Shown here one piece after another: positions 1 to 64,000 of a DNA stretch of 64,000 nt (the stretch's first letter is position 1; each line of letters opens with the position of its first letter). Where the stretch lies: contig NC_092670.1 of NCBI RefSeq assembly GCF_964355755.1, positions 34,955,795-35,019,794 on the forward strand. Reading direction: 5' to 3'. The notes beneath the pieces were generated by a model. The model was not told the origin of the DNA. It searched no databases and was given only the letters and a program-made list of their open reading frames with translations. Position numbers and translations under genes: made by a program. Source of the stretch: Antedon mediterranea. Its lineage: Eukaryota > Echinodermata > Crinoidea > Comatulida > Antedonidae.

Positions 1-101
1 TTTATAAATGTATTATTTGTAATGTCCGTAATTTATGTTATCACTTTGTATGTATTTTTTATGATGATTTTCCAAATAAATTCAAATCAAATCAAATCAA
101 A
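1..101 (+). mobile_element. 3' end of a CR1/L2-like LINE
   Basis: The segment ends in an AATAAATTC motif followed by four tandem AAATC-type units. This is the usual 3' tail of CR1/L2-type non-LTR elements, which end in short tandem repeats and not in poly(A). No coding sequence is left in the window and the element presumably continues to the left. Family placement rests on the tail alone. Confidence 0.4.
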
Positions 102-245
102 ACTAAGATATCTTAGTTTAAAACTAGGATATCTCTATTAATAGAGATATCTCTATTTAAAACTAAGATATCTCTCTTAAAAACTAAGATGTCTCTATTT
201 AAAACTAAGATATCTTAGTTTTAAATAGAGATATCTCTGTTATTA
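100..245. repeat. Palindromic AAACTAAGATATC array
   Basis: Several near-identical units of the self-complementary word AAACTAAGATATCTTAGTTT and its variant with ATATCTCTATT occur head to head. The whole stretch can fold on itself. It may be a short foldback or MITE remnant. Neither ends nor a target duplication could be defined. Confidence 0.6.
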
Positions 246-249
246 TCTC

Positions 250-865
250 TGCTATTACTTGAATAAATGATAGCTTGGCGCGCCATATATGTCTACTCTC
301 TCCACTCTCTACCATGTGCTATCTAAACCCTGTATGTACCCCCTATTTCATTGGCTTTAGATACCTCACACAAAAAACATATTCAACCTTCAAATTCTAC
401 AATTACATGAACAACTACACAAGTTGAAACACAACACAGGATGAACAAATTACTGATAAGATAAGCAATTAATTAAGAATCAGTCAATCAAGACAATAAA
501 ATACCAAATACACAAATAATCTAATCCGAAAACATTGAAGTCTATAGGAGTGGGTTCGATTTAGAAGCGGATTATTTATATTAGCGCTGAAAGAAGTATG
601 TCACTGTTTAGTCAGATTTAATACCACCCTGGCCTAAGCATGACCTGTATTTTATTAATGGTTTTACTAATATTACAATAATATACAGATCCTGCACCCC
701 AACAAACTACTATGTAAATTATAAAGCATTGTTACAGTAAAGCTATCCACTTATTCTATTCAATATGTGCTGTATAAGCGTAGTGTATAGGCCTATACGT
801 CGATCAATCAGAGATATAATAATAAAAAATGTATAGGCCTAACATTAGATATCTCCTTAATTGAT
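250..865. other. No gene seen
   Basis: AT-rich sequence with stops in all frames. I see no protein or RNA gene and no clear repeat. Confidence 0.5.
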
Positions 866-1150
866 CTAACATGGGATATTAAAGTTTGACCAGCTCCGTG
901 GTGTGGTTGATCCATGATTTAGGAGCAAATGGACCCAGGGCCTACAAATTAAAAAATTGGGGTGCCGAACCTATAATTATAGCCTAATGTCATATCATTT
1001 TCTACAAAATGCGACTGGTTTCTCCACCCCCTTATGGAATATTAAAGGTGGACCAGCTCCGTGGTGTCGTTGATCCAGGATTTTGGAGGAAATGGGCGCA
1101 GGGCCTAAAAAAAAAAAAAATAGGTGCTTTACACAACCTAATGCGACTGG
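866..1150 (+). repeat. Diverged tandem duplication of about 150 bp
   Basis: Two diverged copies share the word GACCAGCTCCGTGGTGT followed by GTTGATCCA, at about 889 and 1,050. Both also share ATGCGACTGGTT, at about 1,009 and 1,141. The short ORF at 1,009-1,281 spans this duplication and a poly-A run and is not credible as a gene. Confidence 0.5.
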
Positions 1151-1940
1151 TTGCACACCACTTGACCAGCCTAGCTATGTGCTTCCCTATAATATTTAAT
1201 ATTATAAGCGGCTACTCACCCTACTTGGTTATTGGTTCTTGTTTAGTCCTACCGTTCCTTACTCCCTCCACAGAAAACTGAAGTATCACTATCAGGCAAC
1301 TATGACTGCTCAGTTCATAACTTAAATCTTCCGGTTGTCTTAAATCACTGACTGCAGTTCAGCTCGCCAGCTTGTATCAGATAGCAGACAACAGACAAGG
1401 ATGGTAAGAGGAAGGAAAAGGGTAAAGTGTGGACAGTAAAGCCCCGGGTGTGAAAATGCCTTGACCTTCTAACAAATTAAGTGGATGGGGGGATTTCTAA
1501 ATATGAATCGGCCTAGATCTAGACATAAATGGCTAAACTTGCTAGTATGCCGAGCCGATGCCGAGTCAAAAAAGTGTTTGATTCGCTTCAGTGAGAAAGC
1601 AATGCGCAGAATTGCCAGTACATTTGTGTTGTAACACCCAGTGTCATTGGAGCGTTGTGTCTGTCATTTTATTTATGTTTTTTATGCGGCCAACCGTACC
1701 AACGGGAAGATTATTATACAACGTTCCTGCAATTTATATATTACTGTACATTTATTTCATTTATTTACGCGGAACTTGTACAAATAACGAATAAATCATT
1801 TTTAAAATCAGTGTTTAAAAATAAATCGTACCCGGATAGTCCTTATCGTATATACAGTACATTTTTATACAAAACATTATTACACCGTAGGCCTACATAT
1901 CTTTTTGCAAAAAAAGGTAACGTGGTGCAAAATGCGTATT
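1150..1940. other. No gene seen
   Basis: Only short overlapping ORFs without recognisable domains are present. The 149-codon ORF beginning at 1,655 runs into the inverted repeat at 1,944 and shows no family resemblance. Confidence 0.4.
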
Positions 1941-1943
1941 TAA

Positions 1944-2336
1944 GAAGAGTTGCGGCTGAGATGTCAAGCTATAACTCTTTTTCCAAAAGAACTTGCACCC
2001 ATGGTTTTTACATAGCAATCGTAATTATTAAGAGATGCAGCAGTTTTACACGTGCCGTCCACTATATCTATGTCTTACTATTCGTTGCACAGCCGATAAA
2101 GTAGGCTATTACTCGATCTATCAAACATTATTTTATAGACTGCAAGAGTTACGGACACGATGATACCAGATATCAACTTTGGTAGAAAATACGACACGTG
2201 GATACAGTTTTAATATATCAGGATGTTAATAATTACGGTTGCTATGTAAACACCATGGGTGCAAGTTCTTTCAGGAAAAGGGTTATATCGTTACAATTAC
2301 ATGTCAACTAGTTACGTCTCAGCCGCAACTCCAATA
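1944..2336. repeat. Imperfect inverted repeat (small foldback)
   Basis: The arm at about 1,944-2,032 is complementary to about 2,226-2,336. The shared words are GTTGCGGCTGAGA, AGAACTTGCACCCATGG and TTACATAGCAA. The arms are separated by about 190 bases. This looks like a degraded MITE or foldback just outside the larger element that starts at 2,450. Confidence 0.65.
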
Positions 2337-2650
2337 TTCAATCTAGTAAATGTTATATTCCACCAGTAAGCCTACGGCAAACTTTTTAATTGTCAGTCAG
2401 GAGGGAATCATATAATTTCACTCGAAAAAGATACGAAGGAATCCGGCGCTGTTACAACCGTTAATGTAGAAAACGCCAGCTTATGTCGAAACAACCGTTA
2501 ATGTAGAACAATCCACCGCTTATGTAGTAAAACCTCCAGCTTATGTAGAAACACCAACAGCTTATGTAGTAAATAAAAACCAACACCAGCTAATGTAGAA
2601 ACGGTCAACAGCTTATGTAGTAACGAAAATTGCCTCCCAGCTTATGTAGT

Positions 2651-5600
2651 CAACTATGTTGACCTATAACTATAGCTACTCAAAGCTACTTAACCTGAGA
2701 CAATATGCTGGAAAAATTACTACTGCGGTTGGAAGTGTTTTGAAAGACTTGGGAATTTTCCATTATAGAGGTACCCGTGGTGGACGCAAGTCAAAATTTC
2801 ACACAAAGAGTAATAAAGATATAGATTCTAAAAACCTTTCTAACATAAACAAGAAAGTACAAGAAGCAGTTAGGAAAAAAAAGCCTGCAAAATATTTTCA
2901 TTGGCGAGCAGGACAGAATAATGTTAATACCTGCTCAGATGACTTCTTACTACATGAAACCCTCATTCAAATTAAAGCAGCAAACCTTGACATCGTGTGT
3001 ATGCAGGAAGTGAGACGGATTGGTACCGGTGCAATCTCACATGAGGGCTACAATGTATACTGGACTGGACTGAAAATCAAAAAGATGTATGGGGTTGCTA
3101 TTGCCATCAAACAGTCACCCCATATCAAAGTGTCTAATGTTTATTATGTTTATGAACGTCTAATGGCAATAGACGTCACAATAAAAAATTGTAAATTAAG
3201 AATTGTGTCTGCGTACTCTCCTACGGAATCCGGTTCAGAATCATCAAAGGATATTTTCTATGCAAAACTCTCCAAAGTAACAAGAGTCGAGAACAACACA
3301 AAACTCTTACTGATGGGAGACTTTAATGCAACATCAACAATAACAACCAGAAAATCACTCTTTGATGGAAACCTACATAGATTTCAAGACACAGATGACA
3401 TTAGTAACGACAATGGCACAAGACTCATCAACTACTGCTCTGACTTCAAGCTATGCATACTGAACACCTGGTTTGACCATCCAAACGTTCATCGGATCAC
3501 TTGGCATAGCAACGATGGTGTTACAAAGAAAATACTAGATTACAACATATGTGATCACTGGTTGAGGAAGTATGTTACTGACACAAGAGTCTATAACAAC
3601 TATTATCTTTCGTCGGATCATAGAATCCTTGTGAGTAATATGACAACACCAGCCAACAAAGCAGCCAGGTGGAAGAAGCATAAAAAGAAAAAACAGAGCA
3701 AGAGAGCCAACATGAGTAAACTTAAAGATCGAGAAGTAAGAAATAATGTTAAAACAAAGATAGAAGAAGAAATTAATAAAATTACTTCTCCTGAAAAGAC
3801 AACAACCACTACATCAACTGAGCGCTATACAACACTTATGACAGTGCTAAATAAGGCAGTTGAAGAAGTCCCGAAGAAAACAAGAAACCAAAATGCTCAT
3901 CCCTGGGATGGTGATGAAAGACTACAACAGCTTATAAAAGAAAGAAAGAATATTAACAAAAGCATAGTTACCTACAAAGAAGAGGAGATCAAGGCTATGC
4001 AGAAAGCAATTAAGATAAGGGTGAAGGAACTACGGAATGAATATTTGTATGAAGAAGCAAGCAAGTTAAATGAAGCCCACCAAAATAGAAAAATATTTGA
4101 TTTATGGAGAAAAGCTAAGGAGCACGGTGATGTTATAAGAAAAGCACCAAAGCCTATAAAATGTCCTGGATTACGTGAACACTTTAAAGATCACTTTAAT
4201 CCAGACCAATCTAGCCTTAAAATCCCAGATGAAATTAGCATACCTCCAGAATATATTATCAACCTGAGACAACCAGAATTTGAGATGGACAATGAACCTC
4301 CGTCCAAGAAAGAAATTATTGATGCAATCGGACATCTAAAAGGTCGCAAAGCTACCCTAGATGTCGCTTCTGAAATGTTGCAAGTCGCCACAGAGAACCC
4401 AGTATTCGTCGACCATGTACATAGACTGTTTGAGGAAATTTGGAGAACGAAAGAAGTACCAAGTGATTGGGGACTGTCCAAATTAACAACCATTTGGAAA
4501 AAAAAAGGCAGTCCACTTGATCCATCAATGTATAGAGGAATATCAATTGGGTCTACATTTTCAAAGATACTTATGGTTATCATTCTTTCACGTTTTTCCA
4601 TCTTTTATGAAAGTCAACTTCTACGCACACAGTTTGGATTCAGGTCCAACAGAGGGTGCAATGATGCTATATATGTAATCAAGCAGATCCAGGAAATTGC
4701 GTATCGCTCAAATCGCAAACTCTATACATGCTTCATTGATTTAACAGCAGCATTCGACCATGTGAATCGTAATCTTCTTTTCCTAAGCGTTCGTAATAGG
4801 TTTCACTTAAACCAGTCTACTACTATGATTGACATTATACAATCACTGTACAGCTCAACGAAAGCATACCTTGCTGACGACGATCCGAGTGATGATAAGT
4901 TCGAAACATCTTCTGGGGTGCGACAGGGTGGTATTGAGAGTACCAGCATGTTTAACCAATATTTTGATTACGTTATTAGAGTGTTCAAACAACGCTGTAA
5001 AGATGCTAGTTTGGATGGCCTAATGATACAATACCTAATTCCTATTGAAGCTACAAATCGTGCTCAAAGATGTAAAGCACCATCAAGGGGCATCTATGAC
5101 GACTTTGAAAGTGGCTATGCTGACGACTTTGCTGTAAGCTCCTGGTCACAAGAAGAACTGCAAACCATTGTGAACATCTTGAATAAAGTTTGTCTGGAAT
5201 TTGGCCTAAGAATTAGTGCCCCCAAAACAGAAACCATTATATGGAACTGGAAAGAGGAAGTTGAAGAATACCCAAGATGCATCATACAAATTGGCGGCGT
5301 ACACATTAACAACGTAACACACTTTAGATACCTTGGTGTATGGGCTACCTACAATGATGTTCATATTGGAGATCAAGAAGTAAAATACAGAATCAATTCA
5401 GCCAAAGGAGCATTTGCAGAGAATAGGGCATTGCTTACCAACAGAACGATCCACCTACAAACAAGAATGATGTTTCTTAATGGTCTAGTTAGGAGTAGAC
5501 TCACCTATGGTTGCCATGCTTGGAGGGCAACAGGAAGTGAAATGTCCAAACTTAGCACAACATACAAAACCTTCCTAAGACGAATGCTAGTGAATGGCTT

Positions 5601-6125
5601 TCAAAGAGTCTGCCCACCAAACCATGTAGACATATCCTCAGATGAAGAAACAGATGAAAACTATATAGACTGGCGTTACGTAATTGATAATGACGATCTC
5701 TACAAAATTACTGGCTGTCAACCGCTAGAAGAATATGTCTACAAGCAACAATTCAACTGGATCGGACATGTAATTAGAAAAGAAAATGAAGATCCTACAA
5801 AAATTCTTACTTTTCACACAACACAAAGTAAACGAAGAGGTCGGAAGATACCATCAGTACTTGATAGAGTTGTACAACAAAGTCAACTTACTAGATGCAA
5901 CTTCATTAGAGCCTGCTTCAACAGAAATTTGTAATTCCCAGCAATGTTTTAACTGTATATATGAACTGTTTTATAAGTTGTTTTGTGACTGTGTAATTTG
6001 GTAGTAGTCACTCTCATACTGTAGGCCTACATTTAAAAGTAACACATCCAAATGCCAACTTCAAGTCAATGGCTACCAGATGTCTCTGTGAGACGGTTAT
6101 TTGAACCAGTACCAGTACCAGTACC
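2651..6125 (+). mobile_element. Near full-length non-LTR retrotransposon (RTE-like)
   Basis: The insert has a very short leader (5 bases before the ATG), one long ORF, a 3' UTR of about 190 bases and a tail of three ACCAGT units (6,108-6,125). A single ORF, a tiny leader and a microsatellite-type tail are typical of RTE-class elements. The boundaries were set by comparing the two arms of the host foldback: the uninterrupted right arm reads CTTATGTAGT directly followed by TACTATCGCC. Any target duplication is at most 3 bases (AGT) and is confounded with the tail. Confidence 0.8.
2656..5934 (+). CDS. LINE endonuclease-reverse transcriptase polyprotein
   Basis: A 1,092-residue open frame without stops. 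Residues 1-80 are basic. Residues about 80-330 form an APE-type endonuclease, with the catalytic signatures MQEVR (116-120), GDFNA (221-225) and SSDHR (319-323). After a lysine-rich linker (330-520) comes the reverse transcriptase, with FIDLTAAFDHVN around residue 693 and the catalytic YADD around 821. The C-terminal part carries the WIGHVIRK and KRRGRK signatures common in RTE-like elements. It would nick target DNA and copy its own RNA at the nick (target-primed reverse transcription). The start is the first ATG, five bases inside the insertion. The intact frame suggests recent insertion and possible activity. RTE placement is by motif impression; a related clade is possible. Confidence 0.9.
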   Translation: MLTYNYSYSKLLNLRQYAGKITTAVGSVLKDLGIFHYRGTRGGRKSKFHTKSNKDIDSKNLSNINKKVQEAVRKKKPAKYFHWRAGQNNVNTCSDDFLLHETLIQIKAANLDIVCMQEVRRIGTGAISHEGYNVYWTGLKIKKMYGVAIAIKQSPHIKVSNVYYVYERLMAIDVTIKNCKLRIVSAYSPTESGSESSKDIFYAKLSKVTRVENNTKLLLMGDFNATSTITTRKSLFDGNLHRFQDTDDISNDNGTRLINYCSDFKLCILNTWFDHPNVHRITWHSNDGVTKKILDYNICDHWLRKYVTDTRVYNNYYLSSDHRILVSNMTTPANKAARWKKHKKKKQSKRANMSKLKDREVRNNVKTKIEEEINKITSPEKTTTTTSTERYTTLMTVLNKAVEEVPKKTRNQNAHPWDGDERLQQLIKERKNINKSIVTYKEEEIKAMQKAIKIRVKELRNEYLYEEASKLNEAHQNRKIFDLWRKAKEHGDVIRKAPKPIKCPGLREHFKDHFNPDQSSLKIPDEISIPPEYIINLRQPEFEMDNEPPSKKEIIDAIGHLKGRKATLDVASEMLQVATENPVFVDHVHRLFEEIWRTKEVPSDWGLSKLTTIWKKKGSPLDPSMYRGISIGSTFSKILMVIILSRFSIFYESQLLRTQFGFRSNRGCNDAIYVIKQIQEIAYRSNRKLYTCFIDLTAAFDHVNRNLLFLSVRNRFHLNQSTTMIDIIQSLYSSTKAYLADDDPSDDKFETSSGVRQGGIESTSMFNQYFDYVIRVFKQRCKDASLDGLMIQYLIPIEATNRAQRCKAPSRGIYDDFESGYADDFAVSSWSQEELQTIVNILNKVCLEFGLRISAPKTETIIWNWKEEVEEYPRCIIQIGGVHINNVTHFRYLGVWATYNDVHIGDQEVKYRINSAKGAFAENRALLTNRTIHLQTRMMFLNGLVRSRLTYGCHAWRATGSEMSKLSTTYKTFLRRMLVNGFQRVCPPNHVDISSDEETDENYIDWRYVIDNDDLYKITGCQPLEEYVYKQQFNWIGHVIRKENEDPTKILTFHTTQSKRRGRKIPSVLDRVVQQSQLTRCNFIRACFNRNL

Positions 6126-6127
6126 AG

Positions 6128-7490
6128 TTACTATCGCCAGCTAATGTAGAAAATGTTATATATTTTACAAAAATGTCTAAATCATGTGCAAATGCATCGA
6201 TATTAACTTAGCTATCAGTCTTTCCACCTCTCGTAAGCAACCAACTTTCTAAAACGACCACACATCGTAAGCTACCATCTCTGTTAAGGGACCGCTTCTC
6301 ATAATCGACCACCTCTCGTAAGGGATCACCTCCTCTCATAAGGGACCACTTCTCATAGTTGACCATCTCTCGTAAGTGACCACCTCTCTTAACGACCACA
6401 CCTCTCGTAAGTGACCACCTCTTTTAAGGGACCACGACCTCTTTCTCTCTATTAAAGGACCGCTTCTCATAATCGTCAGTGACAACTGTTTTAAAAGACC
6501 ACCTCTCTTAACGACCCCACCTCTCGTAAGTGACGACCTCTTTTAAAGGACCACTTTCTCTGTTAGAGACTGCTTCTAATTATCGACCATATCTCGTAAG
6601 CGACCACCTTAACGACCACACCACTCGTCAGTGGCGACCTCTTTTAAAAAGCCAGCACCTCCTCTATTTAAGGACCGCTTCTCATAATCGACCTTCACCC
6701 GTTACATCGACCTCTGGAAAGTTACTACCTCTATTGAACGACCGCCGTCTCTGTTCAGGTGCCACTTCTCATCATTAACCATCTCCCGTAAGCGACCACC
6801 TCAACGACCACACCACTTGTCAGTGACGACCTCTTTTAAAGGACTACCACCTCTATTTAAGGACCGCTTCTCATAACCGACTTTGTCCGTCACATCGAGC
6901 TCTGGAAAGTGACTACCTCTATGGAACGACCACCGTCTCTGTTAAGGGGCCGCTTCTCATCATTGACCACCTCTCGTAAGCAACCACATTAAGAGATAGT
7001 CGATTATGAGAAGCGGTCCTTTAATAGAGAGAAAGAGGTCGTGGTCCCTTAAAAGAGGTGGTCATTTACGAGAGGTGTGGTCGTTAAGAGAGATGGTCGC
7101 TTACGAGAGGTGATCGATTATGGAAAGCGGTTCCTTGTGAGAGAAGGTGATCAATTACGAGAGGTGGTCGATTATAAGAAGTGGTCCCTTAACAGAAACG
7201 GTGGAAGTTCAATAGAGGTGGGCAATTCAATTGAGAAGCGGTCCTTTAATAGAGAGAAATATGTCGTGGTGCCTTAAAAAAGGTGGTCATTTACGAGAGG
7301 TGGTCGCTTACGAGAGGTGCAGTGGTCGATTATTAGAAGCGGTCCCTTATGAGAGGAGGTGATCCCTTAGAAAGTTGGTTGCTTACGAGAGGTGGAAAGA
7401 CTGATAGCTAAGTAAAGATCGATGCATTTGCACATGATTTAGACATTTTTGTAAAATATGTAACATTTTCTACATTAGCTGGCGATAGTA
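6128..7490. repeat. Long hairpin of GACCACCTCTCGTAAG-type satellite
   Basis: From 6,128 to about 6,985 the plus strand repeats short units such as CCACCTCTCGTAAGCGACC and GGACCGCTTCTCATAATCGA. From about 6,990 to 7,490 the complement of the same units appears. The outer 110 bases match closely (GTTACTATCGCCAGC, then ATTTTACAAAAATGTCTAAATC). The left arm is about 360 bases longer than the right, so unit number has changed in one arm. The many short ORFs here are repeat artefacts. Confidence 0.85.
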
Positions 7491-7696
7491 ACTACATAAG
7501 CTGGGAGGCATTTTTCGTTACTACATAAGCTGGTGACCGTTTCTACATTAGCTGGTGTTGGTTTTTATTTACTACATAAGCTGTTGGTGTTTCTACATAA
7601 GCTGGAGGTTTTACTACATAAGCGGTGGATTGTTCTACATTAACGGTTGTTTCGACATAAGCTGGCGTTTTCTACATTAACGGTTGTAACAGGCGC

Positions 7697-9400
7697 TATA
7701 AACATATTTGAACATGTATTACAATAGTGGGGGTGAGGGGGAGGTTGTTTGAAGATAAGACACGTGACAATGTTGACCCCCTCCGCCCCCCCCTCCCACA
7801 CACAATCCCCCACCACTAGTTGCACTGAGGATTTAGCAACAATTCATGGTTATACACAAAACAAATGAATTTTGTCTGCAGAACACAATCGCATCCTCTT
7901 ACAAATGCAATATGAAAAGTATTTTTCATTTCATTTCTTTATTCGAATTCATAAAATAACACAACATAAAAAAAATACAAAGAATGAATTCAGGGTAACA
8001 CAAAAAAGTAACCAAAGGTCAAACTTATTTCCATTGTGGCCCTTACATGGGCATATCACTACCATATTTGGGCACATAACACTTTTTGTCAAACTAGTTT
8101 AATAGTGTAGACAGAGCTTAAGTTTCAGACAAGAATTCCCAACCAGACGATCAGTTGCATTGCATTTTTTTTCATAATCATCATTTTTAATTTTACGAGG
8201 AAACCGCCACTCCCAAGTTTATAACGACTTTATAATAGCGTGATCGATTTCTTCAAAACTCTTTCTGATTAATGTGCACGTCTAGATGGGTGTGTTATAC
8301 AAATAACAAAACGTATTATATCGACAAAATAATGAAACATTGTGATATACATCATCATCAATGGGTCATTATGTTGAGAAGCGCGCGTGTGGCAGACAAA
8401 CAATTATTAATGTTACAATACTGTCTTTTGTCTCCATTTATATTTTTTATCATCAAATGTGACATTAATTTCAATACCTTTTCATAAGTCGTATTAGTCA
8501 TTCGCATGAGTCATAGAAAATAATGTGTTACGAGGTACTACGGTAAATACAAGTCGAACTACATTAGTTTATGATAAACTATTTTGAAGTAGCTTTTGCG
8601 TCAGGGAGCTATAAGTTAATTAGTCAGATGTAGATTAATAAAATGTGGAAATGCCTATCCACCAAAGAAAAGCCACAGCAGCAACAACAACAGCAACAAC
8701 AATAATGGTATTCTTATATTATAGCGTTTACGATGTTTCTAAACGCTTTACACACAAAAATGATCCATAAAATATCTTATAAGATAACAAACAAAAAAAG
8801 AGCAGAAGAACCATTTACACCATGTTCTCCAACATTTTGGAGCTACCATGATATATATGACTATGAGAGCTTGCCGGAACATATTCACAGGAGCTCGAAT
8901 AAATACTACTTTCTAAAATAAAATGAATTGTTTTTATAACCGTTGTGCCCCCTCCTCACACCCTCAACTCAAAGTATTTAAGAGAGTAGTGGTGAGAGGA
9001 ACAAAGAAGAACGAAAAGTAGTTCTACTAGGGGATCTTATTAGGCCACTACTTTGTTCTCCTCCATTCAGAAACTGCAAAAGAAGGAGGTTTTTATTCAA
9101 CCACCGGTCTTTATCATCAGTGGTCTATTAAGTCATTAATGTGAATGATAAAGTAATTGTAATGATCGATGTTTAGGAATGTTTAGCGGAATTAATAACA
9201 TCATCAAATTCTCGGCATCTTTGGAATGTCACACGTTTCCTTGAATTAACAGTTACTAATGAGATTCGTAATGGCATACTTATTAAAACCACGGATAAAC
9301 CATGGAATTGTAATGTATGACCATTTAAAAATGTAATTAGGATACGTGTCTTTAAAACAATAACTCTGCGCGAAAACAGGTGTAAAAGAATAGATGGAAA
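7697..9400. other. No host gene; LINE tail at 7,919-8,105
   Basis: The only recognisable item is a minus-strand LINE-like 3' end near 7,919 (TTTCATTTCATTTCTTTATTCGAATTC-type sequence, split here as TTTCATTTCATTTC and TTTATTCGAATTC). A (CAG/CAA)n microsatellite lies near 8,676-8,703. The remainder is AT-rich with scattered short ORFs and no domain. Confidence 0.45.
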
Positions 9401-10510
9401 AAGGATGAACCACGATGACGTCACTAAAAATACTGTAAATAAACAAATGCAGAGCTTACGTTTTTGTATGCGTTAGAGTTAAACAAAAATGAAACAGTTA
9501 CTCTGAGCGAAAAAGGGTGTAAAAAAGGATGGGAAAATGATGAACCACGATGACGTCACTAAAAAGAGAGTTGGGTATACTGTACTCTGTAAATAAACAA
9601 ATGCAGATCTTCTTACGTTTTTGAATGAGGTAAAATTAAATAAATATGATGAAGAAAAAAAAAACCCGTGTAAAACACTATACCAAAAATCAGTTTATAA
9701 TACCTCTAGGCCTAATTTCATTTGACTTTTTATTAACTGAAAACACGTAATAACTGAGCAATATTACATTATTCCCCAAAGCACACTTTACTGCTTTCGC
9801 AATTTAATCTACGTATATACCATAAATTAATTTCCGTAAACACAAACATTAACTTGCTTGTAATCAAAGATGTTAAAATAATGCTAAAATGAAATTAGTG
9901 GGCAGTGACGTAACGGAACCAGAATTTCCAAACGTAGGCCTAAATGTAATTTCTCTATCTTTGTTTTGTGAAGTTATTTGTTGTTTGTTATCAATAAAGA
10001 AAACAAGACGCAACCGACCAACATCCTATAACAAGAAGGAAATGCGTAGGACACTGTATGCAATAATACAATATAATATTCTATTTTAAGGAAATTCTAC
10101 GTCATTAGGGAACTTCCCGACTGCGTGTCTGGTCCGCACACTTTGGGGGCGATTATTATGATCGCTTATGATACCTTAGTTTCTTTGTCCCTTTTAGGTC
10201 CATACCACGAAGATTACACAAATAGTCGAACAGACTCACCGCAATTTCCTTTTTAAGTTCGAGATTAACAATCTTTTATGGATTTATTATATTTAATAAA
10301 CCCTCCCAACAATTTGGTAAACTTGATTGATAAAGCAGAAACGTCTTGGGTTTAATTTAAATATAGCATTGTTTACAATATTGCAGCGCATACAACAGAT
10401 GAAAAATTATGAACCGCGATGACGTCACTAATATAAGAGTTGGTTAGGCCTATACTGAAAATAAACAAATGCAGGTCCTCTTACGTTTTTGTATGCGGTA
10501 GAGTTAACAA
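9400..10510 (+). repeat. Three copies of a CRE-containing repeat
   Basis: Copies at about 9,408-9,480, 9,538-9,655 and 10,403-10,510 share GATGACGTCACTAA, AATAAACAAATGCAG and CTTACGTTTTTG in the same order. Each contains the palindromic cAMP-response element TGACGTCA. The copies are 75-80% alike by eye with differing spacers. Whether they act as regulatory sites or are just an old dispersed repeat is unknown. Confidence 0.65.
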
Positions 10511-10524
10511 ATATAAAACACATA

Positions 10525-12660
10525 CTGGGCCAGTTATTATGCCCACAGCATTTTATCTTACCGCTTAATTTTTAGTATAGGTTCTGTCAGAGCGTCGTTA
10601 GGCATATCCACCACCAAAGGAAGAAAGGGGGAGGGGTAGGCATATACCTCTTTCTGAATTTAACCGCGATCTTTATCTTAAAACACGGTGATTGAATTAT
10701 GATGAAACAGAAACTTGTTATGAACAATCAGAAAATGATGTGACGCATATGTAAATAATTATGAGAGCCCATAACGACAGGCGTTAATTACGTTATAACA
10801 AGGAAACATGGTTTCCAATTGCACGGTAAACAAGCACAAATACAATTTCCGACAAGTTTTCCGACCGCTTCTCAAATCAAAACAGACTATCATACACCGT
10901 AAACAAGAAAGATTTCTTACCAAAAAACACCGCTCGCTTGTTGACGTAACAGTTTTAAAGATATATTGTCCTCCTGAAATTTTTGTTTTCTTTAATTTTT
11001 TTTATGTCATTTTATGTCACATAATATTTCAAAAATAGAGGAATTATTTTACAACATATTGACGTTACACTTGGTTACCTTTCTGATGTTGATGTAATAT
11101 ACATTTTTATATTATATTAAAGTGCCATCGCATATTCAGAGTGATCGCGTAGACTGTGCTATAGGCCTATTCTTTTATTAAAACATTCCCTAGATATTTC
11201 AACAATAAATCATGTTTTTAATCTTTTAACCAAATTTAACGATTGTTTGAACAGAACGTGTGTTATTTCAAAAGAATCTATTTTGCGTCTGTAGTTTACC
11301 GTTGGGGACAATAATACTGCCTGATCTTTTGACACTATTTTGGTTCATAAACTGTCTCAATTCCCACGTAACAAATTTGAGATTTTTACTGAGTTGTTAG
11401 GCCTCCTACGTATACAGTACACGATTGTGTCGTTCGTGGTTTTTTCTTATAAAATATACCTTTGCAACGTCAGAATTGATAGCCCAAATCTGTATCTAAT
11501 TTGTCATTTTTTTATGTTAGTTTACCAAAAAAATGGAAAATAAAATGTGTTTGTAAGCTCAGGCATTATATGTATGAAACGCCGTATGTGCCAAAATATT
11601 TATCTTTTACTAATATTAAGTCGAAAAAGAACGTAGACTACAACATTGATTACCCTACTTGGCCGGCAGCAGCTATTCATATTCATATTCTGTCCTGATT
11701 TGTTGCATGTCATGTCAAGGTCGTAGTTTGTCTACAAAAAGCTGGCCTAAGACGACCTATGTCAAGTTTACGTCTTTTGCTCTTTGCGGATGAAATCAAT
11801 TATTGTAGTCCACGATTGTGTACTGTCAGTGAGAGTTTTTTGTTGTTGCAATGAGAAGCGTTCTACTAGTATAGACATTCGGTTTGTGTTTTTAGGCAGA
11901 CCCTGCGTCATCAAAACTACATTAAGCTGGGCATTAATAGGCCATGATTGGGTCGCAGCAGCACCCACTTGCACTTTTCTAGTAATAGTATACTAGAAGA
12001 GAAATTGTTCTTTTTTTGTTGCTTCGAAAGTAATATTAGTCCAACTGAAATTATTTCAAAATAATCACATATACTGCTGATACATATAGTCGTGTTTTAT
12101 TACCAACAAGCTGGTGCAAACGTAACATTAAATAAACTCATCCTTTACTAGGACAATCAGAAACCAGGTCAAAATCCAAACGTTAAAACACATTAGGCCT
12201 ATGACAGTACTACTATATAGTATATCTCTATATCCCTTATTAATATTAGTGAAACCACACTTCCATGGTGGTATAACCCCTAGGAGGATAAATTCCATAC
12301 AGTCATGTAATCTGGATTGGCCGTATCTTAAAAACACCTTGATCTCTTTTTATTTATCAATTTAAACAAAAGAAAGGAAACCATGGGCCAAGTAATGGCC
12401 CAACACAGACGCGGGAACCTCTTTACTTTCCCCTGAATAGGGGTGTCCTAAGGGTGAAGTTCTATTGTGCAGATGTTGCATGCTCAAAAGACAACTATTC
12501 AGTCAGGGGGAAAATGGCAAAATGTTTCCTACTTTCTAGGATTTTTATCAGATAATCTATATTGTTTGACAACTCTTGTAACATGACCACAGTGCTGATT
12601 TTTCCATTTTCCCTCTAACTGGACACAGAACCAGTTGATGCCAAGTTACGGTAATGCCAA
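10525..12660. other. No gene seen
   Basis: AT-rich sequence with short ORFs on both strands and no recognised domain, tRNA or repeat. It could contain the unfound C-terminal or 3' UTR exons of gene A, whose last identified exon ends at 14,447 with a splice donor. Confidence 0.4.
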
Positions 12661-12671
12661 ATTAGAGGATT

Positions 12672-12778
12672 TTTCCAGCGAGATGGACGTAAGCAACGCA
12701 AGCGAGTTGACCAATGACAAGCGACTGTTCGAAATCCATCGCTTGTGATTGGTCAAGTTACTTGCGTTGCGCCTTGTC
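12672..12778. mobile_element. Short MITE with CCAAT-bearing arms
   Basis: GACGTAAGCAACGCAAGCGAG and TTGACCAATGACAAGCG on the left are mirrored by CGCTTGTGATTGGTCAA and CTTGCGTTGCGCC on the right, with a loop of about 16 bases. The same family occurs at 29,780-29,970 and, in relic form, upstream of signal exons at 48,690 and 53,000. Confidence 0.75.
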
Positions 12779-12779
12779 C

Positions 12780-13790
12780 TTGCTATATAAAATATCATTG
12801 GGATTTTATCAGTTCTCGTCTAAGCGTGATGTCAGTTCCGTTGAACAATACTCAATGTCAACACATAACATTATCAGTGTACGTGACCGGACGAAGTGGT
12901 GCTAAGCAATAACCTCATTACAAAAATATTACGACCTTTACATTTTAATTTCCACAAATTTAATTAGAAAACCTAGAAAGTATTATGGTCCCAATTGAAA
13001 AAAATTGAAGGCAGAACTTGCTTTTAGACGAGTTACAAATTAAATCCAACATAGGGAATTTCCCAAGTGAGTTTTCACTAGAAAATCTGTATGGTTTTAA
13101 TATTTAAAAAACTTCCGAAGAAGTGCTAAACAGTTATCGGTTAAAAGTAATGACGTATAAATTATTTTCACGACTTGCCGTGCGATTACGTGTCAATATA
13201 CTAAAATGTTTCTGATTGCGCGTAGTCACGTGGTACGTCGTGAAACGAATAGTATTACACATAAACAGCCATTATTGTGCGATGTGTAAAATAGGCGTGG
13301 TACATATGGCTACAACATTAAATAAAATGTGACTACAGACCATGCGTTAGATGTATAAGCGAACCGACTGTGCGTTACGTGTATAAGAAGAAATACGGCG
13401 GCGGTACGGTACGGTAAATACACATTTTACGGTTAAACAATTATCATTAATTTAAATAATTCTAATAAATATAAGTCATCATTTTTCTCCATTCAAGGCA
13501 ACGCTCCAACGTGCACTAGGCCCAAAATTTACATATCATTAAAAAAAAAACGTCAACTTCAGGGCGCTGAACGGTCATAATCAAATGAACTGAATGTCGT
13601 AATTCACAATGGCTCTGCATAATCGGTTGCAAAATGAGGGCGCTATAATATTTGAAGCGAATTTCACCTTACGTCATATCTGTTTCGGTAGTTACTCGAT
13701 TAGACTTGAAACGTTGTTGAAAACATTCCTTCATCTGAAGAGATTTAAATATGAATTACAAAACTAGCTTTATCATCATGTCAGTTCTCA
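12780..13790. other. No gene seen
   Basis: AT-rich sequence with no credible ORF or RNA gene. Confidence 0.4.
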
Positions 13791-13796
13791 ATGCGT

Positions 13797-14290
13797 GGTG
13801 CTTTAAAAGCGATTCCACCACAAGGCGAATTTGTTCGCGCGAATCAAAGCGTAAGATTATATACGCATGCGTAGATAGTGATTTGAGAGATGTAATCATG
13901 AATACGCATTTGCGTATAAGCTGGCGCTTTCAAGGCGAAATTGTTCGCGCGAATCCAACGTTTCAAAGAGAAAAAATCGCCTACTCTCTTTCCACTACAC
14001 GATGAGCGAATAGCTGCGACGTTCATGTTCCTCGCGTGGTTGCTGAGCATTTCGATTCGCATGAGTGCTCATGAAAGCGTCATATTCATTTCCTGAGCTC
14101 CGCAATATTTCGCTGCACAAAAAGTAGAAACAATTCGAACTAGTAAATTTCGCTGAAGCGAAAAATCAAAGGAACTGGAATTCGTCGAAGAAGGGAGTAT
14201 GACAGACAGAAACTCGAATACGCATGCGCATAGCATGACGCTTTCGATTCGCGCGAACAAATTCGCCTAGTGGAAAATCGGCTTTATGGA
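13797..14290. mobile_element. Compound MITE with GGCGAATTTGTTCGCGCGAATC arms
   Basis: The arm at about 13,805-13,850 is complementary to about 14,235-14,288, sharing GGCGAATTTGTTCGCGCG and AATCGAAAGCG-type sequence. An extra internal copy of the arm lies at about 13,925-13,960, so the element is a nested or multi-arm palindrome. It is rich in TTCGCGCGAA, unlike the AT-rich surroundings. No coding capacity. Confidence 0.75.
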
Positions 14291-14446
14291 ACTTCGACTT
14301 TAAGGGTTTCAATGTGATAACATGCTACATTAGGCGGCGTAGAAAATAGTGATTTCTGCCATTGGAAATTGAAATAGCGGTTATAAGAACAGTTCCATTC
14401 AACTATGAATTGGAAAAAATACAATTTAAAAAAGAAAACCGCTTAC

Positions 14447-17400
14447 CTCATTGTCAAACACACAGTATATAAGAAATATAAAAAGTCCTTGACAACCATT
14501 CAGAATGTTGAAAATATATTCAACAAACTTAGCGTTAGAACCAATAGCAAACGGTCCAATAAGCCACGTGGTACCCATGAGGGGCAGCAGCATGATAGTA
14601 CCTCTTGCAGCCTTTCTGAAAATATAAAACATTCTTCTTTTTTAGTCTTTCACAACCAACCAACTAGACACGTGTTGATGATGAATAAATTTCGCACAAC
14701 TTACCCGGGTGGTTCAGCGACCCGAATAACTTTTTACACCGACCAACATTCCCGCTTTTCTGCGTCCCGAGTACGACTCAGGTTACACAATTGTAGATCA
14801 ACTCCGCATTTTTGCTGTTGGCGGTGTAAAAGGAAGGAGTATTGACGTCTAAAACTAGGAAACGCCAGTAATGCCTAAACAACTAAAATCAGCTTTAAAT
14901 ACCTGAATTGCTTCAACTTGTTGCTTTGTGTCATTGACTTCCCCACCACTCTTCTAGATCGTCGGTATATTGTTCTTACGACAACATACATGATAACTGT
15001 GTTTATCTGTAAAAATGAATATGCATGATCAAGCCATCCATGCAATGCTCTGTAATAATTTATTTGATTTTAATACATAAACTTTAGTTCAGTTAATTAA
15101 TTATTTAAAAAAAACAACACGCAAAAACCGATTTCATAATATTATTCATGTATGTATACTATAACTTTACCAAAACAATGACAATGGCTGGTAACACAAA
15201 TGTCCATATCATTCCAGTTTTTCGACTAAGCCAACAGCTGGAAAGAACAAAGCAATATGATATTATAGGACTGCAATCAAACTTTGTCGATAATACCCTT
15301 TCACACCAAAACTCCATCTACAGAGACACCCTGGAGTTTGTGATCATTCAAAACCAAAACCGTATCCGGATATTCACCCCCTGGACATTTACCCCCCGGA
15401 AAACTACCCCCCGGACAACCACCACCTGGACCACTACCCCCTTAGGACAACTACCCCTTTAGGACAACTACCCCCCGGACAAATACCCACCGGACAACTA
15501 CCCCCTTAGGACAACAACCCCCTTAGGACAACAACCCCCTTAGGACAACTACCCCCTGGACAATTACCCCCTAGGGACAATTACCCCCGGACAACAACCC
15601 CCCGGACAATTACCACCCCCCCCCCCCTCCCCGTAAGAACAACTACCTCCTGGACCTGGACAATACTCTGAGGGCAAATAATCTTTTAGGACAACTACCT
15701 TCGTAGGACAACTAACCCCTGGACAACTACCACCCAGAAAACTATCCCTTTAGAACAACTACCCCCCGGACGGACAACTACCACCCAGACCATTCAACAA
15801 CCTGACTCTGCAACAGTGTATAATAGGAATTAATAACTATATTTTAATTCGTTACTTTGACGAATTACTATTCATTATTGTAAACAAAAGTAAAAGATTG
15901 AACATAAATATAGCCTGGTATAAACTGAAGATTGTCACACATGATCATAGGATAGTCGAACGTATTATATAGTACTCCCTGTATTTACTGTAAAGACTGG
16001 GTTCGCAAATAATAATAATAATTTTTGCGTCCAGGACAATGCTTCGATAACCACTGGTCTTAAAAGAATTAATTTTTGTCTCAAATTTGTCATATATGTA
16101 TTTTTGTACACTTGAAGAATAATATCACTTTTGATATTTGACCTCAATGTTCACTCACCGAATAAACGGCGATCTTTAAATAATCCCCTCAAATAAACGG
16201 TGACCATGTCACTCCCATGAAACATCATATGGAATAATCGGCGTCTATTTCCATTAGATTATACCCCCTCCCATTGAATAAACAACTTTCTTCCAATAAA
16301 TGTACACCTAAAAACCACCTAAACAATAAACAGCCCAGGCCGTTTTTTCAATAAATACGGTACTTTAAATCTAGCACATCTAGGGTCTAGCGTGCTGTTA
16401 AACAGAATAATCGGTTAAAAACGGGTGTTTCGAAACTAGAGACCAGAGACCCGAGACCCAATACGAAAAGAGAGACCTAAATATACGAAAAGGGAGACCC
16501 ACGTACGAAAAGGGAGACCCCACTATACGAAAAGGGAGACCCCACTATACGAAAAGGGAGACCCTAATATACGAAAAGGGAGACCTAAATATACGAAAAG
16601 GGAGACCCAAATATACGAAAAGGGAGACCCAAATATACAAAATGGGAGACCCAAATATACGAAAAGGGAGACCCCACTATACGAAAAGGGAGACCCCACT
16701 ATACGAAAAGAGAGACCACACTATACGAAAAGGGAGACCCTAATATACGAAAAGGGAGACCCAAATATACGAAAAGGGAGACCCACTATAAGAAAAGGGA
16801 GACCCCACTATACGAAAAGAGAGACCACACTATACGAAAAGGGAGACCCTAATATACGAAAAGGGAGACCCAAATATAGGTCTCCCTTTTCATATTGGGT
16901 CTCGTGTCAGGTCTCTGGTCTCGGGTCTCTAGTTTCGAAACACCCGTTAAAAACAGATGATTTCATTTTTACAGAAACCGGTCCTATATATTTGTCTACT
17001 TTTGGATTGGGGGGGGGGGGGTAGTTGACCGGGGGGTAGTTGACCGGGTGTAGTTACCCGGGGGGTAGTTATCCTAAGAGGGTAGTTGTCCTAAGGGGGT
17101 AGTTGTCCGGGGGGTAGTTGTCCGGGGGGTTGTTATCCTAAGGGGGTAGTTGTCCTAAGGGGGTAGTTGTCCGGGGGGTAGTTGTCCTAAGGGGGTAGTT
17201 GTCCGGGTGGTAAACATCTGGGGGGTAACTGTCTAAGGGGTAGGTGTCCTAGAACCTTCAAAACGTCGAGAAACTTCATCAACTTAGCAACACCGGGGTT
17301 TTTAAAAATAAAATCGTAAATACCGCCCTCTATTTTGTTTGTTTACATAGCGAAGATCATTTTAATTGATAATAATGATTTTAATTTAATAATAATTTTC

Positions 17401-19506
17401 AAAAGTCTCAGAAGTCTGTGTTTTATTTATACGATTTATTATTTTTCAGACCCGCTATTTTGTACAAATATTTAAAGTATTTTGATATAAAACTAAAGTA
17501 ATGATTAATCGTGTGAGGATGACATTTTGAACTAAAAACTTCGTCGTTGACGTTGGTGCCTTACACATCGACCGTCCCGATGTGTCCCCGCAGTTCTTCG
17601 CACTCCAGAGAACATTTTATTCAGCTGTTCAACCCCCGGGTGTTTTGAACTCCGAAGTTGTTTGTTCTTAACTTTCACACCAAAACACCGGGGCATCAAC
17701 TTTGCTTTTAGTGTAAAAGGGGTATATCAAACGCTCAGAAACTGAGCGAAAAACTTGACGACATTACGTTCTCAGTTAGAAAGTCTAATCTTTGATATAG
17801 TTAAAAAAAATACAGAATTCGTCGGCAGAGGGCGCGCTATTTAACATTTCGACAGAGCCATATATATATGGCTCTGCATTTCGAAGATAAAGACAGCCCG
17901 AGATTTTAATCAATTTATGTGAAATTATCAATGAATAAATCGATTTTATTGAAAAGCAATAGGTATGGCTATAGGAGTGTGGGCATTATAAAAACAAACA
18001 CAGAAAAGCAAAGAAAAGACTGCTAAATCGGTTACATTTACTTACATATCATCGACATTATAATGTGAGGAAAATCCGAGTGATGAAACAATGACAATGA
18101 AAACTGGAACTCCATAGCACAGTGCGAAGTAATAACGAAGTCGATTGTATCGTGTTGAGACTGCAGAGGGAGAGACCATAAACAGCAGGTACACGGCCTC
18201 ACCGCACATCCAGGCGAACGTATTGAGAGAAGTTAGATGAAGACATACGCTGATAAATCTGCAGAGTATCTGGCAACCAGCAATTAAGGGCAAGTTAAAC
18301 ATAGTTTGTAACCAATTATCTTCACTAATGAGAGCCTAATAACGTTTGAGCTTCGAACACAATGACGCTAGATGTGATTACATAATGTAATACAATAATG
18401 AAATTGTAATACAGGTTTTATTAGGAAAGAAAGAACTCTTGGTACAGAGTTTTAGATTTAGAACTGTCAGATGGATGCTTATTAACGATGTATTATCCCA
18501 ATGATTTCTTTGTCACTTTGACCAAAAATTGGACGGGAAAAAATAATTTAGGCCTACTTGAAAAAACTGTAATTTAAAGCACATAATAGTCAAATTACCG
18601 TTTATTTTGTTCTTTTATATTACTGAAAACATTATTTTTTTCGGGTTTTTTTCTACGAAAGTGATTACATTTGTTAAAACTACAAAATGGCTTATTCAAA
18701 GTCTGATTTCGTTATATTAATGTTATCTATCAAAGTCACGGGACTTACTTTGTGTGCTGTCTTGTCAATTCCAAATAAAAACAAGCTCTGCATCAGAATC
18801 ATGTTAATTACCAAGTTCTTGTGAATTGAATTTCGAAGCGAGACCCAGAGTTTTCTAAAATAATAGAAATAAATCGTTCATCACAATGAGCATGTAGTAT
18901 AGAGGATTTATACTATTTCCGATAACGTTGGACATCTGAGGCAGAAATCATAAAATTCCTAATAACTTATTTCCAAACCCTTTAAAAAATAATCTCTGTC
19001 AACAAGCAAAAGACAACATCAAAGATGTTGAACCCAGGGATACATGTCCACAACTTTTAGGACTTTAACAAGTCTATAACTCTACCATTGAGAGTCAACG
19101 CAGAACACGTTGACAACGGTTATGCCCATGCTTATATAGCGTCCCCTATGATTATTTCCTCTGCTTCCAGAAAAAAAATCACATCCTGGTATTTAAACAA
19201 AATTAGCAAACTAACCAGTTTGGTCAATCAATCGGCTTCTTAGAGTAATGTGTGGTTATGAAATAAATGATCAGTTTTTGATATTTGCAAAACAATTATT
19301 TAGTTTTTTATGGACAGTAAAGTTCAAAGTGAATGTAGTTTGAATCTGTTGGATCAGGGAAGCGTAAGGTTGTTTGGTGTAAAAACAAATTGTACTTACG
19401 GGAATGAACAGTATATCAACAGACAGACAACCAAAGTAACAAGAGAAATAGATACACATACGGTCGAAATATAATCCAGTCCTTTGTCATCAATAGTCTC
19501 CTTTTC
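14447..19506 (-). CDS. Gene A seven-transmembrane exons
   Basis: Six exons encode TM1 (19506-19400: STVCVSISLVTLVVCLLIY), TM2 (18854-18749: IHKNLVINMILMQ), TM3-TM4 (18269-18046: CRFISVCLHLTSLNTFAWMC, then GEAVYLLFMV), the ECL2/TM5 start (15237-15171: CWLSRKTGMIWTFVLP), the TM5 end and third inner loop (15006-14903: YRRSRRVVGKSM) and TM6-TM7 (14615-14447: MLLPLMGTTWLIGP and GCQGLFIFLIYCVFDNE). The TM3 Cys and the ECL2 Cys-Trp pair expected for the conserved disulfide are both present, as is the WMxxEAV signature of adhesion receptors. Every junction keeps phase. Gene B has the same exons, three of them with identical lengths (67, 104, 169) and TM2 also identical (106). Confidence 0.92.
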
Positions 19507-22500
19507 CTAAAAACAAAACGCGAATGGTGTAATTACATTGCACAATATTTAAAATGAACTTGGTAAATTAAAAAAAAATAGTTGAAAGGTCACATAAGAA
19601 AGTCGTTGAGTAGTTGACAGAAAGTAACTTTAGGCCTAAATGTATATCGGATGTCCAAACTCTGTACCCACGTCCCAACTAGTGTCGCTCTCTCCGCCAT
19701 CTTTAATATAATCTATTATTGGTTATCATTAATCTGTTATAATATTATTTTATTTAAATCATAATCTATTCCTTAGATTATATTTTAGCACCATTTTGGA
19801 ACGAAGACAGTGACAACTATTTGATGGTCAATATGTAGTCATTTGTAGAATACGTAACATTCAAAAAACCTTATCAAGATGACAATACAGTATTTCACCT
19901 TAAAAGCCATTAGTTTGAAAAAACAACTTACACCTTGCGTAGTTAGTTTCATAAACACACTAAAACTGGTTAAATGGTCAGAATGGCAAGTCACTTGATC
20001 CTTAAACAGGTTAGCGGTGGTAGTCATGCCCTCATCACTCCAAATCCTGTAATAATTGTATATAAAAAGAAGAACCAATTACAGTATTGTTATCACTACC
20101 AGTGAAATATATCCTTTATGTATTTTATACATTTAATAGAAATGTTGAACTTTATAGCTTAGCATTTACTTCTTACATTTGTATGTCATCAAAAAAGAGG
20201 CAAATTGGTTCCATAGATATTTGTTTCCTTGTCTTATCTTTGCCTTTCCAGTTTCTAGTTGTCTATAACAATAATCATTGTAAAACATTAATACGCATGC
20301 ACAACAATGAACTAGTATGGAAGTATGGAACGTCGAGTATATCGTAACTTTAGTTAGTTAAATGAGATAGTTTTAAGGAACACTTTTGGCAACCACACCA
20401 ATCTTTGTAATTTGGCAGCCATGAATTGGTAAACTATGAATGTTAACCATTAATATACAAACTTACCGATATATTGTGTATAGTGAATTCCAATGTTGTG
20501 TCATGGATGTAAGAGAAATTGGTTGCATCATAAACACTGCATGAAAATACTTTAAATGGAATAAATTTTACCTTACCGTTGTCACCATCCCTAAAGGGAA
20601 AACAAATCTAATATTAAAAATATGCTTTTCTCCGTTCTAAGGATGATAGTAATTAACTAATAGTATATTAATTTTAGCATTTATTAACTATCTTCACTAT
20701 TTTGGATTTGTCAATGTTTGTATCGGCAGACCATATCGACGGTGTGTAAGCCTGCAGTCGTCTACCACAAATCATCCAAACGTTGTACTCGACTGAAGAT
20801 GCTTTTTAACAATTATCTTAGTAATAACAAACAACAAACAACAATCAATAACAACAACAAACAAGCAAACAAAGTCAACATCTAAAATCTTAAATTAAAA
20901 CCCCTAAGACGATAATAATAATTGTCTGAAAGTATACAAATACATACGACCCTGTGATGACCGTTTTCTTGATACGGTCATTAGCGTATTCGGTATTGTT
21001 CATGTAGGTTGCAATTATTAGAACATCTGAAAAAATATAACAAGAAGTATGTGTATAACAAATTTCCAACGGTAAAAAAAACTAACAAAACCATGACTTT
21101 TGGGAGAGAGAGACAGACAGAGAGAAGTTATACTCATAAAACAAGTCCCCATACACTCAGTATGCTGCAGTATGGATGAAAGCCAGTAAAATTGACCCTA
21201 AGCAACTTGGCATGGCATCAATTCGCACCCAAGTTGGAACAGCAAGGATCAAGGCAATAAACCTTGGTTACATATACAACTTATTATTTAGATACCAATA
21301 CATACTTTCTACGTCGGATTGTAAGCCTATCTGGACTTCAAAGTTCACTCGACTGCTATCAAGGTCCAGAGTATTCTTTACAGTTCGAGTTTTGTTGTTC
21401 ATATTATCAATAATTGCCAAACCAACTACAAAATATAAAATAGTAAACATTTAGAAAAGGGATTGCAGCAGCGCTCTCAAATATCCCTCTCTCTCTCTCT
21501 CTCTCTGAATTTTTCAAAGTGAGGAAAGAGAACTGAGATCGCGCAAACACATTCTCTTGTACATTCCGTGCAGAAAATAGCTATCGCTGGGGATATAATA
21601 CTTTCAGTACTGTTGATCTGAATATATGCTAAAATCATCAAAATCTCGGGGCAGTTTTAAGTTACTTCTAAAACTCACTTGCTCATGGCGCAATGATCGT
21701 TTAAATTACGATATAAACATGGAACAATTGACTGATTGAATCGCTGTTTATTTATTGTATTTATTTTATTTAAGCAATATTTTATTCGAAAAGTGGTCAC
21801 TAGCTAATACCAACAGAAAAAAGAAGAGCAAAAACGTTGAAGTAAAACAGTCGAAAATAAATGTTAGTGCTTTCGGGCAAAACTAAATCTTCATCACTGA
21901 TCCCCACTTGAGGTGATGGTGTATCCCCATACTCCCAGTTTGGGTGCTACACTGGGCTGGGTCATTGTTGAACCCACGATGTATTGTCTTTTGATCGCGA
22001 TCCCACGCGATCCCACGCGCTCCCACGAAGGCCATTGTTTTTTGATCGCGATTCTAGGAGAGGGATTGTTCTTTGATCGCATTCCCACGCGCTCCCACCA
22101 GCTCCCACGAAAGGCATTATATTTTGATTGTGATTCTACGAAACGGATTGTTTCTTGATTGTAGCTTGGTATTTTTGTCTTTTTGTTCTCTTCCTTTTGG
22201 TTTCCATTCTTTCTCTTTATTGTCGAGCGCATAAAGACATCGTTTATTTGCGCTATATAAATCTATCTACTAATATCAGTGTAAGTGAGGATTATAAATA
22301 TATAATGGTTAATGTATTTCAAATGTCCCAAAATTGTTTTTTTTTCTATTCTTAATACCAAAAAAAAAAATAATAATCATAATTTTTACCGAAGCTTTTC
22401 TCGTCATATAATTTCTTTCCGGTTGTTTTTATTTCTGTCACGTCTGATAAAACACCATTTTCAAAATTATTTACTTTGTTAAGAAACATACGGGTTCCCT

Positions 22501-25500
22501 GAAATAAATCAATTGCAATGAATGTGCCATGTTTAGTAAGAAATTTAGGGTGTAATTAGGATAGACATACTACAGTACATATACAGCAATAAACGCGCAG
22601 ATAAGTGAGAAATGGTTTCTTGCAGAGGAATACAGAAACGCTCTATAATAATGATTGGTCTTTCTAGTCTAGTAAGCTACCGTAAAACCTCGAAAAGAAG
22701 CTCATGGGCTTCTTAAGGACTCTTATGTGGGATTTGTTTTTAGATTGACTTCTTCTCATGTTTGTATGGTATTCAATCCAGATTAGATTATAATATATAC
22801 AAATAATTTTGTTCGAGGTTTTAGACGGTATTTAATCCCGCATTTAACATATTAAATTATAAAAAATCTGTAATCATTATAATCATTTGTTGACTTTGAA
22901 ATGCCAAACTTACTCGTGTTACCATTGAATGAGCAGTGCTTGCATAGTCTGGTATAGGTACGTCAGTTGCGGATTCCACATTTTTATCCACGTTAGTGTA
23001 CTCGTTATACCTACAACACTCGTCATATCCTATTAAAAATAAACATTATTGAATTCATTATTATTAATTAGTTCAACAATAATTGTTGTTCTTTATCGAG
23101 TCTTCCCAAATGTGGTGTACGCATCCGGAAAATGCAGCCGATGTAAAACCTATACATGTAGTTTGGCTTTGTTAAAGCACGTGTTTCTGCTCTTTGACTA
23201 CTATACACCAGCCAGGTGTATCTACCAACAATGAGGATTATCGGTTTTACTAACCTCTTACTGTAACCGTAAACATACATGTATTGTTGTTTTTGGAGGC
23301 GTCGGTAGCCGTAAATGTAAAATTGTGTATACCAATATTCAGATCAGTTGGAAAAACCGTATTGGGATCGGGCGAAATGGTTGGAGTATCCCAAGACGTG
23401 TCTACAGCAGAAATGTTGAATGATGCTGTCGAAAAACTGCTATTGGTAAACACAATTTTGTCAGGAGGACAATATATTGTAGGAGCTTCGGTATCTAGAA
23501 AATAGACAAAACATACAAAACACTTTCATTTCGAAAAAAAAAATTAAAATCAAAACCGTATAAGCGTATACGTGCACATGTTGTCAATGAAATGAGCACA
23601 ATCATGTTCCTGGAAATCAATTCACGGATACTCGACTAAAAACATGTACAATACCAACTTACTACTAACCTGACAACAATACTGAAACTGGAATTTGACA
23701 GACATTTGTGTTTCCCGACGAGTCTGTAGCGTAAAAGATGAAGGTGGTGTCTTTAGTTACAAGAGTTGGAAATGTATTGTAAGGATCAGGAATGATTCTC
23801 GGTACATCTCCTGAGTTATCATATGCCTTGATTGACATTGAAAAATCCACTAGAGGAACAGCCGGGATATACCCTAGAATAGCGTGTCCTGAAGGGCATA
23901 TCAACAACGGTGGTTCTATGTCTGTTAATAGAAGAATTGTACAAAAGTAAAGTGTTTAAATAATAAAATACGATTGAGAATAGACGTCGTTTGGTAATCT
24001 CACATAAGTTGGGTTCAGATACACACGCTACCAAACATGTCAAGAATGACAATATAAAACACCGTCTGAAATTGAGGCTTTTTTGCCGCCATGGAAGGTC
24101 CAAGTTTACTAACACAAAACAAAATTTTTTCAACAGGTACCGGTAAATTATTTATTTTATATAACTACACATTATGTACTCACCTATAACTGTTACTTTA
24201 AATGTACACGATATCTCGTTGGAGTTATCATCAGATGCGTAAAACTTAAAGAATGTTTGTCCAATTGTAAGATAAGCTGGAAAATACGATGTGGGATCAG
24301 GTCGGATTTCAGACAGTGAAGTTGTAATGTTACGTGAATAATCAACCAGAGCCGTATTCACTCCCTTGTCCGTGGGCAGGGTGACGTTGGCTGGACACGT
24401 GAGCATTAAGGATTGGTCCACATCTATGGATGATAATTAAAAGAATTTATGGAAGTTATCATCTGAATGCTTGTATACTATACTATACTAATGTAATGTA
24501 ATGTAATGATATAGATTCATAATTGAAAAATCAACCTTTAGTATCACAATCCGATTGAGTTCAACAATTTGCCCCAGAAAAGTTCAGATATTTTAATGTT
24601 CATTAGGCATAAAAATTAGTTCCTCAAAGAAAACAGTTGATTTGAACTATGATCTTTCTCATCGTAAAACTATTAGATATTGACAGTTTTAAGAAAAGAT
24701 TCCACAGGGGCAATCCGTCATTGTAGCCCCCCCCCCCCTCCTCAGATAGATATAATTAATTAATCCCTCCAAAATGTAACTGGACAAACTTAGGACCAAT
24801 GGTTAAGCCCAGAGATGATGTAATGACATATACTAATGAACAAGCCGATATACCTCAAGTTTCAGAAGAGGCCAGACACACCTAACAGACACTTCTTGGA
24901 GCACACACCTTACCGATACTTCTTCAGAAGCACATACAGCCACACCTCACTTACAGCATCACTTATACTTTGTTCCTGTTTCGTTATTACCCTATTATCC
25001 TGTATCATTCCTGAATTTGTATTGTATTGTGTATTATACAGTATTACTGAATAAACAACTGTGATATCCAATCAACCAAGTGAGTGGAGTCTTTAATACA
25101 GTAAACCTTACACATTATTACACTAAATAACTAAACACGTGTTTTTATAGAAAAGGCAACATCCCCGTTTGTTCATGATTCTCGGTGCTGCATCTCCACA
25201 TACTACAATTATATGCCCAGTATCATAGGAATATGTTTGGTAATACAGCATCTCATTTGTATTACATGTGATGCCTGTATTATGTAAGGTTAGGTTAAGG
25301 GTTATGTTATGGTATGAAACTAGGAGATTTATGAAACACATATGATATTGTATTACCAAATATTCCTATGATACCGGAAAAATCTAGATACAGTACAGAT
25401 AACCATGTGCCATTTGACAGTATAAAAAGAAATGTTTCCAAAATATTTTTGTAATAATCCAGTTATCTGGTCTAATCCAGTTAATTAAAGACCACCTTTG

Positions 25501-28500
25501 AAACAGAAATATACGGTGATTGTTTCCTTAATTAGAATCAGAATCATTATATAACAATGCTATATACATGGCTGCAGTCGAGTGCTCAAATTTTAGTTAG
25601 TGTTTACCGACCGACCAACCGACCGACCATCCGAACAACCGACCGACATAGTGAGCCGTAGAGTCGCGTTGCACGCGACTAATTATTATTATTGTTGCTG
25701 CGTGTTGTTGTTTATTGATTAATTAAACTAGTCTCGACGCTTATACTCTTGTAACGCAAATAACATTGACTGATGATAATGGAAAAAAACTTAAGTTTTA
25801 TCAGGGAATTGAGAATTAGGCCTACACACTTCCATGTTTTCATCTCACCTGAAGCTTCTTCTAATTTAGAACCTATTTATAATCGCTATAACATCAGAAT
25901 CTGCAATTAATGAGGCTAAATCATTAACGACACCCAAATTTCTAGGGAATACATAGTTTAAACCTAAATCCACATATCAACGTATATACGATTTCAGACG
26001 TAAAGTGATACACTTCGATCATTATAAGAAAGGACATCTTATGAAGAATTTATTAGAAAGTTATTAAAAAAAAACAACAGACAGGCTTACATAAAGACAA
26101 ATAAACAGACCAATAGTGCATTGTGTGGTGATTAATTGACATGATAGTGGGGTACACTGTTTTGCTACTTTGAAGAACTATACTTATACCGTAACAATTT
26201 CCTCCAGGGCTGCCAATATCACATAATTCAAACCTAGAGATCGGATCTGTTGTATAACACCAGGCAGTTGGTTCGTTATCGGGGTTACGGCAGTGGTTGT
26301 GACTGCCTAAACCCGTATCAGGATAATTGCTCTGAGTTCTTGTATGCCTATGGGGTGACTGTGATGTCCAAAGTTGGCACGTTTTCCCAGTTACGGTGAT
26401 ATTGACTGAGCCTCGATAATCAACAGCATCTGTCATTCTATAGCATTCTGGAAATACGGCCACACAGTATTGCTTGTAATCTTGCTCGCATACATTTGTC
26501 TTGTATATTGTTTTTGAACAATTAAATGAATGAATGAGTTAGCCTACCTGTCTCGTCACATTGCGCTCCCGTGAACCCTTTAAAACATTCGCACTTAAGG
26601 CCATAATAGACATCCGGTAGCGATATGATTATACACACACCGTTATCACCACAATAAGCACTTGGACAAGACGAGTTACGATCTTTAATAAAATAAGTAC
26701 GGGAAAATAAGTACAGTATTAGAGTGGTAAAGGTAAATCCAAGGCTGAAGTGAGAAAGTTTAGATGGACATCAAGAAAATTGATAATGTATAATATGAAA
26801 TTATGTCAGTCTTTCCACCTCAGCTACACCGTGATTAGTGCTAAGATAAGGAACATTGATTTAACAATATTTTTGATTTTTACTTCGAAAAGGATCCCCT
26901 TTCTTAAAAAAGACATTGCTGCTCTTGAATCTGTCCAAAGGTGGGTCACTCGTACATGCTTCCCAAGATCAGCCAGTGTCCCTTACCCTGAACGTTTGAA
27001 ACGCCTTAATCTGATGTCCATTAACAATTGTATCATGTATTTATGTATTAATTGTGTTACCAAATGTATGTACAAATTATATGATGTTAAAGTTTTATAA
27101 CCTTAAGTTGCGCAATAATGTTATAGCCCGGACTGATTCATTTCATAACTCTGTCTTTAATTTTTTTGTTAGACATTTCAGAGATCTGCTTGCGGATCTC
27201 TGCGACCAACTATTAATTAATATAAACTGTTTAAGCATAGCCTTAAGAAATATCTTACCAATCTGATTTTTTAACTGAAAATGTATATGTGTATTTTAAA
27301 GATATTTTTTTTAATTCTATCTATTTAAATTAATATTATTTTATATAAATCAATTGCAGAATTTTGTAGTTTAATCTCAATTTTATTGGAACCCATATAT
27401 TATTCATTTTATGTAAGTATTTCGATGTGGATTTTTATCTAGAACTTTTTGGTTATCCGGCCTCATTGATTTACTTTTGTATGGTTTTTTGTACTGTACT
27501 GTATATTGGCCAATTAAATGATATGATATTCTTATTAGAAATGTGGGGGTGCGAATAAAAGCGAATGTAGCCAACTAAAGGATCAGATGTAAAATACATT
27601 TCTTAATTCACGGGACTTACAAACAAACTGACTATTTGTGAAATACAGTTCTATAGGATTAACAGCCAATCACACAACAACAGAAAGAAATATACAGAAA
27701 GCATATGACTAATTAAGAATATTGATCTTCATCAACAATACATTGGTACAAAATTATCTGTAAATACTCGGTAGTCACATTATTAGTTTGGAAGATAGAT
27801 TACTTTTGTTTTCAGCATTTGGGGACAAACAAAGCAAATACAAAAAACTTACAATATAGCTCACTTGTGACTATGGCAATACAACCATTACGAACGTTAT
27901 GGTATCTTTTAGTCTAAATAATGAATCCGTATGTATATATTGGGAGAGATTGATGACAGCTTTTAAAAAAAGCAATATCCAGGAAACAGTATACAAACCA
28001 GTTTTAACTGGTATTATTATACATTATTAATAACCAATTTCATACGTACAGTAGGACGAATGATTTGTATAATGAAGACAACCTTTATTTGTTTTATTAT
28101 TTTTTATTTTATTTATTTGTTGTTATGGAAAAATGTTTTGGAAATTTATAGTTATGATGCCCTCTCAAAACTTGATTTACTGTACCCGACATTAGGCCTA
28201 GAATAAAATAATATATTGTATTCAAAATGCCTAAATTATATAAAAAGATTTATAGTTACCACTTTCACAGATGTAACCTACTAAGCTAAAATCACTGCTG
28301 AACGGTTGATCTACGACAATATCAAAGAAAGATCCAGTTGTTGGAATTGTTAAACATCCAGCACGTTCATCATCTGATACATTTGGCTCAGGAGACGAAA
28401 AATTAACCAAACCTACATCCATTTTTTCCCCTGTTTCCCACATCCAGTTTTCAGGATCGTGTCGACCGGATCCCGGTGGGCGCGATAATCCAACTGCGTA

Positions 28501-29277
28501 TACGCGAGAGGGACACTTTGAACCAATTGAATTGATAAGTACATCATGTATTTCAGTAACTGTTTCAAAGGATGCTAGATAACCACCGGATAACTCGCAA
28601 AGACTCTTTACATTCTGCCATGTTTTTGTTGTCGAAATTTCTGTTGCAAGATACCGTGATGAGCCAATTTCAATTTCGCAGCCTAAAACACAACAGTAAA
28701 TTTAACCAGTTTAACAAACATTACAGAAAAAAAGAGTAGTTCTTTGGTATTAATTTGTATGTACACCCTCATAGTATGTTATATTGCATTATTAATGCAT
28801 AGTAGGTTATTCCATCCCAGCATAAACCCATGCACGTCTATTTACAAATTTAGATAATCAAATGAAATATGCAAAATGTGGATCATCACTTTTTTAAAAA
28901 TTTTTTTAAATTTTGTATTTATTAAACCTTATTTAGTGAGGGTTACCCTAAACAGCATATGCTGAAATTATAAAAAAAACATATATGAAAAAAAAAATAA
29001 GAACGGATGAACTATGAACTAAAAAAAATATAATATATATTTTAAATATTTCATTATATAAAATATATATATATAAATACAAAAATATAGCCTACAAAAC
29101 ATTGGAGGTTTTTCTTTTAGAATTAATTTTTTTTTTAGAGCAGACTTACAATTGTTTACCGACACTTACTTCACAAGGAAACAAATCAAATTTACAAAAG
29201 TACATTTAAACTGAAGATCACAACTCACCATAAGATCCCACAACTAGCAACATTATTAGGAAGGTAAATTGCAACAT
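14447..29277 (-). CDS. Adhesion GPCR gene A (CTLD-EGF-kringle-HYR-GAIN-7TM)
   Basis: Twenty exons join in phase for about 1,052 codons: 29277-29229, 28682-28260, 26682-26548, 26480-26190, 24423-24184, 23921-23670, 23494-23255, 23029-22914, 22498-22390, 21425-21306, 21026-20948, 20590-20467, 20262-20177, 20046-19932, 19506-19400, 18854-18749, 18269-18046, 15237-15171, 15006-14903, 14615-14447. The order is signal peptide, C-type lectin, EGF, kringle, three HYR domains, GAIN with GPS, then a family-B-type seven-helix domain. It should be a cell-surface receptor with a modular ligand-binding head, self-cleaved at the GPS. All head modules are phase 1. The last listed exon ends with donor GTAAGC, so a cytoplasmic tail exon is missing. 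The start is the ATG of the signal exon. Alternative upstream first exons may exist (31,786; 35,905). Confidence 0.85.
15375..15795 (+). repeat. C-rich tandem satellite, left arm (CCCCCGGACAACTA)
   Basis: About 25 degenerate units of roughly 16-20 bases (GGACAACTACCCCCTTA type). The reverse complement of the same satellite lies at 16,999-17,250. It sits in the large TM4-TM5 intron of gene A. The ORF over its start is a repeat artefact. Confidence 0.85.
16423..16945. mobile_element. Mutator-like foldback MITE with 9-bp target duplication
   Basis: The ends GGGTGTTTCGAAACTAGAGA (16,423) and its complement (ending at 16,945) are flanked by a perfect direct duplication, GTTAAAAAC (16,414-16,422 and 16,946-16,954). 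A 9-bp duplication is the hallmark of Mutator-like transposons. The inside is about 20 tandem units of roughly 21-22 bases (CGAAAAGGGAGACCCAAATATA type, split here as CGAAAAGGGAGACC and CAAATATA), with the complementary unit only near the right end. No transposase. It lies in an intron of gene A. Confidence 0.85.
16999..17250 (-). repeat. G-rich tandem satellite, right arm
   Basis: Units such as GGGGGTAGTTGTCCTAAG are the complement of the left arm at 15,375-15,795. The two arms flank the Mutator-like foldback and about 600 bases of other sequence. Together they may form an older foldback element, but termini and a target duplication are not clear. Confidence 0.8.
17853..17876. repeat. Perfect 24-bp palindrome
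   Basis: CAGAGCCATATA followed immediately by its exact complement TATATGGCTCTG, inside an intron of gene A. It is likely a hairpin relic of a small element. Confidence 0.7.
19932..23029 (-). CDS. Gene A GAIN domain and GPS exons
   Basis: Seven exons (23029-22914, 22498-22390, 21425-21306, 21026-20948, 20590-20467, 20262-20177, 20046-19932) form the autoproteolysis-inducing domain. The second-last carries ICLFFDD. The last carries IWSDEG and the cleavage box HLTSFSVFM, so cleavage between Leu and Thr is expected. Of the four usual GPS cysteines, the one after WSxxG (here Met) and the one just before the cleavage box (here CHSDH, not CxC) are absent, so one of the two usual disulfides is predicted lost. 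The 20262 exon start was chosen because ATAG|ACA is the only acceptor that keeps phase 0 from the preceding exon. Confidence 0.85.
21985..22165 (+). repeat. Imperfect repeats with TTTGATCGCGAT and CCCACGCGCTCCCACGA
   Basis: Three or four diverged units of about 55-60 bases. Downstream GCGCTATATAAAT at about 22,250 resembles the 3' end of a dispersed element found in many invertebrate genomes. Probably a mobile-element fragment in an intron of gene A. Confidence 0.5.
23255..24423 (-). CDS. Gene A three HYR domain exons
   Basis: Exons 24423-24184 (80 codons), 23921-23670 (84) and 23494-23255 (80) each encode one hyalin-repeat (HYR) module. Each begins with Asp, has an early Cys after Pro-rich sequence (LTCPAN, LICPSG, IYCPPD), a central DPxxxFP motif, and ends with F-A/T-DxSxNxxxC followed by a V-rich strand (CTFKVTVIG, CQIPVSVL, CMFTVTVRG). 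HYR domains are immunoglobulin-like adhesion modules common in echinoderm proteins. Each exon is phase 1 at both ends, so exons can be duplicated or skipped without frame damage. Confidence 0.88.
25560..25690 (+). repeat. Dispersed repeat with (CCGA)n core, copy 1
   Basis: GCTGCAGTCGAGTGCTC, then GTGTTTACCGACCGACC, then CATAGTGAGCCGTAGAGTCGCG. The same order occurs at 30,680-30,800 and, 5'-shortened, at 33,385-33,450. The conserved flanks around a variable CCGA microsatellite mark an element family, not random microsatellites. Confidence 0.65.
26190..26480 (-). CDS. Gene A kringle domain exon
   Basis: The 97-codon exon carries the kringle signature: DYRGSVNITVTGKTCQLW, then PHRHT, NYPDTGLGSHNHCRNPD, AWCYT and FELCDI. 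Kringles are triple-disulfide binding modules for proteins or small ligands, best known from clotting proteases and Wnt co-receptors such as ROR. Here no protease follows; instead HYR and GAIN domains follow. The acceptor at 26,480 was chosen because only it gives phase 1 with the kringle frame open. Both ends are phase 1. Confidence 0.88.
26548..26682 (-). CDS. Gene A EGF-like domain exon
   Basis: This 45-codon phase-1 exon has six cysteines in EGF spacing: CPSAYCGDNGVC, then CECFKGFTGAQC. No calcium-binding consensus (DxxEC) precedes the first Cys. It links the lectin exon to the kringle exon in gene A. Confidence 0.85.
26880..27540 (+). mobile_element. 5'-truncated CR1-like LINE fragment
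   Basis: The frame at 26,880-27,100 encodes PFLKKDIAALESVQRWVTR and YPERLKRLNLMS, the conserved stretch just after the reverse transcriptase palm in CR1/L2-type LINEs. The frame at 27,080-27,266 continues with the expected downstream segment, so there is a frameshift near 27,090. A 3' UTR follows to about 27,540. It is dead and inserted in sense orientation opposite to gene A, in the intron before the EGF exon. Confidence 0.7.
28260..28682 (-). CDS. C-type lectin-like domain exon 1 of gene A
   Basis: A 141-codon phase-1 exon holds a whole CTLD. Landmarks are CEIEIGS at the start, TWQNVKSLCELSGGYLASF, AVGLSRP in place of the usual WIGL, NWMWETGE, AGC, and GYICESG at the end. The usual EPN/QPD and WND calcium-site motifs are absent, so calcium-dependent sugar binding is doubtful. 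It joins in phase to the signal exon at 29,277 and to the EGF exon at 26,682. Confidence 0.85.
29229..29277 (-). CDS. Signal-peptide exon SP1 (start of gene A)
   Basis: ATG at 29,277-29,275 opens MLQFTFLIMLLVVGSYG, a short hydrophobic leader ending in small residues, followed by donor GTGAGT. It ends in phase 1 and joins GGC|TGC of the lectin exon. The exon and about 100 bases upstream are duplicated at 35,318-35,470, where the ATG has become ACG. Confidence 0.8.
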
Positions 29278-29779
29278 CTTGATTGTCTATAAGCCTATGC
29301 AACACTAAGCGCGCCCAGAACCTTGACGAAATACTTCAAGAGATGCAGAGAGCAGCACGTAGAGGGCGTGCTATTTGTAAAGGTTTTAGAGTTTCCTTCA
29401 GCATAATATGAAATATTAAAAATATTTTCAGGCCAATATGAATATTCAGGACTGTATGTGTGGGGAAGAATACATGATCCCAGAAACATACAGGATCTTA
29501 AGTCGGGTCTGCCTCGGATACAAAAAGAAGGGATAAAGCAGCGGAACAGGACAAATCATCACTAATTTTACAAAAAAAAATGTGTGATATGCCCAAATAT
29601 GGTAGTGATATTCCCAAATATAGTTGTGATATGCCCAAATATTTAGTAGTGACATCATCGTCAATTTTTTCACGTCAAATAAAGTTTGAGTGTTCAGAAG
29701 AGTGTCCCCTTGAAATAGTGGCTTTGGACGTGTTGTGTTAATTTACAATTTGTTTGCACCTGCACCACATACGTTGTTG

Positions 29780-29972
29780 TTGCTCCCATTAAAGCGTGGT
29801 TCCCACTAGCGACGCAACATAAGGACGTAACGCAACGCAAGTGAATTGACCAATCACAAGCGATGGCTTATTCGCTTGTGATTGCTAACTGTCTATAACT
29901 TCGCTTGTCATTGGTTAAAACGCTTGCGTTGCGTTTACGTCATTGCGTTACGTTTTAGTGTGAACCAAGTTT
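29780..29972. mobile_element. MITE with AACGCAACGCAAG and CCAAT-bearing arms
   Basis: Left arm GGTTCCCACTAGCGACGCAA, then GACGTAACGCAACGCAAG and TTGACCAATCACAAGCG. The right arm mirrors this and ends in GTGTGAACCAAG. It lies between SP1 and the second CTLD and is the same family as 12,672-12,778. Confidence 0.75.
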
Positions 29973-30674
29973 AAGCAACGCGTAATGATTGTCAACTGTT
30001 GTTACTGCAACAGGAAATTTGATCAAATAAATTGTGAAAATAGTTGTTGTGAGGTAGAACTCTTCACCTTTACGTGTTCTGAATTCAAAACGCACAACGT
30101 GTGATCAAAAAACGTAAATGAGCCACCAAACCAAACCGGGCTAAGTGTAAACGGAGCTTTATACTTACATAACCCCGCGCAGAAAAAAAATAATCAAAAG
30201 ATAGAATATAATTTTTAAAAATAACCGCCTGATTAAGTCAGTCCATCACTATTTGTACCAATCATAATTACTGTCTGTAAAGACCTCATTCAACACACTA
30301 TAATTACAAACATGTTGTCTTTCTTTTCTTTTTCAAAAAGATTAATGATATGGTAACATTTTACATTGCGATACAAACAATTGATACAGGAGATTGTACT
30401 ACTGCTAATTAACTAAAATAGTCGACTGTTATTGTATGTAGTTATGGAAATAAACACACACACACATCATTACACACTTAGTACTTACAAATAACAAATA
30501 ATATGTTTTTAGAAATGAATATTTTTAGAAATTAATAAGTCAGTTAGTCTTTATAGAAAAAACAAAAATGTATTCAATTTCTTTTTTTTTTAATTCTAAC
30601 ACATTTCACACTTTTCTCAATGCACAATACTTGCGCTAATCAAATCATGAGTTATAGGCCTAATTAGTAATGCA

Positions 30675-30800
30675 AAACATGGCATATACATTGCTGCAGT
30701 CGCGTGCTCAAATTTGAGTGTTTACCGACCGACCGACCGACCAACCGACCGACCTACCAACCGACCGACCGCCATAGTGAGCTGTAGAGTCGCGACTAAA
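30675..30800 (+). repeat. Dispersed repeat with (CCGA)n core, copy 2
   Basis: Same order of blocks as at 25,560: GCTGCAGTCGCGTGCTC, a run of CCGA units, then AGTGAGCTGTAGAGTCGCG. Confidence 0.65.
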
Positions 30801-30918
30801 AATACATTAACAATGGGTAGTCGCTAAAATACCCCAACTTACAGTTTTTAAATGCGTTTCAACTAGCGTTACAAAATCAGTTAAAACGATTTTTTGACAT
30901 AAAACAAATCTCACTCAC

Positions 30919-31335
30919 CATAATATTCACATATATACCCTTTCGTATGCCCTCTGTTTAATTTTGAATTAGCTTTAACATCATAAATGAAACCATTTTC
31001 TAAATCAATTTTACACCCTGCATACGTGTCACTGTTTAAACTAGGTTCGGACATTGCAAATGGGGTAATTGTATAGTTAAAGCCTTCTCCAGATTCCCAT
31101 ATCCAGTTCACAATTACGTACGGCTGCAAGCCTGTTTGTCGCGATAGTCCAATTGCATATGTACCTCTTCTACAGTTTTTCTTAATAAATTCAAGTACGG
31201 AATCTACTTCGTCAGATGTTGTAAGACTTGCTAGCTTACCGCCAGACGATGCACAGCTACGTCTTGCTTCGAACCAAGTTAAGTCTACTTCAAGGATTAC
31301 TTTGTATGATGATGAATTGACCGCCAATTCGCAGT
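30919..31335 (-). CDS. C-type lectin-like domain exon 2
   Basis: A 139-codon phase-1 exon with acceptor TTTCAG at 31,336 and donor GTGAGT. Landmarks are DCELAVNSSSYKV, LTWFEARRSCASSGGKLASL, TYAIGLSRQTG, NWIWESGEGF, AGC and GYICEYYG. It is a paralogue of the exon at 28,260 and likewise lacks EPN/QPD and WND. It joins in phase to signal exon SP2 at 31,729 and could join in phase to the gene A lectin or EGF exons. No terminal exon with a stop was found before SP1, which favours splicing into gene A. Confidence 0.75.
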
Positions 31336-31728
31336 CTGAAACAGTCATGAGATTTGTTATAGAGCTACGTATGCGCGTATGGTCTTTGACATAAGCATTT
31401 CATTCTTGTTGACATTAGGCCTATAACATTCTACCACTGAGGTTTTATACCACAATACGGAAATCACAGAACCGTTTGTATAAAAATACACAAAGATGCC
31501 TCGCGGCATATAAATGTATGTTGGGCCTTGCTTTGAACTATTCCATTTTTTTAGGGAGTTCTGCACACAAGGGTTTGTAGTAGCCTATATACGAACGGAA
31601 TGTTACCGGTATATAAAAATATGGTTAATGTGTAACGACCGACCAATACGTCTGATCAAGGAAGAGTGAAATTAGGCCTACAGTGCAATGTCACTCTTCC
31701 GTGGTATAATAAAAAAAAGCAAACTCAC

Positions 31729-31786
31729 TTGATTCAACAGTGACAACTTGCAACACTAAAACAAAGTTGAAAAGTATGTTCTTCAT
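31729..31786 (-). CDS. Signal-peptide exon SP2
   Basis: ATG at 31,786 opens MKNILFNFVLVLQVVTVES, a good signal peptide, with donor GTGAGT in phase 1. The upstream 900 bases are duplicated upstream of SP4 (35,905). This suggests a duplicated promoter region. It could be the first exon of an alternative gene A transcript or of a separate lectin gene. Confidence 0.72.
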
Positions 31787-32549
31787 TTCTGACGTATACC
31801 AAAAAAATGATCATATACTGTAGATAGTTACAGCAGACGACGAGGCACGTAAAATTATGCATTTCAGAATACTACTGCGCATGTGTAGGCCTGTTTTATA
31901 TGACAATTTCTTTTAGGACTAATGAATTGTCAGTCGCATGATTACAACAATAGTATAATCACCTAATCTATCTGTGTTGGCGTTCTTTACTTCTCTAATT
32001 AACTTAACTGGACATCTCTTTTTTATTGAAAAATGCCGTTTCTATTTTATTTTAACAGGACTATAAAAACGACTTACTGCTCGGTCGCTTATACGAGGAT
32101 AGAGTGAATCAAACACAGGGGTTGCTGGAATCAGTTGTGCGCAGCAACTGCTAATCATGCTGACATGTTAATTGTTCATGTTGCTCACATAAAACTTTAT
32201 TTAAAATTGTCGTGACTCGAGTCAAAATTCTACAATAACAACAATCAGCTAAATTCATCCGTACAAATAGCATACATACACTGGTCTCCCTGGTTCGCAA
32301 TGAACACGAGATATTCAGCAGCTGGTTAGTATAATAAGGATAGACGACTATACAGTAAGACCAAAGGCGGGGATGTTCAGCCATGTCCAGGGCGCGATAT
32401 TTTTTTTCGTACATGAGTTGGGGATACCTCATGAAACGTCACAAAATAAACATGAATCATTCATTAATCATATCCATAAAATGTGACGTAAAAATAATGA
32501 TCTAACTACAATTCACTATTGCAAGCGTTTTCCGTGAGCCGTCTGCTTA

Positions 32550-32612
32550 GTCGAATGGATTAGACTACAGACTTTGTATGTCGATGTATAGAGTTCGATT
32601 CCCATGAGCAAC
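32550..32612 (+). repeat. tRNA-like sequence (A and B boxes), copy 1
   Basis: TTAGTCGAATGGATTAGA resembles a pol III A box and GAGTTCGATTCCC a B box, but the cloverleaf ends do not pair. The second copy is at 36,718-36,781. This is probably the head of an old SINE carried along in the segmental duplication. Confidence 0.45.
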
Positions 32613-32697
32613 TTCTTTAACTTTATAGCAAGGGGGATATTATTTTGAGGATTAGGTTAAGTTATATTTAGGAAGTAGGTCGGCTATCTTTCACATA

Positions 32698-32728
32698 AGG
32701 AGTGATGAGCCAGTTCTAATTTCGCAGC
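32698..32728 (-). pseudogene. Truncated lectin exon relic at a duplication breakpoint
   Basis: The first 30 bases of the lectin exon (acceptor TTTTTAG then GCTGCGAAATTAGAACTGGC) match the start of the exon at 28,682. The intron on its other side (32,735-32,920) matches 28,690-28,855. After about 32,698 the sequence switches to the region that elsewhere lies near 36,860. This is the join of a tandem duplication. Confidence 0.7.
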
Positions 32729-33075
32729 CTAAAAAAATAATAATTAAATTTGACCAGTTCAAAAATATTACAGAAAGAAAATAGGTATTTTGGTATTAAT
32801 TACACCCCCTCCTTTCTCAGTCACATTGAGAAGTATCTTGCATTATTAATGTATAATAGGCAATTTGGTTTGGCATACCAATCTAGCATAAAATGCATGG
32901 CCTATTATACATTTACAAATTAGCAGGGAAAATGAATTTGACTCAACTCAACTCAAATTCATACATTTTATGATGTAAATTATACACATCTACTATTTGT
33001 TGCAAATAACATAATAATGTAAAGTACTGCATAAATTAGTGTAGTTTGAAATTGAAAAATATCACTAAAATATAC

Positions 33076-33868
33076 CTGAACAACCAAGAACCTCAAATCT
33101 TAAACAAATGGCATGAAGCCAAGCTGTTGGGTGAATACGAATGTAACGAGCAATCACTGGTTTTGGAAACAGATTAGTAACTTGAGAATTACGATTTGCA
33201 TTTCCAACAAATTCCTGAACATAGAAAAACAAGTACAAAAGTATAGTTTAAAGTTTAATTAAAATACACAATTTTAATGAAAACAACTGCTTCTAAATCA
33301 TGCTTAATTTGAAGGCGATCATACAAATTATAATGCACTTATGTTTTTGGTGATTAGCTTAGGTATTATCTTATCTAAAGTGATACCGGACCGACAGACG
33401 GACCGACCGACCGACATAGTGAACTATAGAGTCGCGTCCACGCGACTAAAAATAGCCACTAGCCTAATTCCATTCTAAATTACATATATTTGAATAATTT
33501 AGAGACATGAAGTCGTTAAAATAAATAAGAGAAACTCACCATAGTAGTATCATCGGCTTCAATAATGTATTTAAAGTTGTTACCATCGATACTGTACAAC
33601 ACTTCAAAAGTCGTAACCCATTGGGAATATGTCCAATTACGTCCTTGTGTAATCACTCCAGTCACCCATTTTAGAGCACCAATATCAGCTTGTATCCATT
33701 GGTTTTGATCATATGATCTTGCACCCCAAGCACCAATATTACCCTTCTTTGGAGTTGTATTAAGTCTACCATATTCAGGCCCATGTCGTGCATCATATTG
33801 AGTCGATGCTGTAAGTGCAATTGTTCCTTCTTCTACTCCCAAAGGATCCGTACAGAACTTTGTTTTAA
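33076..33868 (-). CDS. Discoidin (F5/8 type C) domain 2, two exons
   Basis: Exons 33868-33540 (phase 1 to 0) and 33214-33076 (phase 0 to 1). The first holds ASTQYDARHGPEYGRLN, GAWGARSYDQNQWIQADIG and VTGVITQGR. The second holds QVTNLFPKPVIARYIRIHP and ICLRFEVLGC. The fold is the coagulation factor 5/8 C-terminal (discoidin) lectin, which binds phospholipid, carbohydrate or collagen through loop tips. The acceptor at 33,868 was chosen because it keeps phase 1 with the preceding domain. It follows domain 1 directly. Confidence 0.88.
33385..33450 (+). repeat. Dispersed repeat with (CCGA)n core, copy 3
   Basis: GACCGACCGACCGACATAGT, then GAACTATAGAGTCGCG. This is the 3' part of the family at 25,560 and 30,675. 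Confidence 0.55.
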
Positions 33869-34437
33869 CTAATTGTACCATAGTAAAATAGAAATGCATG
33901 TTTCTGATACACAGAGACTTAAGAATAAGCATACAGCATCATTTTCTGGCATATAAAAATTTGATTGGAAAAATGAACATTCTAAACGTGTAACCTGCAT
34001 GTTATTGTGGATATGTATATTTAAAGTTAGACGCAGATTTTATTTTTCTAATATCACATGGATGCTCAGGAAAAAGCCCATGGCAGGTGTAAAATACCAT
34101 CGAGAGCAGCCTATGTAAATGCAATGTGGACGCACGAATGTTCACTCTTCCAAAAGAAAACACAAACAGATGATTAAAAATATCTTATTAAATGATTGTT
34201 GGAGACGTGAGAGCAGCGTGGTCCAAGAGGATTGTACCACGCCCTCTCAGTTCTCAAAATAGAATCGTGTTTAAACTTTGTTTTCACACAATTCCTTAAA
34301 CATTAATAATAGCAATATTCACAAACTGTGAAGGTCTCCAACATAAAAGAGTTTAATATTCACATAAACATTTGCCTAAGTGATTTACCTGTATTTATGT
34401 ATTGATAGTCATTATGTGTTACAATTGGTTTATTTAC

Positions 34438-35004
34438 CTGGGCAGCCAAGAATTTCAAACCTCATACAAATGTGGTTGTTCCAAGTCATTGGATTGATTC
34501 TAATAAATCGTGCATGTATTTCAAATGGAAATAGATTGGTAACTTGTGTATCTGTATCTGTATTGCCAACAAACACCTACAAATAAACAACAATATCCAA
34601 TGCAAGAAAATGCTACTAATCATACAAATCATCTTAAGCGCATTCTTCATTGTTAAACTACTTACTTACCTTCGGTGTTCCAACAGTGATCACAATTATC
34701 TGCCAGTTAGAACTGTCCATGCCATACAAGACTTCATATGACTTAACCCATTGACTATAATTGTTACGTCCTTGGGTTATTACACCAGTCACCACTTTCA
34801 CTTCATTAAGATCAACTTGAATCCACTGATTAAGATCATTGGTTTTGGCTGCCCATGCACCAATTCCATCATTAGTAGGTTCAATATTCAATCTCCCACG
34901 ATGAGCACCGGAATGTGCATCGTATTCACTTGAAGCACGGATGTTTTCCGATGGAATTTCTGATGATTCTATGCCAAGTTTTGAACCAGTGCAATTAGAC
35001 AATG
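34438..35004 (-). CDS. Discoidin (F5/8 type C) domain 1, two exons
   Basis: Exons 35004-34670 and 34576-34438 encode one whole discoidin domain: IRASSEYDAHSGAHRGRLN, GAWAAKTNDLNQWIQVDL, VVTGVITQGRNNYSQWV, then QVTNLFPFEIHARFIRINP and ICMRFEILGCPG. The N-terminal Cys (LSNCTG) and the last Cys form the usual disulfide pair. The intron position and phases equal those of domain 2, so the two arose by duplication. It joins in phase to signal exon SP4 (35,848) or to the SP3 relic. Confidence 0.88.
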
Positions 35005-35317
35005 CTGAAAAGATCAATGGGAATATGCAACAAAAAAAGAGAAACACTTAGTTACACCATGCGTGCATAATTCCAGATCTCTTGTCAATGTCCATACATT
35101 TTTTTCTGGAATAATATTTTGAGAAGCTCTTATACGTTTCCTAGGTATTGCTCTATTTTGATATAGCATTTATACTGTACTTCTATTAACAACAATTTAG
35201 ATAATCAAATCAAATTTGAAAAATGTGGATTATGCACTTACTTTACAGGGGGACACATACACACAACCAAAATCATAAATTTCTAAAAGTACATTTAAAC
35301 TGAAAGTCAAAACTTAC

Positions 35318-35366
35318 CATAAGATCCCACAACTAACAACATTATTAGGAAGGTAAATTGCAACGT
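35318..35366 (-). pseudogene. Signal-peptide exon SP3 with lost start codon
   Basis: A near copy of SP1: the same 49-base length and donor position. The codon aligned with the SP1 ATG reads ACG (35,366-35,364). The next in-frame ATG is codon 9, which would leave too short a leader. The rest (QFTFLIMLLVVGSYG) is intact. Either the first exon is dead, it is used as an internal exon, or the neighbouring SP4 has replaced it. Confidence 0.7.
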
Positions 35367-35847
35367 CTTGATTTTCTATAAGCCTATGCAACACTAAGCG
35401 CGCCCAGAAACTTTAAGAAATACTTCAAGAGATGCAAAGATCAGCACGTAGACGGTGTGCTATTTTTAAACGTTTTGAAAATCAGAACCGTTTGTACAAA
35501 AATACACGAAGATGCCCCGCGTCATAGAAATGTGTGTTAGGCCTTGTTTTAAGGAGTTCTGCACACAAGGGTTTGTAGTAATCTATACATGAAATGAATT
35601 TTACCGGTAATAAAATAATATAATAATATCGGCTCAGCTACAGTGATTAAGTTCACTTAGGTTTACCCTGGTCTCCTCAATTTCAGGTTTTTTTTGTTAT
35701 GTATATACTGAAATAGACCGAATAAATAATGAAATGAAATGGTTAATGTAAGAAGTAACGACTGACCAATACGTCTGATCAAGAAAGAGTGAAATCACAG
35801 TGTAATGTCACTCTTCCGTGGTATAAAACAAAACCATACAAACTCAC

Positions 35848-35905
35848 TTGATTCAACATTGACAATTTGCAACACTATAATGAAGTTGAAAAGTATGTTC
35901 TTCAT
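35848..35905 (-). CDS. Signal-peptide exon SP4
   Basis: ATG at 35,905 opens MKNILFNFIIVLQIVNVES with donor GTGAGT in phase 1, a paralogue of SP2. The next in-phase acceptor with a clear domain is the discoidin exon at 35,004. It may head a secreted double-discoidin protein or an alternative gene A transcript. Confidence 0.72.
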
Positions 35906-36869
35906 TTCTGACGTATACCAAAAACATGATACAGATAGTTACAGCAGACTGAATGTTAAATGTAAAATGATGCATTGCAGAATACTACTGCGCACGTGTA
36001 GGACTATTTTATGATATTATTCTTATAAGTAGGTTTATTTCTTTTAATGAATTGTCAGTCGCATGATTACAATATACATAATTACCACTCTATCTGTGTT
36101 AGCATTCTTCAATTCTCCAGTTAACATTTCTTCTTTGTTATAAAATGCCGTTTCTTTACACATAGTAGATAATAGGTAAAATGACGTATAATTTCCAATT
36201 TTTTCTATAGAATAAAAAGAACTGGATTTTTAAAACGACTTACTGCACTCGTTCGCGGGCTGGTACGAGGTAGAGTGAGTCGAACACAAGGGTCGCTGAA
36301 ATATGAAATCAGTTGTGCGCAGCAACTGCTAATCATGTAGACATGTTAATTGTTCAAATTATTCACATTCAAATTGTCGTGACTCGAGTCACAATTCTAC
36401 AAAACAACGACAATCTGCTAAATTCATCCGTACTTTATTTACAATACCTCTGGCCTGTTACAAATAGCATACAACAGTGGTCTCCCTGGCTCGCAATGAA
36501 CACGAGTTATTCAGCAGCTGGTTAGTATAATAATAGAACGACTATAAGACCAAAGGTTCATCCATGTCCAGGGCGCGATATTTTTTTTTCGTACATGAGT
36601 TGGGGATACGAAACGTCACAAAACAAACATGAATAATTCATTAGTCATATCCGTAAGATGTGACGTAAGAATAATGATCTAACTACAATTCACTAATGCA
36701 AACGCTTTCCGTCTGTGCAGTCGAATGGATTGGACTACTACTTTACATGTCGAGGTATGGGTTCGATTCCCATGAGCAACTTTTTATTACTTTATAGTAA
36801 GAAAGATATTATTTAGAGTGTTAGGTTGAGTTACATTTAGGAAGTAGGTTGGCTATCTTTCACATAAAG

Positions 36870-37300
36870 AGTTCACAACTTATGTACGGAAAAAAATCGC
36901 GTCCAAACGGAGATAATTAAAACCAGCCGTGCTATATCTTACGACAAATGTGAACGTTGAACCCACATCAAATATTCACAGCATTCTATATTAAAATGTA
37001 TAAAGATCTAAGTCGATCAGGAGGATTTCATCTACGAATGTAAACAAAAATGTTTATATTTACACATGCCGTTCATGCAATAGAGAATGGATGATATTGG
37101 AAATGACGACGATGTTCATGATACATTCTAATCCACTGAAAATTATCCAAGTCCTGCATTTAACTATGAATGTTGGTATGCGTTTTTATCTTAGCACGGC
37201 GAGCTCAGTTATTGCCTTATTATAACTATGGCTGTTACAATCCTAAATGTTTACACTTTGTAATTTGCAGCGCATTCCAAAACAAGCGGTTTTGGCACTT
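36870..37300. other. No gene seen
   Basis: AT-rich intergenic sequence between the gene A upstream modules and the 3' side of gene B. Confidence 0.4.
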
Positions 37301-37301
37301 A

Positions 37302-37786
37302 AAGGTCTTTCACACCTGTTCCGGCACGATTTCGGCACTGCGCCGGCAAATCCAATCGAACGTCAATGTTTCGTTTTCACGCGGCAATTGGCGCATAGCC
37401 GCGTGAAAACGAAACATTGATGTTCGATTCGCCTGACCGGAACCGTGCCGGAACAGGTGTGAAAGACCTTTCACACCTGTTCCGGCACGGTTGCGGTCCG
37501 GCGCCGGAAATTCCAATCGAACGCCAATGTTTCGTTTTCACGCGGCTACGCACATATCGATTGGCGCATAGCCGCGTGAAAACGAAACATTGATGTTCGA
37601 TTCGCCGGACCGGAACCGTGCCGGTTCCGGTCAGGCGCCGGCAAGTCCAATCGAACGTCAATGTTTCGTTTTTACGCGGCTACGCGCATATCGATTGGCG
37701 CTTAGCCGCGTGGAGTGTCGTGAAAACGTTACTTTGGCATTCGATTCGCCGGACCGGAACCGTGCCGGAACAGGTGTGAAAGGCCC
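37302..37786. mobile_element. GC-rich compound palindromic MITE
   Basis: Units begin GGTCTTTCACACCTGTTCCG and end with the complement. Inside, TCCAATCGAACGTCAATG and TTTCGTTTTCACGCGGC are each mirrored. One complete palindrome spans about 37,304-37,468 and a second, internally duplicated one runs to about 37,786, sharing the junction. The ORFs over it on both strands are artefacts of the palindrome. Confidence 0.8.
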
Positions 37787-37799
37787 TTGAAAGACCCTT

Positions 37800-38345
37800 T
37801 ACAGATATAACGGTTATTTTATTCTATTTCAATTGAAACGATTTGCTTAATTCTTTGCAGTAATAGTAACAAACGTTTATTTGTATTTGTTTTCTTTTGA
37901 GCACAGCCTTATTGATAACAAAAGCTATACTTCACTTTTAAGTGTTCATCTATAAATACAGCTCTATATATGATTTTTACTATATTACCTCTATGGTACC
38001 ATTTTAAAGTTATAATACAAATAAATGACTTTTTTCTTATAAACATGCTAGGCCTTATTTTCATTCCTTATGGTCATTTCTGCCGTCTGTGATGTACCGG
38101 TAGTGACCTGGTTATTCAGGAAACGTTTCTGAAAACACTCCTTTACCTAAAGAAATGCAAAAATAAATCATCAGAGTGATGGTGCACAGTAAAGTCAACA
38201 GCAAGAAATTCAAACACGTAGGCGTACACTACATACAGTAAAACATTCTCAATAAAGTATGCTAAGTGCTATGTTCCACGTAAGAGTGGTGAGTTAGGAG
38301 AGTTAGCAAATTAAGTAGAAGCAAGTCTACACGGTAAATTTTACT
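37800..38345. other. No gene seen
   Basis: AT-rich sequence. It may include the 3' UTR of gene B if the candidate tail exon at 38,350 is real. Confidence 0.35.
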
Positions 38346-38349
38346 GAAC

Positions 38350-38540
38350 TTAACTCTGAGTTTGCCGGTGTTTGGAGATGGAGTCAGTTTGTCCATCTAA
38401 GAGGAGGATCGCATGAGCGCAAGGACTGTTATTTAATTCGCTGAGTTCATAAAACTCAAATTTTTTGAGAAGGTGCAATTCATTTTCTGTGGTTTGGTCT
38501 GTTGGAAAACTTTCGTTCCAATTTTGCAAACTAAAGTTTG
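38350..38540 (-). CDS. Candidate cytoplasmic-tail exon of gene B
   Basis: A minus-strand open frame of about 60 codons ends with TAA at 38,350. It is polar and acidic or serine-rich (SFPTDQTTENELHLLKKFEF, then DSISKHRQTQS). A possible acceptor ACTTTAG sits at about 38,541. The frame does not follow directly from the phase-0 end of the TM7 exon, so another exon would be needed in between; the phase-0 reading from this acceptor stops after 16 codons. The call is tentative. Confidence 0.3.
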
Positions 38541-39066
38541 ATAGTGTTAGAAAGTAAGACAATTTTAAAATATAAAAGTAAATTAGGATTATGTAAAATA
38601 TAAGCAATAAAGTATGAATAGTTAATCGAAGTATCGAAGAAAAACATGCGAACATAAATAAGCACCATGGTATATATTAGTAAAAACTAAGCAAGAGAGT
38701 GGTAACTATATGCCAGTCCGGAAACATGTAAAATTCCGCTAAACATAAGCGTTCTCCCAAAAATATATCTTTTTTTGGTGTAAACAAGTTGTCCAGAACT
38801 TGGATCCTGGTACGGATTTCCCAAATATTTAATAGAGTGGTCATTGACCACATACTTTTTGAGTAATCTTGTTAACAAACAGACCAAAAAACACACCCCA
38901 TCGACTACATAAAGGAATTAAGTAAGCAAGACTCATGCAACACAGCAAAGTAACATCACCGGTAATATAAATAAAGTAAATGAATTAGTCAACAATATGA
39001 GTATGTAAGAAATAAGACCCAAACAAATTGAAGCGACGAAAGAAAAGTTCCTAGAAGAAATCATAC

Positions 39067-42000
39067 CTCATTATCAAAAACGCAATACATCAAAAATATG
39101 AATATTCCTTGGCAGCCGTTTAACATGTTGAATACATATTCAATAAATGCTGCATCAGAACCAACAGCGAATGGTCCAATAAGCCATGCTGTGCCCATCA
39201 GAGGCAGCAGCATAAAGGTACCACGGGTAGCTTTCCTATGATAAACACAAATATTATAAAATGCATAAGTTTTAAAATAAATTCCATTACAAAACCATTA
39301 CTAACTGATAAAAATCGCACTAGAAATATCGAGAGCCAGACTGGTCCGCCTTTGACGAACATATACTTCCTTATTTTTTACATGAATATATGCTTTATTT
39401 TAAAAACCATTAGGCCTACCGACCGCAAAACAAATTTGTCAATAAAAGAAGGGTTGACAAAAGAAAACCAAAAAGATTAGGCTAAAGATATTTGTGCCTG
39501 ACTAATGAAGTTTAACAAAATATTATATTTAGCTAAAAATGAACAACTACTTCTGATACAATCTACAAAAAGGGACATTGAAAAAAAGACATTTAACACA
39601 AACACAGTTAAATCAACAATACAATGAATTAATTCTGTAATTATTCATAGTGAATATAATATACCGTAATATATATAATGGTTACGTATGTATAGCTGTT
39701 GTACGTATGTATAGCTGTTGTACGTATGTATAGCTGTTGTACGTATGTATAGCTGTTGTACGTATGTATAGCTGTCGTCTTTAGCATTGAACGCTGAATT
39801 ATAATAAAAATCAAGAAAATTCTACTTACTTTAGGCGACATTTGGAAAAAGTTTTAAAAAAACCTACCTTAGCTGAGTCAATTTTTTCTTTTCACCTGTT
39901 CCCTTTCCCACCATATTTCCGGATCGATCGTATATTGTTTTCAAAACAATGCACATAATACCAGTGTTGATCTGAGGGGTATTTATTGAATAAAAAAGAG
40001 AAATAGTTTGGGAGATATACTATAAATTGTTTGAAATATCTACATTTGTAGTATTCTTGCTTTGCTTTGAAACCGAAACTGCTGCTTAATTGATCATGCA
40101 CAGCATCGCCTTATTTTGGTGTGACGTTTAGGCCTACAGTTTTGTACTCACAATACGTTCATGTGCAATAAAACAAGACAAGGTTGAATAAACACCCACT
40201 TTAGTAATCTACTAATGGTTTCTATGTTAACAAATTGGAATATTTATTAAGCTCTGTAAGTTACTGATCTCTCGCAACTCTAATAAAAGACCAACAAAAG
40301 TTATTGAAACAGCTAAGATACGGTGTTTTAGTGGTGGGGTGTGGAGGGGGGGGGGGGAACCCATGGGGTTGTACGATTTAAGGTGTGTGTTTTGGAAACT
40401 ATTATATTACATGTGCTGGCATCCGTTTAGAAGAGCGAAGACCGTCTCGTATTTGGAAAATTACAAACATGCGCATTATTACTCTGTCTTTTGGGATTTA
40501 AAAACAAAAATTCGTTGGCGGTATTTCGTACAAGAACTACTTTTTACCGTAACTATACAGATTGCAGGTGCAACAAATGTCCATATCATCCCAGTCTCTT
40601 GACTAAGCCAGCAACTGAAGTAACAAGATAGATACTAATGTTATTATTTAAATAGGTCTACTAGTACAGTAGTACGGTATACAAAATAATCAATGCTTAT
40701 AAGTGCAATGGTACAAATAATTTCATGAAGTTTAAATAGAACATTTCATCTTTCTCCGAATGAAATTACTTAATATGTGTGGTTCACAATCATTCAATTA
40801 AATGAAAACAATCTTAGGCGTGTAACCATTATTTATAATGGTTTAAAAGATTTTAAATGCTAAATCATATTACATATATTTATAATAAGAATCTATTTAC
40901 AATAGAAACACATGTAATAAATGAGATAGACTAAGTCTGGACAATTCAATAATAACGGAATTATATTAAAATATACATTTTAACTTACATGTGCTGGACA
41001 TCGTAAACAGATGCAAATCCGGCAGAGGACACGGCAACAACAGTGATCGGCACACCATAGCAAAAAAATAGATAGTACCTAAGCCTGTTGTATTTAGTGT
41101 AAGACGACGTAGACACCATAAAGAAGAGGTATACGGCCTCGCCACACATCCAAGCGATTGTATTCAGAGAGGTTAAATGAAGAACAATGCTTATAAAACG
41201 ACAGAACATCTGCAAAATAACCACAGCAGTTTAGGCTACAATCAAACCATTTATAATCTCATTCTTTCCTAATATCAAAATTGCATTATGGGATCTTGAT
41301 GAAAATTAAAATTTACACGTACGATTTCAACTTTATCTGACATTTTCTGCTAGGAATCTGCTAAGGTAAGATAGGTATTGCTGAATGATGGCAGACATAC
41401 AACAAAGAAGCTAGTTATGTCATTTTAATTCATGCGTATTTTCATAATGCGTTTCGGCTCGCGAAACGATGTTTAGTCGGTCGAAAGCACATACCTGGTT
41501 TTCTGTCTTGTTTATCCCAAAGATAAACAGAGTCTGCATCAGGATCATGTTCAGTACTAAGTTCTTATGAATTGAGTTGCGCAGTAACTTCCAGAGTTTG
41601 CTAAATGAGTAAATACATGTTTAAATTAGAATATTGTGGTAGTATCACCTAACATTAAATAACTATGTTCCCATTTTATTACTAGCATTAAAACTTACCG
41701 TAACTTATATACAAGGAGAACTTTGAATAAAAATCAAAATTCGTAAAAAGAATTTACAATGTTTTGTGATATTTCCATTTTTTTTTAATACATTCTTTTA
41801 AAAAATATATTTTTCATGGAATTTACTTCCTGTTGGTTCAATTAATAAATAATTTATTTCCAGTACTTACCGTTATGTTACTACTACGGAAGTTGTAAAA
41901 AACTGATTTACGTTCATTAAAAGCGGAATTAGACTTTCATTTTCTACATAATTACAAGGCATTAGGTGGTTTTCCTAAGTTATCTCAATGAATTACAGAG

Positions 42001-42868
42001 CAAAACTTACTCAAAAAAAATCGGTATAATTGCACAGTTTATAATAATGACACACGAGGCATATTTCATCTAGAGAGGTAGCAATGTTTATCTGTGGAAT
42101 CAAACGAGCAGGAAGCCTACTCCACGATTTTTACCTGAATGGTTTCTGGTAAACTCCTAGTCTAGTAACCTATAAGTGGCATCCATATTTGAAGTGTATT
42201 TATGTAATGACATGACATACGTCGTTTCCAAAATATACTGTATTTTAAAAATGTATTATATCATGTACAAAATGAAGTGTGGATAAGTTGTTATGGTTAT
42301 TTGTATGCATAATTAAAGCACTATGTAAGGTAAAGGTGAGTCCCGTGTTCTCTGAACGTACGGGAATGAGCTGTTAGGAGCTCATTGTACTAAGCCTCGG
42401 CATTATGTGGTAGGGTGGCCAGTTCCTTTCCACGTCGCCTTTTTCTCCCTAGTATTTTCAACCAGGTACTCATTTACAGCTGAGTGAACTGGGAGTTGTC
42501 GGGAATTGAACCCGGGTCTATCTGTATGACAGTCAAGTGTCCTAACCACTCGGCTATCCAACTCCTTGCACTATGTATAAAGGTTAAAAGTGTAAAAATC
42601 AGGAAATAACGAAAAAAGTAGAAAACGGAAATTTAACGTACGAAAACGAATGTGAATATAACACGTTTATGAAAGATTGAATGAATAAAGGTGGTGGTTA
42701 ACCACAAAAGAGAAAAAAAAACTCCTAGTCTAATAAAATATTCACAACTTACGAGAATGAACAGTAAACGACTAGAGAAACTATCAATCCGACAAGCGAT
42801 ACAGAAACACATACTGTTGACATGACGCTCAATGTTTTGTTGTCGTCAACAACAGCATCTTCTTGAAC
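39067..42868 (-). CDS. Gene B seven-transmembrane exons
   Basis: TM1 is in 42868-42753 (VCVSVSLVGLIVSLVVYCSF), TM2 in 41600-41495 (IHKNLVLNMILMQTLFIFG), TM3-TM4 in 41209-40989 (CRFISIVLHLTSLNTIAWMC and GEAVYLFFMV), TM5 start in 40614-40548 (CWLSQETGMIWTFVAP), TM5 end and third inner loop in 39971-39868, and TM6-TM7 in 39235-39067 (MLLPLMGTAWLIGPFAVG, GCQGIFIFLMYCVFDNE). Similarity to gene A is high across the helices, about 75% by eye in TM6-TM7. All junctions keep phase. Confidence 0.92.
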
Positions 42869-45800
42869 CTAAAGAAAAGTATAAATTCTGATTTCCTCAT
42901 TTATTTGAACATTTCAACAAACTTTCATATAATGTGTGTGTTTAGAAAGATATTCTATTTCAATTGGCGTATAAAAGTATCCCGAAAGTAAGAATTGTGA
43001 CGTATGGGTGTATTGAATACTTATACGGGTTTTCGTCTTCTAATTATAGACTCGCACTGTATACAATGTAGTGAATTAACTCTGACCAAGTGACCAGGAG
43101 GAACTGGTTCGGCTCGTACGACGAGCGTGGGATATTGAGATGATAATTATTCCATGAAGCAGTGTATCGAATCGAACATGTATCAGGAAAATTTTATGAG
43201 ATAATTTTATTAGCGTTGATAGTCTGACACGCATACAATTATGGCTAGGGTAGCTATTTTCACTTATTTTACCATCATGATAAAAAAATAACAAGGTTTT
43301 TAACTAGAGGGCCTATCTTTATAAGAAAAAGAAGTTTAATTGTACCCTTGGAAGTAATACCTTTATAAGGAAAGTAAATTCCTTTTGGCATATTAAAAAA
43401 CCGTTACCAGTGGCGTAACGGCTATCAACGCTCACTGGCTAAACACAGGGGCCCTGGAGTTTATGGGGGCTTATACGCAGAGGAGAAAATAGGCATTAAA
43501 ATATGTCGTCCTAAACCAGGGTCCTCAGGCCTCAGCGTTTACGACAGTGACCATAACAGTCACTTTTGTACACTCATTCGATAATGGAATATGATGACAT
43601 ACCTCATCTGTAGTAACCTTCATTAATACACAGAAACTTGTCAAGTGTTCTGAGTAGCAGGATATTTCATTTTTCGAGTGATGTCCCGTACCAACACCTT
43701 CGTCGCTCCAAGCCCTTTCATATAATATAATTAGTTAAAAGACAAGTGAAAACAAAAGAACACGCCATAGTTTAACTTCAAACAACACAAAATGCTTTGT
43801 TGAAACAAATGACAGTCCTGTGTTTGTATATATCCTCTGTAACATGGAATGTATATATACATTATATGTTAACTTAATATGCTATAGAAAAGCTAATTCG
43901 CATAAAACAAATTATATTCTGTATGAAGTATAGAGAAAATGTGTATGCAAATACAGTTTAAAAAAACGATGGACACTGTAGAAAAGAAATGAAAATATCT
44001 TTTATGAATGATTGCAAGAATTCAAAATTATAAGAGAAAATGAATATAATGGAAGATAACAAGAGAAATTAGTTAGACACCGACAGTGTACTAACCCTAT
44101 TTTATTTACCTCCGCCAAGGAGGTATATGTAATCGATCAAATATATATATATATTATGAAATATTACGTAGGAGAATTTTACAGTAGTCCTTATTGCCCT
44201 AAAAATGATGAATGGAGATAGAAAACAGCGCAAGGAAATAAATAAATTTAGCCCTTACATTGTCTATCAAGTAGGCCTAGCACATGTTAGATTAGAAGAA
44301 AAAATACTAAATACTAAAATATTGTAAATTCACTTACATTTTCATTTCATCAAAGAACAAACACACGGGAACCTTTTTCTGAATCTTAGTTTCATTGTGT
44401 TCAACCTAACAAAATAATTTAGTTTAGTTTGGATAAAAATTTCGAGTTTATACAGTAGTAATAGGTGTGTCAGAGGTTAGGACTTTGGATACACATGCCA
44501 CTAAAAGCCTCCGAGAACTAAAAAAGTAACTGCCAACCGGCTTTAAGCCTCCCAGTAGACGCATACTAGGACGCACGCACAAGTTAAGTCCTCGTTGGAA
44601 CCAAGGCAATCTAAAAACAGGACACTGCGCTGGCTGCCAAGATGTGAACTTGTAACAGTCCTTTGATCTTATGTCTGGCTGCTACAAATACCAACAGTTA
44701 CTGTACTATGAACCCTTTGATCTCCGTAGCTCAGCATTCCATTGTTAGATGTCCCTGTTGGGACTAAGCTTTAATAACTTACAAGATTCTCAAAAAAGCT
44801 GTAACGTAATGTTGCGTTCAGGTATTTCAAAGTTGCCATATCGTAAATACTGCATGAGAATATATTTTTAGTCAGGTACCGAAATTCGACGTTCTTGTCA
44901 CTGCCAAACGAATACAAACAAAGTAACGTCAAATCACAAAGCGTTGCACCAAATAATATGAGAAGGTCTACCATAATACAAGGCTATCTAAAAGCTCAGT
45001 ATTTTAAACAAATAATGATTATACTAAATACTGTACTATACAAATTATTTATTTATGTATCTTTTGCACGACTGCGGCGATGGCAATATGGTAACTAATA
45101 TTAACCTGTCATACGAGTATTTTTGTAGGTATATCAATTCACAAGAATAATGTCTAAATGTAGTACATAATTGGATAGCAAAAATGGTACATACGTTTTT
45201 GTTTGTTCAACTCTTTCGCTCACAACATCGCTAATTCTGTTTGAGTAAGCAGTGTAGGATGCAATAACTAAAACGTCACCTAAAATAAAAAACATGGGTT
45301 TTCAATAACTAATACTAGTACTCTATAGTAAATACTTTGATACTTAAAATTAACAACTTGCAATCCTTCATCCAAACCCTACCCTACCCTACCCTCCCCA
45401 CCCATACACAAACTAAAAAACGTTATCAGTAGTACACTTGAACCTACTGTCAGTAGTCAAAGGAACACGTTACAGTTTACCAAATTATCTTTATAAGATG
45501 GTCATTTTTTTTCTATACATATTTTAATTATCTACACCAAAAGCGAGTCATTACAACTTACAGAAAGAAACTTAGCTACAAGAACAAAATATTAAATGTC
45601 TTTATAGTTAGGGTGATTTAAATTATAGAAAAGTAATACTATTATAGAAAATATGAAAAAAATAACGAATTTTTACATGATTTCAACCGAGTTGCAAAAC
45701 TTTCTTATTTTAAATATCGTTTGTGTGATGGTAAAAACCTACCTGTGAATGTACTTGCTTGGTTTGGTTGTAGTTGGAGTCCAAATTCCACCCTGCTATC

Positions 45801-48630
45801 ACCTAACTCTACGCTAGTATTAACCGTGTCACTCTCATTTATACTTTGTACTTTTGCCAAACCAACTAAAGTTAAAAGAGAGGAGAGAGGGGGAGAGGGA
45901 GAGATACAGATTTTGGAGAGTTTAATTAGAACAAGTTTATTGAATACAATTAGGCCTACAGGTATGTTATTGACTTTGATATTACAGCTACAGATGCATG
46001 AACTCAATGTGGACATACTAACCGAAATTACTTTCATAGTATACTTCTTCATTAGATTCCATTTCATATATCTGTGCCAGAATATCATCTTCGAATTCTT
46101 TTATTTTATCAACAACTTGAAATATTCCCTGTAAGATAAAAGTGTTGCTTATTAATTAATATTAACATAAATAAAAATATTAGAGTCTTTAGTGAAGTAA
46201 TAGTGGAGTGGAGTTGTGGCTTGGTTACTAATCTAAGGGTCCTGGGTTCAAGTCCTGTCATATGTCAGGATTTTTTCTCATGACAATTTGCAACCCCACT
46301 CTCAAATACTTGTAATAAGTCTTTGTTTAGGTAGAGCATCTTGTATTATGTTTGTCGTGTGAACAGGAGAGCCACCTTTGAGAGAAGGACAGTGATTTAG
46401 TTAAATTGTGGTTATCCTTGGCAATTTGCCTAAAATTGAATAATAAAAAAAATAATCATATTTGAAGTATAGTATACTAATGTATTTATTTTACACACAT
46501 ACATTGCAAACAAATACAAATATGCCTACTATTATTCAAAGACCCTGAGCATTTACTGTTAAAACAAAGTTCCTACTACCACAAACAAAATTCGTTCGAC
46601 CCAGTTGAGCAGCCAGGCGTACTGTAAATACCAACCTCATTAGACACAGTCGTCGCCATACTGTAAAGATCAACCTCAGTATCGTCTGTGTTTCCTTAAA
46701 AAAAAACGTTGGTTACGAATGAAGTTAATTAATATATATCACGATTATCTTAAGTGGTTTCTTAGTCCTGATGAAAAAAGATTATTATAGTTAATGGCAG
46801 GTACCGTTTAGACGAAAATACATTTCTAATGATGACTTATTAGGCGTTCAATCTTAGAGAAATAATCTTCATTATTATATATCAAGACTCGTTTACTTTT
46901 CAGGCCTAACATTTGTATTTTATTCATTCATGTCAAGTACACTTGTAACTTTATAGCGCAATCAATAATTCATTTACTGATTATGCTATACAGTCACAAC
47001 TTTAATAGTTGACAGAAATGTTATGTTACTTTATACTGTATAGTTGTAATCAAATAATAAACAATGCTTACAACAACCACTGTGATTGTAAATTGTTCAA
47101 TAATAATAATATGAAAAAGAATTAAGAAGGAACGCATTATTAGTATGCTACAATAATAAAGGATGGAAATAGTTTTCGTTGGTAGAGCAAAATAAAATAT
47201 ACATAAAATATGTAAACAAATTTAAGATTCAACAACTGTACATGCATCAACATACTTATACCGATATATACATACACATTTAAAAAAGGATAACAACAGA
47301 ACAGAACAAACTATTTCTGGCAAAAAACGGAATGCATTGGTCTAAATAAGCAGGCGGTTAGCTGATCCGAAATGGAAAAACTTGCTTCGATGCAGTCTGG
47401 AGAAGACACGCGCTAAGAAATACGAGTTTGCTTCCGAGTTCTCCGAGTTTTTTAAATGTTTATTAACTAACATGGAATTAAGACAACTTAAATACATTTC
47501 GACTTACAAATTACACAGTAATGTATATGGAAGAATTTAATTTAACCTTCGTGATTATTCGACTGTATTGAATTTTATCCATATCTTGACTTATATACTC
47601 TTACATTACTAAAATAATGTTTCATGGTTTGATATAAACTGACGTAGGCCTAAAACTAAAGTTATATCTATCTGTTAATCTTAGGTTACTTTTTGAGTGC
47701 AATGTTTTGTATTTTTTGTTCAACTTCAATTTATTTATATAATGAATTGCGATAATAAAGTCGAAGACAAAATGACGTAAAACGTGTTCAGAATTTGTAC
47801 ATATAAAAAATATCAATATCACCAGGGAAGAGTGTAATTTCTCTCTTTCCTGATATCACTCTCACCATTCAACAATGTTTTTTCTCTATGAATTGCACAA
47901 AAGGTAAAACCTCATTCATACGACCAAAAAGTGCACTAAAAAGCTATCGATTTCCGGTACGCCAGGGTGTAGATTTGTCTAGCCTAGTAGTGTATTTTAT
48001 CTTGTAAATAACGCCACACAATGGCATGGTAATTACCAATTTCATAGACCCAACCTGAAGCAAATTCACCACCACCACCACCACCACCACCAAGTAGAAT
48101 GTCTTCAGTAAGTTCACATATATATCCACTAACAAACATGATTGTACATACAATATAAGACTCCGCATCGTTTGGTACCGGTAATCCAGAAAACGTCAAG
48201 GGTGTTTCTCCCGTGTTTCCCCATGACCAGTTGTTGAGGTCACTCAGATTCAAGTCATCTTCTCGTAACAATCCGATGAGGTAAAGACCGGGTTGACAGT
48301 TTGATTGGAGATGAGAAAGTATGAATTTGAATGTTTCCACCGTTGTAATACTTGCCAGACGAAGTGATTCGGTTCGATCGTTTTGCAATGAAATCGATGG
48401 TGAAATACCAGTAACATAATATGATAACTCCACATTTGTTAACAGAACATTACAATCTAGAAAAAATATTCAGACATTTATTATCCATATTCCTGGATTG
48501 CTAATATACTTTTCTGTTTACCAGTTTATATTAATTGTTAGAAAACAGAAAAGAGTAACTTACTGGATTCAGCTTTTACTATTGCCAAAAGCAACAAGAA
48601 ATGCCACAAAATGACCTGTTGCTTATGCAT
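39067..48630 (-). CDS. Adhesion GPCR gene B (CTLD-GAIN-GPS-7TM)
   Basis: Fifteen exons join in phase for about 647 codons: 48630-48564, 48456-48037 (or -48055), 46694-46636, 46128-46023, 45865-45743, 45279-45195, 44900-44783, 44405-44338, 43714-43603, 42868-42753, 41600-41495, 41209-40989, 40614-40548, 39971-39868, 39235-39067. It is a paralogue of gene A with the same intron positions in the core but a short head of one C-type lectin domain and no EGF, kringle or HYR in this reading. It should be a GPS-cleaved surface receptor. Arrays C and D directly upstream end in phase 1 and could also splice into it. The TM7 exon ends at donor GTATGA, so the tail exon is not fixed. Confidence 0.83.
39682..39775 (+). 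repeat. 19-bp tandem repeat, about five copies
   Basis: Unit GTACGTATGTATAGCTGTT, nearly perfect, in the intron after the gene B TM5 exons. Confidence 0.85.
42330..42570 (-). mobile_element. tRNA-derived SINE
   Basis: On the minus strand from 42,568 the sequence opens GGAGTTGGATAGCCGAGTGG and reaches a B box GGGTTCAATTCCC, with a 7-bp acceptor-type pairing GGAGTTG/CAACTCC. The anticodon stem does not pair well, so it is not a functional tRNA gene. About 160 bases of unrelated body follow. It lies in an intron of gene B. Confidence 0.6.
43603..46694 (-). CDS. Gene B GAIN domain and GPS exons
   Basis: Seven exons correspond one to one with those of gene A. VCLFFDEM (44405-44338) precedes AWSDEG and the cleavage box HLTSFCVLM (43714-43603). 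The same two GPS cysteines as in gene A are absent (WSDEGV; CYSEH). Shared marker stretches include VGLAKVQSI, DVLVIASY and IFSCSIYD. Two predicted N-glycosylation sites (NES, NAT) lie in the domain. Confidence 0.85.
46199..46455 (+). mobile_element. tRNA-derived SINE
   Basis: GTGGCTTGGTTACTAATC resembles an A box and GGGTTCAAGTCC is a good B box. A body of about 190 bases follows and ends in TTGAATAATAAAAAAAATAAT-type sequence (A-rich tail). It is inserted in the intron between the first two GAIN exons of gene B. Confidence 0.6.
46800..47930. other. Intron, no gene seen
   Basis: AT-rich sequence between the first GAIN exon and the lectin exon of gene B. No domain, tRNA or defined repeat. 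Confidence 0.4.
48037..48456 (-). CDS. Gene B C-type lectin-like exon with poly-glycine extension
   Basis: The phase-1 exon starts DCNVLLTNVELSYY (joined codon gives Asn or Asp first). It includes LRLASITTVETF, GLYLIGLLRED and NNWSWGNTGE and ends the fold with GYICELTED. After the fold comes a run of eight glycines encoded by a (CCA/GGT)n tract at 48,067-48,091. Two donors keep phase 1: GTTGGG (exon end 48,055) and GTAATT (48,037). Calcium-site motifs are not evident. Confidence 0.75.
48564..48630 (-). CDS. Signal-peptide exon SP5 (start of gene B)
   Basis: ATG at 48,630 opens MHKQQVILWHFLLLLAIVKA, a clear signal peptide, with donor GTAAGT in phase 1. It is a paralogue of SP6 (52,945) with the same length of 67 bases. 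Upstream (48,690-48,760) lie CCAAT and inverted CCAAT boxes. Confidence 0.8.
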
Positions 48631-49344
48631 GTGGACATCAACTGACTTTGGCTGGTAGTAACTTCCCACAGTTCCCACAAACATTGTGCTGGCGAAACTA
48701 ATTCAACCAATCACAAGCGAAAACTCTTTCACTGCCTGAGAGCAATGGCCAGTGATTGGTGTTTTACACACACAATGTATACAGAAAATGAAATATTATT
48801 CGTTTTTTTTCTTCTTCAGTTATTCAAACAAATTATACCACTGCGGTAAAAATAACAGTCACTCTAAATTGTAATATTATACAATACGATATCATTAAAA
48901 AAAACTTTATTTGATTAATTAACCAATTATTGTTATTAAATAAGTACTGTTATTAAATAAGCACCACTATCTGGGGACAGTTAGGTGTACAAGAGTGTAC
49001 AATTTCAATATTCGGGAACATTGTTATTCTACTATATGTACAAAATGTGTAAACATGTAATTAACAAACAACTTTCATCATCATCATCATCATCTAAAAA
49101 TACACCGCCATCTTAGATGACATGTTATACTCAATTGATTAATACTGTGAAATTTGGTGCGGCGACAATTTACGGTTAACCTAGGTAGGTAGGCCTACCG
49201 TATAAAATGGATATGGATGAAGTAGAAGAAGAATCTATTGTACTGAATTGTTTAGTAAAAGATACAATATAATAAAAAATAAATACAACAATAAACGCTA
49301 AACCGAAACGGTTTCTACTTTTCCTAAAACGCATGTAGTATTAC

Positions 49345-52300
49345 CAGAAAATGTGATCTCTGTGGTGATTTCAGTATTAGCAGATGGGCAGTGGGTAGAC
49401 TGATTGTAATCTATTATAAGAAAAAATATAGATAACTTCATTCTTATTTTCTGGTGATAAAAAGAGAGATCAATGCAGAACAGAAATAGTGGTCACGTGT
49501 CAAGAGTCAAGAAACTGACCTGATGTAATCTTTTCTCTTTAGTGTTTTTATTTTTCAATTTAAATAAATCGTCTAAATCAACAATCTACAATTTAATAAT
49601 AATTTTTTTTTTTCAGGCAATACAAAACAGTCACATGGCGTAAATGTGACCAATCACAACTGGTTTCTAGAGTCGTTGAACCGATTCTGAAGTTTCAGAA
49701 TAATTACTAATGAATGTAGAGTTTTTATAGTAAATAAAAAAAACTTCTTACGTTTTTCACAAACAGCTATCGCTTCATATTCACAATTTATTTTATTCCA
49801 TTTTCCAGATGACGTTATTGCAATGCAGTGTGTTTCTTCAACGTCTGGTTCTTCAGTATTCGGGTCTATTTTTAACCATGATATAATAATTACATTACTT
49901 TAAAAAAAATACAAACCGCGCTTTCTTTTCATTTTAGTTTCTTTTATTAGCATATTCAATAAGGCAAGATGGAAATACTACATCGGTTTATATTACCCAT
50001 TTTCTTTTCTTAAAAGAGGAAATGCGATGTACAGTATATCAACGATAATATAAGTTGACGATTCGGACAAAAAGAATGACGTACTATTGTATCTTAATTA
50101 AACAGAACAGTAATATTTCTTGAAAATCGATAAATCAAGTACAAAACCTAATTACTAACATTTAAAAATTTGACAGGTGTCCAATTTCATATATAATATT
50201 GTAAAGACATACTCACGTAATTACAGTAACTCACTTTCATAATTATGTTAATAAACTTCATTGAAATCAATCACTGATACTCATATTTCAACGATGATGT
50301 AAATTAAGTAACTTACATTGATAAGTTGTTTCTTCATTCGTAATGAACTTTGTAGACCAAACAAATGCTCCTTCAATATCTTCATAACCAATCCAAGCAT
50401 TTTCCAGTGGAAAATCAAATATATTGTTTAAGATCCAGTCATTTTCTTCTTGACACGAAATAATCGCAAGATATCCTCCATACACAGCTTGACAAACCGT
50501 GCCACCTTCTTGATACGTCACCGATGACGTTGACTTCCCATAACAACTTGAAAACCTGATATTATAAATCATACCTTCAGGACAGTCTGTGGAATAAACA
50601 TCGCTTTATATTTTATAGAAGAAACGTTAGAAATATATTCCAGTTCGTAACATTGTAAAACATAAATATAATATATATATTGCATTTATCAAAATTGTTT
50701 CAGCCTGTTTCAACATTTCTGTTACATATTATAACATTTTGTCAAGTTTATTTTTTTTAATCTTATTGTCGTAGCGGCGAAGTACATATGCCTATTTTGG
50801 TACTAATGCTACAAACTACAGCCAATTTACTGATTTTATTACAAGACAAACTTAGACCGTCCATGTTATACTGTAAAGTTTTTAAAAATGAAAAATGATC
50901 AATGAAAATCAATTGCTTTTTGTAATTGCCTAATATAAAACACACACTAAATTCACAGAATATCATATCATAGCTTCCAGGTGGAATGCCATCCTGTGAC
51001 GAGTAATAGTAGTTAGTACAGTTTTAATTGTTATATTTTTTATTAATTTATATGTAATTTGATTTTCTATGGACCAGAGATTCCGAACTAAAAAATTGAA
51101 TGAATGAATAAATAAATAAATGAAAAAATTTTCTCTCTACTAAATGATAGATGTGGTTAGGTAAGTATGTTAGTACCAAACGAGAACAGAACTATTTGGA
51201 ACTTTTAATTCGTGCAGTTTTTGAAGCTTTAGGCCTACTTACACGACACATTCGCTGTGAATGAACACACAGCCGGATTCCCCGCTCTGTCATGCGCAGT
51301 ATACGTAATGTTAACAGACGCCCTTGTTTCATTCTCAGGTATATTTATGACGTAGCCAGGCGAATGGGATTCATTGACAGACACTACGCATTCATTGTCG
51401 TCCCATGTAGGTGGTGTCCACGTCACTTCCGCTGACGTTTCATTCAAGGGTATAATTACGTATAAATCTTCTGAACAAGTTGACCCGTATGTTGGTTTAA
51501 TCGTATCTTGAACTGAATTAATTAAATACATATTTCATACATAGTAAAAACACAATTACAAATAATTCAAATGTCGTCTGCTTCTCGACTATACTGTTCT
51601 TATCATTAGTTAGTTGGCCTTTGGTTGCCAGACGTCTAAACTAGACTAAAACTAAAACTGCAAACTTCGATTCATTCATTATCAATAGGCTATATGTCTT
51701 AGGTTTAACACCTTTTAAAACATCATAGTTGGACTTTCGTATAATGGTTTTTAAATACATGTGCAAGAACGCAGGTGTAAATCTACTTACATTTTTCACA
51801 AATATAACACATCAATCTACTACATGGTAAATCGTTCCAATCACCGATTTCATAACGAATATGAACACAATTCTCATTTTCATTTTCACTAGGTTCTCCG
51901 GGATTATAATCTATTTCGATACATAAAATATTACTAAATAATAAAAGAGTATATACTCTATGGCTCAAGATTTCATTTATGGGTGGATACGGCTTTTGAT
52001 TCCATATTTTATTATTTCTCTCAATATTGCCTAATATTGCAGAATAATTTTTGAAAGCAAGCTGAACGCCCATTTATTAAGAAAAATAATTTAAATTTAG
52101 GGCAAGTCTACAAAGGTTCATCATGCGCATGGAGCTCCACCAGTATAATGATAAATATAATTCTCTATAATAACATCGAACAAAATGACTATTCAGTATA
52201 AACAAAATGTATACAATACGTGGTTTGAGATACAAGTGCTTACTTGTATAGTTTGAACATTCACCGCCAGATTGAACCCACACCATGTCACCTTCTTCCT

Positions 52301-52945
52301 CGATATCATTTAAACCTATCCAAAAATCATAGTTTGAATTTTCATTATGAAGAAATGTGTTTTCCAAATGGTTCTTTACCACAACCAGATCGGCTCCAAG
52401 ACTGATACAATTTTCTCGGGCATCAGTCCATGTTTTTTTCGACAGCATGTATTTATAACAACTATTGACGTACGGAGTCCAGTTGTCATCACAATGTGCA
52501 ATTCCATTTACTGGAATACAAATATTTATTTCTTTAATTTAACTTTTAAAAAAATACACAACACTAAACTGCAAGCCTTATAAAACTAGTTTTTCTTTGT
52601 ATGGGTTACATAACCGCAATAAGTGTCCTTGGGATTACTTTATAATGTGAAATAATATAAAACTATTAAAATATGTTTTATTTTAAAATTGAAGTATTTA
52701 TATGTCTTTTTTTAAACAAATGTTTGTGAAATTACTAGCTGTTATGGCGATTTGACCAATTAACTAATAACTCAATTTTACAATAGAAAGAGATATTTAT
52801 AAAGAGACATTTTCCATTAGAAGAATGTTGATATGCAGAAATTTACTTTACATAATTACAATAAAGGAAATTACTTACCAGCTTTTAATATTGGCAAAAT
52901 TAATAAGAATTGCCACAAAAGTGTCTGCTGCATGCGTGGCTGCAT
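49345..52945 (-). CDS. Array C: signal peptide-CTLD-HYR-CTLD-linker exons
   Basis: Exons 52945-52879 (SP6, MQPRMQQTLLWQFLLILPIL), 52510-52244 and 51910-51791 (a CTLD split over two exons), 51512-51243 (HYR), 50586-50317 and 49865-49752 (second CTLD), 49410-49345 (Ser/Thr-rich linker). All begin and end in phase 1 and join in frame. The first CTLD has SCYKYM, ARENCISLGADLVVV, FWIGLND, EPS in the sugar-site position, DWND and MCYICEK, so calcium-dependent binding is plausible. The last exon has no stop; the next phase-1 acceptor with a domain is the gene B lectin exon at 48,456. It may thus be a long N-terminal version of gene B or a separate gene whose end I could not find. Confidence 0.72.
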
Positions 52946-52961
52946 TTTGACCACAACTGAT

Positions 52962-53100
52962 AACACGGCTGCTTCTGACTTACGGCAGTGAGCTAGAGAA
53001 ACTAATTCAACCAATTACAAGCGACAACTATTCCACTCCTTAATAGTATCATAGCTTCTGATTGGTGCTTTTTACAAATCTATACACGCAATGTGTATAA
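52962..53100 (-). promoter_or_regulatory. Putative promoter of SP6 with CCAAT boxes
   Basis: CCAATTACAAGCG (about 53,010) and GATTGGTGCTTTT (about 53,060) are an inverted pair around CCAAT, 65-130 bases upstream of the SP6 start. The same arrangement occurs 60-130 bases upstream of SP5 (AACCAATCACAAGCG and GTGATTGGTGTTTTAC). The arms resemble the MITE family at 12,672 and 29,780. Confidence 0.4.
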
Positions 53101-54140
53101 ATATTACGTACTTTTACAACCTCTTTAAATGTTGTAACAATAATCGGCATTGTGATAAATGAAATACGATATCTTTAAAAACTGCATCTCAATCAAATAA
53201 AACTTTATTAAAGTTGACGTTTACAATAACATGTCAATATAATTGGCAATTTGTATGATCATTTTGTTCATAAAAAATAAACAAAGTTAAATTAAAAAAT
53301 TAGGTACAAATAAACAGACGAATCGCATCTAAAAATACATCATTATATTGCATGATAATTTATTGTAAATTAATTATAAGCCTGGTGCGGCCATTATTGT
53401 TTAAAACGACGATATAGTTAAAATGTATAGCGAATAGATAATATAGAATGTATATTGACAGTTCCGATGTGATACTAAATTCAGAAAAATGAGTAGGCTT
53501 ATATTGTTGTAAAACCCCTGATATTCGAAATATCAATGAACTAACAAATTAAATGAAAATAAACGCTAAACAAAACTTCGATATGGTAATTTATAGCACG
53601 ACAAACGACATTAGCAAAGATGCGGACTAGGAAATAGGCCTAATGCTACTTTTTCCGTCAATATTTTATAAAACTTCTGAACAAAAAGTCACGGATTCTG
53701 ATGAGGTAGGCTGATAGCAATTTGTACGGTTCTGGAGCTCGGGGGAGAATTATATCCTTTTTACATTGGCTGTGTATTTGAAATATTCATATAGTAACAT
53801 TGATTTCAAAATGGCATGCGCGATGTATGGTGGGAAGGCCCATTGGGAGCAGTGCCACCACCATACCAGTATAATAAGTTTTTGAGCACACTATTTGCGC
53901 ACAATTTACACTAATACAATTAATTTACATTTTACCTATAAGAGTAAAAGGAAAAGAAATGTTTTAGGAAACGAAATCTAAACAGACTCTATTTAAAATG
54001 TAAAAAGAAGAAGATAAAGAAGAAGATAAAAATATCCAAGGATTATTTGATAAAAGACAGGAATAACTACTGTACAATGACGAAAGTTTACAAAAAAAAA
54101 CACGTGTTATTTTACAAACATTAACATGAGAAAATAAAAA
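53100..54140. other. No gene seen
   Basis: AT-rich sequence between array C and array D. No signal exon or domain was recognised here. Confidence 0.4.
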
Positions 54141-54149
54141 TATATATAC

Positions 54150-57100
54150 CTGTGGTGATATCGGCAGATGAGCATACGGAAATAGGCTGGCTGTAATCTA
54201 TTATAAGAAAAATAGCCAAATGTAATAATAATGTTATAAAAGATGATATTTTATCTGCTGTTATCTCGGCAAAAATTAACAAAATAACCAATTTTTTTGG
54301 TAAACAAATATGTTTTTTTTAATATTTCATAGAATTATGAGAAAAAAAATCTTCAAATATCTCTATGCTTTGCTGGTCTTGTGTCATATAAAGTGATTTT
54401 TTAAAAAAAATAATAAAAAAATAATATCTAGTAAGGGAGAAAACTGGTCAGATCTTTTGTCTATTTTTGGTTAAAAGTCTATTAATATGCAAATTAGATG
54501 ATCTTTGACCTCAACATTTACCTAAAAATGTTTGTTTCGCTGTGATCGATGTTAGTACCAAGTATGCACCCTATTTTTCATTTTTTTAAAATTCAGGGGT
54601 AGAGGCTAGCTTTCCGTCTAAAGCACAGATTTTCCTGTTAACAACATTCTTCATCATATACTGATCTGCTAATTCTATGAAAAGCAATTTGCTATTCCTT
54701 TCCATAGACATGATCTATCTTTATATCTGTGTTTTTTTTTGTTTATGTTTATGAAGAGATAAACAAATCTGCTAGAGTTATTGAAATAGCGTCGTATAAA
54801 AAAAAAAATTCTTACGTTTTTCACAAATAGCTATTGCTTTTAATTTACAATTTGTATTATTCCATTTTCCAGATTTCCAGATTATGACAGTGCAGTGCTG
54901 GTCTGTTCCATGATCGGGCTTATTTATATGCCAGTCTAGTATAAATAATTACAATAATTACAATAAGATTAAAATAATTGCAATAATTATTTTAAAAAAT
55001 ACACAGTTTATCTGTTATTTAAAAAAAAAAGCTTTTATGGCCAAATATGAAAATATGTTCTCTGGTCTATCCGTCTGGCATTTGTATCAGAGGGAGAGAA
55101 TTTGTTTTGTTTTGTTTTTTGTTATTCAAAATGGACAAATTCGACAAATACCACGACGATTACCAATTATTATGTGTGTTTTAAGTTTTTTTAATGATTT
55201 TAGTAAGAATATCTGAATAATTTGTAAATGAATTTGTAATGTATATCTTTTGTATATATAAGCATAGAAATTAAGTCTAAACCTTCCGGTGATATACTGA
55301 AGTTTAATTAATTAATTTGAAACGATAAGATGAGGAAATCTGTGAGAATGAGAAAAACCTTCAACCGAGATTAGAACCTGGAACCTTCTGCTTGATATGT
55401 AGATGTCTTAACCATTAGATCGGATAGCAACTCTAAAATTCTCGGCGTGGTACGGCGGAACAGCACTAGTCCCTTAATTGCCCTCATCTATATCATTCTT
55501 ATATACTTGTAATAACTGCAATTTAGCCTCTTTAGCTACAAATGCTACAAACGGCATGGTGTTTGATTTTGAAATAAAGTGATATATAAAAAGGCCTAAA
55601 TGATGGCTTATTACTAATTTTTTCATTTATGTACACATCTATATATTATACTGTATAATGCCATTGTTGAACAAATAAATGTTTTTTGAATTGAATTGAG
55701 TTGAATTGAATACTCACGCAAAAATGAAGATTTTAAGGACAGGTATTGTGAACTTAATTATGATCTTTTTTATGTTGAAACTAGATTTTAAATAATATTT
55801 TTTTTTCAGTAAGCCTATATAACCTTTTAAATGTTTGTATGATTCGATATTAATGGACCCAATTGTACACACGTTTTCAACTTTTCTGACTATTTGTGTA
55901 TCTGTATATGATCTAAAATAATGTAAAAAGGTTATTTTTTCAGATATTAATGGACCCAATTAAAAACACGTTTTGAACTTTTCAGAATATGTTTATGTAG
56001 GCCTATACATGTTCTAGTAATATATAAATTGTTTAAAATATGAATCATGAGATGTGTAAATAACTGTAGAATGGCAAACAATAAAATAAAAATCTAGATA
56101 AAACTAGATAATTTGATGATTAAGTTTACAATGGAGCAAAGATATGTTATCGTAAATTAGTATAAGGTATATGAATAGATGTATATCGGTACATACATGT
56201 TTTCTACATTCCCATACTGCAAATAGTTTGGTTATGATTCGTAGCATGTTGCAAACCGAATACGTAATTATATAATTATGATGAATTAGATTAGATGTAT
56301 AAATGTAAAAAACATAATGAATGAAACAATTTTAATGACGATGAAATAAAAGTGGGAAAACCACAAAAGACCAAAAAAAGTGCTAACACTGAAAATATGA
56401 CAAAGGTAAATTACTTTCAAATGTTGATTCTTCATCCGTGATGTTTCCTGCAGACCAAAGGAATGTTCCTTCAGTTTGAATATCGTCATAACCAATCCAA
56501 GCATTTTCCAGTGAAACTATGTTGTTTAAGATCCAGTCATTTTCTTCTTGACACGAAATAATCGCAAGATATCCTCCATACACATCTTGACAAAAAGTAC
56601 CACCTTCTTGATACGTCACCGATGACGTTGACTTCCCATAACAACTTGAAAACCTGATATTGGGAATCATACCTTCAGGACAGTCTGTGGAATACACATT
56701 GCTTTAAGGCTAGGCAATCTATCTAAAAAACAGCCCAAAGTGAAACAAATCGCAAACCATGGTCACATATGATGAGGCGATCAATGATAGATTGCCTAAC
56801 CTATTTATATTTTATAGAATTAACAATACGTTATATGTGTTTCAGTTGCAGTTCCGCTTTTTTTTTTAATCAACCTTAATCTTTCATGTTTTGGGGAACA
56901 ATACAACTTTAACCTAAAGTATAGTTTGTATTTTTTTCATCAGTATTTTTTTTCATTTTCATCCGTTTTTGATGTTGTATTGTTTTATGTTTCAAACCTG
57001 TTAGTGGCGGTATTTATCGCTGTTGGTTTTGATTGAATAAAATAAATAAAATAAAATTTGTAAATAAAAAAAAAATTATGGACACGACTATCGTTTTGAT

Positions 57101-60100
57101 TGGTAGAAATGAAAACTTTAAGCCCGGCCACTTACATGAAACCTTAGCTGTGAATGAACACGCAGCAGACGGATTTCCTGCCCTGTCATGCGCAGTATAC
57201 GTAATGTTAACAGACGTGCTCCTTTCTTCCTCAAGCATATGAATGACGTAACCAGGTGAATGCGATGCATCGACAGATACTACGCATTCATTGTCTTCCC
57301 ATGTAGGTGGTGTCCACGTCACTTCCGCTGACGTTTCATTCAAAGGTATAATTACCTGAAAGTCTTCTGGACAAGTAGACCCGTATGTTGGTTTAACCGT
57401 ATCGTGAACTGAATTAATTAAAATACATTTTTCATTTACTAAATAATATCTTTTATTTTCACAGTTTTCGGATTTTTGGCCGGGTTCATAGCAACTGATT
57501 TATTATTTTATGGTTTAAAGGACAATAGAGAGATAAAGTCATCCCGTATGTTTAAAACACCATATATACATAGAATACATTTTTGGCATTACTTTTAATT
57601 CGTTTTGGGGAATAAGAAAAATGTACATTCTTAAATTAAAACAAACCTGAAAACTTCAATTCAACCAAGGTTCGATTTTATTCAACTCATTCATTATTGT
57701 TTTGGTCAAACTAACACGTTTTTAGTATTAATCAATACTTTGAATTATGGATTAGGCCTACAATTGGTGTTAATATTATAATACAGGTGTAAGAATACTA
57801 CTCTTCTACTTACATTTTTCACAAATATAATTTATCCGTTCGCTACATGGAAAAATGTTCCACCACCGATCAATGAAGGGAATAAAATAAACACACTTCT
57901 CTTCTTCAGTTGTAATAGATTCACCAGGAAGAAAATCTATTACAATAATATAAATAAAATAAAACAAAATAATACAAAATTGTATTTGGTTCAGGATTTT
58001 GATTGATAAGTGGATTTAGGGCCGATGATGGGTGGATTTAGGGCCGATGATGGGTGGATTTAGGGCCGATGATGGGTGGATTTGGGGCCGATGATGTGTG
58101 GATTTAGGGCCGATGATGGGTGGATTTAGGGCCGATGATGGGTGGATTTGGGGCCGATGATGGGTGGATTTAGGGCCGATGATGGGTGGATTTAGGGCCA
58201 ATAATGGGTGGATTTGGGGCCGATGATGTGTGGATTTAGGGCCGATGATGAGGGCCTCATGAGATTATTTCGAATAATATTACCGTACCTATTTTGAGTG
58301 GTAAATCTTGTTTCTGACGCAACGCAAGTAATTTGACCAATGACGCGATGGATCATCCATAAAACTGAATGATTGGTGCTTTACGATATAAATTTAATCA
58401 GCAGAGAAGACTAAAATGTTACTATTCCCTGATTAAATCAAACCAATGATTATATATAAATACAATAATACAAGCAAAAAATATGAATAAACATGTTTAT
58501 AAAAGATGCACATATTTAATTTATTTCCATTTTCAGGATGTAGACATGCTATTCAAAATGATGATTTTCCTGGTGGTGTGATTATAGATAAATCAATACG
58601 ACGTACTTGTATAGTTTGAACATTCACCGCCAGATTGAACCCAGACCATGTCACCTTCTACCTTCAAACCTATCCAGAACGGATAATCTATAATAGGCCT
58701 ATATAGACTATTAAGAAAATCGTTTTCCACTTGATTCTTTACCACAACCAGATCAGCTCCAAGACTGATACAGTGTTCCCGGGCATCATACCAGTTTTTA
58801 AACGACACCACGTATTTATAACAACTATCGTTGTACGGAATCCAACTGTTATTACACCGTGCCTCTTCGAATACTGAAAAATATAATTTGATTGCTTTAA
58901 AGGCCGATACACACTGAACAATCTACACACGAATCAACGTACGCGGCAAGCGTCAAATCGAACCGTAATTTTGACGCGACGAACTATTTCAGTGTGAACA
59001 TAAAAGCGAATGTGACGATCTGTTGGCGCCAATCGATTTTAAACATCAACGCGATGAATTCGAATATTTTGCGAAGTCTAGATCTCCGCTAGAGTTGTTC
59101 CATCAGGAAGTTGAAGCTCGAGTTGCTTCGATTTGCGCGTCGCTTCGGGTGTGAATGCTCAGTGGTAACCGGCCTTTATAAAAATGTATTTCATTGTTTT
59201 AATACAGAATACACAAAAATGAATTTTCAAGAGAATGACACATGGAAGTCGTTACTCACATGCTCGTACTGTAAATGAACAAGTTGACGGATTCCCTGCT
59301 CTGTCATGCGCAGTATATGTAACGTTAATATATGCACTTCTTTCATCTTCAGGTACAGTTATGACGTAACCAGGTGAATGCGATGCCTCGACAGATACCA
59401 CACCTTCATTGTCTTCCAGAGGTCCCAACTTGGGAAAGTCCATTCGCAGGAGATTTTGTCGTGAACCACATTCAATTCGTCGGGGCGTCAAAGTCAACAC
59501 GCGGGGAATCGAAAATCAACACGCGTGTCGTTTACGTCTCCTAATTAACTAAATATGTTACATACAGTATATACCATATTTACACATAAGTTGGTTTAAT
59601 TTTTACATAGGTTTATCCATCATTATTTTTACATTCTTATTTTTTTTATGGACACATCCTCAGTACAAAGAAAGAATTTTAAAAATATATACAGTATTTT
59701 AACTAAAATTCAGTATATAAAATAATTTAACTTAATTACATAATGTACAATATTTACACATGATAGTATTGCCCAATAGAATTTACTCATTTTTTTTAGC
59801 TTTTAGGCACAGGCCTAGGCCTAGCATAGGGCTTCTACTAGGCCCTAGCTAGCTACCATTTTAAAACCCAAAAACAATCGAAATAAACTATTCCAAATCC
59901 GTCTTATGCTACATTTACGCGAGTTAACATATTATTTCAGATGAAAAACATTGAGTTTTATATTGTTTTATCCATACGTAATTACACTGGCATTAAAGAT
60001 ATAACATTAAAATGTAGGCCGTTTATGAGCTATTTCGCCGATTTCTTATCGCTGGGAAATTCCCCACCATTGACATCGATCGAGGAGTAGGCTTAGGCTA

Positions 60101-61859
60101 GAATAAATAGAGGCCTAGCGTGCGTGCCGGAACGGGTGGATTATTGCTATATAAATAACAAGTTTGAACACAAGAGCTTACGACAATCTTAGGTAAATTT
60201 TTATTAAACGTAAGCCTACTTGCTTGGCGAATCCATATGCCTTTTAAATCATTTTAACATGTTCGTATTATCGGATTGTACAGTAAAACCAAATAAAACA
60301 CCGCCTCTACAACCTCGTGCGATGTGCGATCTGTTGTTCTTTGCAGCGGATCAACATTGGTAGAGTCCATTAATTATGAGGGTGTTTAACAATGTAATAA
60401 CTATTAAAAACGTGTCTCAACCACTGTGTAATCAAAGCGTTTATTTAGTTAAAACTTGGATCCTCCCAAAATTGATAATCGCGTATTCCGGTTACCACGT
60501 GATTATTGATTCACGGTTGGTTGCACGCTTCTTTTTTTTTCTACGTCCGGCGTGTAGTACCGTGCATGTTTATATTATTGTTACGGTTTAACAAAGGCAG
60601 TGCATACAAATAAAAATACAATAATAGACCACGGAGACTGCATGAATAGACATTGTTTCAACATCCTGCCTCACTTTTGTATTGACTATTGTTGACCTGG
60701 GCTGAGCCTGGGTGTAACCGTAAATCAATTTGGCCAAAAATATGGGGAAATTTGAAAATGCGGTAAAAAAATCAAAATGCGGTAGAAAACGTCGAGATAG
60801 CGGTAGCGCGGTAGATGGGTAGTAAAAGCGGTAGACTACCGCGAGTAGCGGTAGACTTGGGACCCCTGGTCTTCCCAACTAGGTGGTGTCCACGTCACTT
60901 CCGATGATGTGTCAGAAGATAAAAGATTGACCTCAATGTTTTCTGGGCAAGTTGACCCAAATGTTGGCGCTATCGTGTCTTCCAGAACTAAATAAAATTA
61001 TTAAAGGTTCTAACGTTGGTAGTAGTCATTATTTATTTAAAAACCTATTTATCAGGTATAGATATTGCACCTGTTTAACATGGCCCTCCTGCTAGATAGA
61101 ATAACTTAAACAATATTTATAAAAAGACATTAAAAACTTACAATAAAAACCAATAAAACTTTAAAATCACAATACACAGAAAGAAAATATTTACAATGTA
61201 TTAATAAGGAGTTAAAAAATTAAAGGGGAAAAACTGGATTTAAGCAAAATGGTAATGTAGTGAGAATTTACTTTGAAAAAGATACAAACAAAAGATCGTC
61301 AAACTGTATTCAAAATACAACCTTAAATCATCATTATCATCGTCATTATTATTACTATTATTATAGATAGGTTATTGATATTAATTTCAATAATTTGACA
61401 AAATAACAAATCCCTTGATGCCGATGATATAAAAATGAGTCTGTATTTTAAGAACATTTTCGTTGACAGGTTGACAAATGTACAACCCAATTAATTGATT
61501 GATTGAGTTTTTTAAGTAATGATGCAGATTTAAGTAGTTCCTACCTAAATAATAGTAAGTAGTGCGAGTCATACCACCGGTACTGTACTTACATGCTATC
61601 GCAGTGAAAGAACACGTGGCTGGATTCCTCACTCTGTAATGCGCAGTATACGTAACGTTAATATACGCACTTCTTTCATCTTCAGGTACAGTTATGACGT
61701 AACCAGGTGAATGAGACGAAGTAACAGATACTACGCATTCGTTGTCTTCCCAAGTAGGCATTGTCCACGTCACTTCCGCTGACGTTTCATTAGAAGGTAT
61801 GATGACTTCAAAGTTTTCAGGACAAGTTGATCCGTTTGTTGGTGCTACTCCATCTGGAA
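54150..61859 (-). CDS. Array D: HYR-HYR(broken)-CTLD-HYR-CTLD-linker exons
   Basis: Exons 61859-61593 (HYR), 60987-60869 plus 59416-59260 (HYR interrupted by a mobile element), 58873-58607 and 57936-57814 (CTLD), 57408-57136 (HYR), 56684-56415 and 54935-54816 (CTLD), 54197-54150 (short linker). All are phase 1 at module borders. The HYR modules share DNECVVSV, SHSPGYVI and VNITYTAHDRAGNP. Order and exon sizes repeat array C, so C and D are a segmental duplicate. No signal exon is visible; the 5' end probably lies beyond 64,000 or is lost. Given the interruption the locus may be a pseudogene or may skip the broken exon. Confidence 0.65.
55340..55500 (-). mobile_element. tRNA-derived SINE-like fragment
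   Basis: The minus strand reads GAGTTGCTATCCGATCTAAT (A-box-like), then CCAGGTTCTAATCTCGG (B-box-like). It is followed at 55,630-55,715 on the plus strand by a LINE-type tail (AACAAATAAATG, then GAATTGAATTGAG units). Confidence 0.45.
58010..58252 (+). repeat. 22-bp tandem repeat, about 11 copies
   Basis: Unit GTGGATTTAGGGCCGATGAT plus GG, with few variants (TTTGGGG, GATGTG). It lies in the intron between the two halves of a CTLD in array D. The minus-strand ORF over it is purely repeat-encoded. Confidence 0.9.
58908..59180. mobile_element. MITE with AAAGGCCG ends
   Basis: TTTAAAGGCCGATACACACT on the left is answered by GGTAACCGGCCTTTATAAA on the right. Inside are CG-rich blocks with partial complementarity (GCGTCAAATCGAACCG versus TCGATTTGCGCGTCGC). 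It lies in an intron of array D. Confidence 0.6.
59417..60868. mobile_element. hAT-like non-autonomous element inside a HYR exon
   Basis: The left end CAGAGGTCCCAACTTGGGA is answered by the right end GACTTGGGACCCCTG, inverted ends of the CAGGGGTCCC type common in hAT elements. The flanks carry the direct repeat GTCTTC (59,411-59,416 and 60,869-60,874), or 7 bases if the shared C is counted. Removing the element and one flank copy leaves a 270-base exon, equal to the intact HYR exon of array C. No transposase ORF is visible in the 1,452 bases. The duplication is shorter than the usual 8 bp. Confidence 0.75.
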
Positions 61860-61984
61860 CTAAAAACGTTAAATGAATATGAATAATCTGAAATCAACCT
61901 GAACAATTGTCTAATTTTTAAATGTACATGTCAAAAAGAAAATGTAATAATTGAAAACAGCTTCGTAATATAATAAGGTAACAA

Positions 61985-62260
61985 TAAGGTAATAAGGTCC
62001 CTGTACTTAACAGTGCACGTTAAAGAACTTGGTACAGACAAGCAAGTGTGATAGGCATGGGTTCGAGGTTATCTGTACCATACTAATTGCATCCTTAGGC
62101 AAGATGCTTTACTCTCATTGCCTAATCTGGTAGGCGCTGCACTAAAAAAATTATAAACAAAGTATTCGAAAAGAGTAGGGGATCGTCTCCCGGTGTGTTG
62201 ATCTGGTAGGCGCTGCACTGCCGGTTGCCATGGGTTCGTAGAGGGCCTAATCCGAATTTC
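61985..62260 (+). repeat. SINE-like repeat
   Basis: GTGCACGTTAAAGAACTTGG and CTGGTAGGCGCTGCACT (twice, 62,127 and 62,204) are words of dispersed invertebrate repeats. GGGTTCGAGG near 62,058 is B-box-like. Boundaries are uncertain. Confidence 0.4.
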
Positions 62261-62279
62261 CTCAGTTTCCAGTTAAACA

Positions 62280-62990
62280 TGAGGACCAGTAATAATACAT
62301 TAAACATTTAGGTATAATGGAAATAATAACTGTACTAGTAGTTACTAAAAAGTTATGTAAGAATGTAAGTTTAGGCATAACTCATAATTGTAACACAGCT
62401 GCTATGATAATATACTATATATGAAATAATGCTAAACATAAAGTCATACCTATAAGACCATACATCTTAAAACTAGACAACAAACACTATACTAAAACCA
62501 ATATATGATAGAAATAAATGTATAAATGTTTAAAAAATAGACTAAAACACGCGGTCAAACATAAAAGTAAACAAACAAAATATAAATGGCCAACATAGTA
62601 AGAACAGAATTTTAAAGTTTAGAAATAGTGGAATGAAAGAAATGTAATACAATGCCAAAACATAGAATGTATCATATAATATAGAAACTATGTTAAACTG
62701 ATTCGTGAATGTAAATAGGTTTATTAATGTGTGTATGGGTGTAATATAAGGTCCAAAAAAAAAAAAAAAACATACAAATTGTGTGTACTGAATTAAAATT
62801 TAATAAAACAAACAATTTGCTCTAAATGTAAAATGAATCAAACCAAAATGAATACATTTCTTAATATAGAGGTAAATTTAAATGGTAAATAGTCGTACTT
62901 TTAAAATAACTTGCAATAACCATAAAATGTACGTTTTTAAAGCATACTTTTACTACATCGATTTTATGTACGTGTATAGATATAGTATGT
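62280..62990. other. No gene seen
   Basis: Very AT-rich sequence upstream of array D, with a poly-A run at about 62,756-62,770. No ORF or exon recognised. Confidence 0.4.
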
Positions 62991-62996
62991 TCTGGC

Positions 62997-63066
62997 CTCA
63001 CAGAGAACGGCTGACCAAGACAGAGAACGGCTGACCAAGACAGAGAACGGCTGACCAAGACAGATA
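62997..63066 (+). repeat. 20-bp tandem repeat, three and a half copies
   Basis: Unit CAGAGAACGGCTGACCAAGA, perfect. The short minus-strand ORFs here are repeat artefacts. Confidence 0.85.
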
Positions 63067-63768
63067 ACCACACCGGTTACAATACAACACGAACACAGCC
63101 CTTTGGATCCGTACAATTCAATATGTAAAGCTGTTATATGGTAACTGAAACAACAAAAATAACAAATGTGTAAACAATAAAGCACGGGAGCCAAGCCCAT
63201 CGGGCACACACTATGCGCAAATCCCGGCTAAGTGAAATGTTACCTACAAAAGTACCACGCCAGCCAATGCCGGCGAGAAAGCTATTATAATTATAATAGG
63301 CCTGTACTATGTACTGTAATATGTACTAAGATAATAACGTAGTAATATCAAGATCAGTTTTAGGTTAAGTTAATTCAGTATATTGTAATACATTATTATA
63401 AACTTAGCTACTTACAACAACTGTAAATGCACCAGCATCGCACGATACAATCCCTAGCATGACGAATGATTCGTCAACCTAGAACTACGTATATACAACG
63501 AGTCATTCGGGCGCTAAAATACTATTCAAATGGACCACGCTGTACGGCGGCAGGTGCGCTAAGCTCAGCTGGCACACGCCCGTTTGGTATACAAAGGATG
63601 CCACTACTTATGAAATTACATGAAAAACATATTAATAATTGAACTAAAATTCTGCTTCTTAAAAGGAATGAACATGATATTTCACACCGTACAATCCTTC
63701 ACTCCATATCTTCTACCGGAATCAGTAACACCAGTTCATGGCTTGGTCTAGAAAGCAGCTTGGTTGAA

Positions 63769-63990
63769 TTATCTCGGCTCACTTTCAATTTCACCTTCGA
63801 CACCAATTATCACTACTTTTAAGAGTGCTCGTGACTCTTGCCATGGCCAATTATTGCGATGACGTGCCTTTTCCGTCAGACATCGTCTTACACGATGCCA
63901 TTTCTTTCTACTGTGTAGAAGGAGAAAATATTTGTTCTTCCACCTGGACCAAAACGTATCGGCCAGGCATTGCACCATCCGCCATTACTT
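63769..63990 (-). pseudogene. BEL/Pao-like retrotransposon integrase C-terminus, fragment
   Basis: The minus frame encodes WRMVQCLADTFWSRW, KNKYFLLLHSRKKWH and RHRNNWPWQ. This order matches the conserved C-terminal part of BEL/Pao Pol polyproteins (LADxFWxRWxxEYL, then RNxWPxG). A stop (TAA) lies just before this segment and the following frame ends after about 30 residues, so it is a remnant. The element probably extends past 64,000. Confidence 0.6.
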
Positions 63991-64000
63991 TCCAACTAAG

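Follow-up and report, generated by a model that had tools for sequence, protein, structure and literature searches.

Signal-peptide exons and lectin-type modules stacked upstream of an adhesion-GPCR core in Antedon mediterranea

Alternative promoters are established for the adhesion GPCRs of mouse and human. Mouse adhesion-GPCR genes have multiple promoters, some of them within introns; the internal promoters are reported to give mainly partial products and not exchanged recognition ends, and soluble N-terminal fragments have been predicted from truncated transcripts (PMC6667449). Several starts per gene alter the N-terminal fragment in ADGRF5 and ADGRD1 (PMC6667449) and, according to a passage of PMC13197933 that cites PMC11711277 for an alternative promoter, in ADGRB1. 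In amphioxus, discoidin, C-type lectin and kringle domains are on record as parts of adhesion GPCRs, and the portion of that account considered here describes these receptors gene by gene, with no mention of stacked alternative sets (PMC2246102). In the clustered protocadherins, each variable exon encodes an entire ectodomain plus TM and is spliced directly to shared constant exons (PMC4978886).

Here we analyse a window of 64,000 nucleotides from the crinoid Antedon mediterranea (contig C1:34,955,795-35,019,794), searched against a genome of 354 Mb in 18 contigs. Two adhesion-GPCR genes, U and D, lie in tandem in the window, both on the minus strand. Gene D carries the same kinds of ectodomain module on an adhesion-GPCR core as the amphioxus receptors considered (PMC2246102) and, like the clustered protocadherins, combines a shared 3′ part with several upstream recognition sets; the shared part in gene D includes GAIN and 7TM, unlike that of the protocadherins. 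Unlike the starts of mammalian adhesion GPCRs, those of gene D are duplicated signal exons with different recognition modules, produced by a tandem duplication of the 5′ end only. We found no report of stacked adhesion-GPCR starts in echinoderms or other invertebrates in the open-access literature, and the combination of duplicated signal exons, different lectin modules, one core, two adjacent genes and a readable duplication path seems to be new.

Receptor core and upstream exons of gene D

Gene D has its 7TM region at 14.4-18.3 kb, a GPS at 20 kb and an ectodomain that reaches 36 kb (minus strand). GPS and 7tm_2 score above the Pfam cut-off in both genes, which, from exons located one by one, identifies both as adhesion GPCRs. 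An earlier note, made from the letters of this DNA, had placed an EGF-kringle-HYR-GAIN-7TM core downstream of all sets, and Pfam matches of gene D to EGF, kringle, HYR, GPS and 7tm_2 bear this out; the exon ends that it gave at 33,076, 31,335, 30,919, 28,682, 28,260 and 26,682 are correct.

26,548-26,682, minus strand: EGF exon, which opens the common core (Pfam)
26,190-26,460, minus strand: kringle exon, 5′ edge approximate (Pfam)
23,259-24,424, minus strand: three HYR exons, at 24,424-24,188, 23,922-23,680 and 23,495-23,259 (Pfam)
19,956-20,042, minus strand: GPS with the cleavage-type sequence HL/T (Pfam)
14,429-18,335, minus strand: 7TM (secretin/adhesion) exons (Pfam and paralogue match)

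An intron of the 7TM region contains G- or C-rich tandem repeats (15,380-17,220), with TTAGGACAACTACCCC and GGGGGTAGTTGTCC units and opposite strand bias on either side.

We scanned the minus strand from 13 to 38.4 kb for an ATG followed by a hydrophobic core and a phase-1 donor, using approximate metazoan frequencies as donor weights. Three intact signal exons were found and no others. With a fourth exon, in which the ATG has become ACG, they make up the four (35,905; 31,786; 29,277; and 35,366 without its ATG) that the earlier note had described.

35,848-35,905, minus strand: SP-A1, MKNILFNFIIVLQIVNVES, phase-1 donor CAA/gtgagt (copy of SP-A2)
35,318-35,366, minus strand: SP-B1, ATG changed to ACG, donor intact (three-way alignment with 29,277 and C1:35,030.9k)
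31,729-31,786, minus strand: SP-A2, MKNILFNFVLVLQVVTVES (signal-exon scan)
29,229-29,277, minus strand: SP-B2, MLQFTFLIMLLVVGSY, donor ATG/gtgagt (signal-exon scan and alignment)

The count is modest evidence and not decisive by itself, because first-order Markov sequence yields a mean of 0.93 matches and a maximum of 5. What sets these exons beyond chance is that they fall into two families of near-identical pairs (A, 35,905 and 31,786; B, 35,366 and 29,277) and stand ahead of lectin exons. Family A has only these two copies in a genome-wide search. No plausible acceptor was found for the SP-B exons. There is a possible one for the SP-A exons, an acceptor-like tttttttggtatacgtcag tract immediately before the ATG, and SP-A exons may therefore not be first exons. 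Together with a donor-like GCAGTAAGT farther upstream (approximately 36,241 and 32,078, minus strand), which is conserved in both copies of the duplication described below, this tract points to a possible 5′ untranslated exon upstream of SP-A.

The signal exons are followed by C-type lectin (CTLD) or discoidin (DS) exons, as had been claimed, with matches to the Pfam families Lectin_C and F5/8 type C.

34,670-35,004, minus strand: DSa exon 1, discoidin, phase 1 in and phase 0 out (Pfam)
34,438-34,576, minus strand: DSa exon 2, discoidin, phase 0 in and phase 1 out (Pfam)
33,540-33,868, minus strand: DSb exon 1, discoidin (Pfam)
33,076-33,214, minus strand: DSb exon 2, discoidin, donor CAG/gtatat (Pfam)
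30,919-31,335, minus strand: CTLD2, single-exon C-type lectin domain, phase 1-1, donor ATG/gtgagt (Pfam)
28,260-28,682, minus strand: CTLD1, single-exon C-type lectin domain, EPN motif, phase 1-1 (Pfam)

The discoidin domains match F5/8 type C (PF00754) at 2e-30 and 2e-28, above the cut-off, and their best solved relatives are factor VIII and neuropilin-1. For Lectin_C (PF00059), CTLD2 scores 27.0 bits and CTLD1 22.6 bits, exactly at the 22.6-bit cut-off; the two domains are clear relatives of each other (E 1.3e-17), CTLD1 having an EPN motif and CTLD2 an EPS in its place. All domain borders are in phase 1, in agreement with the earlier reading, and the intron within each discoidin domain is in phase 0. 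The donor of CTLD2 has the same place and phase as the donors of homologous CTLD exons in an array on C6.

The neighbouring gene and relatives elsewhere

Gene U has its 7TM and GPS at approximately 39-43.7 kb, and its ectodomain exons start at 48 kb and reach at least 62 kb (minus strand). Two signal exons lie inside it, and they are 67% identical, flanks included.

52,879-52,945, minus strand: internal signal exon MQPRMQQTLLWQFLLILPILKA, before the CTLD at 52,472 (signal-exon scan)
48,564-48,630, minus strand: internal signal exon MHKQQVILWHFLLLLAIVKAES, before the CTLD-like exon at 48.4 kb (signal-exon scan)

The CTLD-like exon at 48.4 kb matches our in-house CTLD profile and no Pfam family. 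Judged by this exon order, gene U is stacked in the same way as gene D, and all six strong signal-exon matches in or just upstream of the two genes stand before lectin or discoidin exons. The gene U ectodomain (window 62,200-48,000, minus strand) is built of HYR and CTLD exons around the two internal signal exons. A CTLD-HYR-CTLD block is duplicated within it (58.8-54.8 kb versus 52.5-49.8 kb, some exons 86-87% alike), and one HYR exon (window 60,980-59,260, minus strand) is split by an insertion of approximately 1.5 kb and appears broken.

Outside the window, the paralogues compared have at most one set each. One paralogue, at C1:33.17 Mb, is a plain SP-CTLD-HYR5-GAIN-7TM receptor; other single-set receptors carry DS-DS (C6:31.21 Mb), DS (C11:3.07 Mb) or CTLD (C1:25.18 Mb and C10:24.63 Mb). 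A close core paralogue at C1:39.28 Mb (62% in the 7TM query) has one signal-exon match, approximately 20 HYR domains and no lectin; the HYR exons of this adhesion GPCR (C1:39,281,000-39,293,000) are arranged in repeating blocks. On C7 (2,285,068-2,320,980), 11 near-identical GPS-bearing copies follow one another in tandem, mostly spaced by approximately 2.9-5.7 kb.

The DSa-DSb module also occurs inside long genes on C10 (discoidin array, sushi, trypsin) and C2 (discoidin array, VWD). The module is the same, homologous introns included, at 82-89% DNA identity, whereas on C10 and C2 it is internal to seemingly long secreted-type proteins and lacks SP-B. Downstream of the C10 array, at 24.49 Mb, a trypsin-type exon contains approximately nine in-frame, near-identical copies of a short segment (FDVNAAFDADIALIKLNQSVQ).

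Duplication and constraint at the 5′ end

Positions 36,872-35,739 align with 32,703-31,621 at 76% identity over gaps, in blocks of 85-91%, as expected of a tandem duplication, and positions 35,476-35,270 align with 29,387-29,183 at 90%. According to these alignments the copies span 36.9-32.7 kb and 32.7 kb onward and comprise the 5′ end only; the sets are thus not independent. The end of copy 1 falls within the CTLD1 exon and leaves a stub; a junction in this place means that the duplicated segment was the 5′ end alone, and that from then on the upstream set had no core of its own. Both copies start with the same dispersed repeat, which in copy 1 includes a B-box-like GGTTCGATTCC (36,760-36,770, plus strand).

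36,566-36,900, minus strand: dispersed repeat at the start of copy 1 (alignment with copy 2)
32,691-32,728, minus strand: CTLD1-like exon stub, intact acceptor, GCEIRTGSSLLM and then in-frame TGA (duplication junction at approximately 32,703)
32,382-32,696, minus strand: dispersed repeat, approximately 315 nt, at the start of copy 2 (many genomic places, 82-86% identity)

Beyond the end of the window, upstream of gene U (C1:35,028-35,031 kb), SP-B, DSa and DSb occur a third time. Because they stand there in this order, copy 1 of gene D keeps the older arrangement. In copy 2, the passage from the SP-A side to the SP-B stretch is interrupted (31,458-29,387) by a 2-kb insert containing CTLD2, and the DSa/DSb stretch is missing between 28,831 and 28,755. 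The duplication began at the dispersed repeat and stopped within the CTLD1 exon; copy 2 subsequently lost its discoidin pair and has CTLD2 between its two signal exons. The interval that separates gene U from the third discoidin copy contains retroelement polyprotein fragments, including at 62.5-64 kb of the window.

DSa and DSb of gene D were compared with the third copy over 930 exon bases and the flanking introns. Divergence is 6.7% in the exons versus 12.2% in the introns; the exons contain 2 indels (12 and 3 bases, both multiples of 3) versus 20.3 expected from the introns (P 3e-7), and neither copy has a stop codon in DSa or DSb. The deficit of indels shows that the discoidin reading frame is protected. 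Amino-acid constraint is weak, given a dN/dS of approximately 0.7 for DSa (dN 0.028, dS 0.042) and 1.3 for DSb (dN 0.114, dS 0.088), and the sequence within the frame is free, or pushed, to change. DSb replacements are not significantly clustered in the three ligand loops (11 versus 7.2 expected, P 0.059), which were placed by alignment to solved relatives and by what we take to be the spikes of factor VIII C2. DNA identity between the two copies is 97% for DSa and 90% for DSb; DSa may have undergone local gene conversion.

It could be that one start only is in use, at 29,277 or 31,786, and that everything else is a decaying by-product of the 5′ duplication. The lost ATG at 35,366, the truncated CTLD stub and a discoidin dN/dS near 1 would fit such decay. 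However, two discoidin domains have remained free of stops and frameshifts while the introns took many indels, both SP-A exons are intact and gene U is stacked likewise; we regard the single start as a fairly unlikely explanation.

Stop signals and routes into the core

The earlier note had found no terminal exon with a stop for the upstream sets. For the discoidin set this does not hold: the stub at 32,728-32,691 reads GCEIRTGSSLLM and then a stop in the frame of that set, and it is the only candidate for a terminal exon with a stop among the sets. Its acceptor is nearly identical to that of CTLD1, the stop comes 12 codons in, and AATAAA occurs downstream at 32,201, 32,051 and 32,027. These features and the conserved discoidin frame would suit a separate gene for a small secreted two-discoidin lectin, composed of SP-A1, DSa, DSb and the stub, with the 31,786 and 29,277 sets alone in the receptor. 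However, the supposed 3′UTR coincides with the promoter-side part of copy 2, itself a product of the duplication and opening with the dispersed repeat; AATAAA is common here by chance (counts, including those after CTLD1, are near chance level, except for its absence after CTLD2); and the same DSa-DSb module is internal to larger genes on C10 and C2. A separate discoidin gene has, in our estimate, a rather small chance of being correct. The earlier note's own alternative, a cluster of small secreted lectins beside a receptor, may apply to the discoidin set only.

If all upstream sets were small secreted lectin genes, the receptor would have its own first exon elsewhere. Each set does run into an in-frame stop a few codons beyond its donor when the intron is read through. 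We rejected these stops as terminal exons because identical ones trail discoidin exons that are internal to the C10 and C2 arrays. Moreover, homologous CTLD exons have kept the same donors, and no signal exon belonging to the core turned up in a relaxed scan of 28.26-18 kb, the single match, at 19,129, being a poor one. A wholly secreted origin of the sets is therefore very improbable.

The earlier note had further proposed that alternative starts feed one receptor in the manner of clustered protocadherins. The first half of this is consistent with several first exons, compatible phases and one core; at least two signal exons can splice in phase into the single core of gene D. The second half fails. 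Phases would permit each start, with its own domain, to be spliced straight to EGF past the intervening sets, but every intervening domain exon has an acceptor, the sets consist of several exons, and the upstream-most start would have to skip the stub as well, whereas protocadherin variable exons join the constant exons directly (PMC4978886). Exchange of this kind strikes us as scarcely credible.

With acceptors on the domain exons, a transcript begun upstream would as a rule take in all sets farther down, so that the sets would be nested and not exchanged. We favour this reading, and on sequence grounds we put it at about an even chance that gene D is a single adhesion-GPCR gene whose alternative first exons are nested. 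It is favoured by a core for which the scans found no signal exon, by CTLD donors that match their C6 homologues in place and phase, by the plain paralogue and the one-set receptors, by the stacking of gene U and the consistent position of signal exons before lectin or discoidin exons, by a duplication junction that leaves the upstream set coreless, by the protected discoidin frames, by a stretch of 1.6 kb downstream of CTLD2 that is free of AATAAA and by the documented multiple promoters of mouse adhesion GPCRs (PMC6667449). Against it stand the lost ATG of SP-B1, the stub stop after DSb, the weak amino-acid constraint on the discoidins, the acceptor-like tract before SP-A and the mainly partial products of mouse internal promoters.

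With signal exons taken as first exons, and lectin and discoidin exons as symmetric phase-1 cassettes with acceptors, the start at 29,277 would give SP-CTLD1-core and the start at 31,786 would give SP-CTLD2-CTLD1-EGF-kringle-HYR3-GAIN-7TM. The upstream set would start at 35,905 (35,366 having no ATG) and carries two discoidin domains. It would yield the longest receptor, with the discoidin pair added, when the stub is skipped, and a secreted two-discoidin protein when the stub is included; this predicted product is comparable to the soluble N-terminal fragments of mouse adhesion GPCRs. The sequence shows the exon anatomy, the phases, the order of the duplication and the protected discoidin frames; that every signal exon has an active promoter, that the sets are spliced into the core and that they serve ligand choice, we infer.

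More speculatively, both tandem genes may form a regulated cassette system in which promoter choice would equip one core with alternative ends for glycan recognition and also yield a soluble decoy; we think this doubtful. Signal-exon-plus-lectin cassettes copied only at the 5′ end, and a phase-1 discoidin module shared with an array on another chromosome, would on the same tentative reading make up an expandable invertebrate recognition receptor. If transcripts confirm the nested starts, adhesion GPCRs would have been caught in the act of gaining new ligand ends through 5′-end duplication and the subsequent loss and gain of domains, while the core stayed as it was; promoter choice would then be tied to ligand specificity within one receptor.
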